NCBI GenBank assembly: GCA_015057865.1
Contig: SVDH01000001.1
Span: 112,074-176,073, forward strand
Source of the DNA: Lachnospiraceae bacterium
Lineage (GTDB): Bacteria; Bacillota; Clostridia; Lachnospirales; Lachnospiraceae
Direction: 5' to 3'
Length of the DNA stretch: 64,000 nucleotides
How positions within the stretch are numbered: position 1 is the stretch's first letter; each line of letters begins with the position of its first letter. The notes beneath the pieces were generated by a model. The model saw only the letters and a program-made list of their open reading frames with translations, did no database searches and had not been told where the DNA came from. Shown in pieces: positions 1-64,000 of this stretch. Both the position numbers and the translations under genes were made by a program.

Positions 1-61
1 CAAAAAGATCAAGCATCCGTATGATCAGGGGGTTTTGGCACGGCAGGGAATCGAGTACTAG
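1..61 (+). CDS. corrinoid adenosyltransferase (CobO/BtuR type), C-terminal fragment
   Basis: Only the last 19 codons are present, read in frame from base 2 to the TAG at 59-61, ending KHPYDQGVLARQGIEY. This tail resembles the conserved C-terminus of CobO/BtuR-type ATP:corrinoid adenosyltransferases, where a KH-[AP]-[FY]-x-x-G-x-x-A-x-x-G-[IV]-[DE]-Y pattern closes the protein (recalled family knowledge). These enzymes attach the adenosyl group to Co(I) corrinoids in the cytoplasm. The assignment rests on few residues but fits the adjacent corrinoid transport and biosynthesis genes. A new promoter begins 49 bp after the stop, so downstream genes need not depend on this gene. Confidence 0.55.
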   Translation, partial: KKIKHPYDQGVLARQGIEY

Positions 62-109
62 ACATACAAAAAAAGAATTGATTGATGCGAATATATTATG
101 GCAACACAA

Positions 110-138
110 TTGTACTTTTTAGCTCAGAATGATATAAT
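110..138 (+). promoter_or_regulatory. sigma-A type promoter of the corrinoid operon
   Basis: A -35 box TTGTAC (110-115) and a perfect -10 box TATAAT (133-138) are separated by exactly 17 bp. Transcription would start near 145 and run through the cobalamin riboswitch before the first coding region at 565. Confidence 0.75.
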
Positions 139-189
139 CGATGAGATTAAAGCTTGGGATTGTCCGTGCTTTTGAAAACAGAATAATGA

Positions 190-415
190 CAGATCTGCAG
201 GTGGCTGCCGGTTTCTGAACGGAATGGTTTAAAACGTTCAGAAATCACGCGGCTGAAAATGGGAATCCGGTGGGAATCCGGAACGATGCCGTCACTGTGT
301 ACGGGAGCAGCTCTCATCACGAATAAAAGAGTGAATCATTCGTGATCTAATCACTGGGAAACCGGGAAGAGAGAGCGCTGCGATGAACGAAGTCAGGAGA
401 CCTGCCTGCAGAGAT
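190..415 (+). promoter_or_regulatory. cobalamin riboswitch (AdoCbl type)
   Basis: The leader carries the hallmark B12 box AGTCAGGAGACCTGCC at 391-406, together with the upstream conserved core around 256-296 (GGGAATCCGGTGGGAATCC followed by a GCCxxCACTGT element) and the usual cobalamin-riboswitch layout of stems between about 195 and 410. It binds adenosylcobalamin and shuts off expression when corrinoid is plentiful. A small GCGC-TTCG-GCGC hairpin follows at 424-435 and a CCTGCAGG palindrome plus T-run at about 505-517. Either could belong to the expression platform, but no textbook terminator is obvious, so control may be at translation. The first gene, a binding lipoprotein, starts 150 bp after the aptamer. 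Confidence 0.9.
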
Positions 416-564
416 AGAACAAGGCGCTTCGGCGCGATGTGATTTGCGGTCCACAGATTACGGTTCAGGATGCAGCAGATTCTTTTTGGTAATAAAAGAA
501 CTGCCTGCAGGATTTTTGTGACGGCTGCAATGTGCAGCTGTTTTGTTTTTTACGGGAAACTATT

Positions 565-1773
565 ATGAAAAAAATGATCAAAAAAATCGCCTTACTGTTG
601 GCAATCTGTGTGGCTTCGCTTTCCGTTTTATCTGCCTGTGGCACAGGCGGGACAACATCCGGAGAGACTTCTTCCGGGCAGGAAGCAGCAGATGGCAGTG
701 TATCCGCAGAGACAGAAAACTGGGAGCCTGCAGCACCTGAGATTGCGGGTCTTACATTGACAGAGCAGATGCAGACGGATTATACCGAACAGTTTGCGGT
801 TTACAAATATGAAGACGGTTATGCGGTTTTTGATATCCGGGAGGAAGGACAGTTTCTTCTCGTGCCGGATGGACAGGACATACCGGCTGATCTGCCTGCA
901 GGCATGACTGTTTTGCAGCAGCCAAAGCATATTTACCTGGCGGCGACAGCGCTGATGTCTCTGTTTACCTCGATGAATGGAATGGATGTCGTATCGATGA
1001 CCTCCTTAGAAGAGGATGAGTGGACGTTTGATGCGGCACAGGAAGCGATGGAAAGCGGCGCTGTGAAATATGCCGGAAAGTACCGTGAGCCGGATTACGA
1101 AATGCTCGTATCAGAAGGGTGTGATCTGGCAATTGAATCGACCATGATCTATCATGTGCCGGAAGTGCAGGAACAGATTGAAAATCTGGGGATTCCGGTT
1201 CTGATCGACCGCTCCAGTTATGAGAGCAATCCGCTTGGCAGAGCAGAATGGATTCGCCTTTATGGCGTGCTGAGCGGGCATGAAGAAGAAGCGGATGCGT
1301 TTTTTGCGGAGCAGGAAAAGCTGATCGAGGGCCTGGAAGACTTTGAGAATACCGAGTTGACAGTCGCGTTTTTCTATATTTCAGCTGACGGGAAAGCTGT
1401 TGTCCGTGCCAGCACGGATTATGTGCCGATGATGATTGAGATGGCCGGCGGGCGGTATGCATTTGCAGATGTCATCAATGATTCGGGACGGTCTTCCATT
1501 CCGATGAGCATGGAGACGTTTTATAATATTGCAGAGAATGCAGATATTATTATATACAACAGCAGTATCGATAACTCTGTGAAGACTTTGCAGGATCTGG
1601 AAAACAAAGATCCGGTGATCGCAAGTCTTAAGGCGGTGCAGGAGGGCAATTGCTGGTCTTCTGGAAATTCGATCTATCAGCGGCCGGACATCGCCGGAAG
1701 CATGATCATGGACTTTCACAATCTGCTGACAGGGAATATCGATCAGCTTCAGTATCTGTCAAAGCTGGAGTAA
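565..1773 (+). CDS. ABC transporter substrate-binding lipoprotein (corrinoid/iron-chelate type)
   Basis: This is the extracytoplasmic binding protein of an importer, 402 aa. An in-frame ATG at 532 exists, but the ATG at 565 gives a canonical lipoprotein signal peptide (KK-rich start, hydrophobic core, lipobox LSAC with Cys25), so 565 is chosen; another ATG lies at 574. The mature part has the class III (FecB/BtuF-like) two-lobe pattern, including a VVSMTSLEED segment, a first-lobe end GCDLAIES and a second lobe around AGGRYAFADV. It is followed 9 bp later by a FecCD permease and then by the ATPase. The upstream cobalamin riboswitch suggests the cargo is a corrinoid; heme or ferric chelates remain possible from the fold alone. 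Confidence 0.85.
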   Translation: MKKMIKKIALLLAICVASLSVLSACGTGGTTSGETSSGQEAADGSVSAETENWEPAAPEIAGLTLTEQMQTDYTEQFAVYKYEDGYAVFDIREEGQFLLVPDGQDIPADLPAGMTVLQQPKHIYLAATALMSLFTSMNGMDVVSMTSLEEDEWTFDAAQEAMESGAVKYAGKYREPDYEMLVSEGCDLAIESTMIYHVPEVQEQIENLGIPVLIDRSSYESNPLGRAEWIRLYGVLSGHEEEADAFFAEQEKLIEGLEDFENTELTVAFFYISADGKAVVRASTDYVPMMIEMAGGRYAFADVINDSGRSSIPMSMETFYNIAENADIIIYNSSIDNSVKTLQDLENKDPVIASLKAVQEGNCWSSGNSIYQRPDIAGSMIMDFHNLLTGNIDQLQYLSKLE

Positions 1774-1782
1774 TTAACAGGT

Positions 1783-2859
1783 ATGGAACAAAAACAAACA
1801 GTACAGCCAAATGGCGGCATACATTCCTTTCATCAGGAAAATATCCGGCGAAAAAGCAGATTCGCGATCGTATTTATTCTGCTTGCGATCGCTTTTTGCG
1901 TGATCGTCGTGATCAATATCAATTCCGGAAATGTACATATCCCGATCTCACAGATCGCAAAGATCATATTTACACATTCCGGAGCAGAGAAGGATATCAA
2001 TATCATCTGGCAGATCCGTCTGCCGCGGATCCTGATGGCAGCGATCCTTGGAGGCGGTCTGGCGACATCAGGTTTTCTGCTGCAGACATTCTTTGAGAAC
2101 CCGATCGCAGGTCCGTTCGTACTGGGTATCTCATCCGGAGCGAAGATGGTCGTGGCACTGGTCATGATCTTTGGTTTGCTGCATGGTTTGGTGATGAATT
2201 CCTGGACATATATCATCGCGGCCTTTATCGGATCCTTAATGTCGACCGGATTTATCCTGCTTGTGGCAAGACGGATCCGGAATATGGCGGCACTTTTGGT
2301 GGCCGGTATCATGATCGGCTATATCTGCAATGCGATCACGGATTTTGTCGTTACGTTTGCGGACGATTCCGATATCGTCAATCTGCGTGGCTGGTCACTG
2401 GGAAGCTTTTCCGGTATGAGCTGGGCCAATGTCTGGATCAGCCTTGGCGTGATCGGTGTGACATTCGTTTTGACGATGCTTTGCGCAAAACCGATCCATG
2501 CATATCAGATGGGAGAAGCCTATGCGCAGAGCATGGGTGTGAACATCAAGTTCTTCCGTGTGGTGCTGATCCTGTTATCAAGCATCCTTTCGGCGACTGT
2601 TACGGCGTTTGCAGGACCCATTTCGTTTGTGGGAATCGCGGTTCCGTTTCTGGCAAAAGCATTTCTTGGTTCGTCAAAACCGCTGGTGGTGCTGCCGGCG
2701 AATTTTCTGGTCGGCGCTGTGTTCTGTATGCTGTGCGACCTGATCGCGCGGCTTGCGTTTGCACCGGTCGAACTGAATATCAGCACGGTAACATCGATCT
2801 TCGGTGCACCGATCGTCATCTATATCCTCATCAGCAGAAGGAGGGGACGCAATGGATAA
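1783..2859 (+). CDS. FecCD-family ABC transporter permease (BtuC-like)
   Basis: A 358-aa polytopic membrane protein of the FecCD/BtuC family. Residues 20-45 form the first membrane helix. The motif IRLPRILMAAILGGGLATSG (about 78-97) is the family signature, followed by ENPIAGPFVLGISSGAK and, near the C-terminus, GPISFVGIAVPFLAK, which in BtuC-type permeases contacts the ATPase. It would act as a homodimer translocating the substrate delivered by the preceding lipoprotein. The stop codon overlaps the ATPase start by 8 bp, indicating translational coupling. Confidence 0.93.
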   Translation: MEQKQTVQPNGGIHSFHQENIRRKSRFAIVFILLAIAFCVIVVININSGNVHIPISQIAKIIFTHSGAEKDINIIWQIRLPRILMAAILGGGLATSGFLLQTFFENPIAGPFVLGISSGAKMVVALVMIFGLLHGLVMNSWTYIIAAFIGSLMSTGFILLVARRIRNMAALLVAGIMIGYICNAITDFVVTFADDSDIVNLRGWSLGSFSGMSWANVWISLGVIGVTFVLTMLCAKPIHAYQMGEAYAQSMGVNIKFFRVVLILLSSILSATVTAFAGPISFVGIAVPFLAKAFLGSSKPLVVLPANFLVGAVFCMLCDLIARLAFAPVELNISTVTSIFGAPIVIYILISRRRGRNG

Positions 2860-3967
2860 GACTTATTTTTCCATCGACCATCTTTCTGTCGGATATAACA
2901 AGCAGGTTCTGATCCGGGATATTTGTGTCGATATCAAAAAAGGAGAGATCGTTACACTGATCGGACCGAACGGTGCCGGGAAGTCGACGATATTAAAAAG
3001 TATTACCAGACAGCTGTCTCTTTTAGGCGGCAAAGTCATGTTTGATGAACAGAATCTTCTGGAAATGTCGTTTCGGGAGATGTCCCAGAAAATGGCGGTT
3101 GTTCTGACAGAGCGGATGAAGCCGGAGCTGATGACCTGCGCGGATATCGTAGCGACAGGCCGGTATCCATATACGGGGCGCCTCGGCGTCCTGACACCGG
3201 AGGACGAGGCTAAGGTCGATGCGGCGCTGGCGGCAGTGAATGCGTCAGATCTTGCAGGAAGAGACTTTAATGCGATCAGTGACGGGCAGCGGCAGAGAAT
3301 CCTGTTGGCGCGTGCGATCTGTCAGGAGCCGGAGATGATCATTCTGGATGAGCCGACATCGTTTCTGGACGTGCGGTATAAGCTGGAACTTTTGTCGATC
3401 CTGACCCGGATGGCAAAGGAAAAGGATATCACGATCATCATGACGCTGCATGAGATCGATCTGGCACAGAAGGTGTCGGATAAGATCGTTTGTGTGCACG
3501 GTGAGACGATCTATGCATATGGGACTCCGGCAGAGATTTTCGAAGAGGAGCGGATCAAAAACCTCTATAACATCGACAATGGATTTTATGATCCCGTTTT
3601 TGGCAGTATTGAACTGGCCAAGGTGGAGGCTGAGCCGGATGTGTTTGTGATTTCCGGTGCCGGCTCGGGAATTCCTGTATTCCGTGCACTGCGTAAGGAA
3701 AACAAAGCGTTTATTGCCGGCATTCTGCATACGAATGATATTGATTATGAACTGGCGAGGCTTTTGGCTGCGGAAGTGGTCACGGAAGCACCATTTGAGC
3801 CGATCGGTGATGCGGCGATTGCGCAGGCGAAGGCAGCGATCGACCGGTGCAGCGAAGTGATCGTATGCGATTTTCCGGTTGGGCAGATGAATCAGCGGAT
3901 CAAAGAGCTGATTGATTATGCGAATGAACAGGGAAAAAACAATGCACATACATTGTTTTCTCAATAA
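2852..3967 (+). CDS. ABC transporter ATP-binding protein with C-terminal extension (BtuD/FepC-like)
   Basis: ATPase subunit of the importer, 371 aa. The start at ATG 2852 is supported by AGAAGGAGGGG at 2836-2846; a longer in-frame reading from 2804 would lie inside the permease gene. Walker A is GPNGAGKST (about 34-42) and Walker B IILDEPTS is followed by the H-loop MTLHE. The ABC signature reads ISDGQRQR instead of the usual LSGGQ. The ABC domain ends near residue 255. A further ~110 residues form a Rossmann-like extension starting around VFVISGAGSGIPVFRALR and containing VIVCDFPVGQMNQRIKEL. Simple BtuD or FepC proteins (about 250-260 aa) lack this extension and its role is unknown. Confidence 0.9.
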   Translation: MDKTYFSIDHLSVGYNKQVLIRDICVDIKKGEIVTLIGPNGAGKSTILKSITRQLSLLGGKVMFDEQNLLEMSFREMSQKMAVVLTERMKPELMTCADIVATGRYPYTGRLGVLTPEDEAKVDAALAAVNASDLAGRDFNAISDGQRQRILLARAICQEPEMIILDEPTSFLDVRYKLELLSILTRMAKEKDITIIMTLHEIDLAQKVSDKIVCVHGETIYAYGTPAEIFEEERIKNLYNIDNGFYDPVFGSIELAKVEAEPDVFVISGAGSGIPVFRALRKENKAFIAGILHTNDIDYELARLLAAEVVTEAPFEPIGDAAIAQAKAAIDRCSEVIVCDFPVGQMNQRIKELIDYANEQGKNNAHTLFSQ

Positions 3968-4018
3968 ATTGTGGCGTGTTTTTGCCACGGTCAAACAAAT
4001 AAAAGGAGGACTAGAAAC

Positions 4019-5281
4019 ATGAAAAAGAGAATTCTTGCTGTAAGTATGGCTGTTGTTGTCGTACTTGGTATGGCTCTGGCAACCGGTTGCGGTCAGTCAG
4101 CTGCTCCTGATGCAGCAGCATCCGCAGCAGGCGAAGCAGGCGCAGCGGTAAGTGCAGCAGAAGAAGGCGCAGCAGAAGATGCTGCAGTAGCAGAGGTGAA
4201 TGGTTTGATTGAAGCAATTCAGGTTCAGGAGTGGACAGAGACCACAGAGGCTGATTGTGCAGCAGCAAAGGCAGCATATGACGCACTGAGCGATGAGCAG
4301 AAAGAAATGCTTGACGATCCGGATTACTTTGGTCTGGATACAGGCGATGCATCCGCAGACGATCCGCTGAATCAGGATGAGATCGGTGAGAACGAGCTGC
4401 TGGTTGTAAGCTTTGGTACATCCTTCAACGAGAGCCGTGCAACTGATATCGGCGGCGTAGAGAAGGCTCTGGCAGAAGCTTATCCGGATTGGTCCGTAAG
4501 AAGAGCTTTCACAGCTCAGATCATCATCAACCACGTACTGGCACGTGACGGCGAGTCCATCGATAACGTAGATCAGGCTCTGCAGCGCGCGATCGCTAAT
4601 GGGGTTAAGAACCTTGTCATCCAGCCGACACATCTGATGCATGGTGCTGAATATGAAGAGCTGGCAGAAGCAGTCGCAGCAGTGGAAGATCAGTTTGAAT
4701 CTGTTAAGATCGCTGAACCGCTTCTGGGCACAGTAGGAGCAGACATTTCCGAGATCAACGCAGACAAGGAAGCAGCAGCGAAGGCTATGGTTGCAGAAGC
4801 AGCCAGCGTAGCAGGCGCAGATTCTATTGAAGCACTTGCAGAAGACGGAACTGCGATCGTATTCATGGGTCATGGAACATCTCACGAAGCAAGCATTACC
4901 TATGATCAGATGAGCACACAGATGGCAGAGCTTGGCTATGACAACGTATTCGTTGGTACCGTTGAAGGAAATCCGGCTGACACAGCACTTCCGGAAGTAA
5001 AGAAGGCTGTTGAGGCTGCAGGTTACACCAAAGTCATCCTTCGCCCGATGATGGTTGTTGCAGGCGATCATGCAAACAACGACATGGCAGCTGATGAAGA
5101 AGGTTCATGGTACTATGGATTTGTTAACGGCGGCGCATTCGAGGTAGAAGGTGCTGATGAAGCAGTCGATATTGGCGCTGGATTTGGTGCTGACAATGTA
5201 ACTTGCCAGATTGAAGGTCTTGGAAGAATCCCGGCAATCGAGCAGATGTATGTTGAGCATACTGGTGCTGTAATCGAGTAA
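4019..5281 (+). CDS. cbiK: sirohydrochlorin cobaltochelatase CbiK, lipoprotein form
   Basis: CbiK inserts Co(II) into sirohydrochlorin in the anaerobic corrin pathway. Classical CbiK is cytoplasmic and about 260 aa; this one is 420 aa because it begins with a lipoprotein signal (hydrophobic 5-20, lipobox ATGC, Cys24), an Ala/Glu-rich spacer (25-60) and a short helical module (about 60-100, with AAYDALSDEQ). The chelatase domain runs from about 126 to 415. Candidate metal-binding residues are His205/His208 in QPTHLMHG and His285 in MGHGTSHE, followed by VEGNP and AGDHANNDM as in CbiK. AAAGGAGGA at 4002-4010 sets the start. The predicted location outside the membrane is unusual. It sits between the importer and another lipoprotein, suggesting that tetrapyrrole metallation or binding happens at the cell surface. 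Confidence 0.9.
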   Translation: MKKRILAVSMAVVVVLGMALATGCGQSAAPDAAASAAGEAGAAVSAAEEGAAEDAAVAEVNGLIEAIQVQEWTETTEADCAAAKAAYDALSDEQKEMLDDPDYFGLDTGDASADDPLNQDEIGENELLVVSFGTSFNESRATDIGGVEKALAEAYPDWSVRRAFTAQIIINHVLARDGESIDNVDQALQRAIANGVKNLVIQPTHLMHGAEYEELAEAVAAVEDQFESVKIAEPLLGTVGADISEINADKEAAAKAMVAEAASVAGADSIEALAEDGTAIVFMGHGTSHEASITYDQMSTQMAELGYDNVFVGTVEGNPADTALPEVKKAVEAAGYTKVILRPMMVVAGDHANNDMAADEEGSWYYGFVNGGAFEVEGADEAVDIGAGFGADNVTCQIEGLGRIPAIEQMYVEHTGAVIE

Positions 5282-5324
5282 TTTGCGCTTTAAAGAATGA
5301 CATCATATATGTGACTGATGAAAA

Positions 5325-5356
5325 CCGCCCCGGGGCAATGCTTCGGGGCGGCTTTC
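5325..5356 (+). terminator. hairpin after cbiK, weak intrinsic terminator
   Basis: A perfect 8-bp GC-rich stem (CCGCCCCG at 5325-5332 with CGGGGCGG at 5344-5351) is followed only by CTTTCT. The short T-tract suggests partial termination, so the biosynthetic genes downstream may receive read-through. Confidence 0.65.
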
Positions 5357-5380
5357 TCGAATGAGTCAAGGGGGTTATTG

Positions 5381-6328
5381 ATGAAGATTAAGAAGTTAAG
5401 TATAATATGTGCATGTGTGTTGGCCTTTGTCTTTGCATTTACAGGCTGCCAGAGCAGCGGCACAGACAATGGAAACCAGGCTGCAAGCTCGGCTGAGGAA
5501 GCAGCACCGGCTGTGAATGCATATGGCCTCAAAGACGGCACCTATGTTGCTACATTTACAACGGATAATAAGATGTTCCATGTCAATGAAGCCAATGAAG
5601 ATATGGGCATTCTGACTGTTGAAAACGGAGAGATGACCATTCATGTCAGTCTGCAGTCCAAAAAGGTCGTAAACCTGTTCCCGGGAACGGCAGAGGATGC
5701 GCAAAAAGATGGTGCTGTACTGTTAGAGCCGACAGTAGATACCGTAACTTACAGTGATGGGATTTCCTCTGAAGTCTACGGATTTGACATTCCGGTGCCG
5801 GCGATCGATGAGGAGTTTGATGTTGCGCTGATCGGAACACATGATAACTGGTATACGCATAAGGTTGTCGTTTCCAATCCGGTTCCGGGAAATGATATTT
5901 CGGAATTCCTGTCAACCAATACGTCTGAGGAAGCAACGGATTACGCATCAATAGTTCCGGCAGATTCCGCTGTTGAAGCCGTCTCGATCGAAGGCGTTGA
6001 GGACGGAACATATACGATTGAAGTAGCGATGGATGGCGGTACGGGCCGTGCAAGCATCACATCTCCGACAGGACTGTATGTCGTTGACGGAAAGGCGTAT
6101 GCACAGATCGAATGGAGCAGTCCGAACTATGATTACATGCTGGTCGATGGGGAGCGGTTTGATCCGGTCAATGAAGACGGCAATTCTGTTTTCCTGATTC
6201 CGGTAACAGCGGTTGATGAAGCGATGGATGTTGTCGGAGATACGACAGCGATGAGCGAAGCACATGAGATTGATTACACGCTGATATTTAACAGTGAAAG
6301 TATCAGTTCGGCTGCAACAGCAGAATAA
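5381..6328 (+). CDS. lipoprotein with two repeat domains, NEAT-like, function unproven
   Basis: A 315-aa secreted lipoprotein. The start at ATG 5381 (after AAGGGGG) gives a signal peptide with lipobox FTGC; an earlier in-frame ATG at 5318 lies inside the terminator hairpin and is rejected. Two beta-rich repeats follow: about 45-175 (LKDGTYVATF ... NWYTHKVVVSNP) and about 205-305 (VEDGTYTIEV ... WSSPNYDYMLVDG ... HEIDYTLIF). The DGTY openings and aromatic-rich strands recall NEAT-type heme/tetrapyrrole-binding domains, but I cannot establish this from sequence alone. It lies between the lipoprotein CbiK and cobM, so a role in capturing or handing over a tetrapyrrole or cobalt at the surface is an inference. 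Confidence 0.7.
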   Translation: MKIKKLSIICACVLAFVFAFTGCQSSGTDNGNQAASSAEEAAPAVNAYGLKDGTYVATFTTDNKMFHVNEANEDMGILTVENGEMTIHVSLQSKKVVNLFPGTAEDAQKDGAVLLEPTVDTVTYSDGISSEVYGFDIPVPAIDEEFDVALIGTHDNWYTHKVVVSNPVPGNDISEFLSTNTSEEATDYASIVPADSAVEAVSIEGVEDGTYTIEVAMDGGTGRASITSPTGLYVVDGKAYAQIEWSSPNYDYMLVDGERFDPVNEDGNSVFLIPVTAVDEAMDVVGDTTAMSEAHEIDYTLIFNSESISSAATAE

Positions 6329-6392
6329 TTGTTCCAAAAAAATGGAAAGAATAACAGAATCTTTTTTGAAACTGGATTAGAATGGAGAAATC

Positions 6393-7250
6393 ATGAATCA
6401 GACTGAGCAGGGAAATAAGGGGATGGTGCATATCGTCGGAGCAGGCTCCGGAGCAGCGGATCTGATCACGGTGCGCGGCATGCATTTTTTAGAGAAGGCA
6501 GATGTTGTGATCTATGCGGGCAGTCTTGTGAATCCTGCTCTTTTGGATTATTGCAAAGAGGGATGCAGGATTTTTAACAGCGCAGAAATGACACTCGAAG
6601 AAGTCCTTTCCTGTATTGAAGAAGCCAGTGAGAAAGGCGAGATGATCGTCAGACTGCATACGGGTGATCCGAGTCTTTACGGTGCGATCCAGGAGCAGAT
6701 GGATGTGTTAAGAGAAAAGGGGATTCCGTTTGATATTACGCCCGGCGTGTCTAGTTTTTCGGGTGCGGCTGCAGCAGTGCAGAGAGAGTTTACGCTGCCC
6801 GGGATCAGCCAGTCTCTGATCCTGACCAGGATGGAAGGCAGAACACCGGTACCTGAGCGGGAGTCATTAAAAAAGATGGCAGAGCACGGGTGCTCTATGG
6901 CGCTCTTTCTGTCAGCCGGCATGACGGAGGCGGTACAGGAAGCGCTCCTTGCAGGAGCTTATACAGAGGACACACCAATTGCTGTTGTTTACAAGGCAAC
7001 CTGGCCGGAGCAGAGGATCTTAAGATGTCATCTGGGGAATTTTGCGGAAGAAGTGAAAAAGGCAGGGATCACGAAGACAGCACAGATCCTGGTCGGAGAT
7101 TTTCTAGAAGCATCACCGGAGGACAGCAGCCACGCAGATGGCGTGATTGCAGGTGAAGATACAGGAACGCAGCCGGTTTCCTATGAAAGAAGCAAGCTTT
7201 ATGATCCAGGATTTACGACGGAATTCCGGAAGGGGACAGATACAGAATGA
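6393..7250 (+). CDS. cobM: precorrin-4/cobalt-precorrin-4 C(11)-methyltransferase (CobM/CbiF)
   Basis: An S-adenosylmethionine-dependent tetrapyrrole methylase of 285 aa that methylates C-11 of the corrin precursor. Family motifs are visible: HIVGAGSGAADLITVRG at the N-terminus, YAGSLVNP, the SAM-binding LHTGDPSLYGA, and ITPGVSSFSGAAAAVQREFT, which is typical of CobM/CbiF. The last about 40 residues are a less conserved tail. The stop overlaps the following cobJ start by 4 bp (ATGA), so the two are co-translated. The neighbouring CbiK indicates the cobalt-early substrate. Confidence 0.95.
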   Translation: MNQTEQGNKGMVHIVGAGSGAADLITVRGMHFLEKADVVIYAGSLVNPALLDYCKEGCRIFNSAEMTLEEVLSCIEEASEKGEMIVRLHTGDPSLYGAIQEQMDVLREKGIPFDITPGVSSFSGAAAAVQREFTLPGISQSLILTRMEGRTPVPERESLKKMAEHGCSMALFLSAGMTEAVQEALLAGAYTEDTPIAVVYKATWPEQRILRCHLGNFAEEVKKAGITKTAQILVGDFLEASPEDSSHADGVIAGEDTGTQPVSYERSKLYDPGFTTEFRKGTDTE

Positions 7251-7993
7251 AAGAATTATATTTGGTCGGCATTGGACCGGGGGAAGAAAAACAGATGACA
7301 GTGGCAGCACATGAAGCGCTTGAAAAAGCGGATGTGTTGTGTGGATATACAGCGTATATTAATCTGATCAAGGACCGCTATCCTGGCAAAGAGTTTTACT
7401 CCACACCGATGAAGCATGAGGTGGCCCGCTGTCAGTGGGCGATCGACACAGCGGTATCCGGCAAGAGTGTTGCGATGCTCTGCAGCGGGGATGCAGGTGT
7501 ATATGGCATGGCAGGTCCGATCCTTGAGCTGATCGAAAATGATCCGAAGGCGATGGAAGTAGAGGTAGAGATGATCCCGGGTGTGAGCGCAGTGCTTTCC
7601 GGTGCGGCACTTTTGGGTGCACCGCTGATGAGCGATTTTTGTGTGATCTCCCTTTCAGATCTTTTGACCCCGTGGCCAATGATCGAGAAGCGTCTCCGCA
7701 TGGCGGCGGAAGGGGATTTTTCCATCGTTTTATATAATCCGATGTCGCATCACAGACCGGAGCATTTAAAGCATGCATGTGAGATCCTGCTGGAATCAAA
7801 ATCTGCGGATACTGTTTGCGGATGGGCAAAGAATATCGGCAGAGAAGGGGAAGAAAAGAAGATCCTTTCCCTGCAGGAGTTAAAAGACGAGAAACTGGAT
7901 ATGTTCAGCACGGTTTTCATCGGTGCGTCTACGACAAAGTCAATCGGTGAGTGGATGGTAACACCGCGCGGGTATGCGTATCCGGAAGAGTAA
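7247..7993 (+). CDS. cobJ: precorrin-3B/cobalt-precorrin-3 C(17)-methyltransferase (CobJ/CbiH)
   Basis: A 248-aa SAM-dependent methylase catalysing C-17 methylation and ring contraction. It starts with YLVGIGPGEEKQMT, then CGYTAYINLI, the SAM-site CSGDAGVYGMAGP, GVSAVLSGAALLGAPLMSDF and FSIVLYNPMSHHRPEHL, all diagnostic of CobJ/CbiH. The length matches the stand-alone enzyme, with no fusion to CbiG or to a ferredoxin-like domain. It is coupled to cobM by a 4-bp overlap and followed 27 bp later by cobT. Confidence 0.95.
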   Translation: MKELYLVGIGPGEEKQMTVAAHEALEKADVLCGYTAYINLIKDRYPGKEFYSTPMKHEVARCQWAIDTAVSGKSVAMLCSGDAGVYGMAGPILELIENDPKAMEVEVEMIPGVSAVLSGAALLGAPLMSDFCVISLSDLLTPWPMIEKRLRMAAEGDFSIVLYNPMSHHRPEHLKHACEILLESKSADTVCGWAKNIGREGEEKKILSLQELKDEKLDMFSTVFIGASTTKSIGEWMVTPRGYAYPEE

Positions 7994-8020
7994 AGCGTTT
8001 GAAACAGGCGGAAGGTATTT

Positions 8021-9160
8021 ATGGAATCAGGCAGATGTCAAATCATATCACTGAATGAAGAGGCAAGGAAAGCTTCCTATGCACACTGGGACTCGCTGGC
8101 TAAGCCGCTGGGGAGTCTTGGCATGCTGGAGGATGTCGTGGCACAGATCGCAGCGATCACCGGCAACCCGGATGTGCGGCTGGATCGCCGGACACTCTTC
8201 GTCCTGTGCGGGGATCACGGCGTGATCGGAAACGGCGTGACACAGACCGGTGCTTCTGTAACCGCAGCGGTTGCAAAAGCGATCGGCGAGAGCACCAGCA
8301 CGATTTCATATCTTGCCGCCGGACAGAATATAGATGTCATTCCTGTTGACGTCGGGATGCTGCCGCATCCGGATTTCCCGGGCGTACAAAATCGGAATGT
8401 GCGGCCGGGGACAGCAGATCTTTCCAAGGAGCCTGCGATGACACGGGAGGAATGCGTACAAGCGATCCGCACAGGGATCGATCTGGTATGGGAAGAAAAA
8501 AAGAAAGGCACGCAGATCGTTCTGACCGGCGAGATGGGCATTGGAAATACGACAGCCACATCCGCGGTAGGAAGTGTTTTGCTTGCAAAGGAGCCGGTGG
8601 AAATGACCGGACGCGGATCCGGCCTGTCCTCTGACGGACTGGCAAAAAAAATAGCCTGCATCAAGCAGGGAATTGCGTGCAACAAGCCAAATCCTGACGA
8701 CGCGATCGATGTACTCTCAAAGGTTGGCGGGTTAGAACTGGCCGGTTTATGCGGCCTCTATCTGGGTGGCGCAATCTGCCGTATGCCGATCCTGCTTGAT
8801 GGCGTGATCACGCTTGCAGCGGCGCTTTGTGCTGTTCGGATCCAGGAGAAGCCCGAGCTGGTGAAGGAAGTGCTTTTGGGATGCACATCTGCTGATAGAG
8901 AAGATTTGAGAGAAGGATCGTGTGCCGTGATGCTTTCCGTTCGCGACGTGCTCCTTGCTTCCCATATGTCTGCAGAGCCATCCACCAGATATCTGATGGA
9001 AACACTGGGCTTGTCCGCGCCGATCAACGCAGGCCTGCGCCTCGGAGAAGGCAGCGGCGCAGTGGCGGCACTGTTGCTGATCGACATGGCACTGCGCGAA
9101 TACCAGAGTGCTCACACCTTTGATGTGCTGGGAATAGAGGCTTATACGCCGCAGGGATAG
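8021..9160 (+). CDS. cobT: nicotinate-nucleotide--dimethylbenzimidazole phosphoribosyltransferase
   Basis: CobT transfers phosphoribose from nicotinate mononucleotide to the lower-ligand base, giving the alpha-ribazole phosphate of the nucleotide loop. The 379-aa protein shows LAKPLGSLGMLE, the GDHGV motif (FVLCGDHGVIGNGVTQTG), GEMGIGNTTATSA, GRGSGLS and, near the C-terminus, GLRLGEGSGAVAAL with the catalytic glutamate of the family. GGAAGG at about 8009-8014 precedes the ATG. Its presence together with CobD indicates that the nucleotide loop is built by this organism. The actual base used cannot be inferred. Confidence 0.95.
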   Translation: MESGRCQIISLNEEARKASYAHWDSLAKPLGSLGMLEDVVAQIAAITGNPDVRLDRRTLFVLCGDHGVIGNGVTQTGASVTAAVAKAIGESTSTISYLAAGQNIDVIPVDVGMLPHPDFPGVQNRNVRPGTADLSKEPAMTREECVQAIRTGIDLVWEEKKKGTQIVLTGEMGIGNTTATSAVGSVLLAKEPVEMTGRGSGLSSDGLAKKIACIKQGIACNKPNPDDAIDVLSKVGGLELAGLCGLYLGGAICRMPILLDGVITLAAALCAVRIQEKPELVKEVLLGCTSADREDLREGSCAVMLSVRDVLLASHMSAEPSTRYLMETLGLSAPINAGLRLGEGSGAVAALLLIDMALREYQSAHTFDVLGIEAYTPQG

Positions 9161-9169
9161 GGAGATAGC

Positions 9170-10231
9170 ATGCGAGTTCATGGTGGGGATATCCTCTCAT
9201 ACGAGGCACAATTTCATAAAAAACCGCTGGATTTCTCCGTCAATGTGAGCCCGCTCGGTTTGCCGGAAGGCGTGAGACAGGCTGTGATCAATGCGTTGGA
9301 TGCTTCCGGGGAATATCCGGATACCGATTGCCGCATGCTGCGCCAGGCACTGGCGGACTATCACGGAATCGATCTGGAATGGATCCTTTGCGGTAACGGG
9401 GCTGCGGATCTGATCGACCGGCTGGCATTTGCACTGGTCGGTACAGGGAAGAAGAAAATTCTCCTTACGGCTCCAACATTCACGGAGTACCGATATGCGT
9501 TTGAGCGTTATGGGCTGGAATGTGTTTCCTATCCGTTATCCTATGAAAACGGGTTTGCGATCACAGAAGACATCCTAAACGACATCACGCCGGATCTGAC
9601 GGCGGTGATGCTGTGTGAACCGAACAATCCGACAGGAAAAACGACGGACAGAAAGCTTCTGATCAGAATTCTTGAAAAATGCAGATCATGTGGGGTCATG
9701 CTGATCATTGATGAATGCTTCCAGGAGTTTTTGGATGAACCCAAAGTACACACCATGCAGGGGCATTTAGAGAACAATTCTCTACTGATCCTCAAGTCTT
9801 TTACCAAGACCTATGCGATGGCGGGCATCCGCCTGGGGTATTGTCTTTGTGCAGATCAGGAATTATTAAATACAATGGAGCAGGCCGCGCAGCCGTGGGC
9901 GGTGTCGGGTCTGGCACAGGCGGCAGGCGTTGCCGCATTGAAGGAAACAGCGTATCTGAAAAAAGTACAGATACAGAATCAGAATGAACGAAACCGGCTG
10001 AAAGCGGCTTTGACGGATGCCGGATGTAAATATGTACAGGGCGAAGCGAACTATTTACTGTTTTGGCATGATCGGACAGATCTGGCCGAAATACTGGCAA
10101 AGCAGGGGATCCTGATTCGCACCTGTACGGATTACGAGGGACTGGATCCGCACTGGTACCGGGTTGCGGTCCTTGGAAAAGAAGAGAATGACAGACTGTT
10201 AGAAGAGCTGGCACAAATGCGAAGCATTTAA
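9170..10231 (+). CDS. cobD: threonine-phosphate decarboxylase CobD (PLP)
   Basis: A class I/II PLP enzyme of 353 aa that decarboxylates L-threonine phosphate to (R)-1-amino-2-propanol phosphate, the linker of the nucleotide loop. HGGDI and DFSVNVSPLGLP at the N-terminus are typical of CobD rather than HisC. CEPNNPTGKTT, IIDECFQEF and the PLP-lysine segment SFTKTYAMAGIRLGY follow. It begins 9 bp after cobT behind a GGGAGA site and ends 14 bp before cobQ. HisC aminotransferases are the main confounder; genomic context settles it. Confidence 0.92.
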   Translation: MRVHGGDILSYEAQFHKKPLDFSVNVSPLGLPEGVRQAVINALDASGEYPDTDCRMLRQALADYHGIDLEWILCGNGAADLIDRLAFALVGTGKKKILLTAPTFTEYRYAFERYGLECVSYPLSYENGFAITEDILNDITPDLTAVMLCEPNNPTGKTTDRKLLIRILEKCRSCGVMLIIDECFQEFLDEPKVHTMQGHLENNSLLILKSFTKTYAMAGIRLGYCLCADQELLNTMEQAAQPWAVSGLAQAAGVAALKETAYLKKVQIQNQNERNRLKAALTDAGCKYVQGEANYLLFWHDRTDLAEILAKQGILIRTCTDYEGLDPHWYRVAVLGKEENDRLLEELAQMRSI

Positions 10232-10245
10232 GCAGGAGAACAACT

Positions 10246-11772
10246 ATGGCGAAATGCATTATGGTACAGGGCACGATGTCCGGTGCGGGAAAAAGTCTGC
10301 TGGTTGCAGCGCTTTGCAGGATTTTCAGGCAGGATGGGTATCGCGTTGCACCATTCAAAAGTCAGAATATGGCATTGAACAGTGCGGTTACAAAAGACGG
10401 CCTCGAAATGGGGCGTGCGCAGGTGATGCAGGCAGAGGCGGCAATGACAGAGCCGGATGTCCGCATGAATCCGATCCTGTTAAAACCGTCAAGTGATACC
10501 GGCAGCCAGGTGATCGTAAACGGTGAGATCAGAGGACATATGTCGGCTGTTGACTATTTCAAGTTTAAGCATCAGCTGATCCCGGATATCATGGAAGCTT
10601 ATGAAGGGTTAGAGGATGAGTATGATATTATTGTGATCGAAGGGGCGGGAAGTCCGGCTGAGATCAATCTAAAGTCAGATGATATCGTCAATATGGGAAT
10701 GGCAAAGATGGTCAATGCACCGGTATTGCTTGCCGGAGATATCGACAGAGGCGGCGTTTTTGCGCAGCTGTACGGAACGGTGGAACTCCTGGAACCGGAA
10801 GAGCGAGACAGAGTCGAGGGCCTGATCATTAACAAGTTCCGCGGAGATAAGACCATCCTGGATCCGGGCATTGAGATGCTTTACGAGAAATGCGGGATCC
10901 CGATCGTCGGTGTGATCCCCTATGTACATGTTGATGTGGATGATGAGGATTCACTTGCTCCGAGACTCCGGCAAAAGACTCATCATAAGCCCATTGATAT
11001 CGCAGTGATCCGTCTGCCACGCATTTCTAATTTTACAGACTTTTCACCGCTCGAGGCACATCCGGCGCTCGGTGTCCGTTATGTCAGAAATACCGGAGAA
11101 TTCGGAACGCCGGATCTGATCATTGTTCCGGGAACCAAAAGCACGATGGATGACCTTGTGTGGCTGCGAGAAAGCGGACTGGAGGCAATGGTATTAAAGC
11201 AGCACGCAGGCGGAACGCCTGTGATCGGCGTATGCGGCGGCTATCAGATGCTGGGAGAGTACCTGGATAATCCGGAGCATACAGAAGGAAATCTGGATGC
11301 GCTGCGCGGAATGGGACTTCTGCCGACACGTACCGTTTTTACCGGTGAAAAAACACGGACAAATCTAAAAGCTGACGTAACAGGCGGTGCACTAAAGGGT
11401 GCAAAGATCGAAGGATACGAGATCCATATGGGTCAGACGACCGTCAATGGAGAGTATTTTTGTCTGATGGAAAACGGACAAAAAGAAGGCTGTGTCGTTA
11501 TGGAAAGTGAAAGCCAGACAGACGGCATAGACATGGGAATCCCTAACATGGTCGCAGGGACCTATCTGCATGGCTTGTTTGATACAGGCGAGCTGACCGT
11601 GAAGCTGGCAGAGTATCTTGCAGAACGGAAAGGGATTTCGCTGGACGGTCTGGAGGCAATGCCGCACGAAGATTATGTCCAGAAACAGTACGATATCCTG
11701 GCGGATGCCGTTAGAGCGTCGATGGACATTGACAGATTGTATGAGATTATGGATGCGTATCAGAATAAGTAG
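10246..11772 (+). CDS. cobQ: cobyric acid synthase (CobQ/CbiP)
   Basis: A 508-aa glutamine-dependent amidotransferase adding four amide groups to adenosylcobyrinic acid a,c-diamide. The N-terminal P-loop-like dethiobiotin-synthetase fold starts with MVQGTMSGAGKS, then PFKSQNMALNS and EGAGSPAEINL, and continues to GDIDRGGVFAQLYG. The C-terminal class I glutamine amidotransferase-like half contains the nucleophile in GVCGGYQMLG and the histidine in GTYLHGLFD. The length equals the family norm. It is in a tight operon with cobD (14 bp) and cbiC (21 bp). Confidence 0.96.
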   Translation: MAKCIMVQGTMSGAGKSLLVAALCRIFRQDGYRVAPFKSQNMALNSAVTKDGLEMGRAQVMQAEAAMTEPDVRMNPILLKPSSDTGSQVIVNGEIRGHMSAVDYFKFKHQLIPDIMEAYEGLEDEYDIIVIEGAGSPAEINLKSDDIVNMGMAKMVNAPVLLAGDIDRGGVFAQLYGTVELLEPEERDRVEGLIINKFRGDKTILDPGIEMLYEKCGIPIVGVIPYVHVDVDDEDSLAPRLRQKTHHKPIDIAVIRLPRISNFTDFSPLEAHPALGVRYVRNTGEFGTPDLIIVPGTKSTMDDLVWLRESGLEAMVLKQHAGGTPVIGVCGGYQMLGEYLDNPEHTEGNLDALRGMGLLPTRTVFTGEKTRTNLKADVTGGALKGAKIEGYEIHMGQTTVNGEYFCLMENGQKEGCVVMESESQTDGIDMGIPNMVAGTYLHGLFDTGELTVKLAEYLAERKGISLDGLEAMPHEDYVQKQYDILADAVRASMDIDRLYEIMDAYQNK

Positions 11773-11793
11773 GAGACAGGGAGTTGGTACGAT

Positions 11794-12462
11794 ATGGAAA
11801 AAAAGCACATCTTGCCTGCTGATATTGAAAGCACCAGCATGGCGATCATCACAAAAGAGTTAGAGGGAGCGGGGATCACGCTGCCGGAGGAAAACGCACC
11901 TGTGATCCGCCGTGTGATTCACACCAGCGCAGATTTTGACTATGCAAAAAATCTGCGGTTTTCAGAGGGCGCTGTAGCGCGCGCAATCGAACATCTCAAA
12001 GAAGGAGCTGTGATCGTCACCGATACCAATATGGCATTGGCCGGCGTCAGCAAACCATCTTTGAAGACGTTAAATGGAGCGGCATATTGTTTTATGGCAG
12101 AACCGGAGATCGCAGCCAAGGCAAAAGAAGATGGGACGACAAGAGCGGTTGCGTCCATGAGCTATGCTGCGGAAAAATATCCGAATGCGGTCTTTGCGAT
12201 CGGCAATGCACCTACGGCGCTGCTCAGACTTTCCGAACTGATGGATCAGGGCCTGCGTCCCGCGCTGATCATCGCGGTGCCGGTCGGATTTGTCAATGTC
12301 GTAGAGAGCAAGGAAGAAATCTTTGCTGTTTGCGAAAAATATGATGTACCCTGTATTGCAGCAATGGGAAGAAAAGGCGGCAGCAATGTGGCCGCTGCGA
12401 TCTGTAATGCGCTTCTTTATGAAGCTACCGGGAAGACCGATCCCACAAAGCGTTGGAAGTAA
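11794..12462 (+). CDS. cbiC: cobalt-precorrin-8 methylmutase (CbiC/CobH)
   Basis: A 222-aa enzyme that moves the methyl group from C-11 to C-12, producing cobyrinic acid. The catalytic histidine lies in IRRVIHTSADFDYAKNL. Further conserved segments are VTDTNMALAG, IGNAPTALLRL, VPVGFVNVVESKE and GRKGGSNVAAAICNALL. It is the last gene of the corrinoid run: an intrinsic terminator follows 44 bp downstream. Confidence 0.95.
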   Translation: MEKKHILPADIESTSMAIITKELEGAGITLPEENAPVIRRVIHTSADFDYAKNLRFSEGAVARAIEHLKEGAVIVTDTNMALAGVSKPSLKTLNGAAYCFMAEPEIAAKAKEDGTTRAVASMSYAAEKYPNAVFAIGNAPTALLRLSELMDQGLRPALIIAVPVGFVNVVESKEEIFAVCEKYDVPCIAAMGRKGGSNVAAAICNALLYEATGKTDPTKRWK

Positions 12463-12505
12463 AACAGACAGGCTACGGGAGATACAGGAACATTCATAAA
12501 AAGGG

Positions 12506-12536
12506 AAAAGCGAAGTCGTCATGACTTCGCTTTTTT
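12506..12536 (+). terminator. intrinsic terminator of the corrinoid operon
   Basis: A 9-bp stem AGCGAAGTC (12509-12517) / GACTTCGCT (12523-12531), with a GTCAT loop, preceded by A-residues and followed by six T. Confidence 0.9.
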
Positions 12537-12573
12537 AAAGGGAGATTGAGTTATGAAAATGTTCCTCCATTTG

Positions 12574-12603
12574 TTGGAGTGGTTATTGCTGTGAGATTAT
12601 AAT
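12574..12603 (+). promoter_or_regulatory. possible promoter in the 12.5-12.8 kb gap
   Basis: TTGGAG (12574-12579), an 18-bp spacer and TATAAT (12598-12603). The 342-bp gap between cbiC and the NifX-like gene otherwise holds the operon terminator, AT-rich DNA and a second, better promoter at 12736. Nothing recognisable is transcribed from this one before the next gene. Confidence 0.4.
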
Positions 12604-12735
12604 ATCGAAGAATTGTGACTAAATTGTGTTTGCCAGATTAAAGAAAAAAAAGACTATAAAGGAATGATGATGAAATCATAAAAAAGAAATAAAGTCGTGT
12701 CAAAACGGGTATTATAGAGCGGTAAAAGGATATAG

Positions 12736-12764
12736 TTGAAACAAATCCTATAAGAAGTTATAAT
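12736..12764 (+). promoter_or_regulatory. promoter of the NifX-like gene
   Basis: TTGAAA (12736-12741), exactly 17 bp, TATAAT (12759-12764). Transcription would begin near 12771. This excludes an ATG at 12763 as the start codon and supports 12805. Confidence 0.75.
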
Positions 12765-12804
12765 GAACCGAAATGACGAAAAACGAGAGGAGAATAGATT
12801 CAAA

Positions 12805-13191
12805 ATGATTGTTGGAGTGGTTTGCAAAGACGGAAAAGTATGTGAAAAATATGCAGATGCGTCGGAAGTCATCCTCTATGAGATTGACCGTGCGCACGAG
12901 ATCGCGGAGGAGAAAACGATCCTGGTAGAAGGCGACGGACATTTTCCGGTTGCGGGAATCCTGATCAAAAACCAGGCGAATGCCGTGATCTGCGGCAGTA
13001 TCGGCATGAATGCGTATTCCATGATGAGAAATCTGAAGGCGCATGTGTTTACGGGTGTTAAAGGAGAGCCAAAGGCAGCACTGGATGCACTGCTGAAAAG
13101 GGAGCTGAAGGAATTAAGGCCGGAAGACAGCATGGACTTAGAGCATGAGGAAGGATGCAGCGGGGACTGTTCAAGCTGTGGATATCATTAG
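12805..13191 (+). CDS. NifX/NifB-type (dinitrogenase Fe-Mo cofactor biosynthesis fold) small protein
   Basis: A 128-aa cytoplasmic protein with the RNase-H-like fold of the NifB C-terminal/NifX/VnfX family, which binds iron-sulfur or metal-cofactor precursors. Recognisable segments are MIVGVVCKDGKVCEKYADAS and VICGSIGMNAYSMM. The C-terminus adds a Cys/His cluster, GCSGDCSSCGYH, able to bind a metal. A GAGAGGAG site upstream and the promoter at 12736 set the start at 12805. Orphan relatives are common in anaerobes without nitrogenase, and no nif genes are seen here, so the physiological role is unknown. Confidence 0.85.
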   Translation: MIVGVVCKDGKVCEKYADASEVILYEIDRAHEIAEEKTILVEGDGHFPVAGILIKNQANAVICGSIGMNAYSMMRNLKAHVFTGVKGEPKAALDALLKRELKELRPEDSMDLEHEEGCSGDCSSCGYH

Positions 13192-13207
13192 AATTCATCA
13201 TAGAAAG

Positions 13208-13234
13208 CGGCTGTGCAGTGCACAGCCGTTTTTT
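13208..13234. terminator. bidirectional terminator between the NifX-like and DUF554 genes
   Basis: A 9-bp perfect stem CGGCTGTGC (13208-13216) / GCACAGCCG (13220-13228), followed by six T on the plus strand. It overlaps the last bases of the convergent DUF554 gene. Confidence 0.85.
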
Positions 13235-13931
13235 AAAATCCAAACTGCCTTAAGATCAGCATCGCAAATGGCACGATGATAAACGCGGGCAGGAAGTTTA
13301 GAACCTTTAGTTTTGTCAGTCCCAGCATATTCAGGCCGATCGCAATGATCATGACAGAGCCGACGCAGGTCAGTTCAAGAACCAGACCATCCGAAAGAAA
13401 CGGTGCCAGATACTGGGCAAGCAGTACGATCGCTGCCTGCACGACAAATGTCAGAATGGCTGAAAGCAGCACGCCGACACCGAGTGCCGCGGCCAGCATG
13501 ATACAGGTAATAAAGTCAAGCAATGACTTTGTATACAGCATGTTGAAATCATGACGCAGACCGGCATCAAGCGAGCCGACGATGGTCATTGCACCGACAC
13601 TGGTGATCAGAAACGCGTTGATCATATTCTGGGAGATATTAGCCGATTCCGTGCCGCGCTTCGAGATCCGCCGGATGATCGCTTTGGTAAAGCGGTCGAG
13701 GTTCCCGTCGATGTTGATCCATTCACCGATCGCGATGCCGACAGCGATGGAGATGATCAGCAGCAGGATATTATCTTCTTTGATCGCACCCTGGATACCG
13801 ATCACGATCGTACAAAGGCCGATGCCCTTTAAGATCGCGCGGGATACTTTTTCGGGAATCCCTTTTTTTAAACCCATACCGATCAGGCTGCCGATGATGA
13901 CAGCGACGGTATTGACGATAACTGCAAACAT
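13233..13931 (-). CDS. DUF554 family membrane protein
   Basis: A 232-aa integral membrane protein with about seven hydrophobic segments. It matches the DUF554 (YdfK-like) family by its N-terminus, VNTVAVIIGSLIGMGLKKGIP, and by GAMTIVGSLDAGLRHD and GSVMIIAIGLNMLGL. The family is thought to be a small transporter or channel of unknown substrate. It is transcribed divergently from a TetR-type regulator 103 bp away, and a 19-bp imperfect palindrome lies between them, so it is a plausible target of that regulator. Confidence 0.9.
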   Translation of the reverse strand: MFAVIVNTVAVIIGSLIGMGLKKGIPEKVSRAILKGIGLCTIVIGIQGAIKEDNILLLIISIAVGIAIGEWINIDGNLDRFTKAIIRRISKRGTESANISQNMINAFLITSVGAMTIVGSLDAGLRHDFNMLYTKSLLDFITCIMLAAALGVGVLLSAILTFVVQAAIVLLAQYLAPFLSDGLVLELTCVGSVMIIAIGLNMLGLTKLKVLNFLPAFIIVPFAMLILRQFGF

Positions 13932-13967
13932 AATGTACCTTATAAATAGAATACTTTTTCATAAAAA

Positions 13968-13986
13968 CTACGCTTTCATAGAGTAG
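13968..13986. promoter_or_regulatory. candidate TetR operator palindrome
   Basis: CTACGCTTTCATAGAGTAG is a 19-bp imperfect inverted repeat (arms CTACxCTxT / AxAGxGTAG) centred in the divergent region between the DUF554 gene and the TetR-type gene. Size and placement fit a TetR-family operator. Confidence 0.5.
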
Positions 13987-14034
13987 CATATTTTGCAGAA
14001 AATAGATAGTGTTATTGTGAAGTGGAGTGTCGAT

Positions 14035-14592
14035 ATGGGACAGAATGAAAAGAAGATTTTGGCAATACAGGACGCATTCATGCGCCTTTATGCGCATGAT
14101 CAGGTTCATGAGATTACCGTGAAGAGGCTTTGCGAAGAAGTTGGGATCGCGCGGACTGCATTCTATTATTATTTTTCAGATATTTATGATGTGCTTGAAT
14201 CCATAGAAGATAAATTGATCGGGGATTTGAAAGAGATCAACCAGGATTTTTTTGCACAGGATTTCTATCAGATCACAAAAGACCAGTTCGTATACTTTTT
14301 TGATACATTACGCTATATTAAAGAGAATCGTTCCTGGTTAAAGACTTTGTTAAACAGAAGCAGGGATGGTCAGTTCATTTATAAATGGAAAAAAATCATC
14401 AACCAAGATTTTTCCAGAAAATACCATCACGACAAGATCGTGCCGGAAAATGAACCGATGGTTTTGGAAATGATCTCATCGGCTTGTATAGGTGCTTATA
14501 CCTATTGGGTGAATCATCTGGATGATATCAGTATGGAGGAAGTGGCCAAAGAAGTATTGTACCGGCTTTGCCGGGATTTTATATCAGAATAA
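14035..14592 (+). CDS. TetR/AcrR family transcriptional regulator
   Basis: A 185-aa one-domain-plus-ligand-pocket repressor. The start at ATG 14035 follows a GTGGAGTG site; an upstream in-frame ATG at 13993 lacks one. Residues about 8-55 hold the helix-turn-helix (ITVKRLCEEVGIARTAFYYYFSD), with the FYYYF recognition helix typical of TetR proteins. The C-terminal ligand domain is not diagnostic. Divergent DUF554 and a downstream CocE-type hydrolase are the likely targets. Confidence 0.88.
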   Translation: MGQNEKKILAIQDAFMRLYAHDQVHEITVKRLCEEVGIARTAFYYYFSDIYDVLESIEDKLIGDLKEINQDFFAQDFYQITKDQFVYFFDTLRYIKENRSWLKTLLNRSRDGQFIYKWKKIINQDFSRKYHHDKIVPENEPMVLEMISSACIGAYTYWVNHLDDISMEEVAKEVLYRLCRDFISE

Positions 14593-14609
14593 TATGATTC
14601 AGAATATTA

Positions 14610-14667
14610 AAAAGGAGTTGATTTTGACACAATGAAACCGAGTGTCAAAAATCAGCTCCTTTTTTTT
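14610..14667 (+). terminator. long hairpin terminator after the TetR-type gene
   Basis: A stem of about 20 bp (14610-14630 with 14642-14663) ends in eight T. The loop-proximal part contains TGACAC ... GTGTCA, repeated in related form at 14667-14689 (TGACAC ... GTGTCT). This region may therefore also carry regulator-binding sites for the hydrolase gene downstream. Confidence 0.8.
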
Positions 14668-14775
14668 GACACATGTGGGCGCAGTGTCTGTCTGAAAAAC
14701 CCCGGTATTGTTTACAATAAATGCAAAGAAAAGAAGGCAGAAGGCGTGTGAATCATTTTAGAAAAGGAGATTACT

Positions 14776-16494
14776 ATGGAAGACAAAGTTATTCGTAAAC
14801 GCAATTGCTACGGAGAAGAGATCGATGTCATCTACAGACATTCTGTACCGCTTGAGGATATCAATACGATCCCGGGCGGATGGGGTTACTATTCTCCGAT
14901 GAACCAGAGAACCTATGTAAGAGACGGTATCATGTGCGAGCAGGATGTGGAGATCACGCTGCGTGACGGTGTTAAAGTATATGCAGACATCTATCGCCCG
15001 GAAGGCGCAACAGATATTCCGTGTATCCTGGCATGGAGTATTTACGGAAAGCGTCCGCACGATATGCCGCGCCCGTGGGCAACCTACGGTGTGCCGATGG
15101 ATGCGATCTCCGATGGTACAAAATTTGAAGGACCGGATCCGTATTTCTACTGCCACTATGGATATGCGGTAGCAAACGTAGACCCGAGAGGCTGCGGACA
15201 CTCCGAAGGAGAAATGCCAATCTGGGGCGACACAGAAGGCCAGGATGGTTATGATGTGATCGAATGGCTGTCACAGTGCGAGTGGTGCAACGGCAAGATT
15301 GGTATGGCAGGAAATTCCATGCTGGCAATGATGCAGTGGTATATCGCAGCAGAGCAGCCGCCACATCTGGCAGCGATCGCACCGTGGGAAGGATGCTCGG
15401 ATATCCTGCGCGAGTTCATGTGCGAAGGCGGCATCCCGGCGATCGGATTTAACACATTTGTTTATAAAGATCTGGGAAGTGAGTCTCCGGAAGGTCTGAT
15501 GGAAGATATCCCGGCTATGGCAGTCAAATATCCGGATATGAACGGATACTGGAAGTCAAAGATCGCAAAATTCGACCAGATCGAAGTGCCTGCATACATC
15601 GCGCTCGGCATGAGCCACCTGCATGCAAGAGGAACCTTGAATGCATTCCGTAAGATGAGTTCTAAGAACAAGTGGCTGCGCATCCATCGTGAGTTTGAGT
15701 GGCCGGATGCATACAGCTTTGAGATGAAACATGACCTGTTGAAGTTCTTCGACCGTTATCTGAAGAATATTTACAACGGATGGGAGCTGACACCGAAAGT
15801 ACGTCTGGATGTCATGGATGCTTATGACTGTGATTTCTGCAAGCAGCGTCCGGAAGCAGACTTCCCGATCCCGAGAACCGTTTACAAAAAGCTTTATCTG
15901 GATGCCAATGCAAAGACACTGTCATATGATGCTTCCTTTGAACATACCTGCGACGGTTACGATGCACAGACCGGTGAAATGTGCTTTGATATCACATTCG
16001 ATGAGGATACCGAGATTAGCGGCATGATGAAGTTAAAACTCTGGGCAGAGGCACAGGGACATGATGAGATGGATCTGTTCATCACCGTTCAGAAGCTTTC
16101 CGCTGATGGCGCATTCCTCCCGACCTGGGTATTCGGCGAGCGTCATCCGGGTGCATGGGGTAAGATCCGTGCTTCCAGAAGACATCTGGATGAGGAACTT
16201 TCCTCTGATATCCAGCCAGTACTGGCAATGGACCGTACAGAGAAACTGTCTCCGGGCGAGATCGTTCCGCTTGAGATTGAGATCTATCCGTACAGCCGTA
16301 TCTGGCATAAGGGCGAGAAGCTTCGTGTCAGAGTCGCAGGAAGATACATCAGAGATCCATGGTTTGAGCCGTTCAGCTGGGATACAGAAAATGAAGGTCG
16401 TCATGTGATCCACACAGGTGGATGTTATGATTCCTTCCTGCAGATCCCGGTCATCCCGCCAAGATATCAGGCAGGAGACTATATCTACAGATAA
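14776..16494 (+). CDS. CocE/NonD family hydrolase (X-Pro dipeptidyl-peptidase-like S15)
   Basis: A 572-aa cytoplasmic serine hydrolase. The alpha/beta-hydrolase domain (about 55-330) has MCEQDVEITLRDGVKVYADIYRP, the oxyanion-region VDPRGCGHSEG (135-145) and the nucleophile elbow GMAGNS (Ser181). The usual GxSYxG is here GNSML, a slight variant. The C-terminal jelly-roll (about 345-570) has the typical ISGMMKLKLWAEAQG and GEIVPLEIEIYP segments. There is no signal peptide. AAAAGGAGATTACT precedes the ATG. Substrates in this family range from cocaine esters to acylated antibiotics and peptides, so the specific substrate is unknown. Regulation by the TetR protein upstream is plausible. Confidence 0.88.
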   Translation: MEDKVIRKRNCYGEEIDVIYRHSVPLEDINTIPGGWGYYSPMNQRTYVRDGIMCEQDVEITLRDGVKVYADIYRPEGATDIPCILAWSIYGKRPHDMPRPWATYGVPMDAISDGTKFEGPDPYFYCHYGYAVANVDPRGCGHSEGEMPIWGDTEGQDGYDVIEWLSQCEWCNGKIGMAGNSMLAMMQWYIAAEQPPHLAAIAPWEGCSDILREFMCEGGIPAIGFNTFVYKDLGSESPEGLMEDIPAMAVKYPDMNGYWKSKIAKFDQIEVPAYIALGMSHLHARGTLNAFRKMSSKNKWLRIHREFEWPDAYSFEMKHDLLKFFDRYLKNIYNGWELTPKVRLDVMDAYDCDFCKQRPEADFPIPRTVYKKLYLDANAKTLSYDASFEHTCDGYDAQTGEMCFDITFDEDTEISGMMKLKLWAEAQGHDEMDLFITVQKLSADGAFLPTWVFGERHPGAWGKIRASRRHLDEELSSDIQPVLAMDRTEKLSPGEIVPLEIEIYPYSRIWHKGEKLRVRVAGRYIRDPWFEPFSWDTENEGRHVIHTGGCYDSFLQIPVIPPRYQAGDYIYR

Positions 16495-16526
16495 GAATCA
16501 GCATATCATTCGAAATCATACGCCCC

Positions 16527-16580
16527 AAAATCCCTTTGCAGGACCATTTACAAGTGGTTCATGCAAAGGGATTTTGTTTG
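16527..16580 (+). terminator. terminator after the CocE-type hydrolase
   Basis: A perfect 14-bp stem, AAAATCCCTTTGCA (16527-16540) with TGCAAAGGGATTTT (16562-16575), with a 21-nt loop and a T-rich tail. Confidence 0.8.
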
Positions 16581-16602
16581 ATGAGAAAGAATCAGATTCA
16601 GA

Positions 16603-16632
16603 TTGAGTATTGCTCCGCTTTCGTGTTAGAAT
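16603..16632 (+). promoter_or_regulatory. possible promoter of nudC
   Basis: TTGAGT (16603-16608), an 18-bp spacer and TAGAAT (16627-16632), 33 bp before the nudC start codon. Confidence 0.45.
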
Positions 16633-16664
16633 AGACCAAATATTGTGTTAAGAAAGGAATTGTC

Positions 16665-17585
16665 ATGATCCAGGACATCAAACCGCATCAGTTTGATAAT
16701 CAATACCATCCGGAAAGAGAACCTGAGCCGGATGATTATGTATTGTCTTATCAGAGTCAGAAAATCTTATGCAATACGACGGGCGGAGAATTGCGCCTGC
16801 CACGCGTTAAAGATCTTTCGAAAAAGGAAAAACTGATCTATCTGTTTGCAATCGATGAGCAGGCATTCTTTCTGTTGCCGGAGCTGCCGGGTGCAGTTCA
16901 CAATGAAGAACCGTTTGCAGCTGCGTCAGAAAAAGAAGAGGAGCCGGTAGTGCTCTATGGAGACTTGTCAGAATGTCCGGACACATCCGGCATCGGCTAC
17001 AGCTACCAGAATGTGTGGAGAAACCGACGAGGTATCAAAGCCGAGCAGGAGCTGATGTTCGCGATCGCGACCGGAAAGCACCTGTCACACTGGTATCGTA
17101 CGAACCGGTACTGCGGATGCTGTGGACATGCGACAGAACATGATGAAAAAGAACGCGCACTGAGCTGTCCTTCCTGTGGGAACAGGATCTATCCCAGGCT
17201 GGTTCCGGCGGTCATTATCGCAGTGACAAACGGTGACACGATTCTGGTCACAAAATACGGAGACCGTGATCTGCCGTTTTACGCACTGGTTGCCGGATTT
17301 GTTGAGATCGGTGAGACACTGGAGGAGTGTGTCGAGCGGGAAGTGATGGAAGAAGTCGGCCTGCATGTAAAAAATATCCGCTACTATAAATCACAGCCAT
17401 GGGGCATCGTGGATGATGTACTGATGGGATTCTGGTGTGAAGTAGACGGCGATCCGACCATTCATCTCGATCATCAGGAGTTAAAGGAAGGCATCTGGGC
17501 GAAGCGGGGCGAGGTTCCGCTGCAGCCGGATCACTTCTCTTTGACCGGTGAGATGATGCGGGTGTTCAACGAAGGAAAAGCATAA
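16665..17585 (+). CDS. nudC: NAD(+) diphosphatase / RNA decapping Nudix hydrolase NudC
   Basis: A 306-aa Nudix hydrolase that cleaves NADH/NAD+ and removes NAD caps from RNA. A divergent N-terminal domain is followed by the zinc ribbon (CGCCG at about 145 and CPSCG at about 165), then the Nudix box GFVEIGETLEECVEREVMEEVG (G-x5-E-x7-REVxEEVG; about 210-231). The SQPW motif (YKSQPWGI), diagnostic of NudC, is present right after. It is a monocistronic gene between two terminators. Confidence 0.94.
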   Translation: MIQDIKPHQFDNQYHPEREPEPDDYVLSYQSQKILCNTTGGELRLPRVKDLSKKEKLIYLFAIDEQAFFLLPELPGAVHNEEPFAAASEKEEEPVVLYGDLSECPDTSGIGYSYQNVWRNRRGIKAEQELMFAIATGKHLSHWYRTNRYCGCCGHATEHDEKERALSCPSCGNRIYPRLVPAVIIAVTNGDTILVTKYGDRDLPFYALVAGFVEIGETLEECVEREVMEEVGLHVKNIRYYKSQPWGIVDDVLMGFWCEVDGDPTIHLDHQELKEGIWAKRGEVPLQPDHFSLTGEMMRVFNEGKA

Positions 17586-17596
17586 GTAAATATATG

Positions 17597-17659
17597 AAAG
17601 CCCCGAGAGGTGTTTGGTTTTACGTTTGAAGTAAAACCAAACACCTCTCGGGGCTTTTT
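17597..17659. terminator. 27-bp perfect hairpin, bidirectional terminator of nudC and carB
   Basis: The arms 17597-17623 and 17631-17657 are perfectly complementary over 27 bp with a 7-nt loop, flanked by A- and T-runs. It serves both the rightward nudC gene and the leftward carB gene, whose stop is 20 bp away. Confidence 0.92.
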
Positions 17660-17678
17660 ATTACTTAGCTTGAGCGTC

Positions 17679-20600
17679 TTACTCCTTGATCATGGAGTGC
17701 AGTTCCTGCAGAGACTTCAGCTCACTGTCGCCGGATCTGTTCATCTGACGGATACCTTCTGCGGCAGCAAGTGCAGCTGCAACCGTTGTAAAGTACGGAA
17801 TGTGCGCTTTGATGGCATTCTTTCTTAAGTAGCTGTCATCATGGATGCTTGCCTTGCCAACCGGAGAGTTGATGATGATATCAATCTTTCCGTTTGTGAT
17901 CAGGTCAAGGATGTTCGGACGGCCTTCGTAAAGCTTTTTCACCTTTTCTACCGGGATGCCGGCTTCACGGATCAGATCGCAGGTGCGGCCTGTTGCCATA
18001 AGGGAGAAGCCGTCTTCGTAGAAGCTCTTTGCCAGATCAGCAGCTTCGGGTTTGTCGCGGTCATTTAAGGAAATGAGAACGGTTCCCTTGGTCGGGAGAA
18101 CGGTTCCGCCGCCTTCCTGTGCCTTGCAGAATGCTTCGCCTGTTGTCGGGCCCATGCCGAGCACTTCGCCTGTTGAACGCATTTCCGGTCCCAGTACCGG
18201 GTCTACTTCCTGGAACATATTGAACGGGAAGACAGCTTCCTTGATACCGTAGTACGGAATCTCGCGGTCGCCGAGAGCGGAAACCGGTGAAGGTCTGCCT
18301 GTCAGTTCGGAAGTGATGATGTCTGTCGCGATCGGAACCATACTGATGCCGCAAACCTTTGAAACAAGCGGAACCGTACGGGATGCACGCGGATTCGCCT
18401 CCAGAACGAAGATCTTGTCATTCTCAATCGCATACTGCATGTTCATCAGACCGACAACATGCATTTCCTCCGCGATCTTACGGGTGTATTCCTTGATGGT
18501 TTTCAGATGCTCATCGGAAATGTGTTTCGACGGGATGATGCATGCGGAGTCGCCGGAGTGTACCCCGGCCAGCTCGATATGCTCCATAACAGCCGGTACG
18601 TATGCATGTGTGCCGTCTGAGATCGCATCTGCCTCACACTCTAATGCGTGATTTAAGAAACGGTCGATCAGGATCGGGCGATCCGGTGTAACACCGACAG
18701 CAGCGTTCATGTAATCGGTCAGGCTTTCATCGTCATAAACGACTTCCATGCCGCGGCCGCCAAGAACGTAGGACGGGCGAACCATAACCGGATAACCGAT
18801 TCTCTGCGCGATTGCCTTTGCTTCATCAACTGTGGTAGCCATGCCTGCTTCCGGCATCGGAATGCCAAGCTTATCCATCATCGCACGGAACAGGTCACGG
18901 TCTTCCGCAAGATCGATGACTTCCGGTGATGTGCCAAGGATCTTTACACCGTTTGCCTTCAGGTCTGCAGCCAGATTCAACGGTGTCTGTCCGCCGAACT
19001 GTGCGATTACGCCGACCGGCTTTTCCTTGTTGTAAATGCTCAAAACATCTTCCAGTGTCAGCGGCTCAAAATAGAGCTTGTCAGATGTATCGTAATCGGT
19101 GGAAACGGTCTCCGGGTTGCAGTTTACGATGATCGTTTCGAAACCAAGCTTCTTTAAGGACATTGCAGCGTGTACGCAGCAATAGTCGAACTCGATACCC
19201 TGGCCGATCCGGTTCGGGCCACCGCCAAGGATCATGATCTTTGGCTTGTCTTCATTGACCGGATCATTGTCTTCGCCGATGTAGGTGGAGTAGTAATATG
19301 CACTGTCCTCAGTGCCGCTTACGTGAACCGCATCCCAGTTTTCAACCACACCGAGTGCAAGACGGCGATTTCTGACATCCGCTTCCGGAATCTCCAGGAT
19401 CTGGCTTAAGTACTTATCTGAGAAGCCGTCCTTCTTTGCCTGGATCAGCGCTTCGTCTGACGGAAGGCTGCCCTTGCTCTGGATCAGTGCCTCTTCTTCC
19501 TCTACCAGCTCTTTCATCTGCTCGATGAAGTATGCTTTCACATGTGTCAGCTCATGGATCTCTTCGACTGTAGCACCTTTGCGGAGCGCTTCATACATGA
19601 TGAAGTGACGTTCGCTGGATGCGTTGACCAGCATGGAGAGAAGCTCTTCCTTGGAAAGCTGATCAAAGTTTTTCACATGTCCCAGACCATAGCGGTCTTT
19701 TTCAAGAGAGCGGATCGCTTTCTGGAATGCTTCTTTATAGGTTTTACCGATGCTCATGACTTCGCCGACAGCACGCATCTGTGTGCCGAGCTTATCTTCT
19801 ACACCTTTGAATTTTTCAAATGCCCAGCGGGCAAATTTTACAACGACATAGTCACCGCCCGGCTTGTACTGATCAAGGGTTCCGTATTTGCCACAGGTCA
19901 GATCCTTTAAGGTCAGGCCGGTTGCAAGCTTTGCGGAAACCAGAGCAATCGGGAAACCGGTAGCTTTGGATGCCAGTGCGGAGGAACGTGATGTACGCGG
20001 GTTGATCTCGATGACGATGATTCGATCGCTGACCGGATCATGCGCAAACTGTACATTGGTTCCGCCGATAACGCCGATGTGCTCAACGATCTTATATGCC
20101 TGCTCCTGAAGACGTGCCTGCAGATCTTCGGAAATGGTCAGCATCGGAGCGGTACAGAAAGAGTCACCTGTGTGAACGCCCATCGGATCAACGTTTTCGA
20201 TGAAGCATACAGTGATCATGTTGTTGTCCTTATCACGGACAACTTCCAACTCAAGCTCTTCCCAGCCGAGGATCGATTCTTCTACCAGAACCTGTCCGAC
20301 CAGGCTGGCCTGCAGACCTCTTGCACATACAGTCTTTAATTCCTCACGGTTATAAACCAGGCCGCCACCTGCGCCGCCCATGGTGTATGCCGGACGAAGG
20401 ACAACCGGATAACCAAGACGGTCAGCGATCTCGAGTGCTTCTTCTACACTGTAGGAAACCTGGCTGCGTGCCATTTCGATTCCAAGAAGATCCATGGTCT
20501 TTTTGAACTCGATACGGTCCTCACCACGCTCGATGGCATCGACCTGAACGCCGATGACCTGAACGTTGTATTTATCAAGAATGCCTTCCTTATATAATTC

Positions 20601-20900
20601 CGCACAAAGGTTTAAGCCTGACTGGCCGCCCAGGTTCGGAAGAAGTGCATCCGGACGTTCTTTGGCGATGATCTGCTCAAGTCGCTTGACATTCAGGGGC
20701 TCGATGTAGGTAACATCTGCCATCCCCGGATCTGTCATGATCGTGGCTGGATTGGAGTTAACCAGAACGATCTCATAGCCAAGACTTCTGAGCGCCTTAC
20801 ATGCCTGGGTTCCGGAGTAATCAAACTCGCAAGCCTGGCCGATTACGATCGGGCCCGAGCCGATGATAAGTACTTTTTTTATGTCGGTGCGTTGTGCCAT
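17679..20900 (-). CDS. carB: carbamoyl-phosphate synthase large subunit
   Basis: A 1073-aa ATP-dependent synthetase making carbamoyl phosphate for pyrimidines and arginine. It has the full canonical architecture: a first ATP-grasp half starting VLIIGSGPIVIGQACEFDYSG, the oligomerisation domain near 400-550, a second half starting IMILGGGPNRIGQGIEFDYC, and a C-terminal MGS-like allosteric domain (SLMATGRTCDLIREAGIPVE, about 955-975). AAGGAGGTTCTTT precedes the ATG on the minus strand. carA is not adjacent, so the small subunit must be elsewhere. A promoter and an attenuator-like terminator in the leader suggest regulation by transcription attenuation. Confidence 0.97.
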   Translation of the reverse strand: MAQRTDIKKVLIIGSGPIVIGQACEFDYSGTQACKALRSLGYEIVLVNSNPATIMTDPGMADVTYIEPLNVKRLEQIIAKERPDALLPNLGGQSGLNLCAELYKEGILDKYNVQVIGVQVDAIERGEDRIEFKKTMDLLGIEMARSQVSYSVEEALEIADRLGYPVVLRPAYTMGGAGGGLVYNREELKTVCARGLQASLVGQVLVEESILGWEELELEVVRDKDNNMITVCFIENVDPMGVHTGDSFCTAPMLTISEDLQARLQEQAYKIVEHIGVIGGTNVQFAHDPVSDRIIVIEINPRTSRSSALASKATGFPIALVSAKLATGLTLKDLTCGKYGTLDQYKPGGDYVVVKFARWAFEKFKGVEDKLGTQMRAVGEVMSIGKTYKEAFQKAIRSLEKDRYGLGHVKNFDQLSKEELLSMLVNASSERHFIMYEALRKGATVEEIHELTHVKAYFIEQMKELVEEEEALIQSKGSLPSDEALIQAKKDGFSDKYLSQILEIPEADVRNRRLALGVVENWDAVHVSGTEDSAYYYSTYIGEDNDPVNEDKPKIMILGGGPNRIGQGIEFDYCCVHAAMSLKKLGFETIIVNCNPETVSTDYDTSDKLYFEPLTLEDVLSIYNKEKPVGVIAQFGGQTPLNLAADLKANGVKILGTSPEVIDLAEDRDLFRAMMDKLGIPMPEAGMATTVDEAKAIAQRIGYPVMVRPSYVLGGRGMEVVYDDESLTDYMNAAVGVTPDRPILIDRFLNHALECEADAISDGTHAYVPAVMEHIELAGVHSGDSACIIPSKHISDEHLKTIKEYTRKIAEEMHVVGLMNMQYAIENDKIFVLEANPRASRTVPLVSKVCGISMVPIATDIITSELTGRPSPVSALGDREIPYYGIKEAVFPFNMFQEVDPVLGPEMRSTGEVLGMGPTTGEAFCKAQEGGGTVLPTKGTVLISLNDRDKPEAADLAKSFYEDGFSLMATGRTCDLIREAGIPVEKVKKLYEGRPNILDLITNGKIDIIINSPVGKASIHDDSYLRKNAIKAHIPYFTTVAAALAAAEGIRQMNRSGDSELKSLQELHSMIKE

Positions 20901-20929
20901 AAAGAACCTCCTTGTATTACATTATTCTC

Positions 20930-20958
20930 AAAAAAAAGCGTCTCCTAGTGGGAAACGC
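20930..20958 (-). terminator. leader terminator (attenuator) upstream of carB
   Basis: Read on the minus strand, GCGTTTCC and GGAGACGC form an 8-bp stem (one G-U pair) around CACTA, followed by at least eight T. It lies between the carB promoter (21028-21056) and the carB start at 20900, so it would stop transcription within the leader unless antitermination occurs. A second inverted repeat, GAAAGGGAAATTCCTTTC, at about 20993-21010 could be part of the alternative fold. Confidence 0.75.
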
Positions 20959-21027
20959 CTTCTTTGGCTAACATTAGTAATGTGTACCGGGGAAAGGAAT
21001 TTCCCTTTCGATTTGTACGCTGGGACT

Positions 21028-21056
21028 ATTATAAACGCATTCTTATAAATGTGCAA
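21028..21056 (-). promoter_or_regulatory. carB promoter
   Basis: On the minus strand, TTGCAC (21056-21051), 17 bp, TATAAT (21033-21028). The leader RNA of about 120 nt ends in the attenuator hairpin and the carB ribosome-binding site. Confidence 0.8.
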
Positions 21057-21098
21057 TGCATTATTTCGATTTCTTTTATTTGAAGAAATGCCTTCCTC

Positions 21099-21127
21099 TT
21101 TACATTTCAATCATTGGTTGCTATATT
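21099..21127 (+). promoter_or_regulatory. promoter of the TerB-like gene and downstream operon
   Basis: TTTACA (21099-21104), 17 bp, TATATT (21122-21127), pointing right, divergent from the carB promoter. Together with the carB leader this accounts for the 303-bp gap 20901-21203. Confidence 0.6.
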
Positions 21128-21203
21128 ATGACTGAGATGAATAGAGTTGAGGACAGGTCTTGTTATATTAGGAAGAGATCTGTTTGATACAGGGAGGATA
21201 GCT

Positions 21204-21668
21204 ATGAAGATTGATAGAGAACGTGTTGCACGGATCCAAAGCCTCTGGACATCATTTCTGGATACCTGCGATGAGCAGGAAGTTGACAGCTGGGACAAGG
21301 ATGAACTCGGCGAAATGGATGCGTACTATGCAAATGAGGCACTTAGTGTAGCGATTCATCTGATTGCCACAGACGGCGTCTTTGGTGATGACGAAGTAGA
21401 ATGTCTGAATGCGATTTTTGATTATGACTATTCGGTAGAGACACTGGAAGAAACCTATGAAAACGTGGACGTCTATATTGATGCCATGTTTGATGAGGAA
21501 CTGGATGACGGTATTTTGCTCTTGCGCGGCTGCAATGACGATCTGGCAGACGCTTATCAGGATATCCTTTGTGAGATCTGTGATGCGATCATCGAAAGCG
21601 ATGGGGATATTACCCGGAAAGAGCGTGAAGAAGCGCGGGAATTGAAGTTTAGAATTGGAAAAGAATAA
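21204..21668 (+). CDS. TerB-like acidic protein of unknown function
   Basis: A 154-aa soluble, strongly acidic, all-helical protein. The ATG at 21204 follows GGGAGG; an upstream in-frame ATG at 21147 is too close to the promoter and has no such site. Two similar segments, IHLIATDGVFGDDEVECLNAI and CDAIIESDGDITRKEREEA, show the ADGx-(I/F)-xxxE pattern of TerB/DjlA-type metal-binding domains. The similarity is by eye only. The downstream transporter gene overlaps its 3' end, so it heads an operon. Confidence 0.7.
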   Translation: MKIDRERVARIQSLWTSFLDTCDEQEVDSWDKDELGEMDAYYANEALSVAIHLIATDGVFGDDEVECLNAIFDYDYSVETLEETYENVDVYIDAMFDEELDDGILLLRGCNDDLADAYQDILCEICDAIIESDGDITRKEREEARELKFRIGKE

Positions 21669-22638
21669 TAACAGAAGTCTGGTCGGACTTGGACTATTGC
21701 TCATAACAGCATTTGTGTGGGGATTCGGTTTCGTGGCCCAGAGTATAGGCGCGGATTATGTCGGCGCTTACACATTTCTGGCGGTGCGAAACTGGATCTC
21801 GTTTTTTCTTTTGATTCCTGTGATCCGGCTGCTGGATGTCTATGCCTTGCGACGGGGGCAGAAGCAGATCACTGTGGAGTCCGCAAAGGAAAATGAAGAT
21901 CCGGTCCGAAAAGGGAAAAAACTATGGATCGCAGGATTGATCTGCGGTGTATTTTTATTTGCGGGAAGTGCCACGCAGCAGATTGGGATCGCGTATACGA
22001 CCACTGCGAAGGCAGGCTTTCTGACATCGATGTATGTCGTGATCGTTCCCGTGATCTATGCGATCATAAAAAAAGGAATCGGCGTGAAGGTCTGGGTCAG
22101 TGTGATCCTGGCGGTGGCCGGTCTTTATCTGCTTTGCATCAAAGACGGTTTTACGCTTGGAAAAGGCGATACGATCGTTTTGATCTGCGCACTGTTCTTT
22201 GCGCTGCAGATCTTATTTGTCGATAAGTTTGTGCCAGAGGTGGATGCGGTCAGGTTATCCCAGCTCCAGTTTCTGATCGTGGCTGTATTGTCGACGGTTT
22301 TTATGTTTGTGTTGGAAAAACCGACCTGGGAAGCGATCTATGCGGCGTTGCCGGCGATCCTTTATGCAGGCATTGTCAGCAGCGGCGTAGGATATACCCT
22401 GCAGATCGTCGGACAGACGATGGTATCACCTACGGTCGGCGGCATTACCATGAGTTTAGAGAGTGTATTTGCCGCACTCGGCGGCTGGATCGTTCTGGGA
22501 CAGCTTTTGACCGGCCGGGAATTTGCAGGATGTGCAGTTATGTTTGCTGCGATCATTCTGGCACAGATCCCGATCGGACACTTTGTCCGCAGAAAAAGAA
22601 CTCCGGGATTGGAAACCAGTGAGGCGAATGACGGATGA
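21655..22638 (+). CDS. DMT-superfamily (EamA) transporter
   Basis: A 327-aa membrane protein with ten predicted helices in two EamA halves (about 8-160 and 165-315). It starts with LLLITAFVWGFGFVAQSIGADYVG, a classical first-helix EamA pattern, and has GxxYTTTAKAGFLTSMYVVIVPV and GLYLLCIKDGF in the middle. The reading frame begins at TTG 21655, overlapping the previous gene by 14 bp. No clear ribosome site exists, so translation is probably coupled. It likely exports a small metabolite or amino acid; the substrate is unknown. Confidence 0.88.
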   Translation: MEKNNNRSLVGLGLLLITAFVWGFGFVAQSIGADYVGAYTFLAVRNWISFFLLIPVIRLLDVYALRRGQKQITVESAKENEDPVRKGKKLWIAGLICGVFLFAGSATQQIGIAYTTTAKAGFLTSMYVVIVPVIYAIIKKGIGVKVWVSVILAVAGLYLLCIKDGFTLGKGDTIVLICALFFALQILFVDKFVPEVDAVRLSQLQFLIVAVLSTVFMFVLEKPTWEAIYAALPAILYAGIVSSGVGYTLQIVGQTMVSPTVGGITMSLESVFAALGGWIVLGQLLTGREFAGCAVMFAAIILAQIPIGHFVRRKRTPGLETSEANDG

Positions 22639-23129
22639 CCAAAGAGCAATATTTGAAAATATCAGAGCCGTTCCGTCAGGATCAAAAAAAGGCGGCGCGC
22701 ATGCGGTTTGCCAACAAGCTTTGTACGGTGATCTGCTATATCGGATACGCATTGCTTCTGCTTAGCAGGATTATTCTGCTGGATGTGAGATTCTGGCGAC
22801 TGTTGCTGATCCCGGCAGCGGCCTTTCTCATCCTTAGCATCGTCAGAAAACAGATCAATGCGCAAAGGCCATATGAAGTCTGGCAGATCACACCGCTGAT
22901 CGAAAAGGACACAAAAGGAAAATCGTTTCCGAGCAGACATGTTTTTTCCGCAGCGATCATTGCAATGGCGGTATTGTCAGTTTATCTGCCTGGTGGTATT
23001 ATTTTGCTTGCAGCTGCGATCGTCCTGTCATGGTGCAGGGTGATCGGAGGCGTACATTTTGTCAAAGATGTTGTGACCGGGCTGGCGATCGGGGTGATCG
23101 TCGGACTGATCGGCTTCTTTATTATATAG
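22635..23129 (+). CDS. phosphatase PAP2 family membrane protein
   Basis: A 164-aa membrane phosphatase. The three PAP2 motifs are visible: KQINAQRP, GKSFPSRHVFSA and CRVIGGVHFVKDVVTG, the last having Cys where SR is commoner. Four to five hydrophobic helices are present. Such enzymes dephosphorylate undecaprenyl pyrophosphate or phosphatidate-type lipids at the membrane. It is coupled to the preceding transporter by ATGA and followed by ddl and murF, so undecaprenyl-pyrophosphate recycling is a reasonable inference. Confidence 0.88.
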   Translation: MTKEQYLKISEPFRQDQKKAARMRFANKLCTVICYIGYALLLLSRIILLDVRFWRLLLIPAAAFLILSIVRKQINAQRPYEVWQITPLIEKDTKGKSFPSRHVFSAAIIAMAVLSVYLPGGIILLAAAIVLSWCRVIGGVHFVKDVVTGLAIGVIVGLIGFFII

Positions 23130-23145
23130 GGGAGGATTTATCAAT

Positions 23146-24207
23146 ATGGATATTGTAGTTTTATGCGGTGGCTTAAGTCCGGAGCGTGATGTGTCGATCG
23201 TATCAGGGGGACAGATCGCAAAGGCACTGAAAGAAAATGGACACAGAGTCATTTTACTTGATGTATTTATGGGATACGGAGAAGAAGAACAGGATGTTTC
23301 CGACATTTTCTCTCACGCAGATGAGATTACGCTGACAGGGACCGGAATCGGTCAGGAAGCACCGGATCTGGATGCAGTGCGCGCGATGCGGAAGGGTTCG
23401 ACGAAAGGATTTTTCGGACCGAATGTCCTGGCAATCTGCCAGATGGCAGATATCGTGTTTATGGGCCTGCATGGAGAAGACGGAGAAAACGGCAAGGTAC
23501 AGGCAGCTTTTGATCTGTTTGGCATCCGTTACACCGGCAGCAGTTCTTTAAGCAGTGCCGTTTCCATGAATAAGGGATATACCAAACGGATCTTTTTTGC
23601 GGATGGGGTTCCGACCCCGAAGGGCTTTTCTGTTTTGAAAGGTGACGAGCCGCAGGATTTTTCAGAGACCGGAATGGAGTACCCGATCGTGATCAAACCG
23701 GCAAGCGCGGGATCGAGCATCGGTGTTTCCATCGTGCATGGTGATGATGAATATCAGGAAGCGATGGACAAGGCATTTGCGGTCGACAATGAGATCGTTT
23801 TTGAAGAATATATCAAAGGCCGTGAATTTGCGGTCGGCGTGATCCGCTATGAAGCACTTCCGGTTATCGAGATCGCACCGGTAAACGGCTGGTATGATTA
23901 TCAGAATAAATACAAAGCAGGCAGTACAGTTGAGACCTGTCCGGCAGTGATCCCGGAGCTGACAGAGCGCCTTTTACAGGCAGCAGCTGTTCAGGCAGCA
24001 TATTCTCTGGGGCTCAGCACGTATGCCAGACTGGATTTTCTCGTAGATGACTGGGGCAAGGTGTACTGTCTTGAGGCAAATACCCTGCCGGGCATGACAC
24101 CGACAAGCCTTCTTCCGCAGGAAGCACAGGCTGCAGGGATGGATTTTAATGCATTGTGTGAAGAACTGATCAAAGTGTCTTTGGAGAAGTACGAATGCGA
24201 GGATTAA
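23146..24207 (+). CDS. ddl: D-alanine--D-alanine ligase
   Basis: A 353-aa ATP-grasp ligase making the D-Ala-D-Ala dipeptide of peptidoglycan. Family motifs are VLCGGLSPERDVSIVSGG, FMGLHGEDGENGKVQ, VIKPASAGSSIGVS, ARLDFLVDDWGKVYCLEANTLPGMTPTSL. The variable omega-loop position (ENEIVFEEYIKGREF, then NGWYDYQNKYKAG) carries the tyrosine and lysine of D-Ala-D-Ala rather than D-Ala-D-Lac ligases. GGGGAGGA precedes the ATG. It overlaps murF by 13 bp. Confidence 0.95.
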   Translation: MDIVVLCGGLSPERDVSIVSGGQIAKALKENGHRVILLDVFMGYGEEEQDVSDIFSHADEITLTGTGIGQEAPDLDAVRAMRKGSTKGFFGPNVLAICQMADIVFMGLHGEDGENGKVQAAFDLFGIRYTGSSSLSSAVSMNKGYTKRIFFADGVPTPKGFSVLKGDEPQDFSETGMEYPIVIKPASAGSSIGVSIVHGDDEYQEAMDKAFAVDNEIVFEEYIKGREFAVGVIRYEALPVIEIAPVNGWYDYQNKYKAGSTVETCPAVIPELTERLLQAAAVQAAYSLGLSTYARLDFLVDDWGKVYCLEANTLPGMTPTSLLPQEAQAAGMDFNALCEELIKVSLEKYECED

Positions 24208-25571
24208 CATTAAGAAAAATAGCAGAAGTCTGTGACGGCACCTATATGGGGGATCCCGGCCTTTTAGACCGTGAGATCGAAAACGTCGTGACAGACAGCC
24301 GTGAAGCAGCCGAAGGATCTTTGTTTGTGGCAATCCCCGGTGAGCGGGTCGACGGACATAAATTCATTCCTGATGTATTTGGGAAAGGCGCGCTGGCAGT
24401 CCTTTCCGAGCGCGAGCTTGACCATGCGGACGGTCCGTATATTATCGTAAAGTCCGGTCTGATGGCGATCCGGAAAATGGCCGCCTGGTACCGGCAGACC
24501 CTGACGATCCCTGTAGTCGGGATCACGGGCAGCGTCGGAAAAACCAGTACAAAGGAAATGATCGCTTCCGTATTGGAGCAGAAGTTCAATGTCCTGAAAA
24601 CAGAGGGCAATTTTAACAACCTGCTTGGCATGCCGATGACGCTGCTTAAAATCAGAGAACAGCATGAGGTGGCAGTCATCGAAATGGGGATCTCAGAGTT
24701 TGGTGAGATGCACCAGCTCGCAGAGATCGCGCGGCCTGACATCTGTGTGATCACAAACATCGGGCAGGCGCATCTGGAGAATTTAAAGACCCGTGACGGT
24801 ATCCTGAAGGCAAAGACAGAAATCTTTGATTTCTTAAAAGAAGATGGTGTGATCGTTTTAAACGGGGATGATGACAAACTCGCGACGGTCGGAACGGTCC
24901 GCGGGATCGTGCCGAAGCGTTTTTCGCTGAACAGAGACGACTGTGATGTGACGGTCAAAAATGTAATCAACAGAGGACTGGACGGGATGGAAGCGGATCT
25001 GACAACAGACCTCGGCTGTATCCACATCCATGAGCCGATCCCGGGGATCCATTATTTATACAATGCAGGTGCTGCGGCCTGTATCGGCCGGAGCCTGGGG
25101 CTGACCAACGAAGAGATCGCCGCAGGCGTTGCAGCGGTGAAAACGATCGCGGGTCGTCTGAACATGTTAAGACTTCGGGATGAGATCATTGTGATCGATG
25201 ATTGTTATAATGCAAATCCGGCATCCATGAAAGCTTCTCTGGAGGTGCTTTCGAAAGCGCTTGGCAGAAAGGTCGCTGTGCTCGGAGATATGGGAGAGCT
25301 TGGCGAAAACGAGAAAGAGCTGCATTTTGAAGTCGGAAAGGCAGCTGCGGAGAACGGGATCGATGTCCTGTTCTGCGCAGGGGATCTTTGCCGGGAAATG
25401 GCAAAGGGCGCAGAAGGCTGTGAGACAGTCAAATGGTTTGCCGACAGAGACGCGCTGTTAGAAGAACTGCGTGCATTTATCAGACCGAAAGATGCGGTTC
25501 TGGTAAAGGCTTCTCACTTTATGGGATTTCCGGTGATCGTAGAGGCGTTGAAGGAAGCACTTGAAGGATAA
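24195..25571 (+). CDS. murF: UDP-N-acetylmuramoyl-tripeptide--D-alanyl-D-alanine ligase
   Basis: A 458-aa Mur ligase that attaches D-Ala-D-Ala, the product of the preceding ddl, to the UDP-MurNAc-tripeptide in the cytoplasm. It shows the N-terminal domain (VVTDSREAAEGSLFVAIPGE), P-loop GITGSVGKTSTKEMIASVL, IEMGISEFGEMHQLAEIARP, ITNIGQAHLEN and, in the C-terminal domain, DDCYNANPASMKASL and LGDMGELGENE. It is the last gene of the operon. Confidence 0.96.
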   Translation: MRGLTLRKIAEVCDGTYMGDPGLLDREIENVVTDSREAAEGSLFVAIPGERVDGHKFIPDVFGKGALAVLSERELDHADGPYIIVKSGLMAIRKMAAWYRQTLTIPVVGITGSVGKTSTKEMIASVLEQKFNVLKTEGNFNNLLGMPMTLLKIREQHEVAVIEMGISEFGEMHQLAEIARPDICVITNIGQAHLENLKTRDGILKAKTEIFDFLKEDGVIVLNGDDDKLATVGTVRGIVPKRFSLNRDDCDVTVKNVINRGLDGMEADLTTDLGCIHIHEPIPGIHYLYNAGAAACIGRSLGLTNEEIAAGVAAVKTIAGRLNMLRLRDEIIVIDDCYNANPASMKASLEVLSKALGRKVAVLGDMGELGENEKELHFEVGKAAAENGIDVLFCAGDLCREMAKGAEGCETVKWFADRDALLEELRAFIRPKDAVLVKASHFMGFPVIVEALKEALEG

Positions 25572-25577
25572 TAATAA

Positions 25578-25609
25578 ACGGTGCCAGGCAGGGATGCCTG
25601 GCACCGTTG
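25578..25609. terminator. 14-bp perfect hairpin between murF and the acyltransferase
   Basis: AACGGTGCCAGGCA (25578-25591) pairs with TGCCTGGCACCGTT (25596-25609) around GGGA. T-tracts are poor on both sides, but position and symmetry suggest a bidirectional terminator for these convergent genes. Confidence 0.7.
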
Positions 25610-25630
25610 CTGTTAGCACCGTTTCTACGT

Positions 25631-26362
25631 TCAGATCAAACTCTGGTTTTTGTCTAACATTTCCTGTATCGTATTCTTTACATTAGAAGCAAGCGCCTTC
25701 TTTTCTTCGCGTGTCAGATCGCGGGTACTGATCGGTTCGCCGTACTCGAGCACAACATGTGTCGGCTTCACTGCCGGCGGATGGTCAAGCAGTACGGCAT
25801 GTGTGTTGCTGATCGCGACCGGGATGATCGGGCAGCCGGTTTTTTCTGCGATCTTGAGGCTGCCGGCATGGAACTCGCCGAGCGTCTTACCGTCGCCTCT
25901 GGTTCCCTCCGGAAAGATGCAGATCGAGACGCCTTTCTTAACGGTTTCGATCGCTTCCAGGATGGTTTTCAGTCCGGCACGCGCATCATCACGGTTCATG
26001 AACAGACAGTACAGACGTCGCATCCAGGCACGCAGAAGCGGCACTTTTTCAAGATCATCCTTTGCGACATATCCGGTAAGACCCGGACAGAACGCATAGC
26101 TTACGATAATATCAAAATAGCTCTGGTGATTGCAGACATAGAGAACAGGCTCGTCTTTGGGGATCCGCTCAAGCCCGATCACAGTCGGTTTGACGCCACA
26201 GATCTTATAGACGCACCGCAGAGCATGCTGTACGATCCTCAGGCTGGAAATGTCCGCTTTTTCTTTGTTCTTTTTTTCGATCATTTTCTCGATCAGCAGA
26301 AGCGGAGAGCCGATCACAAGAAAAACTATGGCATATAAAATGGCAAAAATCGTTCTAAACAT
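25631..26362 (-). CDS. 1-acyl-sn-glycerol-3-phosphate acyltransferase (PlsC family)
   Basis: A 243-aa membrane-associated acyltransferase making phosphatidic acid. One N-terminal membrane helix (about 2-22) precedes the catalytic motif NHQSYFD (HX4D). Then come FMNRDD and the phosphate-binding FPEGTRGDG. A longer in-frame ATG at 26419 overlaps the extended -10 promoter element at 26420-26425, so it would precede the transcription start; 26362, behind GGGGGAATCC, is preferred. Confidence 0.88.
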   Translation of the reverse strand: MFRTIFAILYAIVFLVIGSPLLLIEKMIEKKNKEKADISSLRIVQHALRCVYKICGVKPTVIGLERIPKDEPVLYVCNHQSYFDIIVSYAFCPGLTGYVAKDDLEKVPLLRAWMRRLYCLFMNRDDARAGLKTILEAIETVKKGVSICIFPEGTRGDGKTLGEFHAGSLKIAEKTGCPIIPVAISNTHAVLLDHPPAVKPTHVVLEYGEPISTRDLTREEKKALASNVKNTIQEMLDKNQSLI

Positions 26363-26419
26363 GTAGGATTCCCCCAAAAAGGAAGTGTTCTGCAAACTGG
26401 TTTTGTTCACATCTACCAT

Positions 26420-26425
26420 AGTATA
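26420..26425 (-). promoter_or_regulatory. extended -10 promoter of the acyltransferase gene
   Basis: On the minus strand TGCTATACT provides an extended -10 element (TATACT at 26425-26420). A -35 candidate, TTGTAA, lies about 20 bp upstream, longer than ideal. Confidence 0.55.
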
Positions 26426-26477
26426 GCATAATCATTACGGAATTGTTACAACCTTTGTAAAAAAACAAGAAAGTGCC

Positions 26478-26506
26478 TTGAAAGGAAAAATTGGGCATGC
26501 TATAAT
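26478..26506 (+). promoter_or_regulatory. promoter of the NlpC/P60 gene
   Basis: TTGAAA (26478-26483), 17 bp, TATAAT (26501-26506). The leader to the start codon is about 120 nt with no riboswitch I can name. Confidence 0.75.
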
Positions 26507-26634
26507 ATCCAACGTATAGGGTTTTAGAGATGACTTAAGAAAGACGGATCTGAAATCCTCATCGTTATTCTTTTAATAGACAAATAATGCAGATTGCATG
26601 GACATATAATACAGTATAAAAGGGGTAGTTTATT

Positions 26635-27864
26635 ATGTTGAAGAAAAGACTGGTCACATTTGGATTGGTAGCAGCGATGCTTGTGACAAGTTGTCAGGTA
26701 GCATTCGCGACGCCGTATGATTCAAAGATCAATGATCTGGAAGCACAAAGCTCCGATATCCAGTCACAGATCAGCTCCATGAACAGTGATCTTGCGCAGC
26801 TGGTCGCAGATATCAAGGTCGTAGAGCAGGAAATTGAACAAAAGGAAGCTGACCTTGAGCAGGCACAGGCTGATCTGAAGGTGGCAGAAGAGAAGAGACA
26901 GTCACAGTATGAAGCCATGAAGGGTCGTATCGTATACATGTACGAGAACAGCGACAGCGATCTGCTGGCGACGATCCTCGAAGCGAAGAATTTCGCAGAC
27001 GCATTAAATAAAGTAAAGTATTTCTCAGATGTATATGATACAGACCGGGAGATGCTGGAGGAATATAAGCAGACAGAGCAGGAAGTAAAAGACCTGATCG
27101 TACAGGTAGAAGAAGAAGAGAGCATCCTGCAGGAAAACAAAGAGACCTATGAGCATCAGCAGGCAGAACTGCAGCAGACCATCGAGGCAAAGAAAGCTGA
27201 GAAGGCAGATGTAGATTCAGAGCTTAAGGAAGCACAGAGACTTGCTGAAGAATATGCGGCAGCGATCGAAGCACAGAACAGAGCGCTCCGTGAGCAGCAG
27301 GAGAGACAGCAGGCACAGGCAGCAGCTGCACAGCAGAGTTCATCTGATGACAGCAGCAGCGCAAGCTCTTCAAGCAGATCAAACAATAATCAGAATAATG
27401 ATAATGACAATGATGATGAGGATTCCGATTCCGGAAACAATGATTCTTCAAGCTCCAGTTCTTCGAGCTCGAGTTCAAGCTCAAGTTCAAGTTCCAGTCA
27501 TTCAGGCAGCGGAAGCGGCAGCTCGGTAGTCGGATATGCAGCACAGTTTGAAGGCAACCCGTACGTATGGGGCGGCACCAGCCTGACGAACGGATGCGAC
27601 TGCTCCGGTTTCGTAATGCAGGTATATGCACACTTTGGTGTATCCCTTCCGCATTCCTCCGCAGCAATGAGAAGCGTCGGATATGGCGTATCAGTTTCTG
27701 ATATGCAGCCGGGTGATATCGTTTGCTACAGCGGACACGTAGGTATCTATGCCGGCGGCGGAAGCATTATCAATGCATCCAACTCCGCACCTTATCCGAA
27801 GGGCGGCATCAAGTATAACAACGCTTACTACAGAAGCATCGTTGCGGTAAGACGTATTTTCTAA
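26635..27864 (+). CDS. secreted NlpC/P60 peptidoglycan endopeptidase with coiled coil
   Basis: A 409-aa secreted cell-wall hydrolase. A signal peptide (1-25, cut after AFA) is followed by a long coiled coil (about 28-225, heptads rich in Glu/Gln/Lys), a Ser/Asn/Asp-rich linker (about 235-298, including a run of 18 serines) and the C-terminal NlpC/P60 domain (300-409). The catalytic Cys323 lies in CDCSGFV and His368 in SGHVGIY. Asn380 probably replaces the third polar residue, commonly His. The layout resembles Clostridia PcsB/CwlO-type D,L-endopeptidases that are activated at the membrane through the coiled coil. Its own promoter and terminator make it monocistronic. Confidence 0.93.
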   Translation: MLKKRLVTFGLVAAMLVTSCQVAFATPYDSKINDLEAQSSDIQSQISSMNSDLAQLVADIKVVEQEIEQKEADLEQAQADLKVAEEKRQSQYEAMKGRIVYMYENSDSDLLATILEAKNFADALNKVKYFSDVYDTDREMLEEYKQTEQEVKDLIVQVEEEESILQENKETYEHQQAELQQTIEAKKAEKADVDSELKEAQRLAEEYAAAIEAQNRALREQQERQQAQAAAAQQSSSDDSSSASSSSRSNNNQNNDNDNDDEDSDSGNNDSSSSSSSSSSSSSSSSSSHSGSGSGSSVVGYAAQFEGNPYVWGGTSLTNGCDCSGFVMQVYAHFGVSLPHSSAAMRSVGYGVSVSDMQPGDIVCYSGHVGIYAGGGSIINASNSAPYPKGGIKYNNAYYRSIVAVRRIF

Positions 27865-27876
27865 GATGTAAAAATG

Positions 27877-27910
27877 AACTCCCGGATCCGAAAGGATTCG
27901 GGAGTTTCTC
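27877..27910 (+). terminator. terminator after the NlpC/P60 gene
   Basis: A 13-bp stem (27877-27889 with 27894-27906, one G-U pair), a GAAA loop and a short T-tail. Confidence 0.8.
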
Positions 27911-28000
27911 TATGATGTAATCTTGATTTATAAAGAACAGACTGGTACAATATATGTAATGCGAAAGCGATAATGCGTGAAGTAGAAAGGACGAAAGATT

Positions 28001-28192
28001 ATGGCAAAAGCGATTAAATGGATTTTGGTGATTCTTTTTATTTGCGGTATCCTCTATGCAGCTTACAGATATCTGACCAGAGAGGATGAGTTTGAAGCAT
28101 TTGATGATGACGATTTTGATTTTGACCGTGATGCAGATGATTCTATTCTTGGCAGAATTAAGAGCAAAGCAAAGGAAGTGCTGAATTTCTAA
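28001..28192 (+). CDS. small single-pass membrane protein with acidic tail
   Basis: A 63-aa protein: a short basic start, one membrane helix (about 6-24, WILVILFICGILYAAY), then a strongly acidic stretch (about 30-48, with DDDDFDFDRDADD) and a basic C-terminus. The ATG follows AGAAAGGACGAAAG. It has its own terminator. No family recognised; a membrane-anchored regulatory or scaffold peptide is all that can be suggested. Confidence 0.75.
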   Translation: MAKAIKWILVILFICGILYAAYRYLTREDEFEAFDDDDFDFDRDADDSILGRIKSKAKEVLNF

Positions 28193-28205
28193 GACTGATC
28201 TTAAG

Positions 28206-28240
28206 GACCGGCAGACGGGTGCGTCTGCCGGTCTTTTCTT
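28206..28240 (+). terminator. terminator after the small membrane protein gene
   Basis: An 11-bp stem GACCGGCAGAC (28206-28216) / GTCTGCCGGTC (28223-28233) followed by TTTTCTTTTT. Confidence 0.9.
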
Positions 28241-28327
28241 TTTGGCGAGAATATGCTAAGATGAATTTCTGTGATGTAACGCGTGAAAGCGCCGTTCATT
28301 TATCAATATCAGAAGGGATATAAAGGT

Positions 28328-29509
28328 ATGATAGCAAAGCGTTTGCGCCAGTCGCTTGAAGAGGGGATTTCTATTCGTGACATCTTCGAGGAAGGCAAGA
28401 AAATGGCAGCCATTTACGGTGCCGAGAACATTTTTAATTTTACGATCGGAAACCCGAGTGTTGCTCCGCCGCCAATCGTCAATGAAGCGATGAAAGAAGT
28501 GCTCGATTCGGAAGTGCCATTGACGCTTCACGGATATCCTGCCAATGTCGGGCATCCGGATGTGCGCCGTTTTATTGCAGATTATCTGAATAAAAAATAC
28601 GGCATGCACTATGACGAACGCGGGATCATCATGACAAACGGCGCGGCCGCTGCGATCGTCAATATCTGCCATACCTTGCTGGATGCAGGCGACGAGGTTG
28701 TCACATTTGCGCCCTATTTCTGGGAGTATAAGAGTTATGTCGGTACAGTGTATGGAAAGCTGGTTCCGGCTTACTGCAATATGGAAACGCTGCAGCCGGA
28801 TCCCTGGACATTCGAGACGGCACTGTCGCCCAAGACGAAGTTTGTATTGATCAACACGCCGAACAATCCGACCGGTGCGGTTTATACAGAAGAGTCGATC
28901 AAAACAATCTGTAAGATCCTGGAGAAAAAGCAGAATGAGTACGGACATCCGATCTATCTGATCTCGGACGAGCCATATCGGAAGCTGGCGTATGATATCG
29001 AAGTGCCGTGGCTGCCGAACTACTATAGAAATACGATCGTGGTATATTCGTTCAGCAAGTCTCTTTCGATTCCCGGAGAGCGGATCGGCTATATGGCGTT
29101 CCAGTCAGACATAGATGATTACGATGATTTTATCGCAGGTGCGACAGCATCCATGCGTTATCTTGGCTATGTCAATGCACCGTCATTGCAGCAGAGGATG
29201 CTTTTAAAATGCATCGACGCGACGGTCGACATCAGCATTTATCAGAAGACAAGAGATATCCTTTATGAAGGCCTGACAAAGATCGGTTATCAGTGCATTC
29301 ATCCGGACGGCGCATTTTATCTGTTCATGAAAGCACTTGAGCCGGATGCATTTCATTTTTGCGAAGTCGCAAAGGAAGAACGGCTTTTGATGGCACCCGG
29401 CGATGCGTTCTCCGGCCCAGGATGGGTCAGAATCTCCTATTGCGTTCCGTCGGAAGTGGCCGAAAAAAGTTTGCCGGCATTTGAACGGCTGTATCAGAAG
29501 TATCAGTAA
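28328..29509 (+). CDS. pyridoxal phosphate-dependent aminotransferase (class I, aspartate-type)
   Basis: A 393-aa fold-type I aminotransferase. Motifs: NFTIGNPSVAPPP, the NTPNNPTGAVY substrate region, ISDEPYRKL and the PLP-lysine segment VYSFSKSLSIPGERIGYMA. The ATG at 28328 has an AAAGG element five bases upstream; an in-frame GTG at 28283 would add 15 residues but lies just after an A/T-rich region without a good site. Amino-acid specificity cannot be read from sequence; aspartate or aromatic substrates are usual. It is probably co-transcribed with guaA, 18 bp downstream. Confidence 0.88.
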   Translation: MIAKRLRQSLEEGISIRDIFEEGKKMAAIYGAENIFNFTIGNPSVAPPPIVNEAMKEVLDSEVPLTLHGYPANVGHPDVRRFIADYLNKKYGMHYDERGIIMTNGAAAAIVNICHTLLDAGDEVVTFAPYFWEYKSYVGTVYGKLVPAYCNMETLQPDPWTFETALSPKTKFVLINTPNNPTGAVYTEESIKTICKILEKKQNEYGHPIYLISDEPYRKLAYDIEVPWLPNYYRNTIVVYSFSKSLSIPGERIGYMAFQSDIDDYDDFIAGATASMRYLGYVNAPSLQQRMLLKCIDATVDISIYQKTRDILYEGLTKIGYQCIHPDGAFYLFMKALEPDAFHFCEVAKEERLLMAPGDAFSGPGWVRISYCVPSEVAEKSLPAFERLYQKYQ

Positions 29510-29527
29510 TCAGTGAGGACGAAATAG

Positions 29528-31168
29528 ATGGAAAGAGAACTGGTATTAGTCATTGACTTTGGCGGACAGTACAACCAGCTGGTCGCGCGGCGTGTCCGCG
29601 AGAGCAATGTGTACTGCGAGATTTATTCTTATAAAACAGATCTGGAAAAGATCAAAGAGATGAACCCGAAAGGGATTATCCTGACTGGTGGGCCGAGCAG
29701 CTGCTATGAAGAAGGCGCGGCTGCATGTGATCCGGCTTTGTTTGAGCTGGGGATCCCGGTTTTGGGACTTTGCTATGGTGCGCAGCTGATGCAGCATATG
29801 CTGGGTGGTGAGGTGAAGCGTGCGGACGCGCAGGAATATGGGAAGACAGCGCTGCGAGTTGATCCGCAGGCAGCATTGTTTGCAAATGTTTCAGAAGAGA
29901 CGACCTGCTGGATGAGCCACTTTGATTATATTTCAAAAACGGCGCCCGGATTTGAAGTGATCGCAACGACAGCTTCCTGTCCTGCGGCAGCTGTACAGGA
30001 TGTATCAAGAGGCCTTTACGGCATTCAGTTCCATCCGGAAGTGCTGCATACGCCGGAAGGAACAAAAATGCTTTCGAACTTTGTTCTCGGCATCTGCGGA
30101 TGCAAAGGAGACTGGCAGATCGACTCCTTTGTAAAAACAACCATCGAACAGATCCGTGAAAAAGTCGGCAATGGTAAAGTACTCTGTGCACTTTCCGGCG
30201 GTGTGGACTCCTCCGTCGCTGCCGTGCTGATGGCAAAGGCGATCGGCAATCAGCTGACCTGCGTATTTGTCGATCATGGCCTTTTACGGAAAGACGAAGG
30301 CGACGAAGTCGAAGCGATCTTCGGACCGGAAGGTGATTATGACCTGAACTTCATCCGCGTCAATGCACAGCATCGGTTTTATGTGAAACTGGCCGGTGTG
30401 GATGAACCGGAACAGAAGCGAAAGATCATCGGAGAGGAATTCATCCGTGTATTTGAAGAAGAATCCAAAAAGATCGGCGCTGTCGATTATCTCGTACAGG
30501 GTACGATCTATCCGGATGTGGTCGAGAGTGGTCTGGGCGGTGAATCTGCCGTGATTAAGTCCCATCATAATGTTGGTGGTTTGCCGGATTATGTAGATTT
30601 TAAAGAGATTATCGAGCCGTTGCGTGACCTGTTTAAAGACGAAGTCAGAAAAGCAGGCCTGGAGCTTGGCTTGCCGGAGTATCTTGTTTACCGTCAGCCG
30701 TTCCCGGGACCGGGTCTTGGGATCCGTATCATCGGCGACGTAACAGAAGAAAAGGTACGCATCGTGCAGGATGCGGATGCGATCTATCGGGAAGAAGTTG
30801 CGAAAGCGGCAAAAGAGTGGTATGAAACGCGCAAAGACGATCCATCCGTTTCTGAAGAAGAGATCGCAAAAGAATCCGGTAATCGCAAGTCGAAAGGACT
30901 TCCCGCACCGCCATGGATGCCGGATCAGTATTTCGCGGCACTCACGAATATCCGCACGGTCGGCGTGATGGGCGACGAACGGACTTATGATTATGCCATC
31001 GCATTAAGGGCAGTTCAGACGATCGATTTCATGACAGCGGAAGCGGCACAGATTCCGTTTGAGGTGCTGAATACCGTGATGAACCGGATCATCAATGAGG
31101 TCAAGGGCGTCAACCGGGTATTCTATGACCTGACTTCAAAGCCGCCCGGAACGATCGAACTTGAGTAA
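29528..31168 (+). CDS. guaA: GMP synthase (glutamine-hydrolysing)
   Basis: A 546-aa enzyme converting XMP to GMP. The N-terminal class I amidotransferase (about 1-190) has Cys in [11 protein letters not shown] and His in [10 protein letters not shown]. The ATP pyrophosphatase domain starts with the P-loop [12 protein letters not shown], and the dimerisation domain ends with KPPGTIELE, as in all GuaA. The length exceeds the usual 510-525 aa because of an extra ~30-residue insertion in the C-terminal domain (about 425-460, [20 protein letters not shown]). That longer form is found in some Clostridia and Bacteroidetes. Confidence 0.96.
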
Positions 31169-31199
31169 TCGCGTAAGCTACGAGCCACGCGAAGAAATA

Positions 31200-31244
31200 A
31201 AATACAGGCTTAGGGAGCTCGCTCCCAAAAGCCTGTATTTTTAT
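31200..31244 (+). terminator. terminator after guaA
   Basis: The stem AAATACAGGC (31200-31209) / GCCTGTATTT (31231-31240) encloses a second small stem (GGGAGC/GCTCCC) and is followed by T-residues. Confidence 0.85.
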
Positions 31245-31328
31245 GTCTTCATGCGGCGACAGCCGCGTTGAGGTTGCCTCTGGGAGGAAACCGAAGTGGC
31301 GAGAAACACTTGGAAGTCGTCTTCTGTT

Positions 31329-31396
31329 TCACATTACGGTCACATTACTCACATTACGATAAAAACATTGTCGATATAGACAAATGATGATATAAT
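31329..31396 (+). promoter_or_regulatory. toxin-antitoxin promoter and operator region
   Basis: The promoter is TTGTCG (31368-31373), 17 bp, TATAAT (31391-31396). Overlapping its -35 is the inverted repeat TGTCGATATAGACA (31369-31382), a likely autoregulatory operator. Immediately upstream stand three direct copies of TCACATTAC (31329-31337, 31340-31348, 31349-31357). Confidence 0.65.
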
Positions 31397-31424
31397 ATGC
31401 CTATGCAAAACGGAGGTGATAATT

Positions 31425-31709
31425 ATGTTTGTGCAACAGGAAGTTATCAGACCATCTGCGGATTTACGAAATCACTACAATGAGATTTCCAGACAGTGCC
31501 GCGAGAATAATGAAGCAGTTATTATTACGGTAAATGGAAGAGGAGATACGGTTTCTCTCGCTTATGAGGAATATAAGAGGATGAAAGCAAGGATTCAACT
31601 TTTAGAGATTCTTGCAGAAGCTGATGAAGATGTTAAGTATGGAAGAGTTGCACCTATAAAGGATACGTTTGATGACTTAAGGAGTCTTCTTAAGGAGGGA
31701 AATGCTTGA
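31425..31709 (+). CDS. type II toxin-antitoxin system antitoxin, Phd/YefM family
   Basis: A 94-aa antitoxin. The N-terminal Phd/YefM DNA-binding fold is seen in IRPSADLRNHYNEISRQCRE and VIITVNGRGDTVSLAYEEYKRM. The C-terminal acidic part (about 60-94) would wrap the toxin. CGGAGGTGAT precedes ATG 31425. The stop overlaps the toxin start by 3 bp (TTGA), the usual coupled antitoxin-first order. The pair is located in an AT-rich island with the recombinase, suggesting acquisition by transfer. Confidence 0.88.
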   Translation: MFVQQEVIRPSADLRNHYNEISRQCRENNEAVIITVNGRGDTVSLAYEEYKRMKARIQLLEILAEADEDVKYGRVAPIKDTFDDLRSLLKEGNA

Positions 31710-32023
31710 AGTACGAAGTTATACGAACGGACACAGCGGACTCCTTAATTCGAAAAATAGTTCTTTATGTTGCAGAGAATTTTGGCGCAGATGTGGCACT
31801 GGAAAAACTGGATTATCTTGAAGAAGCGATTATGAATCTGGGGGACAATCCTTACATTGGCGTTGAACCAAAATACAATGTGCTAAGGCGTCAAGGATAC
31901 TTGGTTCTTATTTTAGAAAAAGATCTTGTGTTTTATAAGGTTGATGATAGTAAGAAACAGGTTATTGTATATGCAGTTGTTGACCAAAGACAGGATTACT
32001 TAAGTATTATAAGAGGTTTGTAG
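31706..32023 (+). CDS. type II toxin-antitoxin system toxin, RelE/ParE family
   Basis: A 105-aa toxin starting at TTG 31706 behind AAGGAGGG (31692-31699). ParE/RelE-type features: an N-terminal helix pair with IRKIVLYVAENFGADVALEKLDYLEEAI, then PYIGVEPKY, a RRQGYLVLILEKDLVFYKVDD beta-strand and VIVYAVVDQRQDYLSII at the C-terminus. Whether it cleaves mRNA (RelE) or poisons gyrase (ParE) cannot be decided. All key regions are intact, so the module is probably functional. Confidence 0.85.
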   Translation: MKYEVIRTDTADSLIRKIVLYVAENFGADVALEKLDYLEEAIMNLGDNPYIGVEPKYNVLRRQGYLVLILEKDLVFYKVDDSKKQVIVYAVVDQRQDYLSIIRGL

Positions 32024-32065
32024 CACCAGAGCCTCCATGGGCATCGTGCATATGAGAAGCTCGCT

Positions 32066-32089
32066 GAAACCGCGGGTTTCTTTTGTTTT
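32066..32089 (+). terminator. terminator after the toxin gene
   Basis: A 6-bp stem GAAACC (32066-32071) / GGTTTC (32075-32080) followed by TTTTGTTTT. Confidence 0.65.
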
Positions 32090-32168
32090 GAAGTCATTTC
32101 AGCTACAATATAACTGAGATACTTATAAACTAACAATCTTTAATAGAAAGGAGGAGACAAATGATGGG

Positions 32169-32780
32169 GTGTTTGGATATGTCAGGGTAAGCAGTAGAGA
32201 CCAAAATGAAGACAGACAGATGCTGGCCATGGCTGAAATAGGCATTCCCCCCGATCATATTTATGTGGACAAGATATCCGGGAGGAACTTTGACAGGCCG
32301 GCCTACAAAAAGCTGCTGACGATTATTCATGAAGAAGATCTTCTTTATATTAAGAGCATCGACAGGTTGGGCAGAGATTATAAAGAAATCCTGGAACAGT
32401 GGAGCATGCTGACGAAAGTAAAGGAGGTGGATATCTGTGTGATTGATATGCCATTACTGGATACCAGAAACGGAAAAGATCTGATGGGGACATTTATCAG
32501 TGACCTGGTATTGCAGATCCTGTCGTTTGTAGCAGAGAATGAACGCCAGATGATCAAACAGCGGCAGGCGGAGGGCATTATGGCAGCACGGGCAAGAGGT
32601 GTAAAGTTTGGCAGGCCGGAAATGCCATTGCCTGAAAACTTCGCCGAAGTATATGGTCGATGGGCGTCCGGTCAGATCAGTGGAATAAAAGCGGCAGGGG
32701 AATTACACATGCCGCCGGCAACATTCCGATATAAGGTCAAAAAAATAGGATCAGCTTCAAAAACAAACATGACCCTATAA
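32169..32780 (+). CDS. serine recombinase (resolvase/invertase family)
   Basis: A 203-aa site-specific recombinase of the small resolvase/DNA-invertase type. The catalytic domain has the serine in GYVRVSSRDQNEDRQ (Ser8), KSIDRLGRDYKEI with the active-site arginines, and FVAENERQMIKQRQAEGI leading into helix E. The C-terminal helix-turn-helix lies at about 150-190 (ISGIKAAGELHMPPATFRYKV). The frame opens at GTG 32169, but AAGGAGGAG at 32149-32157 is better placed for the out-of-frame ATGATG at 32161, so a one-base change in the GGGG run may have shifted the start. A candidate invertible segment begins 24 bp downstream. Confidence 0.88.
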   Translation: MFGYVRVSSRDQNEDRQMLAMAEIGIPPDHIYVDKISGRNFDRPAYKKLLTIIHEEDLLYIKSIDRLGRDYKEILEQWSMLTKVKEVDICVIDMPLLDTRNGKDLMGTFISDLVLQILSFVAENERQMIKQRQAEGIMAARARGVKFGRPEMPLPENFAEVYGRWASGQISGIKAAGELHMPPATFRYKVKKIGSASKTNMTL

Positions 32781-32977
32781 CGTGAATGAACTAAAAAAGT
32801 AATTAAGTCTACTTTATTGTTTTTTTTAAACAGTTTCATCATATGATCTAACAATTCTTTTTAAAAAATCATTATTTCATTTATATTCTATCAAAAAATA
32901 ATCAAAAAAACCGTCAAACATCGCTAATTTATGCGGTTTTGGAATCTTTAGACAAAATCCCACTTTCTTGTATAGCT

Positions 32978-33006
32978 AATATAACTAATATCTATTCAGT
33001 AATCAA
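32978..33006 (-). promoter_or_regulatory. promoter inside the inverted-repeat segment, pointing left
   Basis: Read on the minus strand: TTGATT (33006-33001), exactly 17 bp, TATATT (32983-32978). In the present orientation it points back toward the recombinase. After inversion between the 15-bp repeats it would point to the surface locus, with a start about 190 bp before the 33102 gene. A weaker plus-strand candidate (TAGACA 32949-32954, 16 bp, TATAGC 32971-32976) also exists. Confidence 0.5.
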
Positions 33007-33033
33007 TAGATTGGCATTAATGCGTCAAAAATT

Positions 33034-33055
33034 GGCATAAAAGTGCCTTTTTTTT
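33034..33055 (+). terminator. intrinsic terminator just upstream of the surface locus
   Basis: GGCAT (33034-33038) pairs with GTGCC (33043-33047) around AAAA and is followed by nine T. The short stem makes it moderate. In the present orientation it would block rightward transcription into the gene at 33102. Confidence 0.6.
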
Positions 33056-33101
33056 GTGAGCAATAAAGTAGACTTTTTTGTTTCGAAAAAAGGGGAAGAG
33101 A

Positions 33102-34112
33102 ATGCCTACTATTAATGATTTGACAGCAAAGAGATTTGGCAAACTCACTGCATTGGAACCTACAAACCAGAGGGATAGCAGATATGTTGTATGGAAATGC
33201 CGATGTGACTGCGGCAAGATCTTTTTCACCAGCAGTAAAAAGCTTACACGGGGAACGGTTCAAAGCTGTGGATGTGATCAGAAAGGAAAGCGCTCACGCG
33301 GCAAGCCGGCTGAAGACATCTCAGGCCAGAGATTCGGCATGCTGGTTGCAGTAAAAAAGATGCCGTCTAAGAACAAAAGAACCATGTGGCTATGCAAATG
33401 CGATTGCGGCGGAGAGAAGATCGCGGAAAAGCAGGGATTAAAGAACGGACGGATCAGAAGCTGCGGATGCCTGCGGGGGAATGCCATCGGCGCGCCGCGC
33501 AGAGACCTGACCGGACAGACATTCGGCAGGCTGACAGCCATCGAACCAACCGAGCGAAGGGACTGCAAGGGATCCGTTTACTGGAGATGCAAATGCATCT
33601 GCGGTAACGAGGCCGAAGTCACAGAAGACTGCCTGATCAATGGCAATACCGTTTCCTGCGGCTGCAGAAGACAGGAACTCAAGGACAACATCCATAAGAC
33701 CCTTACCTTTGTTGACGGGACATGCGTTGATTACTTAAGGTCCAGAAAATCCAGATCGGATAACAAAAGCGGGTTCAGAGGAGTCTATCAGATCGGCGAT
33801 AAATACCGCGTCAGCATAGGGTTCCAGAGCAAGCGCTATTACCTGGGCGTTTACAGCGATTTCGACGAAGCAGTCCAGGTGCGGATGGATGCGGAAAAAG
33901 AACTGCACGAAAGATTCATAAAGCTCTACGACTGGTGGAGCGCACGGGCGGTCTCAGATCCCGAATGGGCAGAAGACAATCCGATAACATTTGACGTGAC
34001 AGTAAAGGATAAAGAGATTTATGTCACCTCTCCGCTGATGAAAGAGATGCAAAAAGAGCGGGCAGAGAAGCTGACAGAGATCCCGGCAAGGAGTGACGAG
34101 AAAACAGCATGA
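33102..34112 (+). CDS. triple zinc-ribbon repeat protein with C-terminal AP2-like DNA-binding domain
   Basis: A 336-aa cytoplasmic protein, probably a DNA-binding regulator. It starts at ATG 33102 after AGGGGAAG. Three repeats (about 8-60, 74-125, 136-190) share the plan RFGxLxAxE ... W-x-C-x-C-(D/I)-C-G ... G-x-x-x-SCGC, giving Cys33/35/37/56/58, Cys98/100/102/121/123 and Cys163/165/167/186/188. Residues about 222-272 (SGFRGVYQ, YRVSIGFQSKRYYLGVYSDFDEAV) look like an AP2/integrase-type DNA-binding domain. Such domains also occur in phage HNH endonucleases, but no HNH motif is present. It is first in the surface locus, directly downstream of the candidate switch and overlapping the signal peptidase gene by 4 bp. 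Confidence 0.7.
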   Translation: MPTINDLTAKRFGKLTALEPTNQRDSRYVVWKCRCDCGKIFFTSSKKLTRGTVQSCGCDQKGKRSRGKPAEDISGQRFGMLVAVKKMPSKNKRTMWLCKCDCGGEKIAEKQGLKNGRIRSCGCLRGNAIGAPRRDLTGQTFGRLTAIEPTERRDCKGSVYWRCKCICGNEAEVTEDCLINGNTVSCGCRRQELKDNIHKTLTFVDGTCVDYLRSRKSRSDNKSGFRGVYQIGDKYRVSIGFQSKRYYLGVYSDFDEAVQVRMDAEKELHERFIKLYDWWSARAVSDPEWAEDNPITFDVTVKDKEIYVTSPLMKEMQKERAEKLTEIPARSDEKTA

Positions 34113-34756
34113 CAGGTGAAGAACATACCGCGCACATCGCGGAAGAGAGCTTAGAAGAGACCGTTCTCCGACAGGAAGAAGAGATCGAAGGTCTAAAAGT
34201 ACAGCTGGCTCTGGCTCAGGAGATCAAAAAAGAGGATACAAAGCACCGGTTCAGATGGGCGCTGCGGAATACGATCTTTACGCTGATCACGGTAGCAGCG
34301 ATCGCAGTACTGATCGCGGTCTTCCTGATGCCAGTGATGCGGATTTACGGAAGCAGCATGAACCCCATCCTGCAGGAAGGTGACATCGTAGTATCGGTAA
34401 AAGACAACAGCATGAAAACCGGAGATGTCGTCGCGTTTTACTACAACAACAAGATCCTGGTCAAGCGCGTGATTGCGCAGTCCGGAGACTGGGTGGACAT
34501 CAGCGAAGACGGAACGGTCTATGTAAATAATCAGCAGATCGATGAACCGTATCTGCAGGAAAAAGCATTCGGAGAATGTAATATCACGCTCCCCTATCAG
34601 GTGCCTGATGAAAAGGTATTTGTCATGGGAGACAACAGAAGTGTATCAATCGATTCGAGAAACACAGCCGTTGGATGTGTTTCGCAGGAACAGGTAGTCG
34701 GAAAAATCGTATTTTGCGTGTGGCCGTTACGCCATTTCAGCGGGGTGAAAGGCTGA
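34109..34756 (+). CDS. lepB: signal peptidase I (bacterial P-type)
   Basis: A 215-aa membrane-bound type I signal peptidase. One helix (about 53-73) precedes the catalytic Ser83 in YGSSMNP. Lys119 lies in KILVKRVIAQSGD, and box E reads VFVMGDNRSVSIDSR, so it uses the Ser/Lys dyad of prokaryotic enzymes, not the SipW Ser/His type. The N-terminal cytoplasmic tail (about 12-43) is a predicted coiled coil, longer than in most homologues. ATGA overlap couples it to the preceding gene. Position in the locus suggests it matures the pilins, TasA-like proteins or adhesins that follow. Confidence 0.92.
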   Translation: MTGEEHTAHIAEESLEETVLRQEEEIEGLKVQLALAQEIKKEDTKHRFRWALRNTIFTLITVAAIAVLIAVFLMPVMRIYGSSMNPILQEGDIVVSVKDNSMKTGDVVAFYYNNKILVKRVIAQSGDWVDISEDGTVYVNNQQIDEPYLQEKAFGECNITLPYQVPDEKVFVMGDNRSVSIDSRNTAVGCVSQEQVVGKIVFCVWPLRHFSGVKG

Positions 34757-34810
34757 CGGATCAATTGAGTTTTATATCCCATCGAGTACTGGCAGAAGGG
34801 GTTGGCAATA

Positions 34811-34996
34811 ATGAAGAGATGGCTTGAAAAATTCAAAAAGAAAAAAACTGCATTTACGATCGGCTCGGGAGCAACAGCAGTAAAGATTCCCGGTGCGAGC
34901 CTAGTGCTTTTTGCAGGAGCGATGCTCCTGATGAGAAAAAGAAAACGTGTATCCGTAATGGCACACGGGGAGAAAGGGGGTGGTTCCCGCCTATGA
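34811..34996 (+). CDS. 61-aa remnant-like miniature of the locus adhesins
   Basis: The product starts MKRWLEKFKKKKTAFTIGSG, like the unusual N-terminus of the giant adhesins (KKWIxxLKKKKTAMTIA). It then jumps to IPGASLVLFAGAMLLMRKRKR, which resembles their membrane anchor and basic tail without the LPxTG motif or the hydrophobic signal core. AGAAGGGG (34794-34801) precedes ATG 34811. It may be the leftover of an adhesin gene that lost its middle by deletion, or a functional micro-protein. The rest of the 34757-35154 gap holds a GGGATGAA/TTCATCCC hairpin (35103-35129) and no other gene. Confidence 0.5.
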   Translation: MKRWLEKFKKKKTAFTIGSGATAVKIPGASLVLFAGAMLLMRKRKRVSVMAHGEKGGGSRL

Positions 34997-35154
34997 TTGT
35001 GAAGAAACGGATTAACCCGGCTCATCGGATCAGGGGAAGACCACTGCCCCGTTCTGAACCGGGCGGATAGCAATTCGCAAAAGGAAACGGTTTATGAAAA
35101 TGGGATGAAACAAACCATTGTTCATCCCAAAACAACCAACTAAAGGAGGACAAA

Positions 35155-36738
35155 ATGAAAAAGTTAAAGAAAACTATGGCTTTAGCACTTGCTGGAGCAT
35201 TGGTTGTTGCTATGGCGGTTCCGGCTATGGCAGCGCCTGGTGATTTTACAGGAACGGCAGAAACAACAATCACTGCTAAAGATGTTGTTGCTGGAGATTC
35301 AGTTAATTATATTCAATTGGTAGAATGGGATGCTACTACTAGCGACTGGAAACTTACTACCGATGGCACAAGCTGTGGAGTGTCATTAGCAAACTTGGTT
35401 GATGGTATCTCTGAAGAAGAAGCAGGGACAATTGCAACGAATGTGACAGCTACTGGTACAGCAATGACAGCAGGTGATCCGGCTACAACATTTACCGCAA
35501 CAGTTAATCCTGGTCTGTATTATTTGAAAGCTATTCCAGCAACAGGTAATAAAGATACTCTTTATAATCCTGCATTTGTATCTGCTGATTATTACGACGG
35601 TGGTAATGAAATCAGCTTTGGAAGCACATATGAAGATTCTACGGTTGTAAAAAAATCAACGGTTCCATTTGATAAAGAAGTAAACAGTACCTCAGATACT
35701 TTCAAAGATGTAAAGCCTGGCGATACTGTACCTTTTAAAGTAACAACAACGATTCCGGCATTTGGTTCATCGTTTACAAATCCCAAATTTAGTGTTACTG
35801 ATGTACTTTCTACAGGTCTTGAGCTTGAGGGAAATGTATCAGTACAATATGGCGAAAATACAGTTACTGCATCAAATGCTGATGTTACAATCACGCCAAA
35901 TTCAGATAAAAGCGGCTATACTGTGGAGTTTAGCAAAGGGTATTTAACAGGATTGAACGGTGCCACACCGAATGTTGAAATCACATATTCAGCAAAAGTC
36001 ACAACAGCAGGCGAAAACAATGTGACTTATATGGATAATAAAGCTACCCTGACTTTCTCAAATACACCTTCAACAAACGTATCAAAAGATGACATTACTC
36101 GCCACTACACGTTTGCGATTGATGGAAGTCTACTTGGCCAGACTGGTAAGGAAGGTAGTGAATTAATTAAAACTGGAACGGATGCAAATGGGAATATTCT
36201 TACTGAGAATAAGAAAACTTATCATGGTACAGAAGTAAGCGCATTGAATGGTGCAACTTTCAAATTAGTTGGAACTGGCGCACTTGAAGGAGTTGAAAAG
36301 ACAGCTCAATCCGATGGAAATGGACGGATTAATTTTGATGGCCTTGATGCAGGAACATATAAATTGACTGAAGAAAGCGCTCCAGCTGGTTTTGTTAAAG
36401 ACACTAGAGAATTCACAGTAACTATTACTCCAACATATTCAACTGATCCGGCAACACCAGATCTCTTAGTTAGTTATGAAATTACTATTACCGCACCAGC
36501 AAGCGGAAACACACCTGCATATAATGGTGGCGCAACATTTAACATGACTAATGATGGTGGAGTAACAGTGACCTCTTCAGAGGAAAGTGCATCTAACTTC
36601 ATTAACAATACCCAGGGTGCCGAACTTCCGTCCACCGGTGGCATGGGTACCACAATCTTCTACATCATCGGTATCATCCTTGTAGTAGGCGCTGGCGTTG
36701 TTCTGGTTTCTCGCAGAAAAATGCGCGCACAGCAGTAA
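35155..36738 (+). CDS. LPXTG-anchored major pilin (isopeptide-forming fimbrial backbone protein)
   Basis: A 527-aa secreted backbone pilin. The signal peptide (1-27) ends in VPAMAA. Residues about 165-330 form a fimbrial D2 isopeptide domain (VPFDKEVN ... VKPGDTVPFKVTTTIP ... VTDVLSTGLEL). About 375-430 is a SpaA-type Cna-B domain (LNGATFKLVG ... AGTYKLTEESAPAGF with an E-box). The sorting signal is LPSTGG, then a hydrophobic helix and RRKMRAQQ. AAAGGAGGA precedes the ATG. The neighbouring class C sortase would polymerise it. Codons are visibly more A/T-rich than those of adjacent genes, suggesting exchange by recombination. Confidence 0.92.
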   Translation: MKKLKKTMALALAGALVVAMAVPAMAAPGDFTGTAETTITAKDVVAGDSVNYIQLVEWDATTSDWKLTTDGTSCGVSLANLVDGISEEEAGTIATNVTATGTAMTAGDPATTFTATVNPGLYYLKAIPATGNKDTLYNPAFVSADYYDGGNEISFGSTYEDSTVVKKSTVPFDKEVNSTSDTFKDVKPGDTVPFKVTTTIPAFGSSFTNPKFSVTDVLSTGLELEGNVSVQYGENTVTASNADVTITPNSDKSGYTVEFSKGYLTGLNGATPNVEITYSAKVTTAGENNVTYMDNKATLTFSNTPSTNVSKDDITRHYTFAIDGSLLGQTGKEGSELIKTGTDANGNILTENKKTYHGTEVSALNGATFKLVGTGALEGVEKTAQSDGNGRINFDGLDAGTYKLTEESAPAGFVKDTREFTVTITPTYSTDPATPDLLVSYEITITAPASGNTPAYNGGATFNMTNDGGVTVTSSEESASNFINNTQGAELPSTGGMGTTIFYIIGIILVVGAGVVLVSRRKMRAQQ

Positions 36739-36800
36739 CAGTATCATTATAAATTAAAACATATGGTTTTAAAGAACATATAAGTAACAAATAACGATTC

Positions 36801-36826
36801 CCGGGGCAGGCATCTGCCTGCTCCGG
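36801..36826 (+). other. strong hairpin between pilin and sortase genes
   Basis: CCGGGGCAGGC (36801-36811) pairs with GCCTGCTCCGG (36816-36826), an 11-bp stem with one G-U and an ATCT loop. No T-run follows. Located between a gene expected to be made in excess (pilin) and its sortase, it may stabilise or process the upstream mRNA or partly attenuate transcription. Confidence 0.6.
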
Positions 36827-36900
36827 AACATCCCCTTATAATTCACTTCAAAAATATCGGAAAAGACATCGATCAGAATCGATAAAAGGCAGGCACGAAG

Positions 36901-37968
36901 GTGCGGATACGAAAAAACAAGCACAAGATTGACTCAGAGCATACTGAGCAAAAAGAGAATATAGAGAACACAGAAAGCGTAGAGGATACGAGTAATTCTC
37001 CGAAAAAGAAAAAGGGTTGGTTCAAGCGGCATATGGTCGGGTTTATCCTGACACTCATCCTAATCGGTGGGGCGAGCCTTTTGGCATACCCTTCAGTGGC
37101 GAATTACTGGAACCAGTTCCACCAGACACGCGCAGTCATGGACTACGTGCAGGCGGTGGATGATTTAGATGAAGAGGACTACGAAGCGGTTTTACAATCT
37201 GCCTACGACTATAACAGACGGCTGGCCGAGACGGGATTTAACTGGATGCCGGATGAGGCACAACTGGCAGATTATGAAAACCAATTAGATATAAACGATA
37301 CAGGAATCATGGGATATGTAAATATCCCGAAGATCAATGTGATGCTGCCGATCTACCACGGCATTGACGAAACGATTTTGCAGATTGCGATCGGTCATCT
37401 GGAAGCCTCGAGTCTTCCGATCGGCTGCGAGAGCTATAGCTTCGAGGAACGGCGTGTGACAGATCCTTCAGAGGGGAGCCATACCTTGGTCTCTGGGCAC
37501 AGAGGACTGCCGTCGGCACGGTTATTCACAGATCTGGATCAGCTGGTCGAGGGAGATCAGTTCTCCCTGACAGTCCTAAACGAGACGATGACCTATGAGG
37601 TCGATCAGATCCGGATCGTAGAGCCGTCAGATCTTTCGGCACTGCAGCTGGAGCTGGGTCAGGATTACTGCACATTGATCACATGTACGCCGTACGGTGT
37701 CAATACACACAGGCTTCTGGTGCGGGGGCACCGCATACAGAACACGTTTGATGACGGAAACATTAAGCCGGAGGCGATTAAATTTGAACCGGGGCTGGTC
37801 GCACCGCTGGTGGCAGCGCCGATCCTGTTGCTTTTGCTGATCCTGTTATTGATCACAACACGCAGCAAGAAAAAGGAACCACAAAAAGATAGCAAATGGA
37901 AACAAAGGAAAAGGAGGGACACCGGGACCGATGATGGCCGGGAGGTGGAGCATGAGAACAAGGAATGA
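36901..37968 (+). CDS. srtC: class C sortase (pilus polymerase)
   Basis: A 355-aa membrane transpeptidase. Start GTG 36901. An N-terminal helix (44-63), a catalytic domain (about 130-280) and a C-terminal helix (about 300-318) give the class C topology. His200 lies in LVSGHRGLPSARLF, Cys262 in TLITCTPYG and Arg271 in NTHRLLVRG. An extra Cys-containing loop (about 176-190) precedes the histidine. The enzyme cuts LPxTG-type pilins and joins them covalently. The preceding LPSTG pilin is the obvious substrate, and the LPNxG adhesins may be tips or be anchored by it. The next gene overlaps by 17 bp. Confidence 0.95.
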   Translation: MRIRKNKHKIDSEHTEQKENIENTESVEDTSNSPKKKKGWFKRHMVGFILTLILIGGASLLAYPSVANYWNQFHQTRAVMDYVQAVDDLDEEDYEAVLQSAYDYNRRLAETGFNWMPDEAQLADYENQLDINDTGIMGYVNIPKINVMLPIYHGIDETILQIAIGHLEASSLPIGCESYSFEERRVTDPSEGSHTLVSGHRGLPSARLFTDLDQLVEGDQFSLTVLNETMTYEVDQIRIVEPSDLSALQLELGQDYCTLITCTPYGVNTHRLLVRGHRIQNTFDDGNIKPEAIKFEPGLVAPLVAAPILLLLLILLLITTRSKKKEPQKDSKWKQRKRRDTGTDDGREVEHENKE

Positions 37969-39088
37969 AAAACTGACAAAAAGAAGATTCCTGCCGGTGA
38001 TGCTGGCGCTCATACTGGCGGCGGCAGTGGCTGTGCCGATGGGAAGCGGCCTTGCATTTGCAGACGAGGATGAGGAAAAGATCGGTACGCTGACCGTGAA
38101 CGTGCAGAACGCTCAGGACGAGTATGGCACCTTTGGCGAGGATCTGAACGGTGGAACATATGGCGATGTTGCGTTTTACCGTGTTGCGAAAGGCATAAAG
38201 AGTCAGACCCATGACACCTGGGACTGGACACTGGAAAAGGGATTTGATTCTGCCGACATGCAAAGCCTCTTAAAAGATGCCGAAGATGGGAAGCGGACAG
38301 AAGACGGTCAGGATGCCTATGAGGCATTGGCGGCGAAAGCCTTGAAGGCAATCGTATCTGATGATACAGGGGCTTATACACCGGTGGACGCAGCATCGTT
38401 CGGAGCCAAGAGCCCGTCTCTGCCGGCAGGCATTTACCTGGCAGTGCCGAGACAGGCCGGCGATGACGGAAAGAGCATTGTGGCAGATGAACAGGGCAAT
38501 GCCACGGTGACGACGGATGAATACGTTTATACGTTTTCACCGATGATGATCTCGGTTCCGTCAAAGGAGGCGAAGGATGGCAAGATTGGATCTGCGGACG
38601 ATTATGGCCCGTGGATCATGGATGTCCAGATGACCACAAAGGCTGCACGTAAACCAGCCGCGGGAAGCATATCCATCACAAAGAGCCTGTCCACGTTTGA
38701 GACAAAGAAGAATGCAAAAGCGACCTTTGTTTTCCGGATCAAGGCAGAAAAGGATGGCGTTCCGGTGTATGACGATGTGGTTTCCATCGCGTTTACCGAT
38801 GCCGGTTCCCAGACACGTAAGATTGACGGCATTCCTGTCGGAGCAACGGTAACCGTGACAGAAGATTACGATGGTCATTCTTACAAGTTGACATCAGATC
38901 CGTCGCAGACGGTGACAGTTGCGGCTGACGAAATCAGAAATGTCAAGTTTACCAATGACTATGATGACACATTCCATGGCGGTGGCGGTGTGGAAAACGG
39001 CTTCTCGAAAGAAGTAAAAGAAGACGGAACACCGGGCAAATGGAATTTCAAACAGATTTTCAGTGGAGAGAAACAGTATAACGATTAA
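37952..39088 (+). CDS. secreted pilin-like protein with Cna-B/DUF5979-type domain, no sorting signal
   Basis: A 378-aa exported protein. The ATG at 37952 follows GGGAGGTGG. It has a basic start and signal helix cut near AFA. About 30-215 resembles the first domain of pilins (NGGTYGDVAFYRVAKGI ... LPAGIYLAVPR). About 240-340 is a Cna-B/DUF5979-like domain (GSISITKSLSTFE ... GIPVGATVTVTEDYDGH ... VKFTNDYDD). There is no LPxTG and no C-terminal membrane helix, so it is either released or incorporated by other means. It overlaps the sortase gene, so it probably belongs to the pilus. Confidence 0.75.
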   Translation: MRTRNEKLTKRRFLPVMLALILAAAVAVPMGSGLAFADEDEEKIGTLTVNVQNAQDEYGTFGEDLNGGTYGDVAFYRVAKGIKSQTHDTWDWTLEKGFDSADMQSLLKDAEDGKRTEDGQDAYEALAAKALKAIVSDDTGAYTPVDAASFGAKSPSLPAGIYLAVPRQAGDDGKSIVADEQGNATVTTDEYVYTFSPMMISVPSKEAKDGKIGSADDYGPWIMDVQMTTKAARKPAAGSISITKSLSTFETKKNAKATFVFRIKAEKDGVPVYDDVVSIAFTDAGSQTRKIDGIPVGATVTVTEDYDGHSYKLTSDPSQTVTVAADEIRNVKFTNDYDDTFHGGGGVENGFSKEVKEDGTPGKWNFKQIFSGEKQYND

Positions 39089-39118
39089 CAGGAGACGCTT
39101 TGGCGTAAGGAGCAGCTT

Positions 39119-39655
39119 ATGAAAAAGAAAGTAATGGCCCTTGGATGCGCGGCAGCCGTACTGATCGCATCCGTATCGATAGGCGGGGCATGGTCTTACT
39201 TTACAACCTATGCTGAGACATCGGGGGAGAGAACCATTTCTCTGGGTGATGTGACAGAGATCCATGAGGATATATCTGACTGGACGAAAAAGGTGAGGGT
39301 CACCAGTGAACCGAAATCTCAGCCTGTTTATGTGCGCGTTCAGGCGTTTGCGGGATCCGCATACCAAGATCTTTTGCAGTATAGCGGGGCGGACTGGGTA
39401 AAACCGGCCGGAGATGATTACTACTACTATACGCAGCCTGTTATCGCAACAGAGGAAGAGGAAGGCGAGACCAGCCAGCTGGAAATTTCTCTGAAAAACA
39501 TCCCGGACAGTTTGCCGCCGGGAGACAATGACTTTAATGTAGTGATCGTGTATGAAACGACACCTGTGATCTTTGGAGCAGACGGAAATCCGATTGGATA
39601 TGACCGTGTCGACTGGTCACAGAAGGTTAATACAGAAGCCGAAGGGGGTGAGTGA
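39119..39655 (+). CDS. TasA/CalY-like secreted fibre-type protein 1
   Basis: A 178-aa exported protein. The N-terminus (about 1-45) has the camelysin/TasA-type signal plan: a hydrophobic core, then GGAWSYFTTYAETSGERTISLGDV, matching the family's G-x-x-x-YF-T-D/Y-x-A ... G pattern in which cleavage precedes the YF region. The mature region is a compact beta domain (VTSEPKSQPVYVRVQAFAG). TasA-type proteins form biofilm fibres in Bacillus. This assignment is by motif only. Two further small exported proteins follow in the same orientation. Confidence 0.65.
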   Translation: MKKKVMALGCAAAVLIASVSIGGAWSYFTTYAETSGERTISLGDVTEIHEDISDWTKKVRVTSEPKSQPVYVRVQAFAGSAYQDLLQYSGADWVKPAGDDYYYYTQPVIATEEEEGETSQLEISLKNIPDSLPPGDNDFNVVIVYETTPVIFGADGNPIGYDRVDWSQKVNTEAEGGE

Positions 39656-39657
39656 TT

Positions 39658-40455
39658 ATGAAAAATAAAAAACGATTCACCTCAAGAGCGACAACGACAG
39701 TCCTCGCGGCTGCGGCGGTCGTAGTTCTGGCGCTTTCTGGTGTAACAGGTGCGCGTGCGGCGCTGACCTATTTTTCCGAGACCTACACGACACAGGCGCA
39801 GATGTATGACATCGGCGTCAGCCTGATGGAAAAGAGTGGCGACGCAGAAGATTACGAGCGCGTGGCATGGCGTGATTACAGTCGCCGGGGCGACGGCGTC
39901 TGGAATCAGGACTATGTGGAGCTGCTTGGCGGCATTGAGCAGAACATCATTCCGGGCAAGGTTTATCCGGAGGAGCTGGCAGTGCAAAACAGCGGTACGA
40001 TCGATGAGTATGTTCGTGTGACGATCCGTAAGTACTGGGTGGAACAATCAGGCGATGAAGAAACCGGCGTGACGGAAAGTAAAGACCAGACCCTTGACCC
40101 GGATCTGATCGACATCCATTTCATCAATGATTCTGTCTGGGAAATCGAAGAAGATACGCAGGGCGATGAGGAACGGACGGTTCTTTATTATAAAAACGTC
40201 CTGAAATCAGGAGATATAACGCCGCCGCTTTGCGACACACTGACAGTGGACGGTTATCTGGCGACAAAGGTAACACAGACACCGGAAACCTTTACAGGGG
40301 AAGACGGCAGCACATACACCAGAATCACGACCACATATGACTATGACGGTATGGCGTTTAAGGTAGAAGCAAGGGTGGACGCGATCCAGACCCACAATGC
40401 GGATGACGCGGCAATCAGCGCATGGGGACATAACTATGCGAACTTTACGGAGTAA
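39658..40455 (+). CDS. TasA/CalY-like secreted fibre-type protein 2
   Basis: A 265-aa exported protein. The ATG at 39658 has GAAGGGGG at the right distance; a GTG at 39652 is too close. The signal region ends TGARAALTYFSETYTTQAQMYDIG, again with the YF motif of TasA/CalY-like proteins. The mature part contains PEELAVQNSGTIDEYVRVTIRKYW, the recurring family feature in which the chain is described as a continuous tensile beta sandwich. It follows protein 1 by 2 bp. No sorting signal. Confidence 0.65.
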   Translation: MKNKKRFTSRATTTVLAAAAVVVLALSGVTGARAALTYFSETYTTQAQMYDIGVSLMEKSGDAEDYERVAWRDYSRRGDGVWNQDYVELLGGIEQNIIPGKVYPEELAVQNSGTIDEYVRVTIRKYWVEQSGDEETGVTESKDQTLDPDLIDIHFINDSVWEIEEDTQGDEERTVLYYKNVLKSGDITPPLCDTLTVDGYLATKVTQTPETFTGEDGSTYTRITTTYDYDGMAFKVEARVDAIQTHNADDAAISAWGHNYANFTE

Positions 40456-40467
40456 GGGAGACAGGCT

Positions 40468-41211
40468 ATGAAGAAGAATCGAATCATAAAAAATACGATA
40501 CTCGGTCTGGTGGTCGCCTCCGTACTGTCAACTGCCGTACCGGCAATGGCGATGTCCTATACAGGCGATCCCGACTGGAGCGTAAGTTTTTCGCAGGATG
40601 AAAAGATGGTCTCGAATTTTACGACGGGACAAATCTACGATGTGATGGACCAGATGCAGCCTGGTGATAACGCGAAGATCGAACTGACCGTACGCAATGA
40701 CAACGATGCTTCCACAGACTGGTACATGAAAAATGATGTCATTGAGTCTCTGGAAGAAAGTGTCAGCGTAGCATCAGGCGGTGCGTACAGCTATCGCCTG
40801 ACCTATAACGGCGAGGATCTGTACAACTCGGATGACGTCGGCGGAGACGGAACCAGCAAGGCCGGCATCGGTCTGCACCAGGCGACCAATTCTCTGAAGG
40901 ACTATTTTTATCTGGATACTTTGAAAAAGGGCGAGACCGGCAAGGTAACGCTCGAAGTAGCACTGGAAGGTGAGACACAGGGTAACGACTATCAGGATAC
41001 ACTGGCAAAAGTTGATATGTCATTTGCCGTAGAGCTGACGCCGACCGGCGGAAACACGACAAAGCATAATACCATCAATCGTTCCAAGGTTGTAAAGACC
41101 GGTGATACGAATATGGCTCCGTATGCCATCGCAGGCGGCATCGCGGGTGCAATACTCCTGGTACTGGCTGTTGCCAGCGCAAGACGTCGCAGAAAGGAGG
41201 CCAGAGCATGA
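40468..41211 (+). CDS. exported cell-wall protein with atypical VKTGD anchor
   Basis: A 247-aa exported protein: a signal peptide to about residue 28 (VPAMAMS), a beta domain (about 30-195) including QMQPGDNAKIELTVRNDNDASTDWYM, reminiscent of TasA-like folds, and a C-terminus VVKTGDTNMAPYAIAGGIAGAILL then RRRRKEARA. The VKTGD-helix-Arg pattern is a plausible non-canonical sortase signal, as seen in Clostridia; otherwise it is simply a membrane anchor. It overlaps the next gene by 4 bp. Confidence 0.65.
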   Translation: MKKNRIIKNTILGLVVASVLSTAVPAMAMSYTGDPDWSVSFSQDEKMVSNFTTGQIYDVMDQMQPGDNAKIELTVRNDNDASTDWYMKNDVIESLEESVSVASGGAYSYRLTYNGEDLYNSDDVGGDGTSKAGIGLHQATNSLKDYFYLDTLKKGETGKVTLEVALEGETQGNDYQDTLAKVDMSFAVELTPTGGNTTKHNTINRSKVVKTGDTNMAPYAIAGGIAGAILLVLAVASARRRRKEARA

Positions 41212-42206
41212 AAAAGAGATTAAAAGGCCTTCGGAAAAAAGCACTGTGCTTCGGGCTTTCACTGGCAGTCATGCTGGGGCTGGGCGTATGGGCGGCAGCA
41301 CCTGTCATGGCGGCAGATGAGGCATATGATTATACGATCCGGATTTATTCCGGCGCGCAGGGAACCTATAACGGTGAGCAGACGATTAAAGCTAATTATG
41401 GGGATAAGATTTCATTTTATCCTCAGAAGAATACGACTGTTACAGATGAAAAGTATTATGTGAAAGGAATCCGCGAAGCGGGACTTGACAATAATGAAGC
41501 AGTAGAAGAGTCAACAATAACGGTCACAGAAGATGTGGATTATGTCATCGCGTATGGCATAAAGGATAAGACCGTATCCTACACCATCAACTATGTGGAT
41601 GCGGCCGGGAATACACTGGAGGACAGTGAAACATACTATGGCAACATCGGAGACAAGCCGGTTATCGCGTTTCTGTATATCGAAGGTTATCAGCCGCAGG
41701 CGTATAACCTGACCAAAACCCTTTCTGAAAACGAAGGGGAGAATCAGTTTACGTTCGTATATACGGCCAATCCGACTGAAACCACGACAACCGTCACGAC
41801 CACGACGACAACAACGACAACTGTCGCAGGTACTGGTACCGGTGGCACAGGCGGCACAGGAACCGCTGGTACAGCTGCAGGTGGCACGGGAACCGGCGGA
41901 GTAGCCGGTGGCGCAGGCGGCGCCGGAACAGGTACCGGGGACGCTGGCACAACAGGGCCGGCCGATATCGTAGACCTGGATGATCAGGATGTACCATTGG
42001 CAGGTGTAAACGATGGAAACGGCGGCAATGGTGATGACAACAGCGCAGTCGGAGAAGAGACTATCAACAATGAAAAGCCGCCGCTTGGAAAACTGTCTAC
42101 CGCAGCGAAAGCTGCTATCGGCGTAATCATCGCAGCGGCGATCATCGTGCTGATCATCGCACTGGCAATGCGTGCCCGCAAGCGGAAGAACGAAGAAGAA
42201 ACATAA
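41208..42206 (+). CDS. membrane-anchored surface protein with MucBP-like domain and Thr/Gly-rich stalk
   Basis: A 332-aa surface protein. Signal peptide 1-36. The N-terminal domain (37-120) is unrecognised. About 122-187 resembles a MucBP repeat (VSYTINYVDAAGNTLEDSETYYGNIGD ...). A threonine run (190-205) and a Gly/Thr-rich low-complexity stalk (207-245) follow. The C-terminus is a membrane helix (about 300-322) with a basic tail. A VPLAG tract at about residue 262 is far from the helix, so sortase anchoring is doubtful. MucBP-type domains often contact host mucins or glycans, but binding here is inference. Confidence 0.7.
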   Translation: MKKRLKGLRKKALCFGLSLAVMLGLGVWAAAPVMAADEAYDYTIRIYSGAQGTYNGEQTIKANYGDKISFYPQKNTTVTDEKYYVKGIREAGLDNNEAVEESTITVTEDVDYVIAYGIKDKTVSYTINYVDAAGNTLEDSETYYGNIGDKPVIAFLYIEGYQPQAYNLTKTLSENEGENQFTFVYTANPTETTTTVTTTTTTTTTVAGTGTGGTGGTGTAGTAAGGTGTGGVAGGAGGAGTGTGDAGTTGPADIVDLDDQDVPLAGVNDGNGGNGDDNSAVGEETINNEKPPLGKLSTAAKAAIGVIIAAAIIVLIIALAMRARKRKNEEET

Positions 42207-42291
42207 AACATATTTAAAGAGACAAAAGAACCCTGTAAATAGACAGATTAAGTACCAACAGCAATCTGGAAAAGATGTTGAGGACTGACAG

Positions 42292-45200
42292 ATGATGAAA
42301 AAATGGATCGAGTTATTAAAAAAGAAAAAAACGGCTATGACAATCGCGATGATACTCGTCGTATTTGTCACAACATATGCTTTGATCCTGCCGGCATTAA
42401 CGATCGAAAAGAGTGCAGCCAGTGAAGAGGCTGGCATCGTTCTGGATCAGGAAGCGGCGCATCAGACAGATGCGGAAGTCCTCACGGCAGAGAATGATGC
42501 TGTGGAAGATGAACAAGAAACTGAGGTACCGGCTGATGTTGTGGTTGATACACAGGCAGTTTCTGACACATCTGATACTGATGCAGAAAAAGACACATCC
42601 GCAGTTGCTGAAAATACAGCAGCGGATGCTGTCGCTATGCCCGCACAGGACTTCGAGCAGGAGTTAAAAGAAGAGGGAATCACTGTCTTCGTAAAAGCCA
42701 AAGAAGGCGCGTTGCCGGAAGGCACCACGATGAAAGCTGAGCCAGTAAGTGACCAGGAGACTCTGGACAAAATCACTGATGCGGCACAGAAAGAAGCCGG
42801 CGATGACACCAGAATCAAAGAGGTACAGGCAGTCGACATCTCCTTCTGGAATAACGATGAAGAAATCGAACCAAAAGAGAATGTTTATGTAACGATCGCA
42901 TCTTCCCTGATCGAAGATGCTGAGGAAAACGAACCCATCATTGTCCACGTAAACGACGATGACAGCGACAAAGTTGCTGACAATAAGAAAGGCAAGGCTG
43001 AAGTTGTCAAAGCGATGACAGACAAGCAGCTGAAGAAGGAAGACATCTCACCGGCTGATGACGAGATCGTGTTTGAAGCAGATCAGTTTTCTGTATACGG
43101 CGTCGCGTATACGGTGGATTTCCATTGGGAAGTTGATGGTGAAATTTACGAGTTTTCACTTCCGGGAGGCGGATTCGTTAGTTTTACACAGCTCGTGGAA
43201 ATCCTAGGTGTGGCTAAAAACGATGTACAGAGTGAAAACATAGAACAGTCGACAGAAATTCAAAACGCTGAGGCTTTTGAAAGCAAGCCTGCCGACAGTG
43301 CTGATGTACAGGATGATTCAGCTATTCTGCTGGATGATATCTCGATTAGTGAGGAAACCAAAAAGTTTGTTGCAGATGTAGAAAATGTGGAATTCAGTTC
43401 ACCAGAATTAGTCTGGGTTGGGAAAATCGATGAGAATACTACCGTTGGACAGATAAAGGACGAATACAAACTTGAGTGTGAGTATAGTTATCGTCTGACT
43501 TGGGATGAAATCGAAAAAATCAATGCTACAGTCATTGAAAAGGGGGATTGGGGAATTATTTCTCTGAAAGCCTTTGATACAAACGAGCAGCTCAAGGTTA
43601 CGATGAAGGATGGACGTGAGTTCATCATCGAAGTTACGGACTATGCTAAATACGAGCCTGTGGAGAATGATGGTGTTACGATACCGAATCCTAACGGAAC
43701 TACTATAAATTTGTTCGATTATTGGGTTGACAGCAATTTGAAGGACAGAACAGGGAAATCGGCATGGCCCGGATATAATGGAAATAATTATACTTCTACA
43801 TGGCATCATGGCCAAGAGCTTTTGGGCAGTGGTAACAATAAAGGCATTAACAGCTGGTCGGGTAATGTAAATGAAGGTCATGCTTTAAAATTCAATCCTT
43901 CAGATCATCATACGGTTATTGACGGTAATTATAATAATTGGCGTACACGCAGTGAAAATGGAAGCCCAAGAATAAATAGCTGGCAGGGGGATGCCGATCC
44001 ATTGCAGGGTTTGGTAGAACCCACCCTGAACAGCGAGGGATACCCTACACTTACGAATAATAGCGACCTTGGCACCAACGGAGAAAAATTGAACTATCTC
44101 TTTGATGGTACCTCTGGTGATAATATGGGTAAAGCAGTGCATCCCGGTGTTGATGGTCTGTTATATGTGGACAAAGACGGATACTACACCTACGATAGCC
44201 GTGATTTTACAGCTACCTACAACGGAGACACAGCCAAGACGTTTACTCTGGCACCTCAGACCGCTGCAGAAGGCAGCGGACCTCGTGGGTTCTGGCCATT
44301 TGGTTCGGAAAAATTCTGGTTTGGCATGCATTTGAAAGTGGACTTTTCCATGCCGTTCAACGGACAAGTCCTTAATCCTTCAGGTGTATATAAAGATATG
44401 GAGTTCTCCTTCTCAGGTGATGATGACACGTGGATTTATGTAGATGGTATCCTTGTTGGTGATGGAGGCGGTGTTCATAACCGAACGGAGATAGATGTCA
44501 ATTTCCGGACAGGTACTGTGTATGTAACAGGAAAGAATGATCCAAGCTATACAGGAACTTTCGAGCAAACAACTTATTTGGAGGACTACTACCGAAATGC
44601 AGGCAGATTTAATCCGGATGATTGGACTCCTGTCCTGAATGATCAAGGAGAGATCGTTTACAGAACAGTAAATGGAACTAGTCAACCTGTGCTGACATTC
44701 AAAAACGGCACTGATCACAATCTCCAAATGTTCTATATGGAGCGTGGTGGTGGATACTCCAACTTGATGATTCATTATAATCTGATTTCGACTACTGATT
44801 TTTCGGCGCATAAGTCCTACCATAATACAGATGGAAGTGTGCTGAGAAGAAATGATTATAAGTTTGAATTGATCGGGTACGATAATCCCGAATATGCATC
44901 TGAGGACGAGCTTGTTCATGCTATCATGCCGGATGCCATTCCCTGGGATGACTCAAAACCATTAGGAACTTTTGAAAATCCGCTTTGGAACGATGTAGAG
45001 GCTACAGGAACGACTCCCGCAGGTAAGTCTTTGATTATCGGTAATACGGAAGACGGTAATGTCAACTTCGGTAATAAGGAGATATCTTCTGCATATGCCG
45101 GAAAATCATATAAGTATATGGTACGTGAGATTGTTCCAGATAATGCTGTTAATGTGGACGGTGTCGAATGGAGAAATGCTTCCGAAGAGGTGAAGCAGGA

Positions 45201-47880
45201 AGGCGGTTTTTCCTTAGGAGGTATAACGTACGATTCCAGAGTATACTATTTCATCGGTACTGTGGTGGAAACTGCTCCGGGTTCCGGAAAGTATAAAATG
45301 GTAAAGCAGCGCTTTCTTGATCCGGAATGCACACAACCTGATCCTGCGAATTTCCACAGTTTTGTAAACGGAGCAGAAATACCAGTCTCACTGAAGGTTA
45401 TTAAAAAGAGCAACGATACCCAATCACTGCTTGACGGGGCTGTATTCTCCCTTACCAGGGCTATGCAGAATGCGGATGATAAATGGGTGGTGCGCGAGTG
45501 GGAAAACAGTAATCACACGACTCAGCACGCGCAGCCTGTCACTGAAACTACATCAAGCGGAACGCTGACATTTAACAACCTGGCTGAGGGACATTATATC
45601 CTTGAAGAACTGCAAGCTCCTGTGGGGTATCAGAAGGGTGATCCAAGCCGCTGGCTGCTTACGCTTGAGAAACAGGATTCTGCAACAAAGATTCTCCTAG
45701 TGCCGTATATTACACCTTTGGATGCAGAGGGAAATACGAACGGCAGCAGAGTCCAGCTTAACCCGCCGAACGACGAGAATATCATAGAATACGAAGTGTT
45801 GAATGGCCCGCTGCCGCCGATCGATCTTTCTCTTCAAAAGAAGTGGAATGATAACGGCGATACAAGCGTGCCTGAAGACGCACAGGCGACTTTCGAACTA
45901 CACAGGATCAAGACGATAGCACCAGTAAATGTACAGCTGTTGGATAGTCAGGGAAAAAAGGTTGATGAGATAACGGCGTATGTAGGCGATACGATAAAGA
46001 TCTATGACACAGAGACGAACACTGCGAATGCTTTTAAGCATCACACGTCGACTCCAAGCTTTTTTGATCCTGATTGGACAAGATCCAGAAACGACACTAT
46101 TAGACCAAACGACTCTGGATGGGAAATACGAACCAGAACAGTGTATGATTGGAACTGGGGCTCGTGGAGTATGACAGAAAGCAGTTCAACAAGTACCTCG
46201 AACGGCCAGTACACAGTGAAGCAGGCAGATGTTACTGCTGGCGTCGTGCAGCTGCGATTAAGTGAAAACTACATGGCATCGCAAACATATGGTTTTGACA
46301 AGCTGCCAAAACTCTATATCTCCAACAGTGCAAGTGGTTCGACAACGGTGGATGAGGTTATAAGCACCTTCACCTTGAAAGCACAAAATGGAGACGGTGA
46401 TGCAGGAGATCCCTGGAAAAAGTCGTTCGACGACCTTCCGCTTGTGGATGAGAACGGTCATCCCTATAACTATTACTTCAAGGAAGTTAGTCATTTGCCC
46501 GCCAACTTTAATGTACAGACTGTTGAAGGCAATATGGGAACTGCCGCAAGTCCGCTTACTGAAAGCGGGGATGTTGTTGTTACAAACAAAACACCTGAGT
46601 TACCTAACATCACAGCCTCCAAGGTCTGGAAGGATGAAAATGGAAATATTATAGATGATGAATCTGGTCTTGATGGGCTGGAAGTTAAACTGACCCTATA
46701 TAAAGGAGCATCACCAGCTCCTTCGACAGAAGTAAAGAAAGGGGAAGTGACCAGAACGGTTTCTGGTAATGATTCTACAACCTGGTACCTGCTTGACGAA
46801 GATGCAGATGTTACGGACTATACAGTTAAGGAAACTGAGGTGAAGATCCCAGGCGGAGATTTCATCCCCGTGACTCCTGATGCGAATCCTTCGGATAATC
46901 CTTTCGGAGGAAAAGTGAGCGGATCTTCATCGACTGGTTACACAGTCACAAATCAACTACCAGAGACAGAAATCTCAGTAACCAAGCAGTGGAAAGACGG
47001 AACTACCACGAATGCTGACAAGGTGTTTGAAGAAGCTAAAACTATCAATTTCACTTTGCATCAGAAACTTGGCAGCAATGGAGGCTCACCTTATACGATT
47101 GAAGGTCAGCCTGTCAGAGGTACAGTGACATACACACCGGCAAGCGGATCAACTGCGGCTTCTTGGAGCACTGAATCTATTAGTAATCTGCCGAAGTATG
47201 TGTATTCGGACGGAAACTGGCTTGAGGCAACGTACTATCCGGTCGAAGATGCTATAGATGGTGTTGCGATTACTTATCAGAAAAAAGGCGGAAATGCATC
47301 CGAAGAGCCATCAGATGCTGCAGTTACAACCGGAGCAGTTACCATTATCAATACAGATATTGTTGTTCCGCTTAAGATCGTAAAGGTTGAAAAAGACCAC
47401 CCGGAAACAGGCCTTGCTGGGGCAAAATTCCAGCTGACCAGAAAGCTTTCCGGAGAGGGTGGTTTTACTAAATTTGTTCACGATGATTTTGAAGAGGATC
47501 CGGACAACGGTAATAAAAAGACTGGACCTTTCACAGTGTCCTCAACAGACGGAATCATTCTTGAAGGGCTGCTTCCCGGTGAATATAGGATTGAGGAAAA
47601 GCAGGCTCCAGATGGATACGTTATTACTCTTCAGCCATTCACGTTTACCGTGAATGCCGATGGTACGATTACGTCAACGGATGCAGACACATCACTTGTT
47701 TTGCCTCTAGAGAAAAGCGGAACGGGTCCTGAAGGATTCCAGATTGCCAACGTCCCCGGCGCGGCCCTTCCGAACGCCGGCGGCCCGGGTACACGGCTCT
47801 TTACGATTCTTGGCGCAATTATAGTCGCAGGAGCAGGATTGTTGTTGTGGAATAGAAAGAGGCATAAAGCAGAGTTTTAA
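42292..47880 (+). CDS. giant LPXTG-type adhesin A (PA14/fibro-slime plus Cna-B repeats)
   Basis: An 1862-aa cell-wall protein. The atypical signal peptide KKWIELLKKKKTAMTIA ... TTYALILPALTIEK is shared with the two paralogues. About 30-265 is the conserved acidic N-terminal module (AVDISFWNNDEEIEP ... IVFEADQFSVYG). About 665-835 is a PA14/fibro-slime carbohydrate-binding-type region with SGDDDTWIYVDGILVGDGGGVHN and FYMERGGGYSN. From about 1030 on come Cna-B/SpaA repeats (ITASKVWKDENG, ISVTKQWKDG, GEYRIEEKQAPDGY with an E-box). It ends in LPNAGG, a helix and RKRHKAEF. Such domains suggest a long stalk with a binding head. A 6-7 A tract follows the start (codons 9-13). Confidence 0.9.
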   Translation: MMKKWIELLKKKKTAMTIAMILVVFVTTYALILPALTIEKSAASEEAGIVLDQEAAHQTDAEVLTAENDAVEDEQETEVPADVVVDTQAVSDTSDTDAEKDTSAVAENTAADAVAMPAQDFEQELKEEGITVFVKAKEGALPEGTTMKAEPVSDQETLDKITDAAQKEAGDDTRIKEVQAVDISFWNNDEEIEPKENVYVTIASSLIEDAEENEPIIVHVNDDDSDKVADNKKGKAEVVKAMTDKQLKKEDISPADDEIVFEADQFSVYGVAYTVDFHWEVDGEIYEFSLPGGGFVSFTQLVEILGVAKNDVQSENIEQSTEIQNAEAFESKPADSADVQDDSAILLDDISISEETKKFVADVENVEFSSPELVWVGKIDENTTVGQIKDEYKLECEYSYRLTWDEIEKINATVIEKGDWGIISLKAFDTNEQLKVTMKDGREFIIEVTDYAKYEPVENDGVTIPNPNGTTINLFDYWVDSNLKDRTGKSAWPGYNGNNYTSTWHHGQELLGSGNNKGINSWSGNVNEGHALKFNPSDHHTVIDGNYNNWRTRSENGSPRINSWQGDADPLQGLVEPTLNSEGYPTLTNNSDLGTNGEKLNYLFDGTSGDNMGKAVHPGVDGLLYVDKDGYYTYDSRDFTATYNGDTAKTFTLAPQTAAEGSGPRGFWPFGSEKFWFGMHLKVDFSMPFNGQVLNPSGVYKDMEFSFSGDDDTWIYVDGILVGDGGGVHNRTEIDVNFRTGTVYVTGKNDPSYTGTFEQTTYLEDYYRNAGRFNPDDWTPVLNDQGEIVYRTVNGTSQPVLTFKNGTDHNLQMFYMERGGGYSNLMIHYNLISTTDFSAHKSYHNTDGSVLRRNDYKFELIGYDNPEYASEDELVHAIMPDAIPWDDSKPLGTFENPLWNDVEATGTTPAGKSLIIGNTEDGNVNFGNKEISSAYAGKSYKYMVREIVPDNAVNVDGVEWRNASEEVKQEGGFSLGGITYDSRVYYFIGTVVETAPGSGKYKMVKQRFLDPECTQPDPANFHSFVNGAEIPVSLKVIKKSNDTQSLLDGAVFSLTRAMQNADDKWVVREWENSNHTTQHAQPVTETTSSGTLTFNNLAEGHYILEELQAPVGYQKGDPSRWLLTLEKQDSATKILLVPYITPLDAEGNTNGSRVQLNPPNDENIIEYEVLNGPLPPIDLSLQKKWNDNGDTSVPEDAQATFELHRIKTIAPVNVQLLDSQGKKVDEITAYVGDTIKIYDTETNTANAFKHHTSTPSFFDPDWTRSRNDTIRPNDSGWEIRTRTVYDWNWGSWSMTESSSTSTSNGQYTVKQADVTAGVVQLRLSENYMASQTYGFDKLPKLYISNSASGSTTVDEVISTFTLKAQNGDGDAGDPWKKSFDDLPLVDENGHPYNYYFKEVSHLPANFNVQTVEGNMGTAASPLTESGDVVVTNKTPELPNITASKVWKDENGNIIDDESGLDGLEVKLTLYKGASPAPSTEVKKGEVTRTVSGNDSTTWYLLDEDADVTDYTVKETEVKIPGGDFIPVTPDANPSDNPFGGKVSGSSSTGYTVTNQLPETEISVTKQWKDGTTTNADKVFEEAKTINFTLHQKLGSNGGSPYTIEGQPVRGTVTYTPASGSTAASWSTESISNLPKYVYSDGNWLEATYYPVEDAIDGVAITYQKKGGNASEEPSDAAVTTGAVTIINTDIVVPLKIVKVEKDHPETGLAGAKFQLTRKLSGEGGFTKFVHDDFEEDPDNGNKKTGPFTVSSTDGIILEGLLPGEYRIEEKQAPDGYVITLQPFTFTVNADGTITSTDADTSLVLPLEKSGTGPEGFQIANVPGAALPNAGGPGTRLFTILGAIIVAGAGLLLWNRKRHKAEF

Positions 47881-47942
47881 TAATTTATGAGCAGGATAAG
47901 AAATCTGCAGCAATCTGAAAAGGCGAGAAGGATTGATGAATT

Positions 47943-50900
47943 ATGAAGAAATGGATCTCGACATTAAAAAAGAAAAAAACGGCTATGACGATCGCGTCGG
48001 TACTGGTGGTATTTGTTATGGTTTTTACGTTGATCTCCCCAGCCATAGCGATCGAGAAGAGTACGGCAAGTGAAGAAGCCGGGATCGTACTGGATCAGGG
48101 TGCGACAAATGATGCAGAAGCTGTCATAGTAGAAACGGATGCTGCCCAAATGGATGCTGCCGTAACAGAAGAGGCAGCAACTGACACGAAGGCAGATGTC
48201 AAAGCTGAAAAAGCTTCCGAAGCCACATCCGCAGCTGTAGAAGAAACAGAAGATGATGCGGACGAAATTGCTATGCCCGAGCAGAACTTCGAAAAAGAGC
48301 TGAAGAAGGAAGGCATCACCGTCTATGTGAAAGCTGAAGAAGGCGCACTTCCGAAAGGAACAACAATGGAAGTCGAAGCAGTCGATGACAAAGACGTCTT
48401 GGACAAGATCTCTGCAGAGGCTGAGAAGAAGGCCGACAAAGACACAACAATCGGTGACATCCAGGCAGTCGACATCTCCTTCTGGAATGACGGAAAAGAG
48501 ATCGAGCCGGAAGAGAACGTTTATGTAACGATCGCATCTGACCTGATCAAAGATACCGATGAGCAGATGATCATCCATGTCAATGACACAGACAGCGACA
48601 AGGTAGCTGACAACCAGAAGGGCAAAGCTGAAGTCGTTAAACCGATGACAGAGAAGCAACTGGAGAAGAAGGATATCACCCCGGCCGAAGACGAGATCGT
48701 GTTTGAAGCGGATCAGTTCTCGGTGTATGGCATTGTGGGAACGGAAGTCATTAGTGGAGGTGATGAGACCTTCAATATCACACAGGATGGATGGACAGTC
48801 ACGGTTCATACGCCTGAAGGAGCTTTTCCATCCGGGACGGAGATGAGGATTGAGAGAGTCTCTGATCCGGAAGTGCTTGTAAAACTTATGTCTGCTCTTG
48901 ACAGTCGTAAGGTGTATGACATTGCTGCAGTAGATATTAGCTTTTTCTATAAGGGCGAAGAGATTGAGCCAGCGAAAAAAGTTGATGTAACCCTGAAATC
49001 AAATCTTCTCTCAGCAGATCAATATCAGATTGTTCACTTAAAGAACGATGAAGAGGCAGAGATTATACGAGATGCTTCTACAGAATATGGCAAAGCTGAG
49101 TTCACTCTTGATAGCTTTTCGCCGGTAGCTTCTGCCATTGAACAAGACCATGTCGATAAGAGTGCGTTCAAAGCGTTTGATGGATCCACAAACGACACTT
49201 ATATTAGTGGACAGCCAGCGAATGACCTTACACCTGGTGCACCGGCATCTGTTGTACCTGTTATCCCGGGATATGTATTTGTTAATGCTACTATCAATGA
49301 CGGGACTACAGGCGAAGTAGCGGCAAGTAATGTTGAAGTAACATATTTCGGAAGCTTCATTTCTGACGGCATAACCTATGTATATTACAGAACAGAAACT
49401 GACACAATGGACCTCATCGTCCACGTTCAGGACAACGAATTTATTCAGCTGAACTATTTGCCTGAAGATAACTATTATAATATCAATTACAGAATTGAAG
49501 GTGACAAATCCGAGACAAGTGTGGATGAAGTTTTTGGAACAGACCGTACAACAAGAGCTGTTAATAATTCATCTGATATTGGATATACGGTAACAATTCC
49601 TCGCGGTTATACAGCGACTGTGACCAGAAATGGAACGACTGTCGCCACACTTGGCGTAGAGCCCACATATACTGTTTTTAATAATAAGATTATTACAAAG
49701 AACGGAGAGTTAACTCTTACCGATACATACACCATTCCTAAAACAAACACAGATCAAAATATTGTTGTTACACTAACCAAAAGAACAAGCTATACATTCG
49801 ATGCATCGAAATTCCTGAGTACTGTATATACTGGCGGAAACTCAACAACAATGGGTGACAATACAGTTAATACAAACAGCAGTGCACGTATTCAGGGTGA
49901 TGGAACCTTAGGAAGATCGGGGACTAACAAGGGTAAAAAAGCTTTCACTGGCAATGAGGTGAGCTGGACTTTTACTACAAATAATACAGAAAATTCTCAT
50001 TGGCTTCTCGATGCGTTACAGATCAATGGAACAGATATCAATGTTCCGTATGGTGACAGTGGTCCTGTGACAAAGACAACAGAATTACCTAGCGGTGCAG
50101 TTGTGACAGTAACTTTGAATTCCGTTACTGGAACTGGCAGAAATGCCAGAAGGAACTATACAATTACTGTTTCCAATGTCTATGAGGATGTAGTTATTTC
50201 AGGAGGCAATATCTATAATGCCGATAACTCGGTTGAGATTATCACAGAAGTTCTTAGCAACGTAGATTATTCCTTCTATGGATTTAGCTCATCTGATAAT
50301 GCATATAGCAGCTCAGTTCTTCCTGGTTGGGTAAGCTGGGGAGAAGGCGAACCAATAGGAGAACTTACATCTGGATCACCTCAAAACAGTGGAACATATC
50401 ATATGTATTGGTTTGGTAATAATACGACCAATAATGGTATGCGATTTACTGTTAAACCGGGATATATAAATCCTGAACTTGCATTCGTCACAAGCACAGA
50501 GAGGGATCTTCATAATTATGTGAATGGGTTAAGCTTTGGTTCTATGTCGGACGAAAACGGAAAGTATTATCCGATTACTAGCAGCCCTAACAGTAATGGC
50601 TATTATGTTTTCACCATTACTGGTATGGGAAGCAATAAGCTTGCTCTACTCCGGATTCGCGCTGAACTTGCTGAGTATGGTGTCACCTATAGCTCTGGTG
50701 GCGTAACCACCACAGCAGGTACAATGCCTGAAAATGACTATGGTTACAATGTTGAAAACAAAGATACTATTGTTCTTTCTTCCAACATTCCTGTAGATAG
50801 CTCGGGAAATCAGACGTTCTCATATTATTGGACAATTCAGGGTGGCGGAAACACCCAGTATGCTCCGGGACAGTCAATTCCTCTTGCAGATGTAGCGCAA

Positions 50901-53573
50901 TATGCTGTTGAAGACGAAGAAGGAAACCTTGTAATTCCATTCGTTGCGCATTGGACGCCGAAATCTCAAGCGAAACAGGTTAACTACCGAATCGAATACT
51001 GGGTAGACGGTAACGATCCTTCGACGACAGATGACGATGTTATGAAGTTTTTCTACAGCATGCTTGCTCCTGAGGGATCTGCAATCTACGTAAATAAGAA
51101 TTCTGACTACATCCAGAATTTCCTTGAGGTTTATCACGGACTTCTCGAATATGATGAAGAGAACTCAGCTTCATATGTAGGGAATCTACAGGAAGGGGAC
51201 ATTGTTAAACTTCGTTTTCAGTGGGTGCGCCATCCGCTAATTATTGAAAAAGAGGTCGATAGTGTCAATACTACGGATTACAACAAAGACTTCGAAATGA
51301 GTCTTTCGTCTCATAGAGAAGTCGTAGTTCCTAAATATGACGAAAGTACAGCGACTATCGACCCTGGCCAAACAGAAACAAAAACGGATAATGAGAGTTG
51401 GGATAACTTCACGCTCAAAAATGCTAAGACGCAGGAATTTAGCGTGATGAGAGAGGCAACTGTCGATTTTGAAGAGCTTGAATCAAGTTGGATTGGGTTC
51501 CACGAACCGACTTATATCCTGACTACATACGAGGAAGACGGTACAACAGTAAAAGAAGAGAGAACAGTAACTAAGCAAGATCTTTCAGCTATCAAGGTCA
51601 CTGAAAAGATGAAAGTTACTGTCAAGAACGAGCGTGGCCGTGTTCAGGTATCCAAGAATGTTGAAGTAGTTGGCGATGGAATCACCACTGCAGATGTAAA
51701 CGATACAATATACTTTGCCCTTAAAAAGCACGGTCAGGATGATTTCGTACAAAAAAATGGATCTATCTACACAATTCCGGTAGTTATTACTGCAGGCGTA
51801 GCCAGCCCTGCAACAATAACCTTTACAGGTATTGAAGATGGCGAGTATGAGGTTTGGGAACTTTCTGATACAAACGGTACAAGTAAAAATGTAGGTGATG
51901 TATTTGAATCAAATGGAAAAGTGATTCAGGTTTCCGAAATCTACGGTATTACAAGTAAGGGAGAAGGAAACAATATTACCATCAGTAACAATGATTCTGA
52001 TTGGGCGAGATTCACCAACACATATACTGACGCAAGCGAACACATTTTCTTCCGCGCACGTAAACGTTGGATGGATAATGAAGGTAATGTAGGAAATCAG
52101 TATGCTCCAAATGGAGGAAGTGTAGAGTTTACGATTTACCGTCAGGATGGGACTACCTATACACCCATTGAGTCAGTTACGTTGGATGGAACGCCTGATA
52201 CAGACCCTAAGAAAGCAGGTGTTTATGGTTGGGAATCTTCTCGCTGGTGGGCAAGGTTTGACAATCTTCCGCGACTCGATTCCAATGGTAATCAAATTAA
52301 GTATGTTGTAAAGGAAACATCTGCTCCAGCGGGATATGTACCGTATAAAGCGGTAGGAACCTCAGCTGAGAATGAAATGGGGCCAAATGATTACCTGGAA
52401 AATAACGGTGGAACTATCTACAACCGACGTGTTGGACAGGGGCTCATCATAAAGAAAATTGGTGATGATGCAGCCGAAGGTCTTGCTGGAGCAACCTTTA
52501 CATTGGATACTGTCGAGGGAAATCTGACAACTGGAGATGATGGCATTGCTATCGATAGTAGTAATAATAGCGTTTTCACTCTTCCAATAAGAGAGGGAAC
52601 ATATACTCTCTCAGAAATAGGTGTTCCGACATATTATAATGGAATCTCTGATATTGAGATAGCAGTTACCGATTCGGGAATTTCGCTTCCAGAAGGTACT
52701 ACAGGTGCTATAGTAACCGGTCCTAATGATAATGGTGCTTATACCATTACAGTAACCAATACCAAGAAGACAGCAAATGTAACTGTTATTAAGAACGTTG
52801 CAAATGGTAGCGCTGCAGATAAGAGAAAGTCATATAGCTTTACTGCAAGTGGTCTGACTGAGTCAGGAATCACATTATATGGCGAGCATATTTCTGAAGA
52901 GAAATCAAATACTAAGACATATTCTGGTATTCCTTTCGGCACAGCTATTTCTGTAACAGAGTCTGATGAATATAAGGATTTTGATACAAGTATAGAAATC
53001 ACGTATGCGGATGGCACGAAAAAAACGAAAAATACCCTGTCGACAGGTGATATCACGCTAGAAGGCGATACGACAATCACATTTACCAATACTCGAAGAA
53101 CCGCTGACATCGTATTGATAAAAGATGATGGCAAGGGAAATCTGCTGGATAAAGCACGATTCACCTTAGCATTGAAAGACTCCAATACAAATGCGCAACA
53201 TTATGTAAATGGAGAATGGGTAGATATTGGATCTGGTGATAAACATGATTTTGAAGTAACAGGCGGTCAGATTACAATAGAAGGTCTTCCTGTCGGTGAC
53301 TACATCTTAACAGAGACAGCCGCGCCCAATGGCTACATTATTCTGTCCAACAAAGTGGAATTTAGCGTAAGCAGATCTGGCGAGAATGTAACAATTGCTG
53401 TTACCAGTGGAGAATTTGCTAAAGCAAGTGACAATACGCTGACAATTAGCAACATTCCTGGTGAGGAACTTCCGAACACCGGCGGCCCTGGTACAAGGCT
53501 CTTTACGATCCTCGGATCGATCATGGTCGCAGGAGCAGGTATATTGCTTTGGAGGAGACGAAGAACAGTATAA
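47943..53573 (+). CDS. giant LPXTG-type adhesin B
   Basis: An 1876-aa paralogue of the previous gene. The same leader, N-terminus (MKKWISTLKKKKTAMTIAS) and acidic module occur (about 30-260). A second, diverged copy of the module follows (about 285-395, AVDISFFYKGEEIEPAKKV). The middle (400-1000) is unrecognised beta-rich sequence, followed by an InlB/Listeria-type repeat-like stretch near 1010-1110 and several Cna-B-like domains. It ends in a SpaA-type domain (GDYILTETAAPNGY), LPNTGG, a helix and RRRRTV. There is no PA14 region, unlike paralogues A and C. The terminator 30 bp downstream separates it from adhesin C. The middle is more AT-rich than the ends. Confidence 0.88.
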   Translation: MKKWISTLKKKKTAMTIASVLVVFVMVFTLISPAIAIEKSTASEEAGIVLDQGATNDAEAVIVETDAAQMDAAVTEEAATDTKADVKAEKASEATSAAVEETEDDADEIAMPEQNFEKELKKEGITVYVKAEEGALPKGTTMEVEAVDDKDVLDKISAEAEKKADKDTTIGDIQAVDISFWNDGKEIEPEENVYVTIASDLIKDTDEQMIIHVNDTDSDKVADNQKGKAEVVKPMTEKQLEKKDITPAEDEIVFEADQFSVYGIVGTEVISGGDETFNITQDGWTVTVHTPEGAFPSGTEMRIERVSDPEVLVKLMSALDSRKVYDIAAVDISFFYKGEEIEPAKKVDVTLKSNLLSADQYQIVHLKNDEEAEIIRDASTEYGKAEFTLDSFSPVASAIEQDHVDKSAFKAFDGSTNDTYISGQPANDLTPGAPASVVPVIPGYVFVNATINDGTTGEVAASNVEVTYFGSFISDGITYVYYRTETDTMDLIVHVQDNEFIQLNYLPEDNYYNINYRIEGDKSETSVDEVFGTDRTTRAVNNSSDIGYTVTIPRGYTATVTRNGTTVATLGVEPTYTVFNNKIITKNGELTLTDTYTIPKTNTDQNIVVTLTKRTSYTFDASKFLSTVYTGGNSTTMGDNTVNTNSSARIQGDGTLGRSGTNKGKKAFTGNEVSWTFTTNNTENSHWLLDALQINGTDINVPYGDSGPVTKTTELPSGAVVTVTLNSVTGTGRNARRNYTITVSNVYEDVVISGGNIYNADNSVEIITEVLSNVDYSFYGFSSSDNAYSSSVLPGWVSWGEGEPIGELTSGSPQNSGTYHMYWFGNNTTNNGMRFTVKPGYINPELAFVTSTERDLHNYVNGLSFGSMSDENGKYYPITSSPNSNGYYVFTITGMGSNKLALLRIRAELAEYGVTYSSGGVTTTAGTMPENDYGYNVENKDTIVLSSNIPVDSSGNQTFSYYWTIQGGGNTQYAPGQSIPLADVAQYAVEDEEGNLVIPFVAHWTPKSQAKQVNYRIEYWVDGNDPSTTDDDVMKFFYSMLAPEGSAIYVNKNSDYIQNFLEVYHGLLEYDEENSASYVGNLQEGDIVKLRFQWVRHPLIIEKEVDSVNTTDYNKDFEMSLSSHREVVVPKYDESTATIDPGQTETKTDNESWDNFTLKNAKTQEFSVMREATVDFEELESSWIGFHEPTYILTTYEEDGTTVKEERTVTKQDLSAIKVTEKMKVTVKNERGRVQVSKNVEVVGDGITTADVNDTIYFALKKHGQDDFVQKNGSIYTIPVVITAGVASPATITFTGIEDGEYEVWELSDTNGTSKNVGDVFESNGKVIQVSEIYGITSKGEGNNITISNNDSDWARFTNTYTDASEHIFFRARKRWMDNEGNVGNQYAPNGGSVEFTIYRQDGTTYTPIESVTLDGTPDTDPKKAGVYGWESSRWWARFDNLPRLDSNGNQIKYVVKETSAPAGYVPYKAVGTSAENEMGPNDYLENNGGTIYNRRVGQGLIIKKIGDDAAEGLAGATFTLDTVEGNLTTGDDGIAIDSSNNSVFTLPIREGTYTLSEIGVPTYYNGISDIEIAVTDSGISLPEGTTGAIVTGPNDNGAYTITVTNTKKTANVTVIKNVANGSAADKRKSYSFTASGLTESGITLYGEHISEEKSNTKTYSGIPFGTAISVTESDEYKDFDTSIEITYADGTKKTKNTLSTGDITLEGDTTITFTNTRRTADIVLIKDDGKGNLLDKARFTLALKDSNTNAQHYVNGEWVDIGSGDKHDFEVTGGQITIEGLPVGDYILTETAAPNGYIILSNKVEFSVSRSGENVTIAVTSGEFAKASDNTLTISNIPGEELPNTGGPGTRLFTILGSIMVAGAGILLWRRRRTV

Positions 53574-53602
53574 GAAATAATATCAGAAGAAACAAGATAG
53601 AG

Positions 53603-53634
53603 CGGAACTGGTCATTGTGCCGGTTCCGTTTTCT
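53603..53634 (+). terminator. terminator between adhesins B and C
   Basis: A 9-bp stem CGGAACTGG (53603-53611) / CCGGTTCCG (53620-53628) followed by TTTTCT. Confidence 0.8.
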
Positions 53635-53690
53635 TAATATACGGCATTTTTGGCATAAAGCATGGCGTTTTGGATTGTTTGACGGTTGTT

Positions 53691-53719
53691 TTGACGATGG
53701 CAATACTATAATATATATT
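53691..53719 (+). promoter_or_regulatory. separate promoter for adhesin C
   Basis: TTGACG (53691-53696), 17 bp, TATATT (53714-53719). With the preceding terminator it makes adhesin C an independent transcription unit, outside direct control of the putative switch at 32.8-33.1 kb. A second TTGACG lies at 53679-53684. Confidence 0.65.
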
Positions 53720-53733
53720 GCAAGGGAGACTGT

Positions 53734-53784
53734 ATGGCAAAAATGGTTGCAAAAGGAGACGCAGACGGTGAAGAAATGGATTGA
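53734..53784 (+). CDS. 16-codon leader ORF overlapping the adhesin C start
   Basis: ATG 53734 after AAGGGAG encodes MAKMVAKGDADGEEMD and stops at TGA 53784, inside the adhesin C frame that begins at GTG 53768. The overlap of 17 bp and the placement suggest translational coupling of the GTG start. It may be chance, as the sequence is short. Confidence 0.35.
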   Translation: MAKMVAKGDADGEEMD

Positions 53785-56700
53785 AAGAATCCAAAAGAAT
53801 AAAGCGTCGTTTATGATCGCAGCGGCTCTGGTGGTATTTGTTACCACATATACGCTGATCCTGCCGGCACTTACGATCGATAGGCAGACAGCTGTCACAG
53901 AGGCAGGAATCGCGCTTGAAGAAAATGATGCCGCGGCGGAGTCTGCCCTTTTGGAAGAGAAGAAACCAGAAGAGCCGGTTTCTGAAGCAGTGCAAACAGC
54001 CGAAGCCGATCCTGACAGCATGCCTGCCCAGGAGTTTCGGGAAGCACTGTTAAACGACAGGCAGGAAGAGGTTTTTGTCGTATCTGCAGTTGTACCGGAG
54101 GGCACACTGCCGGCTGATACCGAAATGAAGATCGAAGCGGTTGATGAGCAGGAAGTTCTGGATGAGATCCTGGATGCGGCAAAAAAAGAGACTGATGAGC
54201 TCGCGGATTCTGCCCAGACTGAAATAAATGACGCACAGGCAGTTGATATCTCGTTCTGGAAAGATGGAAAAGAGATCGAACCGGAAAAAGATATCCTCCT
54301 TACCATGTCTTCAGCACAGATCGCAGAAAATGACAGCACACTGGTCGTGCATGTAAATAAAGAAGACAGCGACAAAGAGATTAAAGCAACCGAAGGAAAA
54401 GCAGAAGTCATTCCGCAGATCGATGAGAGCCGCCAGCATGAGCTGGACATCGAAACGGCAAGTGACGAAGTTATATTTGAATCAGATAAGAGTTCCGTGT
54501 ATGGCATCGTCGGAACAACGATCGAAAAGATTGTGCTTGCAAATGATGGGCATAATTATCATGTGACTGCGACCTATGGAGATGATACCGGGATCCCGGC
54601 AGATGCAGAACTGAGTGTAGAGGAGATGACGGAAGGCTCCTCAGATTATGATGCCTATGTAGAAAAGACGGAAAGCGCGCTTGGTCTGGAAGAGGGCAGC
54701 ACCGAATACATCCGCCTGTTTGATATCAGCATCGTTAAGGGTGGAGAGAAGCTTCAGCCTGCAGAAGGGACCAGTGTGGATGTGAGGATCGAACTGGCTG
54801 ACAGCAGCAGTGATCGTTTGAATGTGATCCATTTTGCGGATGGATCAGAAGAGGGAGAAGAAGTCCGAAGCAGCACGGAAAACAGTGAAAATGGGGCTGT
54901 GGTTGCGTTCCAGGCGGATGGTTTCAGTGTGTACTCGATCGTGGATGCACCGGAACCGAAAACGGTCTCCCAGTCTGTTAATAGCCTTGATGAGATAGAG
55001 GCGGGTCAGAAGTACCTTCTGTCAATTGCCAGAAGTGGCATGAACTATATGACCAGTACAACGGTTAAAAATGGCGGAATATATGAGCTTAAAGGTGATA
55101 CAAACAATGCAGCCGGCGAGAAATGGTCTTTTGAGTTCCCTGAAGCAGGAAAAGTATATATCTACTTCACTGATCCGGATGGCGGAAAACAATATCTGAA
55201 TGTCGATAACGCCAGGAACATCAGCTTCTCCAATAACCCGCAGGCTCTGAATATAGAAGAGACGAAAAATGCGGCGGGAACATTTTATATTTATACTGTG
55301 ATTGGAAATAAGAATTATGCACTCAGTGTCAGGGGCAACAGGAATTTCTTCTTTGAACAGAGAAATAACGGCGTCAATGCCAATGAGCGTGTCGTTCTTA
55401 CAAAGTGTGTGAAAGATCTCTATGAACTCGAAGGCAAGACTTTTGGCATCGCCTATAATGACGATTCCACTACGGCTGCGGCCATGTCCGCGGATAAAGT
55501 AAATGGTCAGAACCGTCTGGCAGGACAGGATCTGGTCATCCGCGCAGATGTGCTTAACAACAGCGGGAATCTTCTGGTCGCCGAGAACAGCGACATCCAG
55601 GAGTGGACATTCGAAGCCATTGAACTTGACAAGTACTATATCAAGACGACGGTAGACGGAGCGGAAAAATATCTCCGCATCAATTACAGCAGTGTGACGC
55701 TGGTGGATGATAAGGCTTCTGCTTCACAGATCCGGGCCACACCCGGAACAGATGCCAACAGCGGCAAATGGCATTTTACCGTGAACGGTTATTCTTTGAA
55801 TTTTTCCGGAAGCGCTGCGAATGGTTTTAATGCGGTCCAAAACAGCAATGCCTCCACGTGGCTGAATCTGGTTGAAAAATCCACCCTGTCGGATGATGAC
55901 TTCGTTGCGTATTCCGCCCGCAAGATCAGCGTCAGCGACGATTCGATCGGGGCAGGAGCAGCGGAAAAAGCCAGGATCATTGTTTATACCCGCGTATGGA
56001 ATGAAACGACCAGGAAATATGAGTTTTACGCCGTGGATCATGACGGATCCCTCATACGTGTCTATGACAGCGGTGATATGATCAACTGGACCGGCAACAA
56101 AGTCAATTCGGCTCTTTGGGAGTTCACGGAATATACCAATGCTGACGGCACGCCGAACTATTACTATGAGCTGCAGAACACTGCTTATACCGGAACATAT
56201 CTTGCGCCCCAGTCCGAGAGCATCATAGCCGATCATACTGTCGGCATCAATATGAATGGGCGCCGTGAGGGCTTTGACTTTACGACCATCGTTGCGTGGG
56301 ATGATGAAGCGTATGGCTATTCCGGCCTGAAGATAGAGCGGGATGAGAAAGGCGCGCTCAAGGCCGTTACATGCCCGTTCGATGAGGCGGATGATTTCTA
56401 TTTTGCTGTGATGACGCCTCCTGTCGGAGAAGAAGATGATGTTACGACAGTAGAGACAGTGGACAACAACAAATTCGGCATCAGTATCAAGATGATTGAT
56501 TTCAATAATAGGATCGATAAAGATAACCGTGATACCGTGCAGAGAGAGTATTTTGGCCATCATCCGTGGAATTCGGCTCACGCGTATGAAGCGGAAACAG
56601 GTCTGGTATCTACCAATCTTGTAAACGGGTATCCGACGATCACGGCAAATACCGAAAAGGAGGGTGAAAGCCTGTCAGGCCTCTTTAATGACATGACGCC

Positions 56701-59700
56701 TGCCAATCATCTGTTCATTCAGAGCGTATATAATGAGAGTGGCTACTTTGAATACGACAGTACCCAGAACTTCGCGCATTTTAATACGAACAAATATGGT
56801 CACGAAGACCAGGAAAATCTCGGAAACTTCACGGTCTACAATCAGCTGGGCGCGATCGGAACGAATACAGGACCTACCAGGCTGCATGGCCAGTTCATGC
56901 CATTTAATAACATCAGTGACGAGACCGGCTATGCGCATGACGACCAGGGGAATGTGATCACGAACCAGCGCGATATCAGAGGAAATGAACTTCCGGATAC
57001 AGATCCGCGCAAGGGCGAGCCCCTGTACTCGATTCCGCAGAATGAAGCCGATTATTTCTATGGCATGGAACTTTCCGCCGTATTCACGCAGACACCTGAC
57101 GGCGTGGATGACTGGGGACATGATATCATCTTCGAATTCACAGGTGACGATGACTTCTGGTTTTACGTTGACGGTGAGCTTGTGCTGGATCTGGGTGGCG
57201 TCCACAGCGCCATCGGCGGCACGGTGAACTTCAGGACAGGCGAAGTGAACTGCAACGGCACCGAAACGACGCTCTATGACATCTTCAGGAGCAATTATCA
57301 GGCACGCGGATTGGATGATTCTGCAGTTGATAATCTCTTCGTAACGAAGACATTGGATGATGGAAGAACTGTCCATGTCTTTAACGATTACACCACGCAT
57401 GAGATGAAGATGTTCTACATGGAGCGCGGTGGCGGCGCATCCAACTTGAAGATGCGGTTTAACCTGGCTTCTGTAAAGCCCGGCACAGTGGAGCTGTCCA
57501 AGAAGCTCAAAGGTGTTGATCATGCATCGAATAAACTGATCCAGTATCCTTATCAGATCTGGTATCAGACAGCTGAATACGAGAGAGATGCAGACGGTAA
57601 ATATGTGCTTGATGAAAACGGCAATCGTGTAATAACCAGCTATGGTGAGCCTGTCCTTATGGAGCAGCCGGCTCAAAATACTGATCTGACCGGAAAGGTA
57701 TATGCATCCTATAAGGGAACGAATAAACTGATCCCCTATAAGAGCTCCATGCAGATTGGAGGAGAGGCATATAGCAACGTGTTCCTGCTGAAAGCAGGAG
57801 AGACAGCAGTGGTCAATTTCCCCGAGGACACTTATCGTTATAAGATCGTCGAATGCGGCGTGGATACTGCGGTATATAATCATGTCTACATAAACGGCGA
57901 AAAGTCCGGGGATGAGATCTTCGGAAAACCGCACAATAATACTGACGGATGGGATCCCGAGAGTGGGCCGGAAACTCCGCCGACTGCGACCACAACATAT
58001 GATGGAACGACCAGGTCGGATTTCGGCATTACGTATGATACGACCAGGGACCGCCCGAGAGTAGAGTATATCAATGAGGTTCCGCCGGAAGTTATGCGTA
58101 CGGTATCTTTCAAGAAGGTGCTCTATGATACGGAAGGCAAGATCCTTAGCGATGAACAGGCCACACAGATCAAAGATGTATTTACATTCAGGCTCTATCT
58201 GGGCAATGAGTTTGCGGACCAGGAGAACCTCCTCCCGGCAAATATGTACACCTATTATGTCAAGGGACCGGATGGTAATTACTGTAAATGGGACAAGGCC
58301 CACCAGGAATTTGTGTCACTCGATGTTGGTACGTTTGAAGAATTTAAAGCCCTGAGTGAAGTGGAACAGGATGCAGGGACATTTACCACATCAATGTATG
58401 GTTCCGTCTCAAAGATCCCTGCCGGTTATACCGTCGAGGTGCGCGATCTGATCGTCGGTACCAAATATAAGATAGAAGAGCCCGACCGGGAGCTCCCGAG
58501 AGGATACACGCGCCGCGACAGCGACGGTTATGTCCGTACGGATACGAATCCCGATGTTGTCTATTATACCGAAGAGGGTACATATGGACAGCATCCCACA
58601 GAAGGCAATACGATCACGGCAGAACCCATCAGTGACACGATCGCGTCCAAGACCGAATCACCGATGATCGAGATCCGCAACCAGCAGGGCTGGGGTCTGA
58701 CCGCGAAGAAAGAATGGACGGATAAGGACTTTATGATCCACGATCCGATCTATCTGGCAGTTTACCTAGATGATGGGAACGGCAATCCTGGAGACCTCAT
58801 AGACGGATCCGTTCGTAGGCTGGATTCCGATGAGACGGAGATCTACTGGTTCTTCCCGGATCTGAAAGTGAATGATGTACCGCATACTTTCAACGAGTTC
58901 ATCGTTCGCGAGGTGAAACTGACCGGTGAGCCCACTGTGGAAAAGAACGGTGTTGTAACCGGTTACACCGAGATTGAACCAATTGCAGATGGCGGCAGCA
59001 TCACTGTCAGCGGAAAAACGATCAGCGGCAATCCCCGTACGGAGAAGTATACCGTTGATTATGATAAGGGCCAATCCACCGGACAGAACGAAAAGATTCG
59101 TGTTGACACCGTAACGAATTCCAGACCCGGGATTCAGATCTACAAGACAGACTGGAGCGGTCAGACTTACCTGTCCGGCGCGGAATTCACACTGAAAGAT
59201 TCTGAAGGAACCGATGTGGGATATGCGTCCTATACTTCAGGCAGCGATGGTCTGGTGACTACGGCCTATCTGAATGAGGGAACCTTTACGCTGGACGAGA
59301 TCAAAACGCCGTTCGGATATGTGGCAATGGATGATCCGATCAAGATCAAAGTGATGACGACAGAACCGCTCAACTATGATCTGACCGTGCCGGTAGGAAA
59401 CACGACTTACTATATTCAGGTGAGCGGACCCGATGGTTTCTTTACGACCACTCCGGCGACAGATAAAGCCATGGCACGCATCACGGTGAAGAACCGGACC
59501 GTGGAGGAACTGAAAGTCGTAAAGGTCGGTGTTGACGGCAGCTCGAAGATTTCGCTCGAAGGTGTCCATTTTGCACTGTACGATCAGGTGAAAGACAGTG
59601 AAGGCAACGTACGCCCGGCATATAATCCCAAGACCGGTTATGAAGACCTTGTGACAAATGACGAGGGCATCCTTACGGAAATGACGATGGCCATCGGACC

Positions 59701-60376
59701 GGGCACATATTATCTGAGAGAGAAGGCTGCGCCAAGCGGTTATAAAAAACTGGCGGAAGATCTGTGCTTTACGATCGGCACGAATGGAAGCGTAACGATC
59801 AATAACAGCGGATATAAGAACTGGCTGACCAAAAAGAGTGCCGTAGCGGGTACTGTCTCATATCAGATCGACATTGAGAATACGCCTCTTGGCATTACTG
59901 TACGGAAGGCAGACGAATCGGGAAATGCATTGTCCGGATCAAAATTTGAACTATGCAGGAAGAATGATAAAGGTACATTTGTTGCTGTTGCCGAATACGG
60001 GCTCGGAGAAAATGGGCTGATCAATCTGACAGACAAATCGGAAATGACCTTTACCGGAATGGCCAACGGCATTTATAAGCTTACGGAGACCAGTGCACCT
60101 GCAGGCTATGTGATCCTGACGAAGGACATCTACTTCAAAGTATCCGATGGAGCAGTGATGCTTACCGATGATAAAGGAGAAGCAGAAACGTATTCCGATG
60201 TAGAGCTTAAGGATGATAACACAACAATCGTGGTGAAAAATGTTCCCGGTGCCGCTTTGCCGAATACCGGCGGTCACGGCACAAGACTCTTTACGATCCT
60301 TGGATCTATGATGATTCTGGGGGCGGGAGTGCTGCTTTGGAGAAGAGTCAATGAGTCAAGGGGACGGTTCTTTTGA
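53768..60376 (+). CDS. giant LPXTG-type adhesin C (PA14/fibro-slime plus SpaA repeats)
   Basis: A 2202-aa cell-wall adhesin. An open frame extends upstream to 53549 but crosses a terminator and promoter. GTG 53768, behind AAAAGGAG (53751-53758), restores the paralogous N-terminus KKWIERIQKNKASFMIAA ... TTYTLILPALTIDRQ. The acidic module covers about 30-250, with a second related stretch at about 258-390. Next is an unrecognised domain (400-900), a PA14/fibro-slime region (about 1095-1235: FTGDDDFWFYVDGELVLDLGG, FYMERGGGASN) and Cna-B/SpaA domains (from about 1780, e.g. GTYYLREKAAPSGY, GIYKLTETSAPAGY). The anchor is LPNTGG, a helix and WRRVNESRG. Codons here are GC-richer than in paralogues A and B. 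Confidence 0.9.
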   Translation: MKKWIERIQKNKASFMIAAALVVFVTTYTLILPALTIDRQTAVTEAGIALEENDAAAESALLEEKKPEEPVSEAVQTAEADPDSMPAQEFREALLNDRQEEVFVVSAVVPEGTLPADTEMKIEAVDEQEVLDEILDAAKKETDELADSAQTEINDAQAVDISFWKDGKEIEPEKDILLTMSSAQIAENDSTLVVHVNKEDSDKEIKATEGKAEVIPQIDESRQHELDIETASDEVIFESDKSSVYGIVGTTIEKIVLANDGHNYHVTATYGDDTGIPADAELSVEEMTEGSSDYDAYVEKTESALGLEEGSTEYIRLFDISIVKGGEKLQPAEGTSVDVRIELADSSSDRLNVIHFADGSEEGEEVRSSTENSENGAVVAFQADGFSVYSIVDAPEPKTVSQSVNSLDEIEAGQKYLLSIARSGMNYMTSTTVKNGGIYELKGDTNNAAGEKWSFEFPEAGKVYIYFTDPDGGKQYLNVDNARNISFSNNPQALNIEETKNAAGTFYIYTVIGNKNYALSVRGNRNFFFEQRNNGVNANERVVLTKCVKDLYELEGKTFGIAYNDDSTTAAAMSADKVNGQNRLAGQDLVIRADVLNNSGNLLVAENSDIQEWTFEAIELDKYYIKTTVDGAEKYLRINYSSVTLVDDKASASQIRATPGTDANSGKWHFTVNGYSLNFSGSAANGFNAVQNSNASTWLNLVEKSTLSDDDFVAYSARKISVSDDSIGAGAAEKARIIVYTRVWNETTRKYEFYAVDHDGSLIRVYDSGDMINWTGNKVNSALWEFTEYTNADGTPNYYYELQNTAYTGTYLAPQSESIIADHTVGINMNGRREGFDFTTIVAWDDEAYGYSGLKIERDEKGALKAVTCPFDEADDFYFAVMTPPVGEEDDVTTVETVDNNKFGISIKMIDFNNRIDKDNRDTVQREYFGHHPWNSAHAYEAETGLVSTNLVNGYPTITANTEKEGESLSGLFNDMTPANHLFIQSVYNESGYFEYDSTQNFAHFNTNKYGHEDQENLGNFTVYNQLGAIGTNTGPTRLHGQFMPFNNISDETGYAHDDQGNVITNQRDIRGNELPDTDPRKGEPLYSIPQNEADYFYGMELSAVFTQTPDGVDDWGHDIIFEFTGDDDFWFYVDGELVLDLGGVHSAIGGTVNFRTGEVNCNGTETTLYDIFRSNYQARGLDDSAVDNLFVTKTLDDGRTVHVFNDYTTHEMKMFYMERGGGASNLKMRFNLASVKPGTVELSKKLKGVDHASNKLIQYPYQIWYQTAEYERDADGKYVLDENGNRVITSYGEPVLMEQPAQNTDLTGKVYASYKGTNKLIPYKSSMQIGGEAYSNVFLLKAGETAVVNFPEDTYRYKIVECGVDTAVYNHVYINGEKSGDEIFGKPHNNTDGWDPESGPETPPTATTTYDGTTRSDFGITYDTTRDRPRVEYINEVPPEVMRTVSFKKVLYDTEGKILSDEQATQIKDVFTFRLYLGNEFADQENLLPANMYTYYVKGPDGNYCKWDKAHQEFVSLDVGTFEEFKALSEVEQDAGTFTTSMYGSVSKIPAGYTVEVRDLIVGTKYKIEEPDRELPRGYTRRDSDGYVRTDTNPDVVYYTEEGTYGQHPTEGNTITAEPISDTIASKTESPMIEIRNQQGWGLTAKKEWTDKDFMIHDPIYLAVYLDDGNGNPGDLIDGSVRRLDSDETEIYWFFPDLKVNDVPHTFNEFIVREVKLTGEPTVEKNGVVTGYTEIEPIADGGSITVSGKTISGNPRTEKYTVDYDKGQSTGQNEKIRVDTVTNSRPGIQIYKTDWSGQTYLSGAEFTLKDSEGTDVGYASYTSGSDGLVTTAYLNEGTFTLDEIKTPFGYVAMDDPIKIKVMTTEPLNYDLTVPVGNTTYYIQVSGPDGFFTTTPATDKAMARITVKNRTVEELKVVKVGVDGSSKISLEGVHFALYDQVKDSEGNVRPAYNPKTGYEDLVTNDEGILTEMTMAIGPGTYYLREKAAPSGYKKLAEDLCFTIGTNGSVTINNSGYKNWLTKKSAVAGTVSYQIDIENTPLGITVRKADESGNALSGSKFELCRKNDKGTFVAVAEYGLGENGLINLTDKSEMTFTGMANGIYKLTETSAPAGYVILTKDIYFKVSDGAVMLTDDKGEAETYSDVELKDDNTTIVVKNVPGAALPNTGGHGTRLFTILGSMMILGAGVLLWRRVNESRGRFF

Positions 60377-60964
60377 TTCACATACGTCCAGAATCTTTTG
60401 ATAATCCTCCGGTGTATCCATGTCTATTAGGATCCCCGGATCTTCGATCGCGAGATAAACCGGTTCTACGGGCAGGGAGGAAAGCGCGCCGCGCAGACCG
60501 CCATCCCCGTCAAACGAAAGGATCATATCTAAAAAAGCGGCATCTATGGAAACAGGATGCCCTTTTTTTGTGCGATCACCCGGATAGACCAGAGGTTCTG
60601 TGCAAGCAAGAAGACTCTTGACGGCAGAAACCGGGATCAGCGGAATGTCTGCCGGTGTAAAAAGAATGCGTGAATAGTCATTTGTGACTGCTCCAAACCC
60701 GATCTTTGCGGAAGTAAACATATCCGTTGATGCATACGCCGGATTATGAACGAATGTAATATTGTTTAGGTCGCGGCATGCTTCTTTGATGTCGTCTGCG
60801 TGATGACCGGTGACGATGATGCAGTGATCAACGCCGGCATTTAGCATTGTTAAGATCAGATGCACGATCGCAGGATGTCCGTCGATCGGAAGCAGTGGTT
60901 TGTGGCGGCCCATTCGTGAGGAAAGGCCGGCGGCCATGATGACACAGCAGGTTTTGTTTGACAT
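60356..60964 (-). CDS. MobA-like nucleotidyltransferase (NTP-transferase domain)
   Basis: A 202-aa GT-A fold nucleotidyltransferase. The N-terminal nucleotide loop VIMAAGLSSRMGRHKPLLPIDG is the MobA/MocA signature; FTPADIPLIP is the metal-binding aspartate segment and GHPVSIDA the later motif. Relatives transfer CMP or GMP to molybdopterin or act on sugars. Without neighbouring molybdenum genes the acceptor is open. Its 3' end overlaps the convergent adhesin C gene by 21 bp. It follows the AlkD-like gene by 3 bp on the minus strand. Confidence 0.85.
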   Translation of the reverse strand: MSNKTCCVIMAAGLSSRMGRHKPLLPIDGHPAIVHLILTMLNAGVDHCIIVTGHHADDIKEACRDLNNITFVHNPAYASTDMFTSAKIGFGAVTNDYSRILFTPADIPLIPVSAVKSLLACTEPLVYPGDRTKKGHPVSIDAAFLDMILSFDGDGGLRGALSSLPVEPVYLAIEDPGILIDMDTPEDYQKILDVCESKEPSP

Positions 60965-60967
60965 AGT

Positions 60968-61657
60968 TTATCCCTTTACTTTCAGACTTTTCAGATAATC
61001 TTTTTGCTCCTGAGTGACCCGATAGCTTTCTCTTGCTTTCTGGATCGCCTTGTTATGCGTCCAGGGGGCCAGTTTTTTCTGTTCGATATATGGCAGAACC
61101 GCATCGTACTGTTTTGCCAGGGCCGTGGCAAAGTACCAGGCGATCATCATGTTGATGTAGTATTCCTCAGACCGTATTTTTGACACCAATTCCGGATATG
61201 CTAGGTCAAAGTCTTCATCCAGGAAATGCTGCATCAGCATGCCGATGCCAAACCTTACCGTGTAGGTTTCCTTTGATTTGATCCAGACGCGGATGTGGGG
61301 CAGCAGATCCTGTCGGTGCTTTTTAAAAACCTTCGGAGAGAGCTGGTCACAGGTGGCCCAGTTATTAATGAACGGCAGAAATTTCTCTGTCTGTTCCATG
61401 CATTTGTCAAACGCTTTGATTTCAGAGATCAGGAAAGCATGCAGCTGGTTTTCATCAAAATACCGGTGAGGCAGATCCTGCAGGAATTCGTCGATGCCTG
61501 GATCCTTTGACAGTTCTTTTGCCAGCTTGCGAAGCACAGGTGTGCGGACGCCGATCATCGTCTCCGGACGGATCGAAGGGATCAGCTTCACCTGGAATTC
61601 CCGATAGGGTTCATCCTGTAAAGAAAAAAGCGTTTCTCTGATTTCTTCTGCGATCAT
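60968..61657 (-). CDS. DNA alkylation repair protein (AlkD/HEAT-repeat family)
   Basis: A 229-aa all-helical HEAT-like repeat protein of the DNA alkylation repair family. Visible segments: IGVRTPVLRKLAKEL near the N-terminus, FINNWATCDQLSPKVF in the middle (the conserved W-x-x-x-D of the family) and VRFGIGMLMQHFLDEDF. AlkD-type glycosylases excise N3- and N7-alkylpurines. The ATG at 61657 follows AAGGAGG on the minus strand; an upstream TTG at 61678 would overlap that site. It forms a two-gene operon with the MobA-like gene. Confidence 0.9.
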   Translation of the reverse strand: MIAEEIRETLFSLQDEPYREFQVKLIPSIRPETMIGVRTPVLRKLAKELSKDPGIDEFLQDLPHRYFDENQLHAFLISEIKAFDKCMEQTEKFLPFINNWATCDQLSPKVFKKHRQDLLPHIRVWIKSKETYTVRFGIGMLMQHFLDEDFDLAYPELVSKIRSEEYYINMMIAWYFATALAKQYDAVLPYIEQKKLAPWTHNKAIQKARESYRVTQEQKDYLKSLKVKG

Positions 61658-61798
61658 GATCAGTCCCTCCTTATTCAAAAATTATCGCACAGGCATCTGT
61701 TTTGTCAAGAGAATCGCCTGCCTTGAGAAAAAGGAAAAAAGCGAGTACAATAAAAGACAGAAGCAGACATTTTGTTCGTTATGTCAAGAGGGAAAAAG

Positions 61799-62653
61799 AT
61801 GAGACCCGTACTGATCATTGTATTGATATTGATCGCGGCGTACTTATTCATGGTTTGCCCCAATGTCAATCAAAAACGAAAAAAGAGATTGCGTCCCTTC
61901 ACAGAGACTTATGTTGCGCACAGAGGTTATTTTGACAATGCGTCGGATGCCCCTGAGAATTCTCTTGCGGCTTTTTCAAAGGCGGTAGAGAATGGGTTTG
62001 CAGTAGAACTGGATGTACAGCTGACATCAGATAGGAAGCTCGTGGTGTTTCATGACTCTGATCTGAAACGCATGTGCGGTGACGACAGGGTTCTGCGGGA
62101 GTGTACTTATGAAGAACTGCAAAAACTGACGCTGGCGAATTCGCAGGAGAAGATCCCGCTGTTTTCCGAGGTGTTATCGGTTATTGATGAAAAAGTGCCG
62201 ATGGTGATCGAGATCAAGGGAGAGTTCGAACCGGATGTGATCGCGGTACATCTTGCAAAAGAGATGGAAGGATATCAGGGGATTTACTGTATCGAATCGT
62301 TCCGCCCGAAAGCGCTGATGTGGTATCGGAAGCATCATCCGGAGGTTTTACGCGGACAGTTATCGACAGATGCATTCCGGGATAAGGAAGGGAAGCGGCT
62401 GAATCCGATCATAAAATTTGTCGGAACCAATATGATGTGCAATTTCCTTGCAAAACCGGATTTTATCGCTTACAACCACAAGCATGTGACACAGCCGGCA
62501 TTCCTGCTGTGCTGCTGGATGTTCCCTGTGATGCGGTTTGCCTGGACGATCAAGGATCAAAAGGAGCTTCGCCGGGCAAGAAAGTTTTTCCATGTGTTTA
62601 TCTTTGACAGCTTTGATCCGCATATCGGAAAGCGGAAGCATATGGCCAAATAA
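61799..62653 (+). CDS. membrane-anchored glycerophosphodiester phosphodiesterase
   Basis: A 284-aa GDPD. It begins at ATG 61799 (AGAGGG upstream) with one membrane helix (about 3-18), so it is anchored with its catalytic domain probably outside. Active-site motifs: VAHRGYFDNASDAPENSLAAF, AVELDVQLTSD and VVFHDSDLKRMCG (HR, E-x-D, H), plus VIEIKGEF. It hydrolyses glycerophosphodiesters to glycerol-3-phosphate and an alcohol. The C-terminal part carries a second hydrophobic stretch around FLLCCWMFPVM. Confidence 0.92.
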   Translation: MRPVLIIVLILIAAYLFMVCPNVNQKRKKRLRPFTETYVAHRGYFDNASDAPENSLAAFSKAVENGFAVELDVQLTSDRKLVVFHDSDLKRMCGDDRVLRECTYEELQKLTLANSQEKIPLFSEVLSVIDEKVPMVIEIKGEFEPDVIAVHLAKEMEGYQGIYCIESFRPKALMWYRKHHPEVLRGQLSTDAFRDKEGKRLNPIIKFVGTNMMCNFLAKPDFIAYNHKHVTQPAFLLCCWMFPVMRFAWTIKDQKELRRARKFFHVFIFDSFDPHIGKRKHMAK

Positions 62654-62695
62654 AAAACTCTGTGACAGATTGTTCTGCCACAGAGTTTTCTTATA
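62654..62695. terminator. bidirectional terminator between GDPD and flavodoxin-family genes
   Basis: AAAACTCTGTG (62654-62664) pairs with CACAGAGTTTT (62679-62689), an 11-bp perfect stem with A- and T-runs on both sides. Confidence 0.85.
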
Positions 62696-62704
62696 CATAG
62701 ATCA

Positions 62705-63664
62705 TTATTTTGCGATTTCAACAGTCGGGAATTTCAGCTCTTTGTATTTTGCCATTCTCTCTTTTGCAACATTCTGATTCTGCATGAAGTGGATTCTGGT
62801 CTGAACGATCTCTTCGAGATGTTTCTCACGGCACTCGTTTACATTTCTGTCACGGCAGAGTCCGTCAGGAGCAAGAACGAATTTTGCTTTGCCGTTCTCG
62901 TCTTTTACGATGTCGCCGCCTGCGCCGCAGACTGCACATTCAAACGGCCACTGGATGCCGTCCCAGTGTACTTCACCTTCCATGATCAGATCGCTGTGGC
63001 AGTTCGGGCACAGACCCTGATCCGGATCGCCGAGCCATGTACGCTCTTCAACCGGTGTCTGGATCGCTTTCACAACGTTTTCGCCAAGCTTATGTGCGCG
63101 TGCGATCTGGTCATCCTTTAACAGAACGTTGCCCGGACGGCCGTTTCTGGTGGAAAGGAATTTATCAATAACGATCGTAGACTGTGTGAACATGGTTGCG
63201 GAGATCGTATCGAGCGCAAGTCCCTGCCAGTCTTTGCAGGAGCCGCCGACTGCCATGATGCCGGCTACCTGATGCGGATCTTCTTTGACTTTGCCGATCT
63301 TTAACAGGAAAGAAAGCTCGTATGCAAGGAAACGATGTGTGAAGCGTGTATAGATGGATGTCGGCATCAGATCATAAGTCGGTACGCCGATGACAAGACC
63401 GTTGCAGGTCTGCATCTCCGTGATCAGAGCGTCAACATCGTCTTTATCTTTCAGAACACATCCGTTGTACTCGCCTTTGCCCATTGCGACATTTCCCATG
63501 CTCATCGTGCAGCCTTCGCAGCCCGTGCAGGGAAGGATGTTATAGTCAAACAGGTTGATCATAACGACTTCTGCGCCGGCTTCCTGGCAGGCAAGCAGAG
63601 CTTCCTTTACTAAAATCTCACTGTTTCCGTTGTGGCGTCCTGCCACGATTCCCATTACTTTCAT
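62705..63664 (-). CDS. flavodoxin-family NAD(P)H-dependent oxidoreductase with C-terminal zinc ribbon
   Basis: A 319-aa protein. The N-terminal flavodoxin-like fold starts VMGIVAGRHNGNSEILVKEAL and has YNILPCTGCEGC, the iron-sulfur-flavoprotein-like cysteine cluster, and GVPTYDLMP for FMN binding. The C-terminal part (about 220-265) carries CPNC and CAVCG pairs, i.e. a zinc ribbon not usual in this family. The gene is divergent from a LysR-type regulator; that arrangement usually means the regulator controls it. The physiological substrate is unknown. Confidence 0.85.
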   Translation of the reverse strand: MKVMGIVAGRHNGNSEILVKEALLACQEAGAEVVMINLFDYNILPCTGCEGCTMSMGNVAMGKGEYNGCVLKDKDDVDALITEMQTCNGLVIGVPTYDLMPTSIYTRFTHRFLAYELSFLLKIGKVKEDPHQVAGIMAVGGSCKDWQGLALDTISATMFTQSTIVIDKFLSTRNGRPGNVLLKDDQIARAHKLGENVVKAIQTPVEERTWLGDPDQGLCPNCHSDLIMEGEVHWDGIQWPFECAVCGAGGDIVKDENGKAKFVLAPDGLCRDRNVNECREKHLEEIVQTRIHFMQNQNVAKERMAKYKELKFPTVEIAK

Positions 63665-63819
63665 ATCTGTGTTCTCCTCTCTTATGAATTCCCACTTGAT
63701 ACATATGCCGGCTTCTGACCGGCGTTCCGTTATCGCTTATTAAAATTTTAACATAGTGCCAAAATGAAAAAAAGCGAAGAATCCAAATGAAATAAAGAAG
63801 TCTTTTATAACATTATAAC

Positions 63820-63865
63820 TTATGGTAATGAAAAACTTGCATAACTGTTATGGTAATGATACGAT
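63820..63865 (+). promoter_or_regulatory. lysR promoter and paired repeats
   Basis: The promoter is TTGCAT (63837-63842), 17 bp, TACGAT (63860-63865). TTATGGTAATGA occurs twice (63820-63831 and 63848-63859) in the divergent region, spaced 28 bp, a plausible pair of LysR binding sites. Confidence 0.55.
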
Positions 63866-63905
63866 AATCCGGAAGGGACGAAAACCCTTAAAAAAGGAGA
63901 AAACA

Positions 63906-64000
63906 ATGACTTTTAACCAGATCAAATATTTTATTAAAGTAGCAGAATGTTTAAGCTTTACAGAAGCGGCAAGATGCCTGTTTATCACACAGCCGGCGTT
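63906..64000 (+). CDS. LysR family transcriptional regulator, N-terminal fragment
   Basis: Only the first 31 codons lie inside the window: MTFNQIKYFIKVAECLSFTEAARCLFITQP, the start of a LysR helix-turn-helix (FxxxAxxxSFTxAAxxLxxxQP). AAAAAGGAG precedes ATG 63906. The open frame runs off the right edge. Divergence from the flavodoxin-family gene suggests it regulates that gene. Confidence 0.88.
   Translation, partial: MTFNQIKYFIKVAECLSFTEAARCLFITQPA

Follow-up and report, generated by a model that had tools for sequence, protein, structure and literature searches.

Genetic organization of the locus

The window, by which we mean the whole 64-kb stretch of DNA analyzed, carries a small serine recombinase gene, a non-coding segment bounded by inverted repeats, and a same-strand gene run of ~27 kb from 33102 to 60376. 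The recombinase gene (32169-32780, plus strand) starts with GTG and encodes 203 aa. A ParE-type toxin-like gene (31706-32023; PF05016, 43.1 bits) ends about 145 bp upstream of it.

The first gene of the run (33102-34112, plus strand, like all that follow) encodes three CxCxCG modules and an AP2-like domain and has no Pfam match of its own. Behind it lie genes for a signal peptidase I (34109-34756; TIGR02227, 133 bits, cutoff 47), an LPXTG-anchored pilin-like protein (35155-36738; TIGR04226, 66.6 bits, cutoff 30; PF00746, 29.6 bits, cutoff 20), and a class C sortase (36901-37968; NF033745, 251 bits, cutoff 160). Five smaller predicted exported proteins are encoded at 37931-42206; one has an LPXTG anchor match, and two of the five match no family. 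The run ends with three very large surface proteins that combine SpaA domains with LPXTG-type anchors (42292-60376; PF17802 in all three). PF00746 scored above its cutoff in two of these, and the first one reached 19.9 bits against the cutoff of 20. The full SpaH/EbpB major-pilin model stayed under its cutoff (65.4 against 95). The class C sortase and the LPXTG pilin-type proteins (NF033745, TIGR04226) form the combination that characterizes a sortase-assembled pilus cluster. Taken together, the family matches mark the locus as a cluster for sortase-assembled pili and adhesins, with an AP2-type protein encoded first. A sequence-only reading of this DNA had placed the head of a surface locus at 33102, and this was borne out; its end lies at 60376, beyond the 53573 named there for a transcript test.

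The recombinase carries the serine recombinase catalytic domain (PF00239, E 1.1e-26) and aligns with Sin and gamma-delta. When solved structures were ranked by sequence, which is not a tree, Sin/Bin3 came first (2r0q, E 1.8e-28), followed by gamma-delta (6.1e-21) and DNA-invertase chains (2.3e-16 and 6.8e-16). The enzyme is not closest to Hin/Gin in this ranking, and the Mpi family model missed it (NF009949, NCBIfam; 39.8 bits against a cutoff of 272). The recombinase is likely to act like an invertase of the Hin kind, and we make no claim of Hin/Gin membership.

The repeat-bounded segment

The inverted arms AAGTCTACTTTATTG occupy 32805-32819 (plus) and 33061-33075 (minus), are 100% complementary over 15 bp, and have 241 nt between them, so the perfect repeats claimed between the recombinase and the first locus gene are present as described. 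They form the sole perfect 15-bp inverted pair with a gap of 60-600 bp in the window. In a first-order Markov model of 32700-33200, such a pair arose in 16 of 20000 simulated sequences. Exact matching found no further copy of the arm pair in the 2.16-Mb genome, whereas a MITE would have been expected to place the same pair at many sites. The segment has a GC content of 25.5%, compared with 45.9% for the recombinase gene and 50.3% for the next gene.

Both arms are near-palindromic about an asymmetric 2-bp core, CT. Serine-recombinase crossover sites share this layout, and the asymmetry of the core sets the direction of joining. The left crossover-like site, AATTAAGT-CT-ACTTTATT (32801-32818, plus; core 32809-32810), contains the first part of the left arm. 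The right site, AAAAAAGT-CT-ACTTTATT in the minus reading (33062-33079, minus; core 33070-33071), overlies the right arm. The segment predicted from relatives to invert runs from 32809 to 33071, 263 bp core to core. Measured from site to site it is 279 bp, on the long side against a family median of 156.5 bp. An inverted repeat pair flanking a non-coding segment that adjoins a recombinase gene is the arrangement of an invertible promoter with an adjacent recombinase.

When 98 genomes were searched at the DNA level with the segment, 10 gave matches, this genome among them; the remaining matches were short, and one that covered an arm (L004) sits between unrelated genes. An Rfam search of 31900-33200 gave no match at E up to 0.5.

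The segment carries a minus-strand promoter block, TGCCA-N5-TTGATT-N17-TATATT (32978-33016), which points away from the locus; its hexamers, TTGATT-17-TATATT, lie at 33006-32978, and a second TGCCA lies at 33033-33037. A leader block, TTTGACGGTTTTTTTGAT (32901-32918, minus), is shared by the three AP2-headed switches of this genome. On the plus strand, a terminator-like hairpin with a T run (33034-33055; hairpin 33034-33047; fold z -2.09) faces the locus, as had been read from the letters. The claim of a minus-strand promoter stands in part. The hexamers are present, and taken alone they are at chance level (4 promoter-like sites against 2.5 expected; p 0.29 against the segment's own shuffles). 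What raises the candidate promoter above chance-level hexamers is the conservation of the block in two paralogous switches. The proposal that a hairpin at 32907-32940 might attenuate transcription after inversion was not supported: on the strand that would then be transcribed it folds no better than shuffles (z -0.74; other strand, z -2.13), and it is not conserved as a hairpin.

Related switches in the same genome

This genome encodes six members of the recombinase family. Site pairs were identified for four, with the cores CT (window), CT (L106), GT (L107), and TT (L103). No site pair was found near L104 or L105. L104 and its same-genus counterpart L110, also without a nearby site pair, precede genes that look by eye like cobalamin-biosynthesis genes. 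The three other switches with a recombinase and a site pair (L106:5454-5814, L107:1526-1868, and L103) precede adhesin or pilus genes.

The promoter block TGCCA-N5-TTG-N20-TATANT occurs three times in the 2.16 Mb, only in the three AP2-headed switches (window, L106, and L107), and the same holds for the leader block TTTGACNNTTTNTTTGAT. Both patterns were derived from these three segments and must therefore occur in them; their absence elsewhere and their sense are informative. The reversed patterns had no match in the genome. Relative to the AP2 gene, the blocks point away in the window and in L106 (OFF) and toward it in L107 (ON). Column identity of the three segments was 67% when they were aligned in the ON sense, compared with 58% as given. 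Behind each of the three promoters, a terminator-like hairpin faces away from the promoter, where chance would give 0.2 to 0.5 per region. The L106 hairpin also scores on the opposite strand, and the best L106 promoter by plain scoring is a near tie (9.6 toward the cargo, 9.5 away). The hairpin sequences differ among the three switches.

Site pairs behind related recombinases

In the first draw, one scan of the species-genome collection gave 200 confirmed loci, and the best 80 were taken; their recombinases are 58-71% identical to that of the window. Seventy-one loci, the window included, had at least 300 bp to examine. A site pair scoring at least 20 was present in 36 of the 71 and in 0 of 71 control stretches; at a score of at least 19, the counts were 40 and 4. 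The control stretches came from elsewhere in the same loci and are mostly coding, so their composition differs. When the rule was tightened slightly and the stretch of each locus was letter-shuffled three times, no shuffle scored above 18.5. Self-complementary cores were excluded in that run, and this filter was dropped for the counts over 71 and 99 loci. The second draw covered 397 family genomes, 226 of which held a recombinase relative at the permissive E of 0.001, and yielded 28 loci. Ten of the 26 long enough passed, compared with 1 of 26 control stretches; after removal of four loci that repeated earlier ones, 8 of 22 passed.

A looser motif rule, which demands only arms of the form GT..[AG]C and not equal cores, was applied to the 99 loci left after removal of five repeated loci and those shorter than 270 bp. 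It found a site pair in 74 of the 99, in 36 of 495 shuffles, and in 1 of 69 stretches further downstream. Even under this rule, 25 of the 99 loci had no site pair. Equal cores were seen in 68 of the 74 loci and in 9 of the 36 shuffle pairs; the tally over the 68 was GT 54, AC 4, AT 4, CT 3, TT 2, and AG 1. The self-complementary AT core occurs in L041, L060, L062, and L072 (the last doubtful), and alone it would not favour inversion over deletion. Because some loci are near-identical, the locus counts are not fully independent. The family segments start a median of 14 bp past the recombinase stop.

Promoter-like sites above the 95% level of letter-shuffled segments were present in 27 of 52 segments, from which two doubtful ones, L047 and L072, had been left out. 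The best-scoring promoter-like site pointed toward the cargo in 18 of the 52 and away in 34.

The first genes behind ten related switches were scanned with Pfam. They encode a helicase with a restriction-type domain, an MmeI-type methylase (just under cutoff), an MBOAT acyltransferase, a glycosyltransferase, an AMP-binding enzyme, a TnpB-like protein, a cytosine methylase, an MmeI-type N-terminus, a PLD/helicase-type protein, and a DUF4214 protein. PADLOC, run on six cargo proteins, matched every one to restriction or other defence models, although two of the matches were weak. Because the cargo includes restriction/defence and other genes, the switch module is not restricted to surface loci. 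The switches L151, L156, L157, and L153 precede restriction-modification or other defence-type genes.

Inversion among relatives

Two pairs of related loci show matching flanks around inverted segments. In L066 and L070 (Oscillospiraceae), the flanks are identical at 120 of 126 and 186 of 200 positions, and the segment agrees at 48 of 121 positions when aligned directly and at 121 of 121 when inverted. The change of sense falls in the GTGTGC core, and the recombinases are 58% identical to that of the window. This 121-bp segment directly precedes a TnpB-like gene. In L151 and L156, the flanks agree at 407 of 408 and 408 of 408 positions and the inverted segment at 114 of 114; these recombinases are about 65% identical to that of the window. 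The L151 and L156 genomes are filed under different genera, and therefore either the DNA moved recently or one bin is contaminated; both forms exist regardless. The expectation under which the switch would fail, that related genomes never show inversion, is contradicted by these two pairs.

Sense was callable in 37 pairs of related segments, 24 in the same sense and 13 opposite, and the calls were consistent within each of the 8 clusters. Three clusters are mixed in sense, and five are single-sense (5, 3, 2, 2, and 2 loci), one of which (L079, L080) is without equal cores. In the mixed cluster that caps helicase genes, TTGACT-17-TATAAT reads forward in L015 and L028 and in reverse in L017 and L024.

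The AP2-type first protein

The structure model of the first protein had a mean pLDDT of 85.4 and a pTM of 0.49. Foldseek returned no match at E 0.001, and the top chains by E were unrelated kinases with low probability. Plant TEM1 AP2-domain chains matched the C-terminal part with a probability of 0.99-1.00 and E 0.06-0.3. Among the 120 homologs listed for this protein, 6 have a Pfam AP2 domain. Two relatives encoded on metagenome contigs, P0001 and P0002, are 78 and 74% identical. The AP2-type first protein may be a regulator.

Homologs of the AP2-type protein were present in 46 of the 397 family genomes. Of the 28 AP2 loci L118-L145, only three were accompanied by a recombinase relative in the DNA retrieved around them, and one of these relatives is 35% identical; the link between AP2 and switch is therefore limited to a few lineages. 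For the 29 AP2 loci fetched from other genomes (L115, L118-L145), the 700 bp upstream did not contain the TGCCA promoter block. Upstream of the AP2-type genes in L129 and L130, from other genera, there are perfect inverted repeats of other sequence (at least 18 bp, 219-296 bp end to end).

Regulatory model and alternatives

We consider it likely that the segment is a phase-variation switch, in which the adjacent Sin-like recombinase flips the promoter-bearing 263-bp segment and thereby controls the pilus locus. The recombinase would cut and rejoin the DNA at the two inverted near-palindromic sites. The segment it flips carries the minus-strand promoter-like block and the plus-strand terminator-like hairpin. 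In the present orientation the switch would be OFF, with the promoter directed across the recombinase gene, away from the locus, and the terminator facing the pilus locus. After inversion it would be ON; the promoter would face the locus, with its -10 element ending 200 bp upstream of the first start codon, and the terminator would face the opposite way. An invertible promoter that is OFF in this copy had been proposed, and the proposal is backed by the site pairs of the family, the two inverted locus pairs, and the paralogous switch in the ON sense. The invertible promoter is evident in relatives, and the comparison with them argues strongly for one at the window locus. We infer that the window segment inverts by the action of this recombinase and so sets transcription of 33102-60376.

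The copy in the window might instead be locked: the segment would belong to an invertible family, the recombinase would be poorly expressed or changed, and the locus would be stably silent or driven from elsewhere. The recombinase must use the GTG at 32169, 12 nt after the ribosome-binding-site-like GGAGGAG; two better-placed ATGs (32161, 32164) are out of its frame, and their frame stops after nine codons. Two of the six recombinase copies in the genome are also without a site pair. Against a locked copy, the frame is open across 203 aa and aligns with Sin through the catalytic domain, and the RVSS and DRLGR motifs are kept. The arms also match perfectly over 15 bp, whereas those of a dead switch would be expected to have diverged. 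We regard a locked copy as unlikely.

Even less probable, in our judgment, is that the segment inverts chiefly to move the terminator, so that transcripts from the recombinase promoter enter the locus or stop, with no real promoter inside. The hairpin that faces the locus and the weak score of the window hexamers are what such a mechanism would predict. Against it stand the promoter block, whose sequence and spacing are kept in three switches of this genome, the enrichment of promoter-like sites in the family, and the differing hairpin sequences of the three switches. That the recombinase and repeats are a mobile-element remnant (a MITE, an IS607-like element, or a resolution site) with no switching role is rejected as barely credible. 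In its favour, the solved structures closest in sequence are those of resolvases, and TnpB-like genes follow some of the related switches (L066 by Pfam; L070 and L073 by similar sequence). Against it, exact matching found no second copy of the repeat pair in the genome, the genes behind site pairs are unrelated and the cores of these pairs vary, and inverted segments lie between matching flanks.

The promoter-flip switch may be part of something wider. We propose, tentatively and with more doubt than confidence, that a self-contained Sin-like promoter-flip cassette with GTNNAC sites has spread through Lachnospiraceae and beyond as a movable cap in front of genes for pili, adhesins, polysaccharide enzymes, and restriction-modification. 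Several of the copies in this genome would form one regulon, three of them sharing blocks read by the AP2-type protein that each encodes first; feedback would tune or lock chance flips, and differing cores would keep some switches apart. That the AP2-type protein acts on the TGCCA and TTTGACGG (leader) blocks is a guess, and its feeding back on the two conserved blocks is more speculative than the inversion.

If the model is true, the 27-kb pilus and adhesin locus would be made by only part of the population. With the arms around GTNNAC as a guide, on/off loci of many uncultured gut and rumen species could be predicted from nothing but their sequence, and how a resolvase-like enzyme performs simple promoter inversion would become testable.

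Comparison with known systems

Invertible promoters are well known; the present case stands apart by its Sin-like recombinase, by the range of genes that the family precedes (pilus, polysaccharide, and restriction), and by an AP2-type gene at the head of the locus. In the Hin/hix flagellar switch of Salmonella, a serine invertase acts on inverted near-palindromic sites with a 2-bp core, and the flipped segment contains a promoter. The window locus resembles it in all of these: a serine recombinase, inverted near-palindromic sites with 2-bp cores, and a promoter-like block within the segment predicted to flip. Hin is encoded inside its own invertible segment (PMC5903667) and requires a Fis-bound enhancer, whereas the window recombinase gene lies outside the segment and its protein is nearer to Sin.

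Mpi of Bacteroides fragilis, as described in PMC5903667, is a serine-type invertase that flips promoters before surface loci, and the likeness lies in both the enzyme type and the flipped promoters ahead of surface genes. Mpi serves many distant sites as their master enzyme; here, in contrast, each enzyme adjoins its own pair and the cores differ. The RecV protein of Clostridioides difficile, which serves the flgB and cwpV switches, also inverts promoter or leader DNA before surface genes in a clostridial host, but it is a tyrosine recombinase (PMC5903667).

Phase variation has been reviewed (PMC11868660). A literature search over titles and abstract starts found, among the matches listed, no paper on this recombinase family or its site, which does not prove that none exists. 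In a 2025 inverton survey of a defined gut community, the most significant pair is the clostridial inverton group 139 and the tyrosine-type invertase group 35 (PMC11892184). Those invertons and the ones described here both adjoin their invertase in Clostridia, and the recombinase class differs. The invertases named for clostridial switches in the available parts of PMC11892184 and PMC5903667 are tyrosine-type, and a Sin-like serine family would differ from them.

The staphylococcal Sin/Bin3 resolvases are the nearest solved relatives by sequence. Sin acts as a resolvase and, together with a DNA-bending protein, builds a synaptosome. By contrast, the sites here are simple and inverted, and inversion is seen in relatives.
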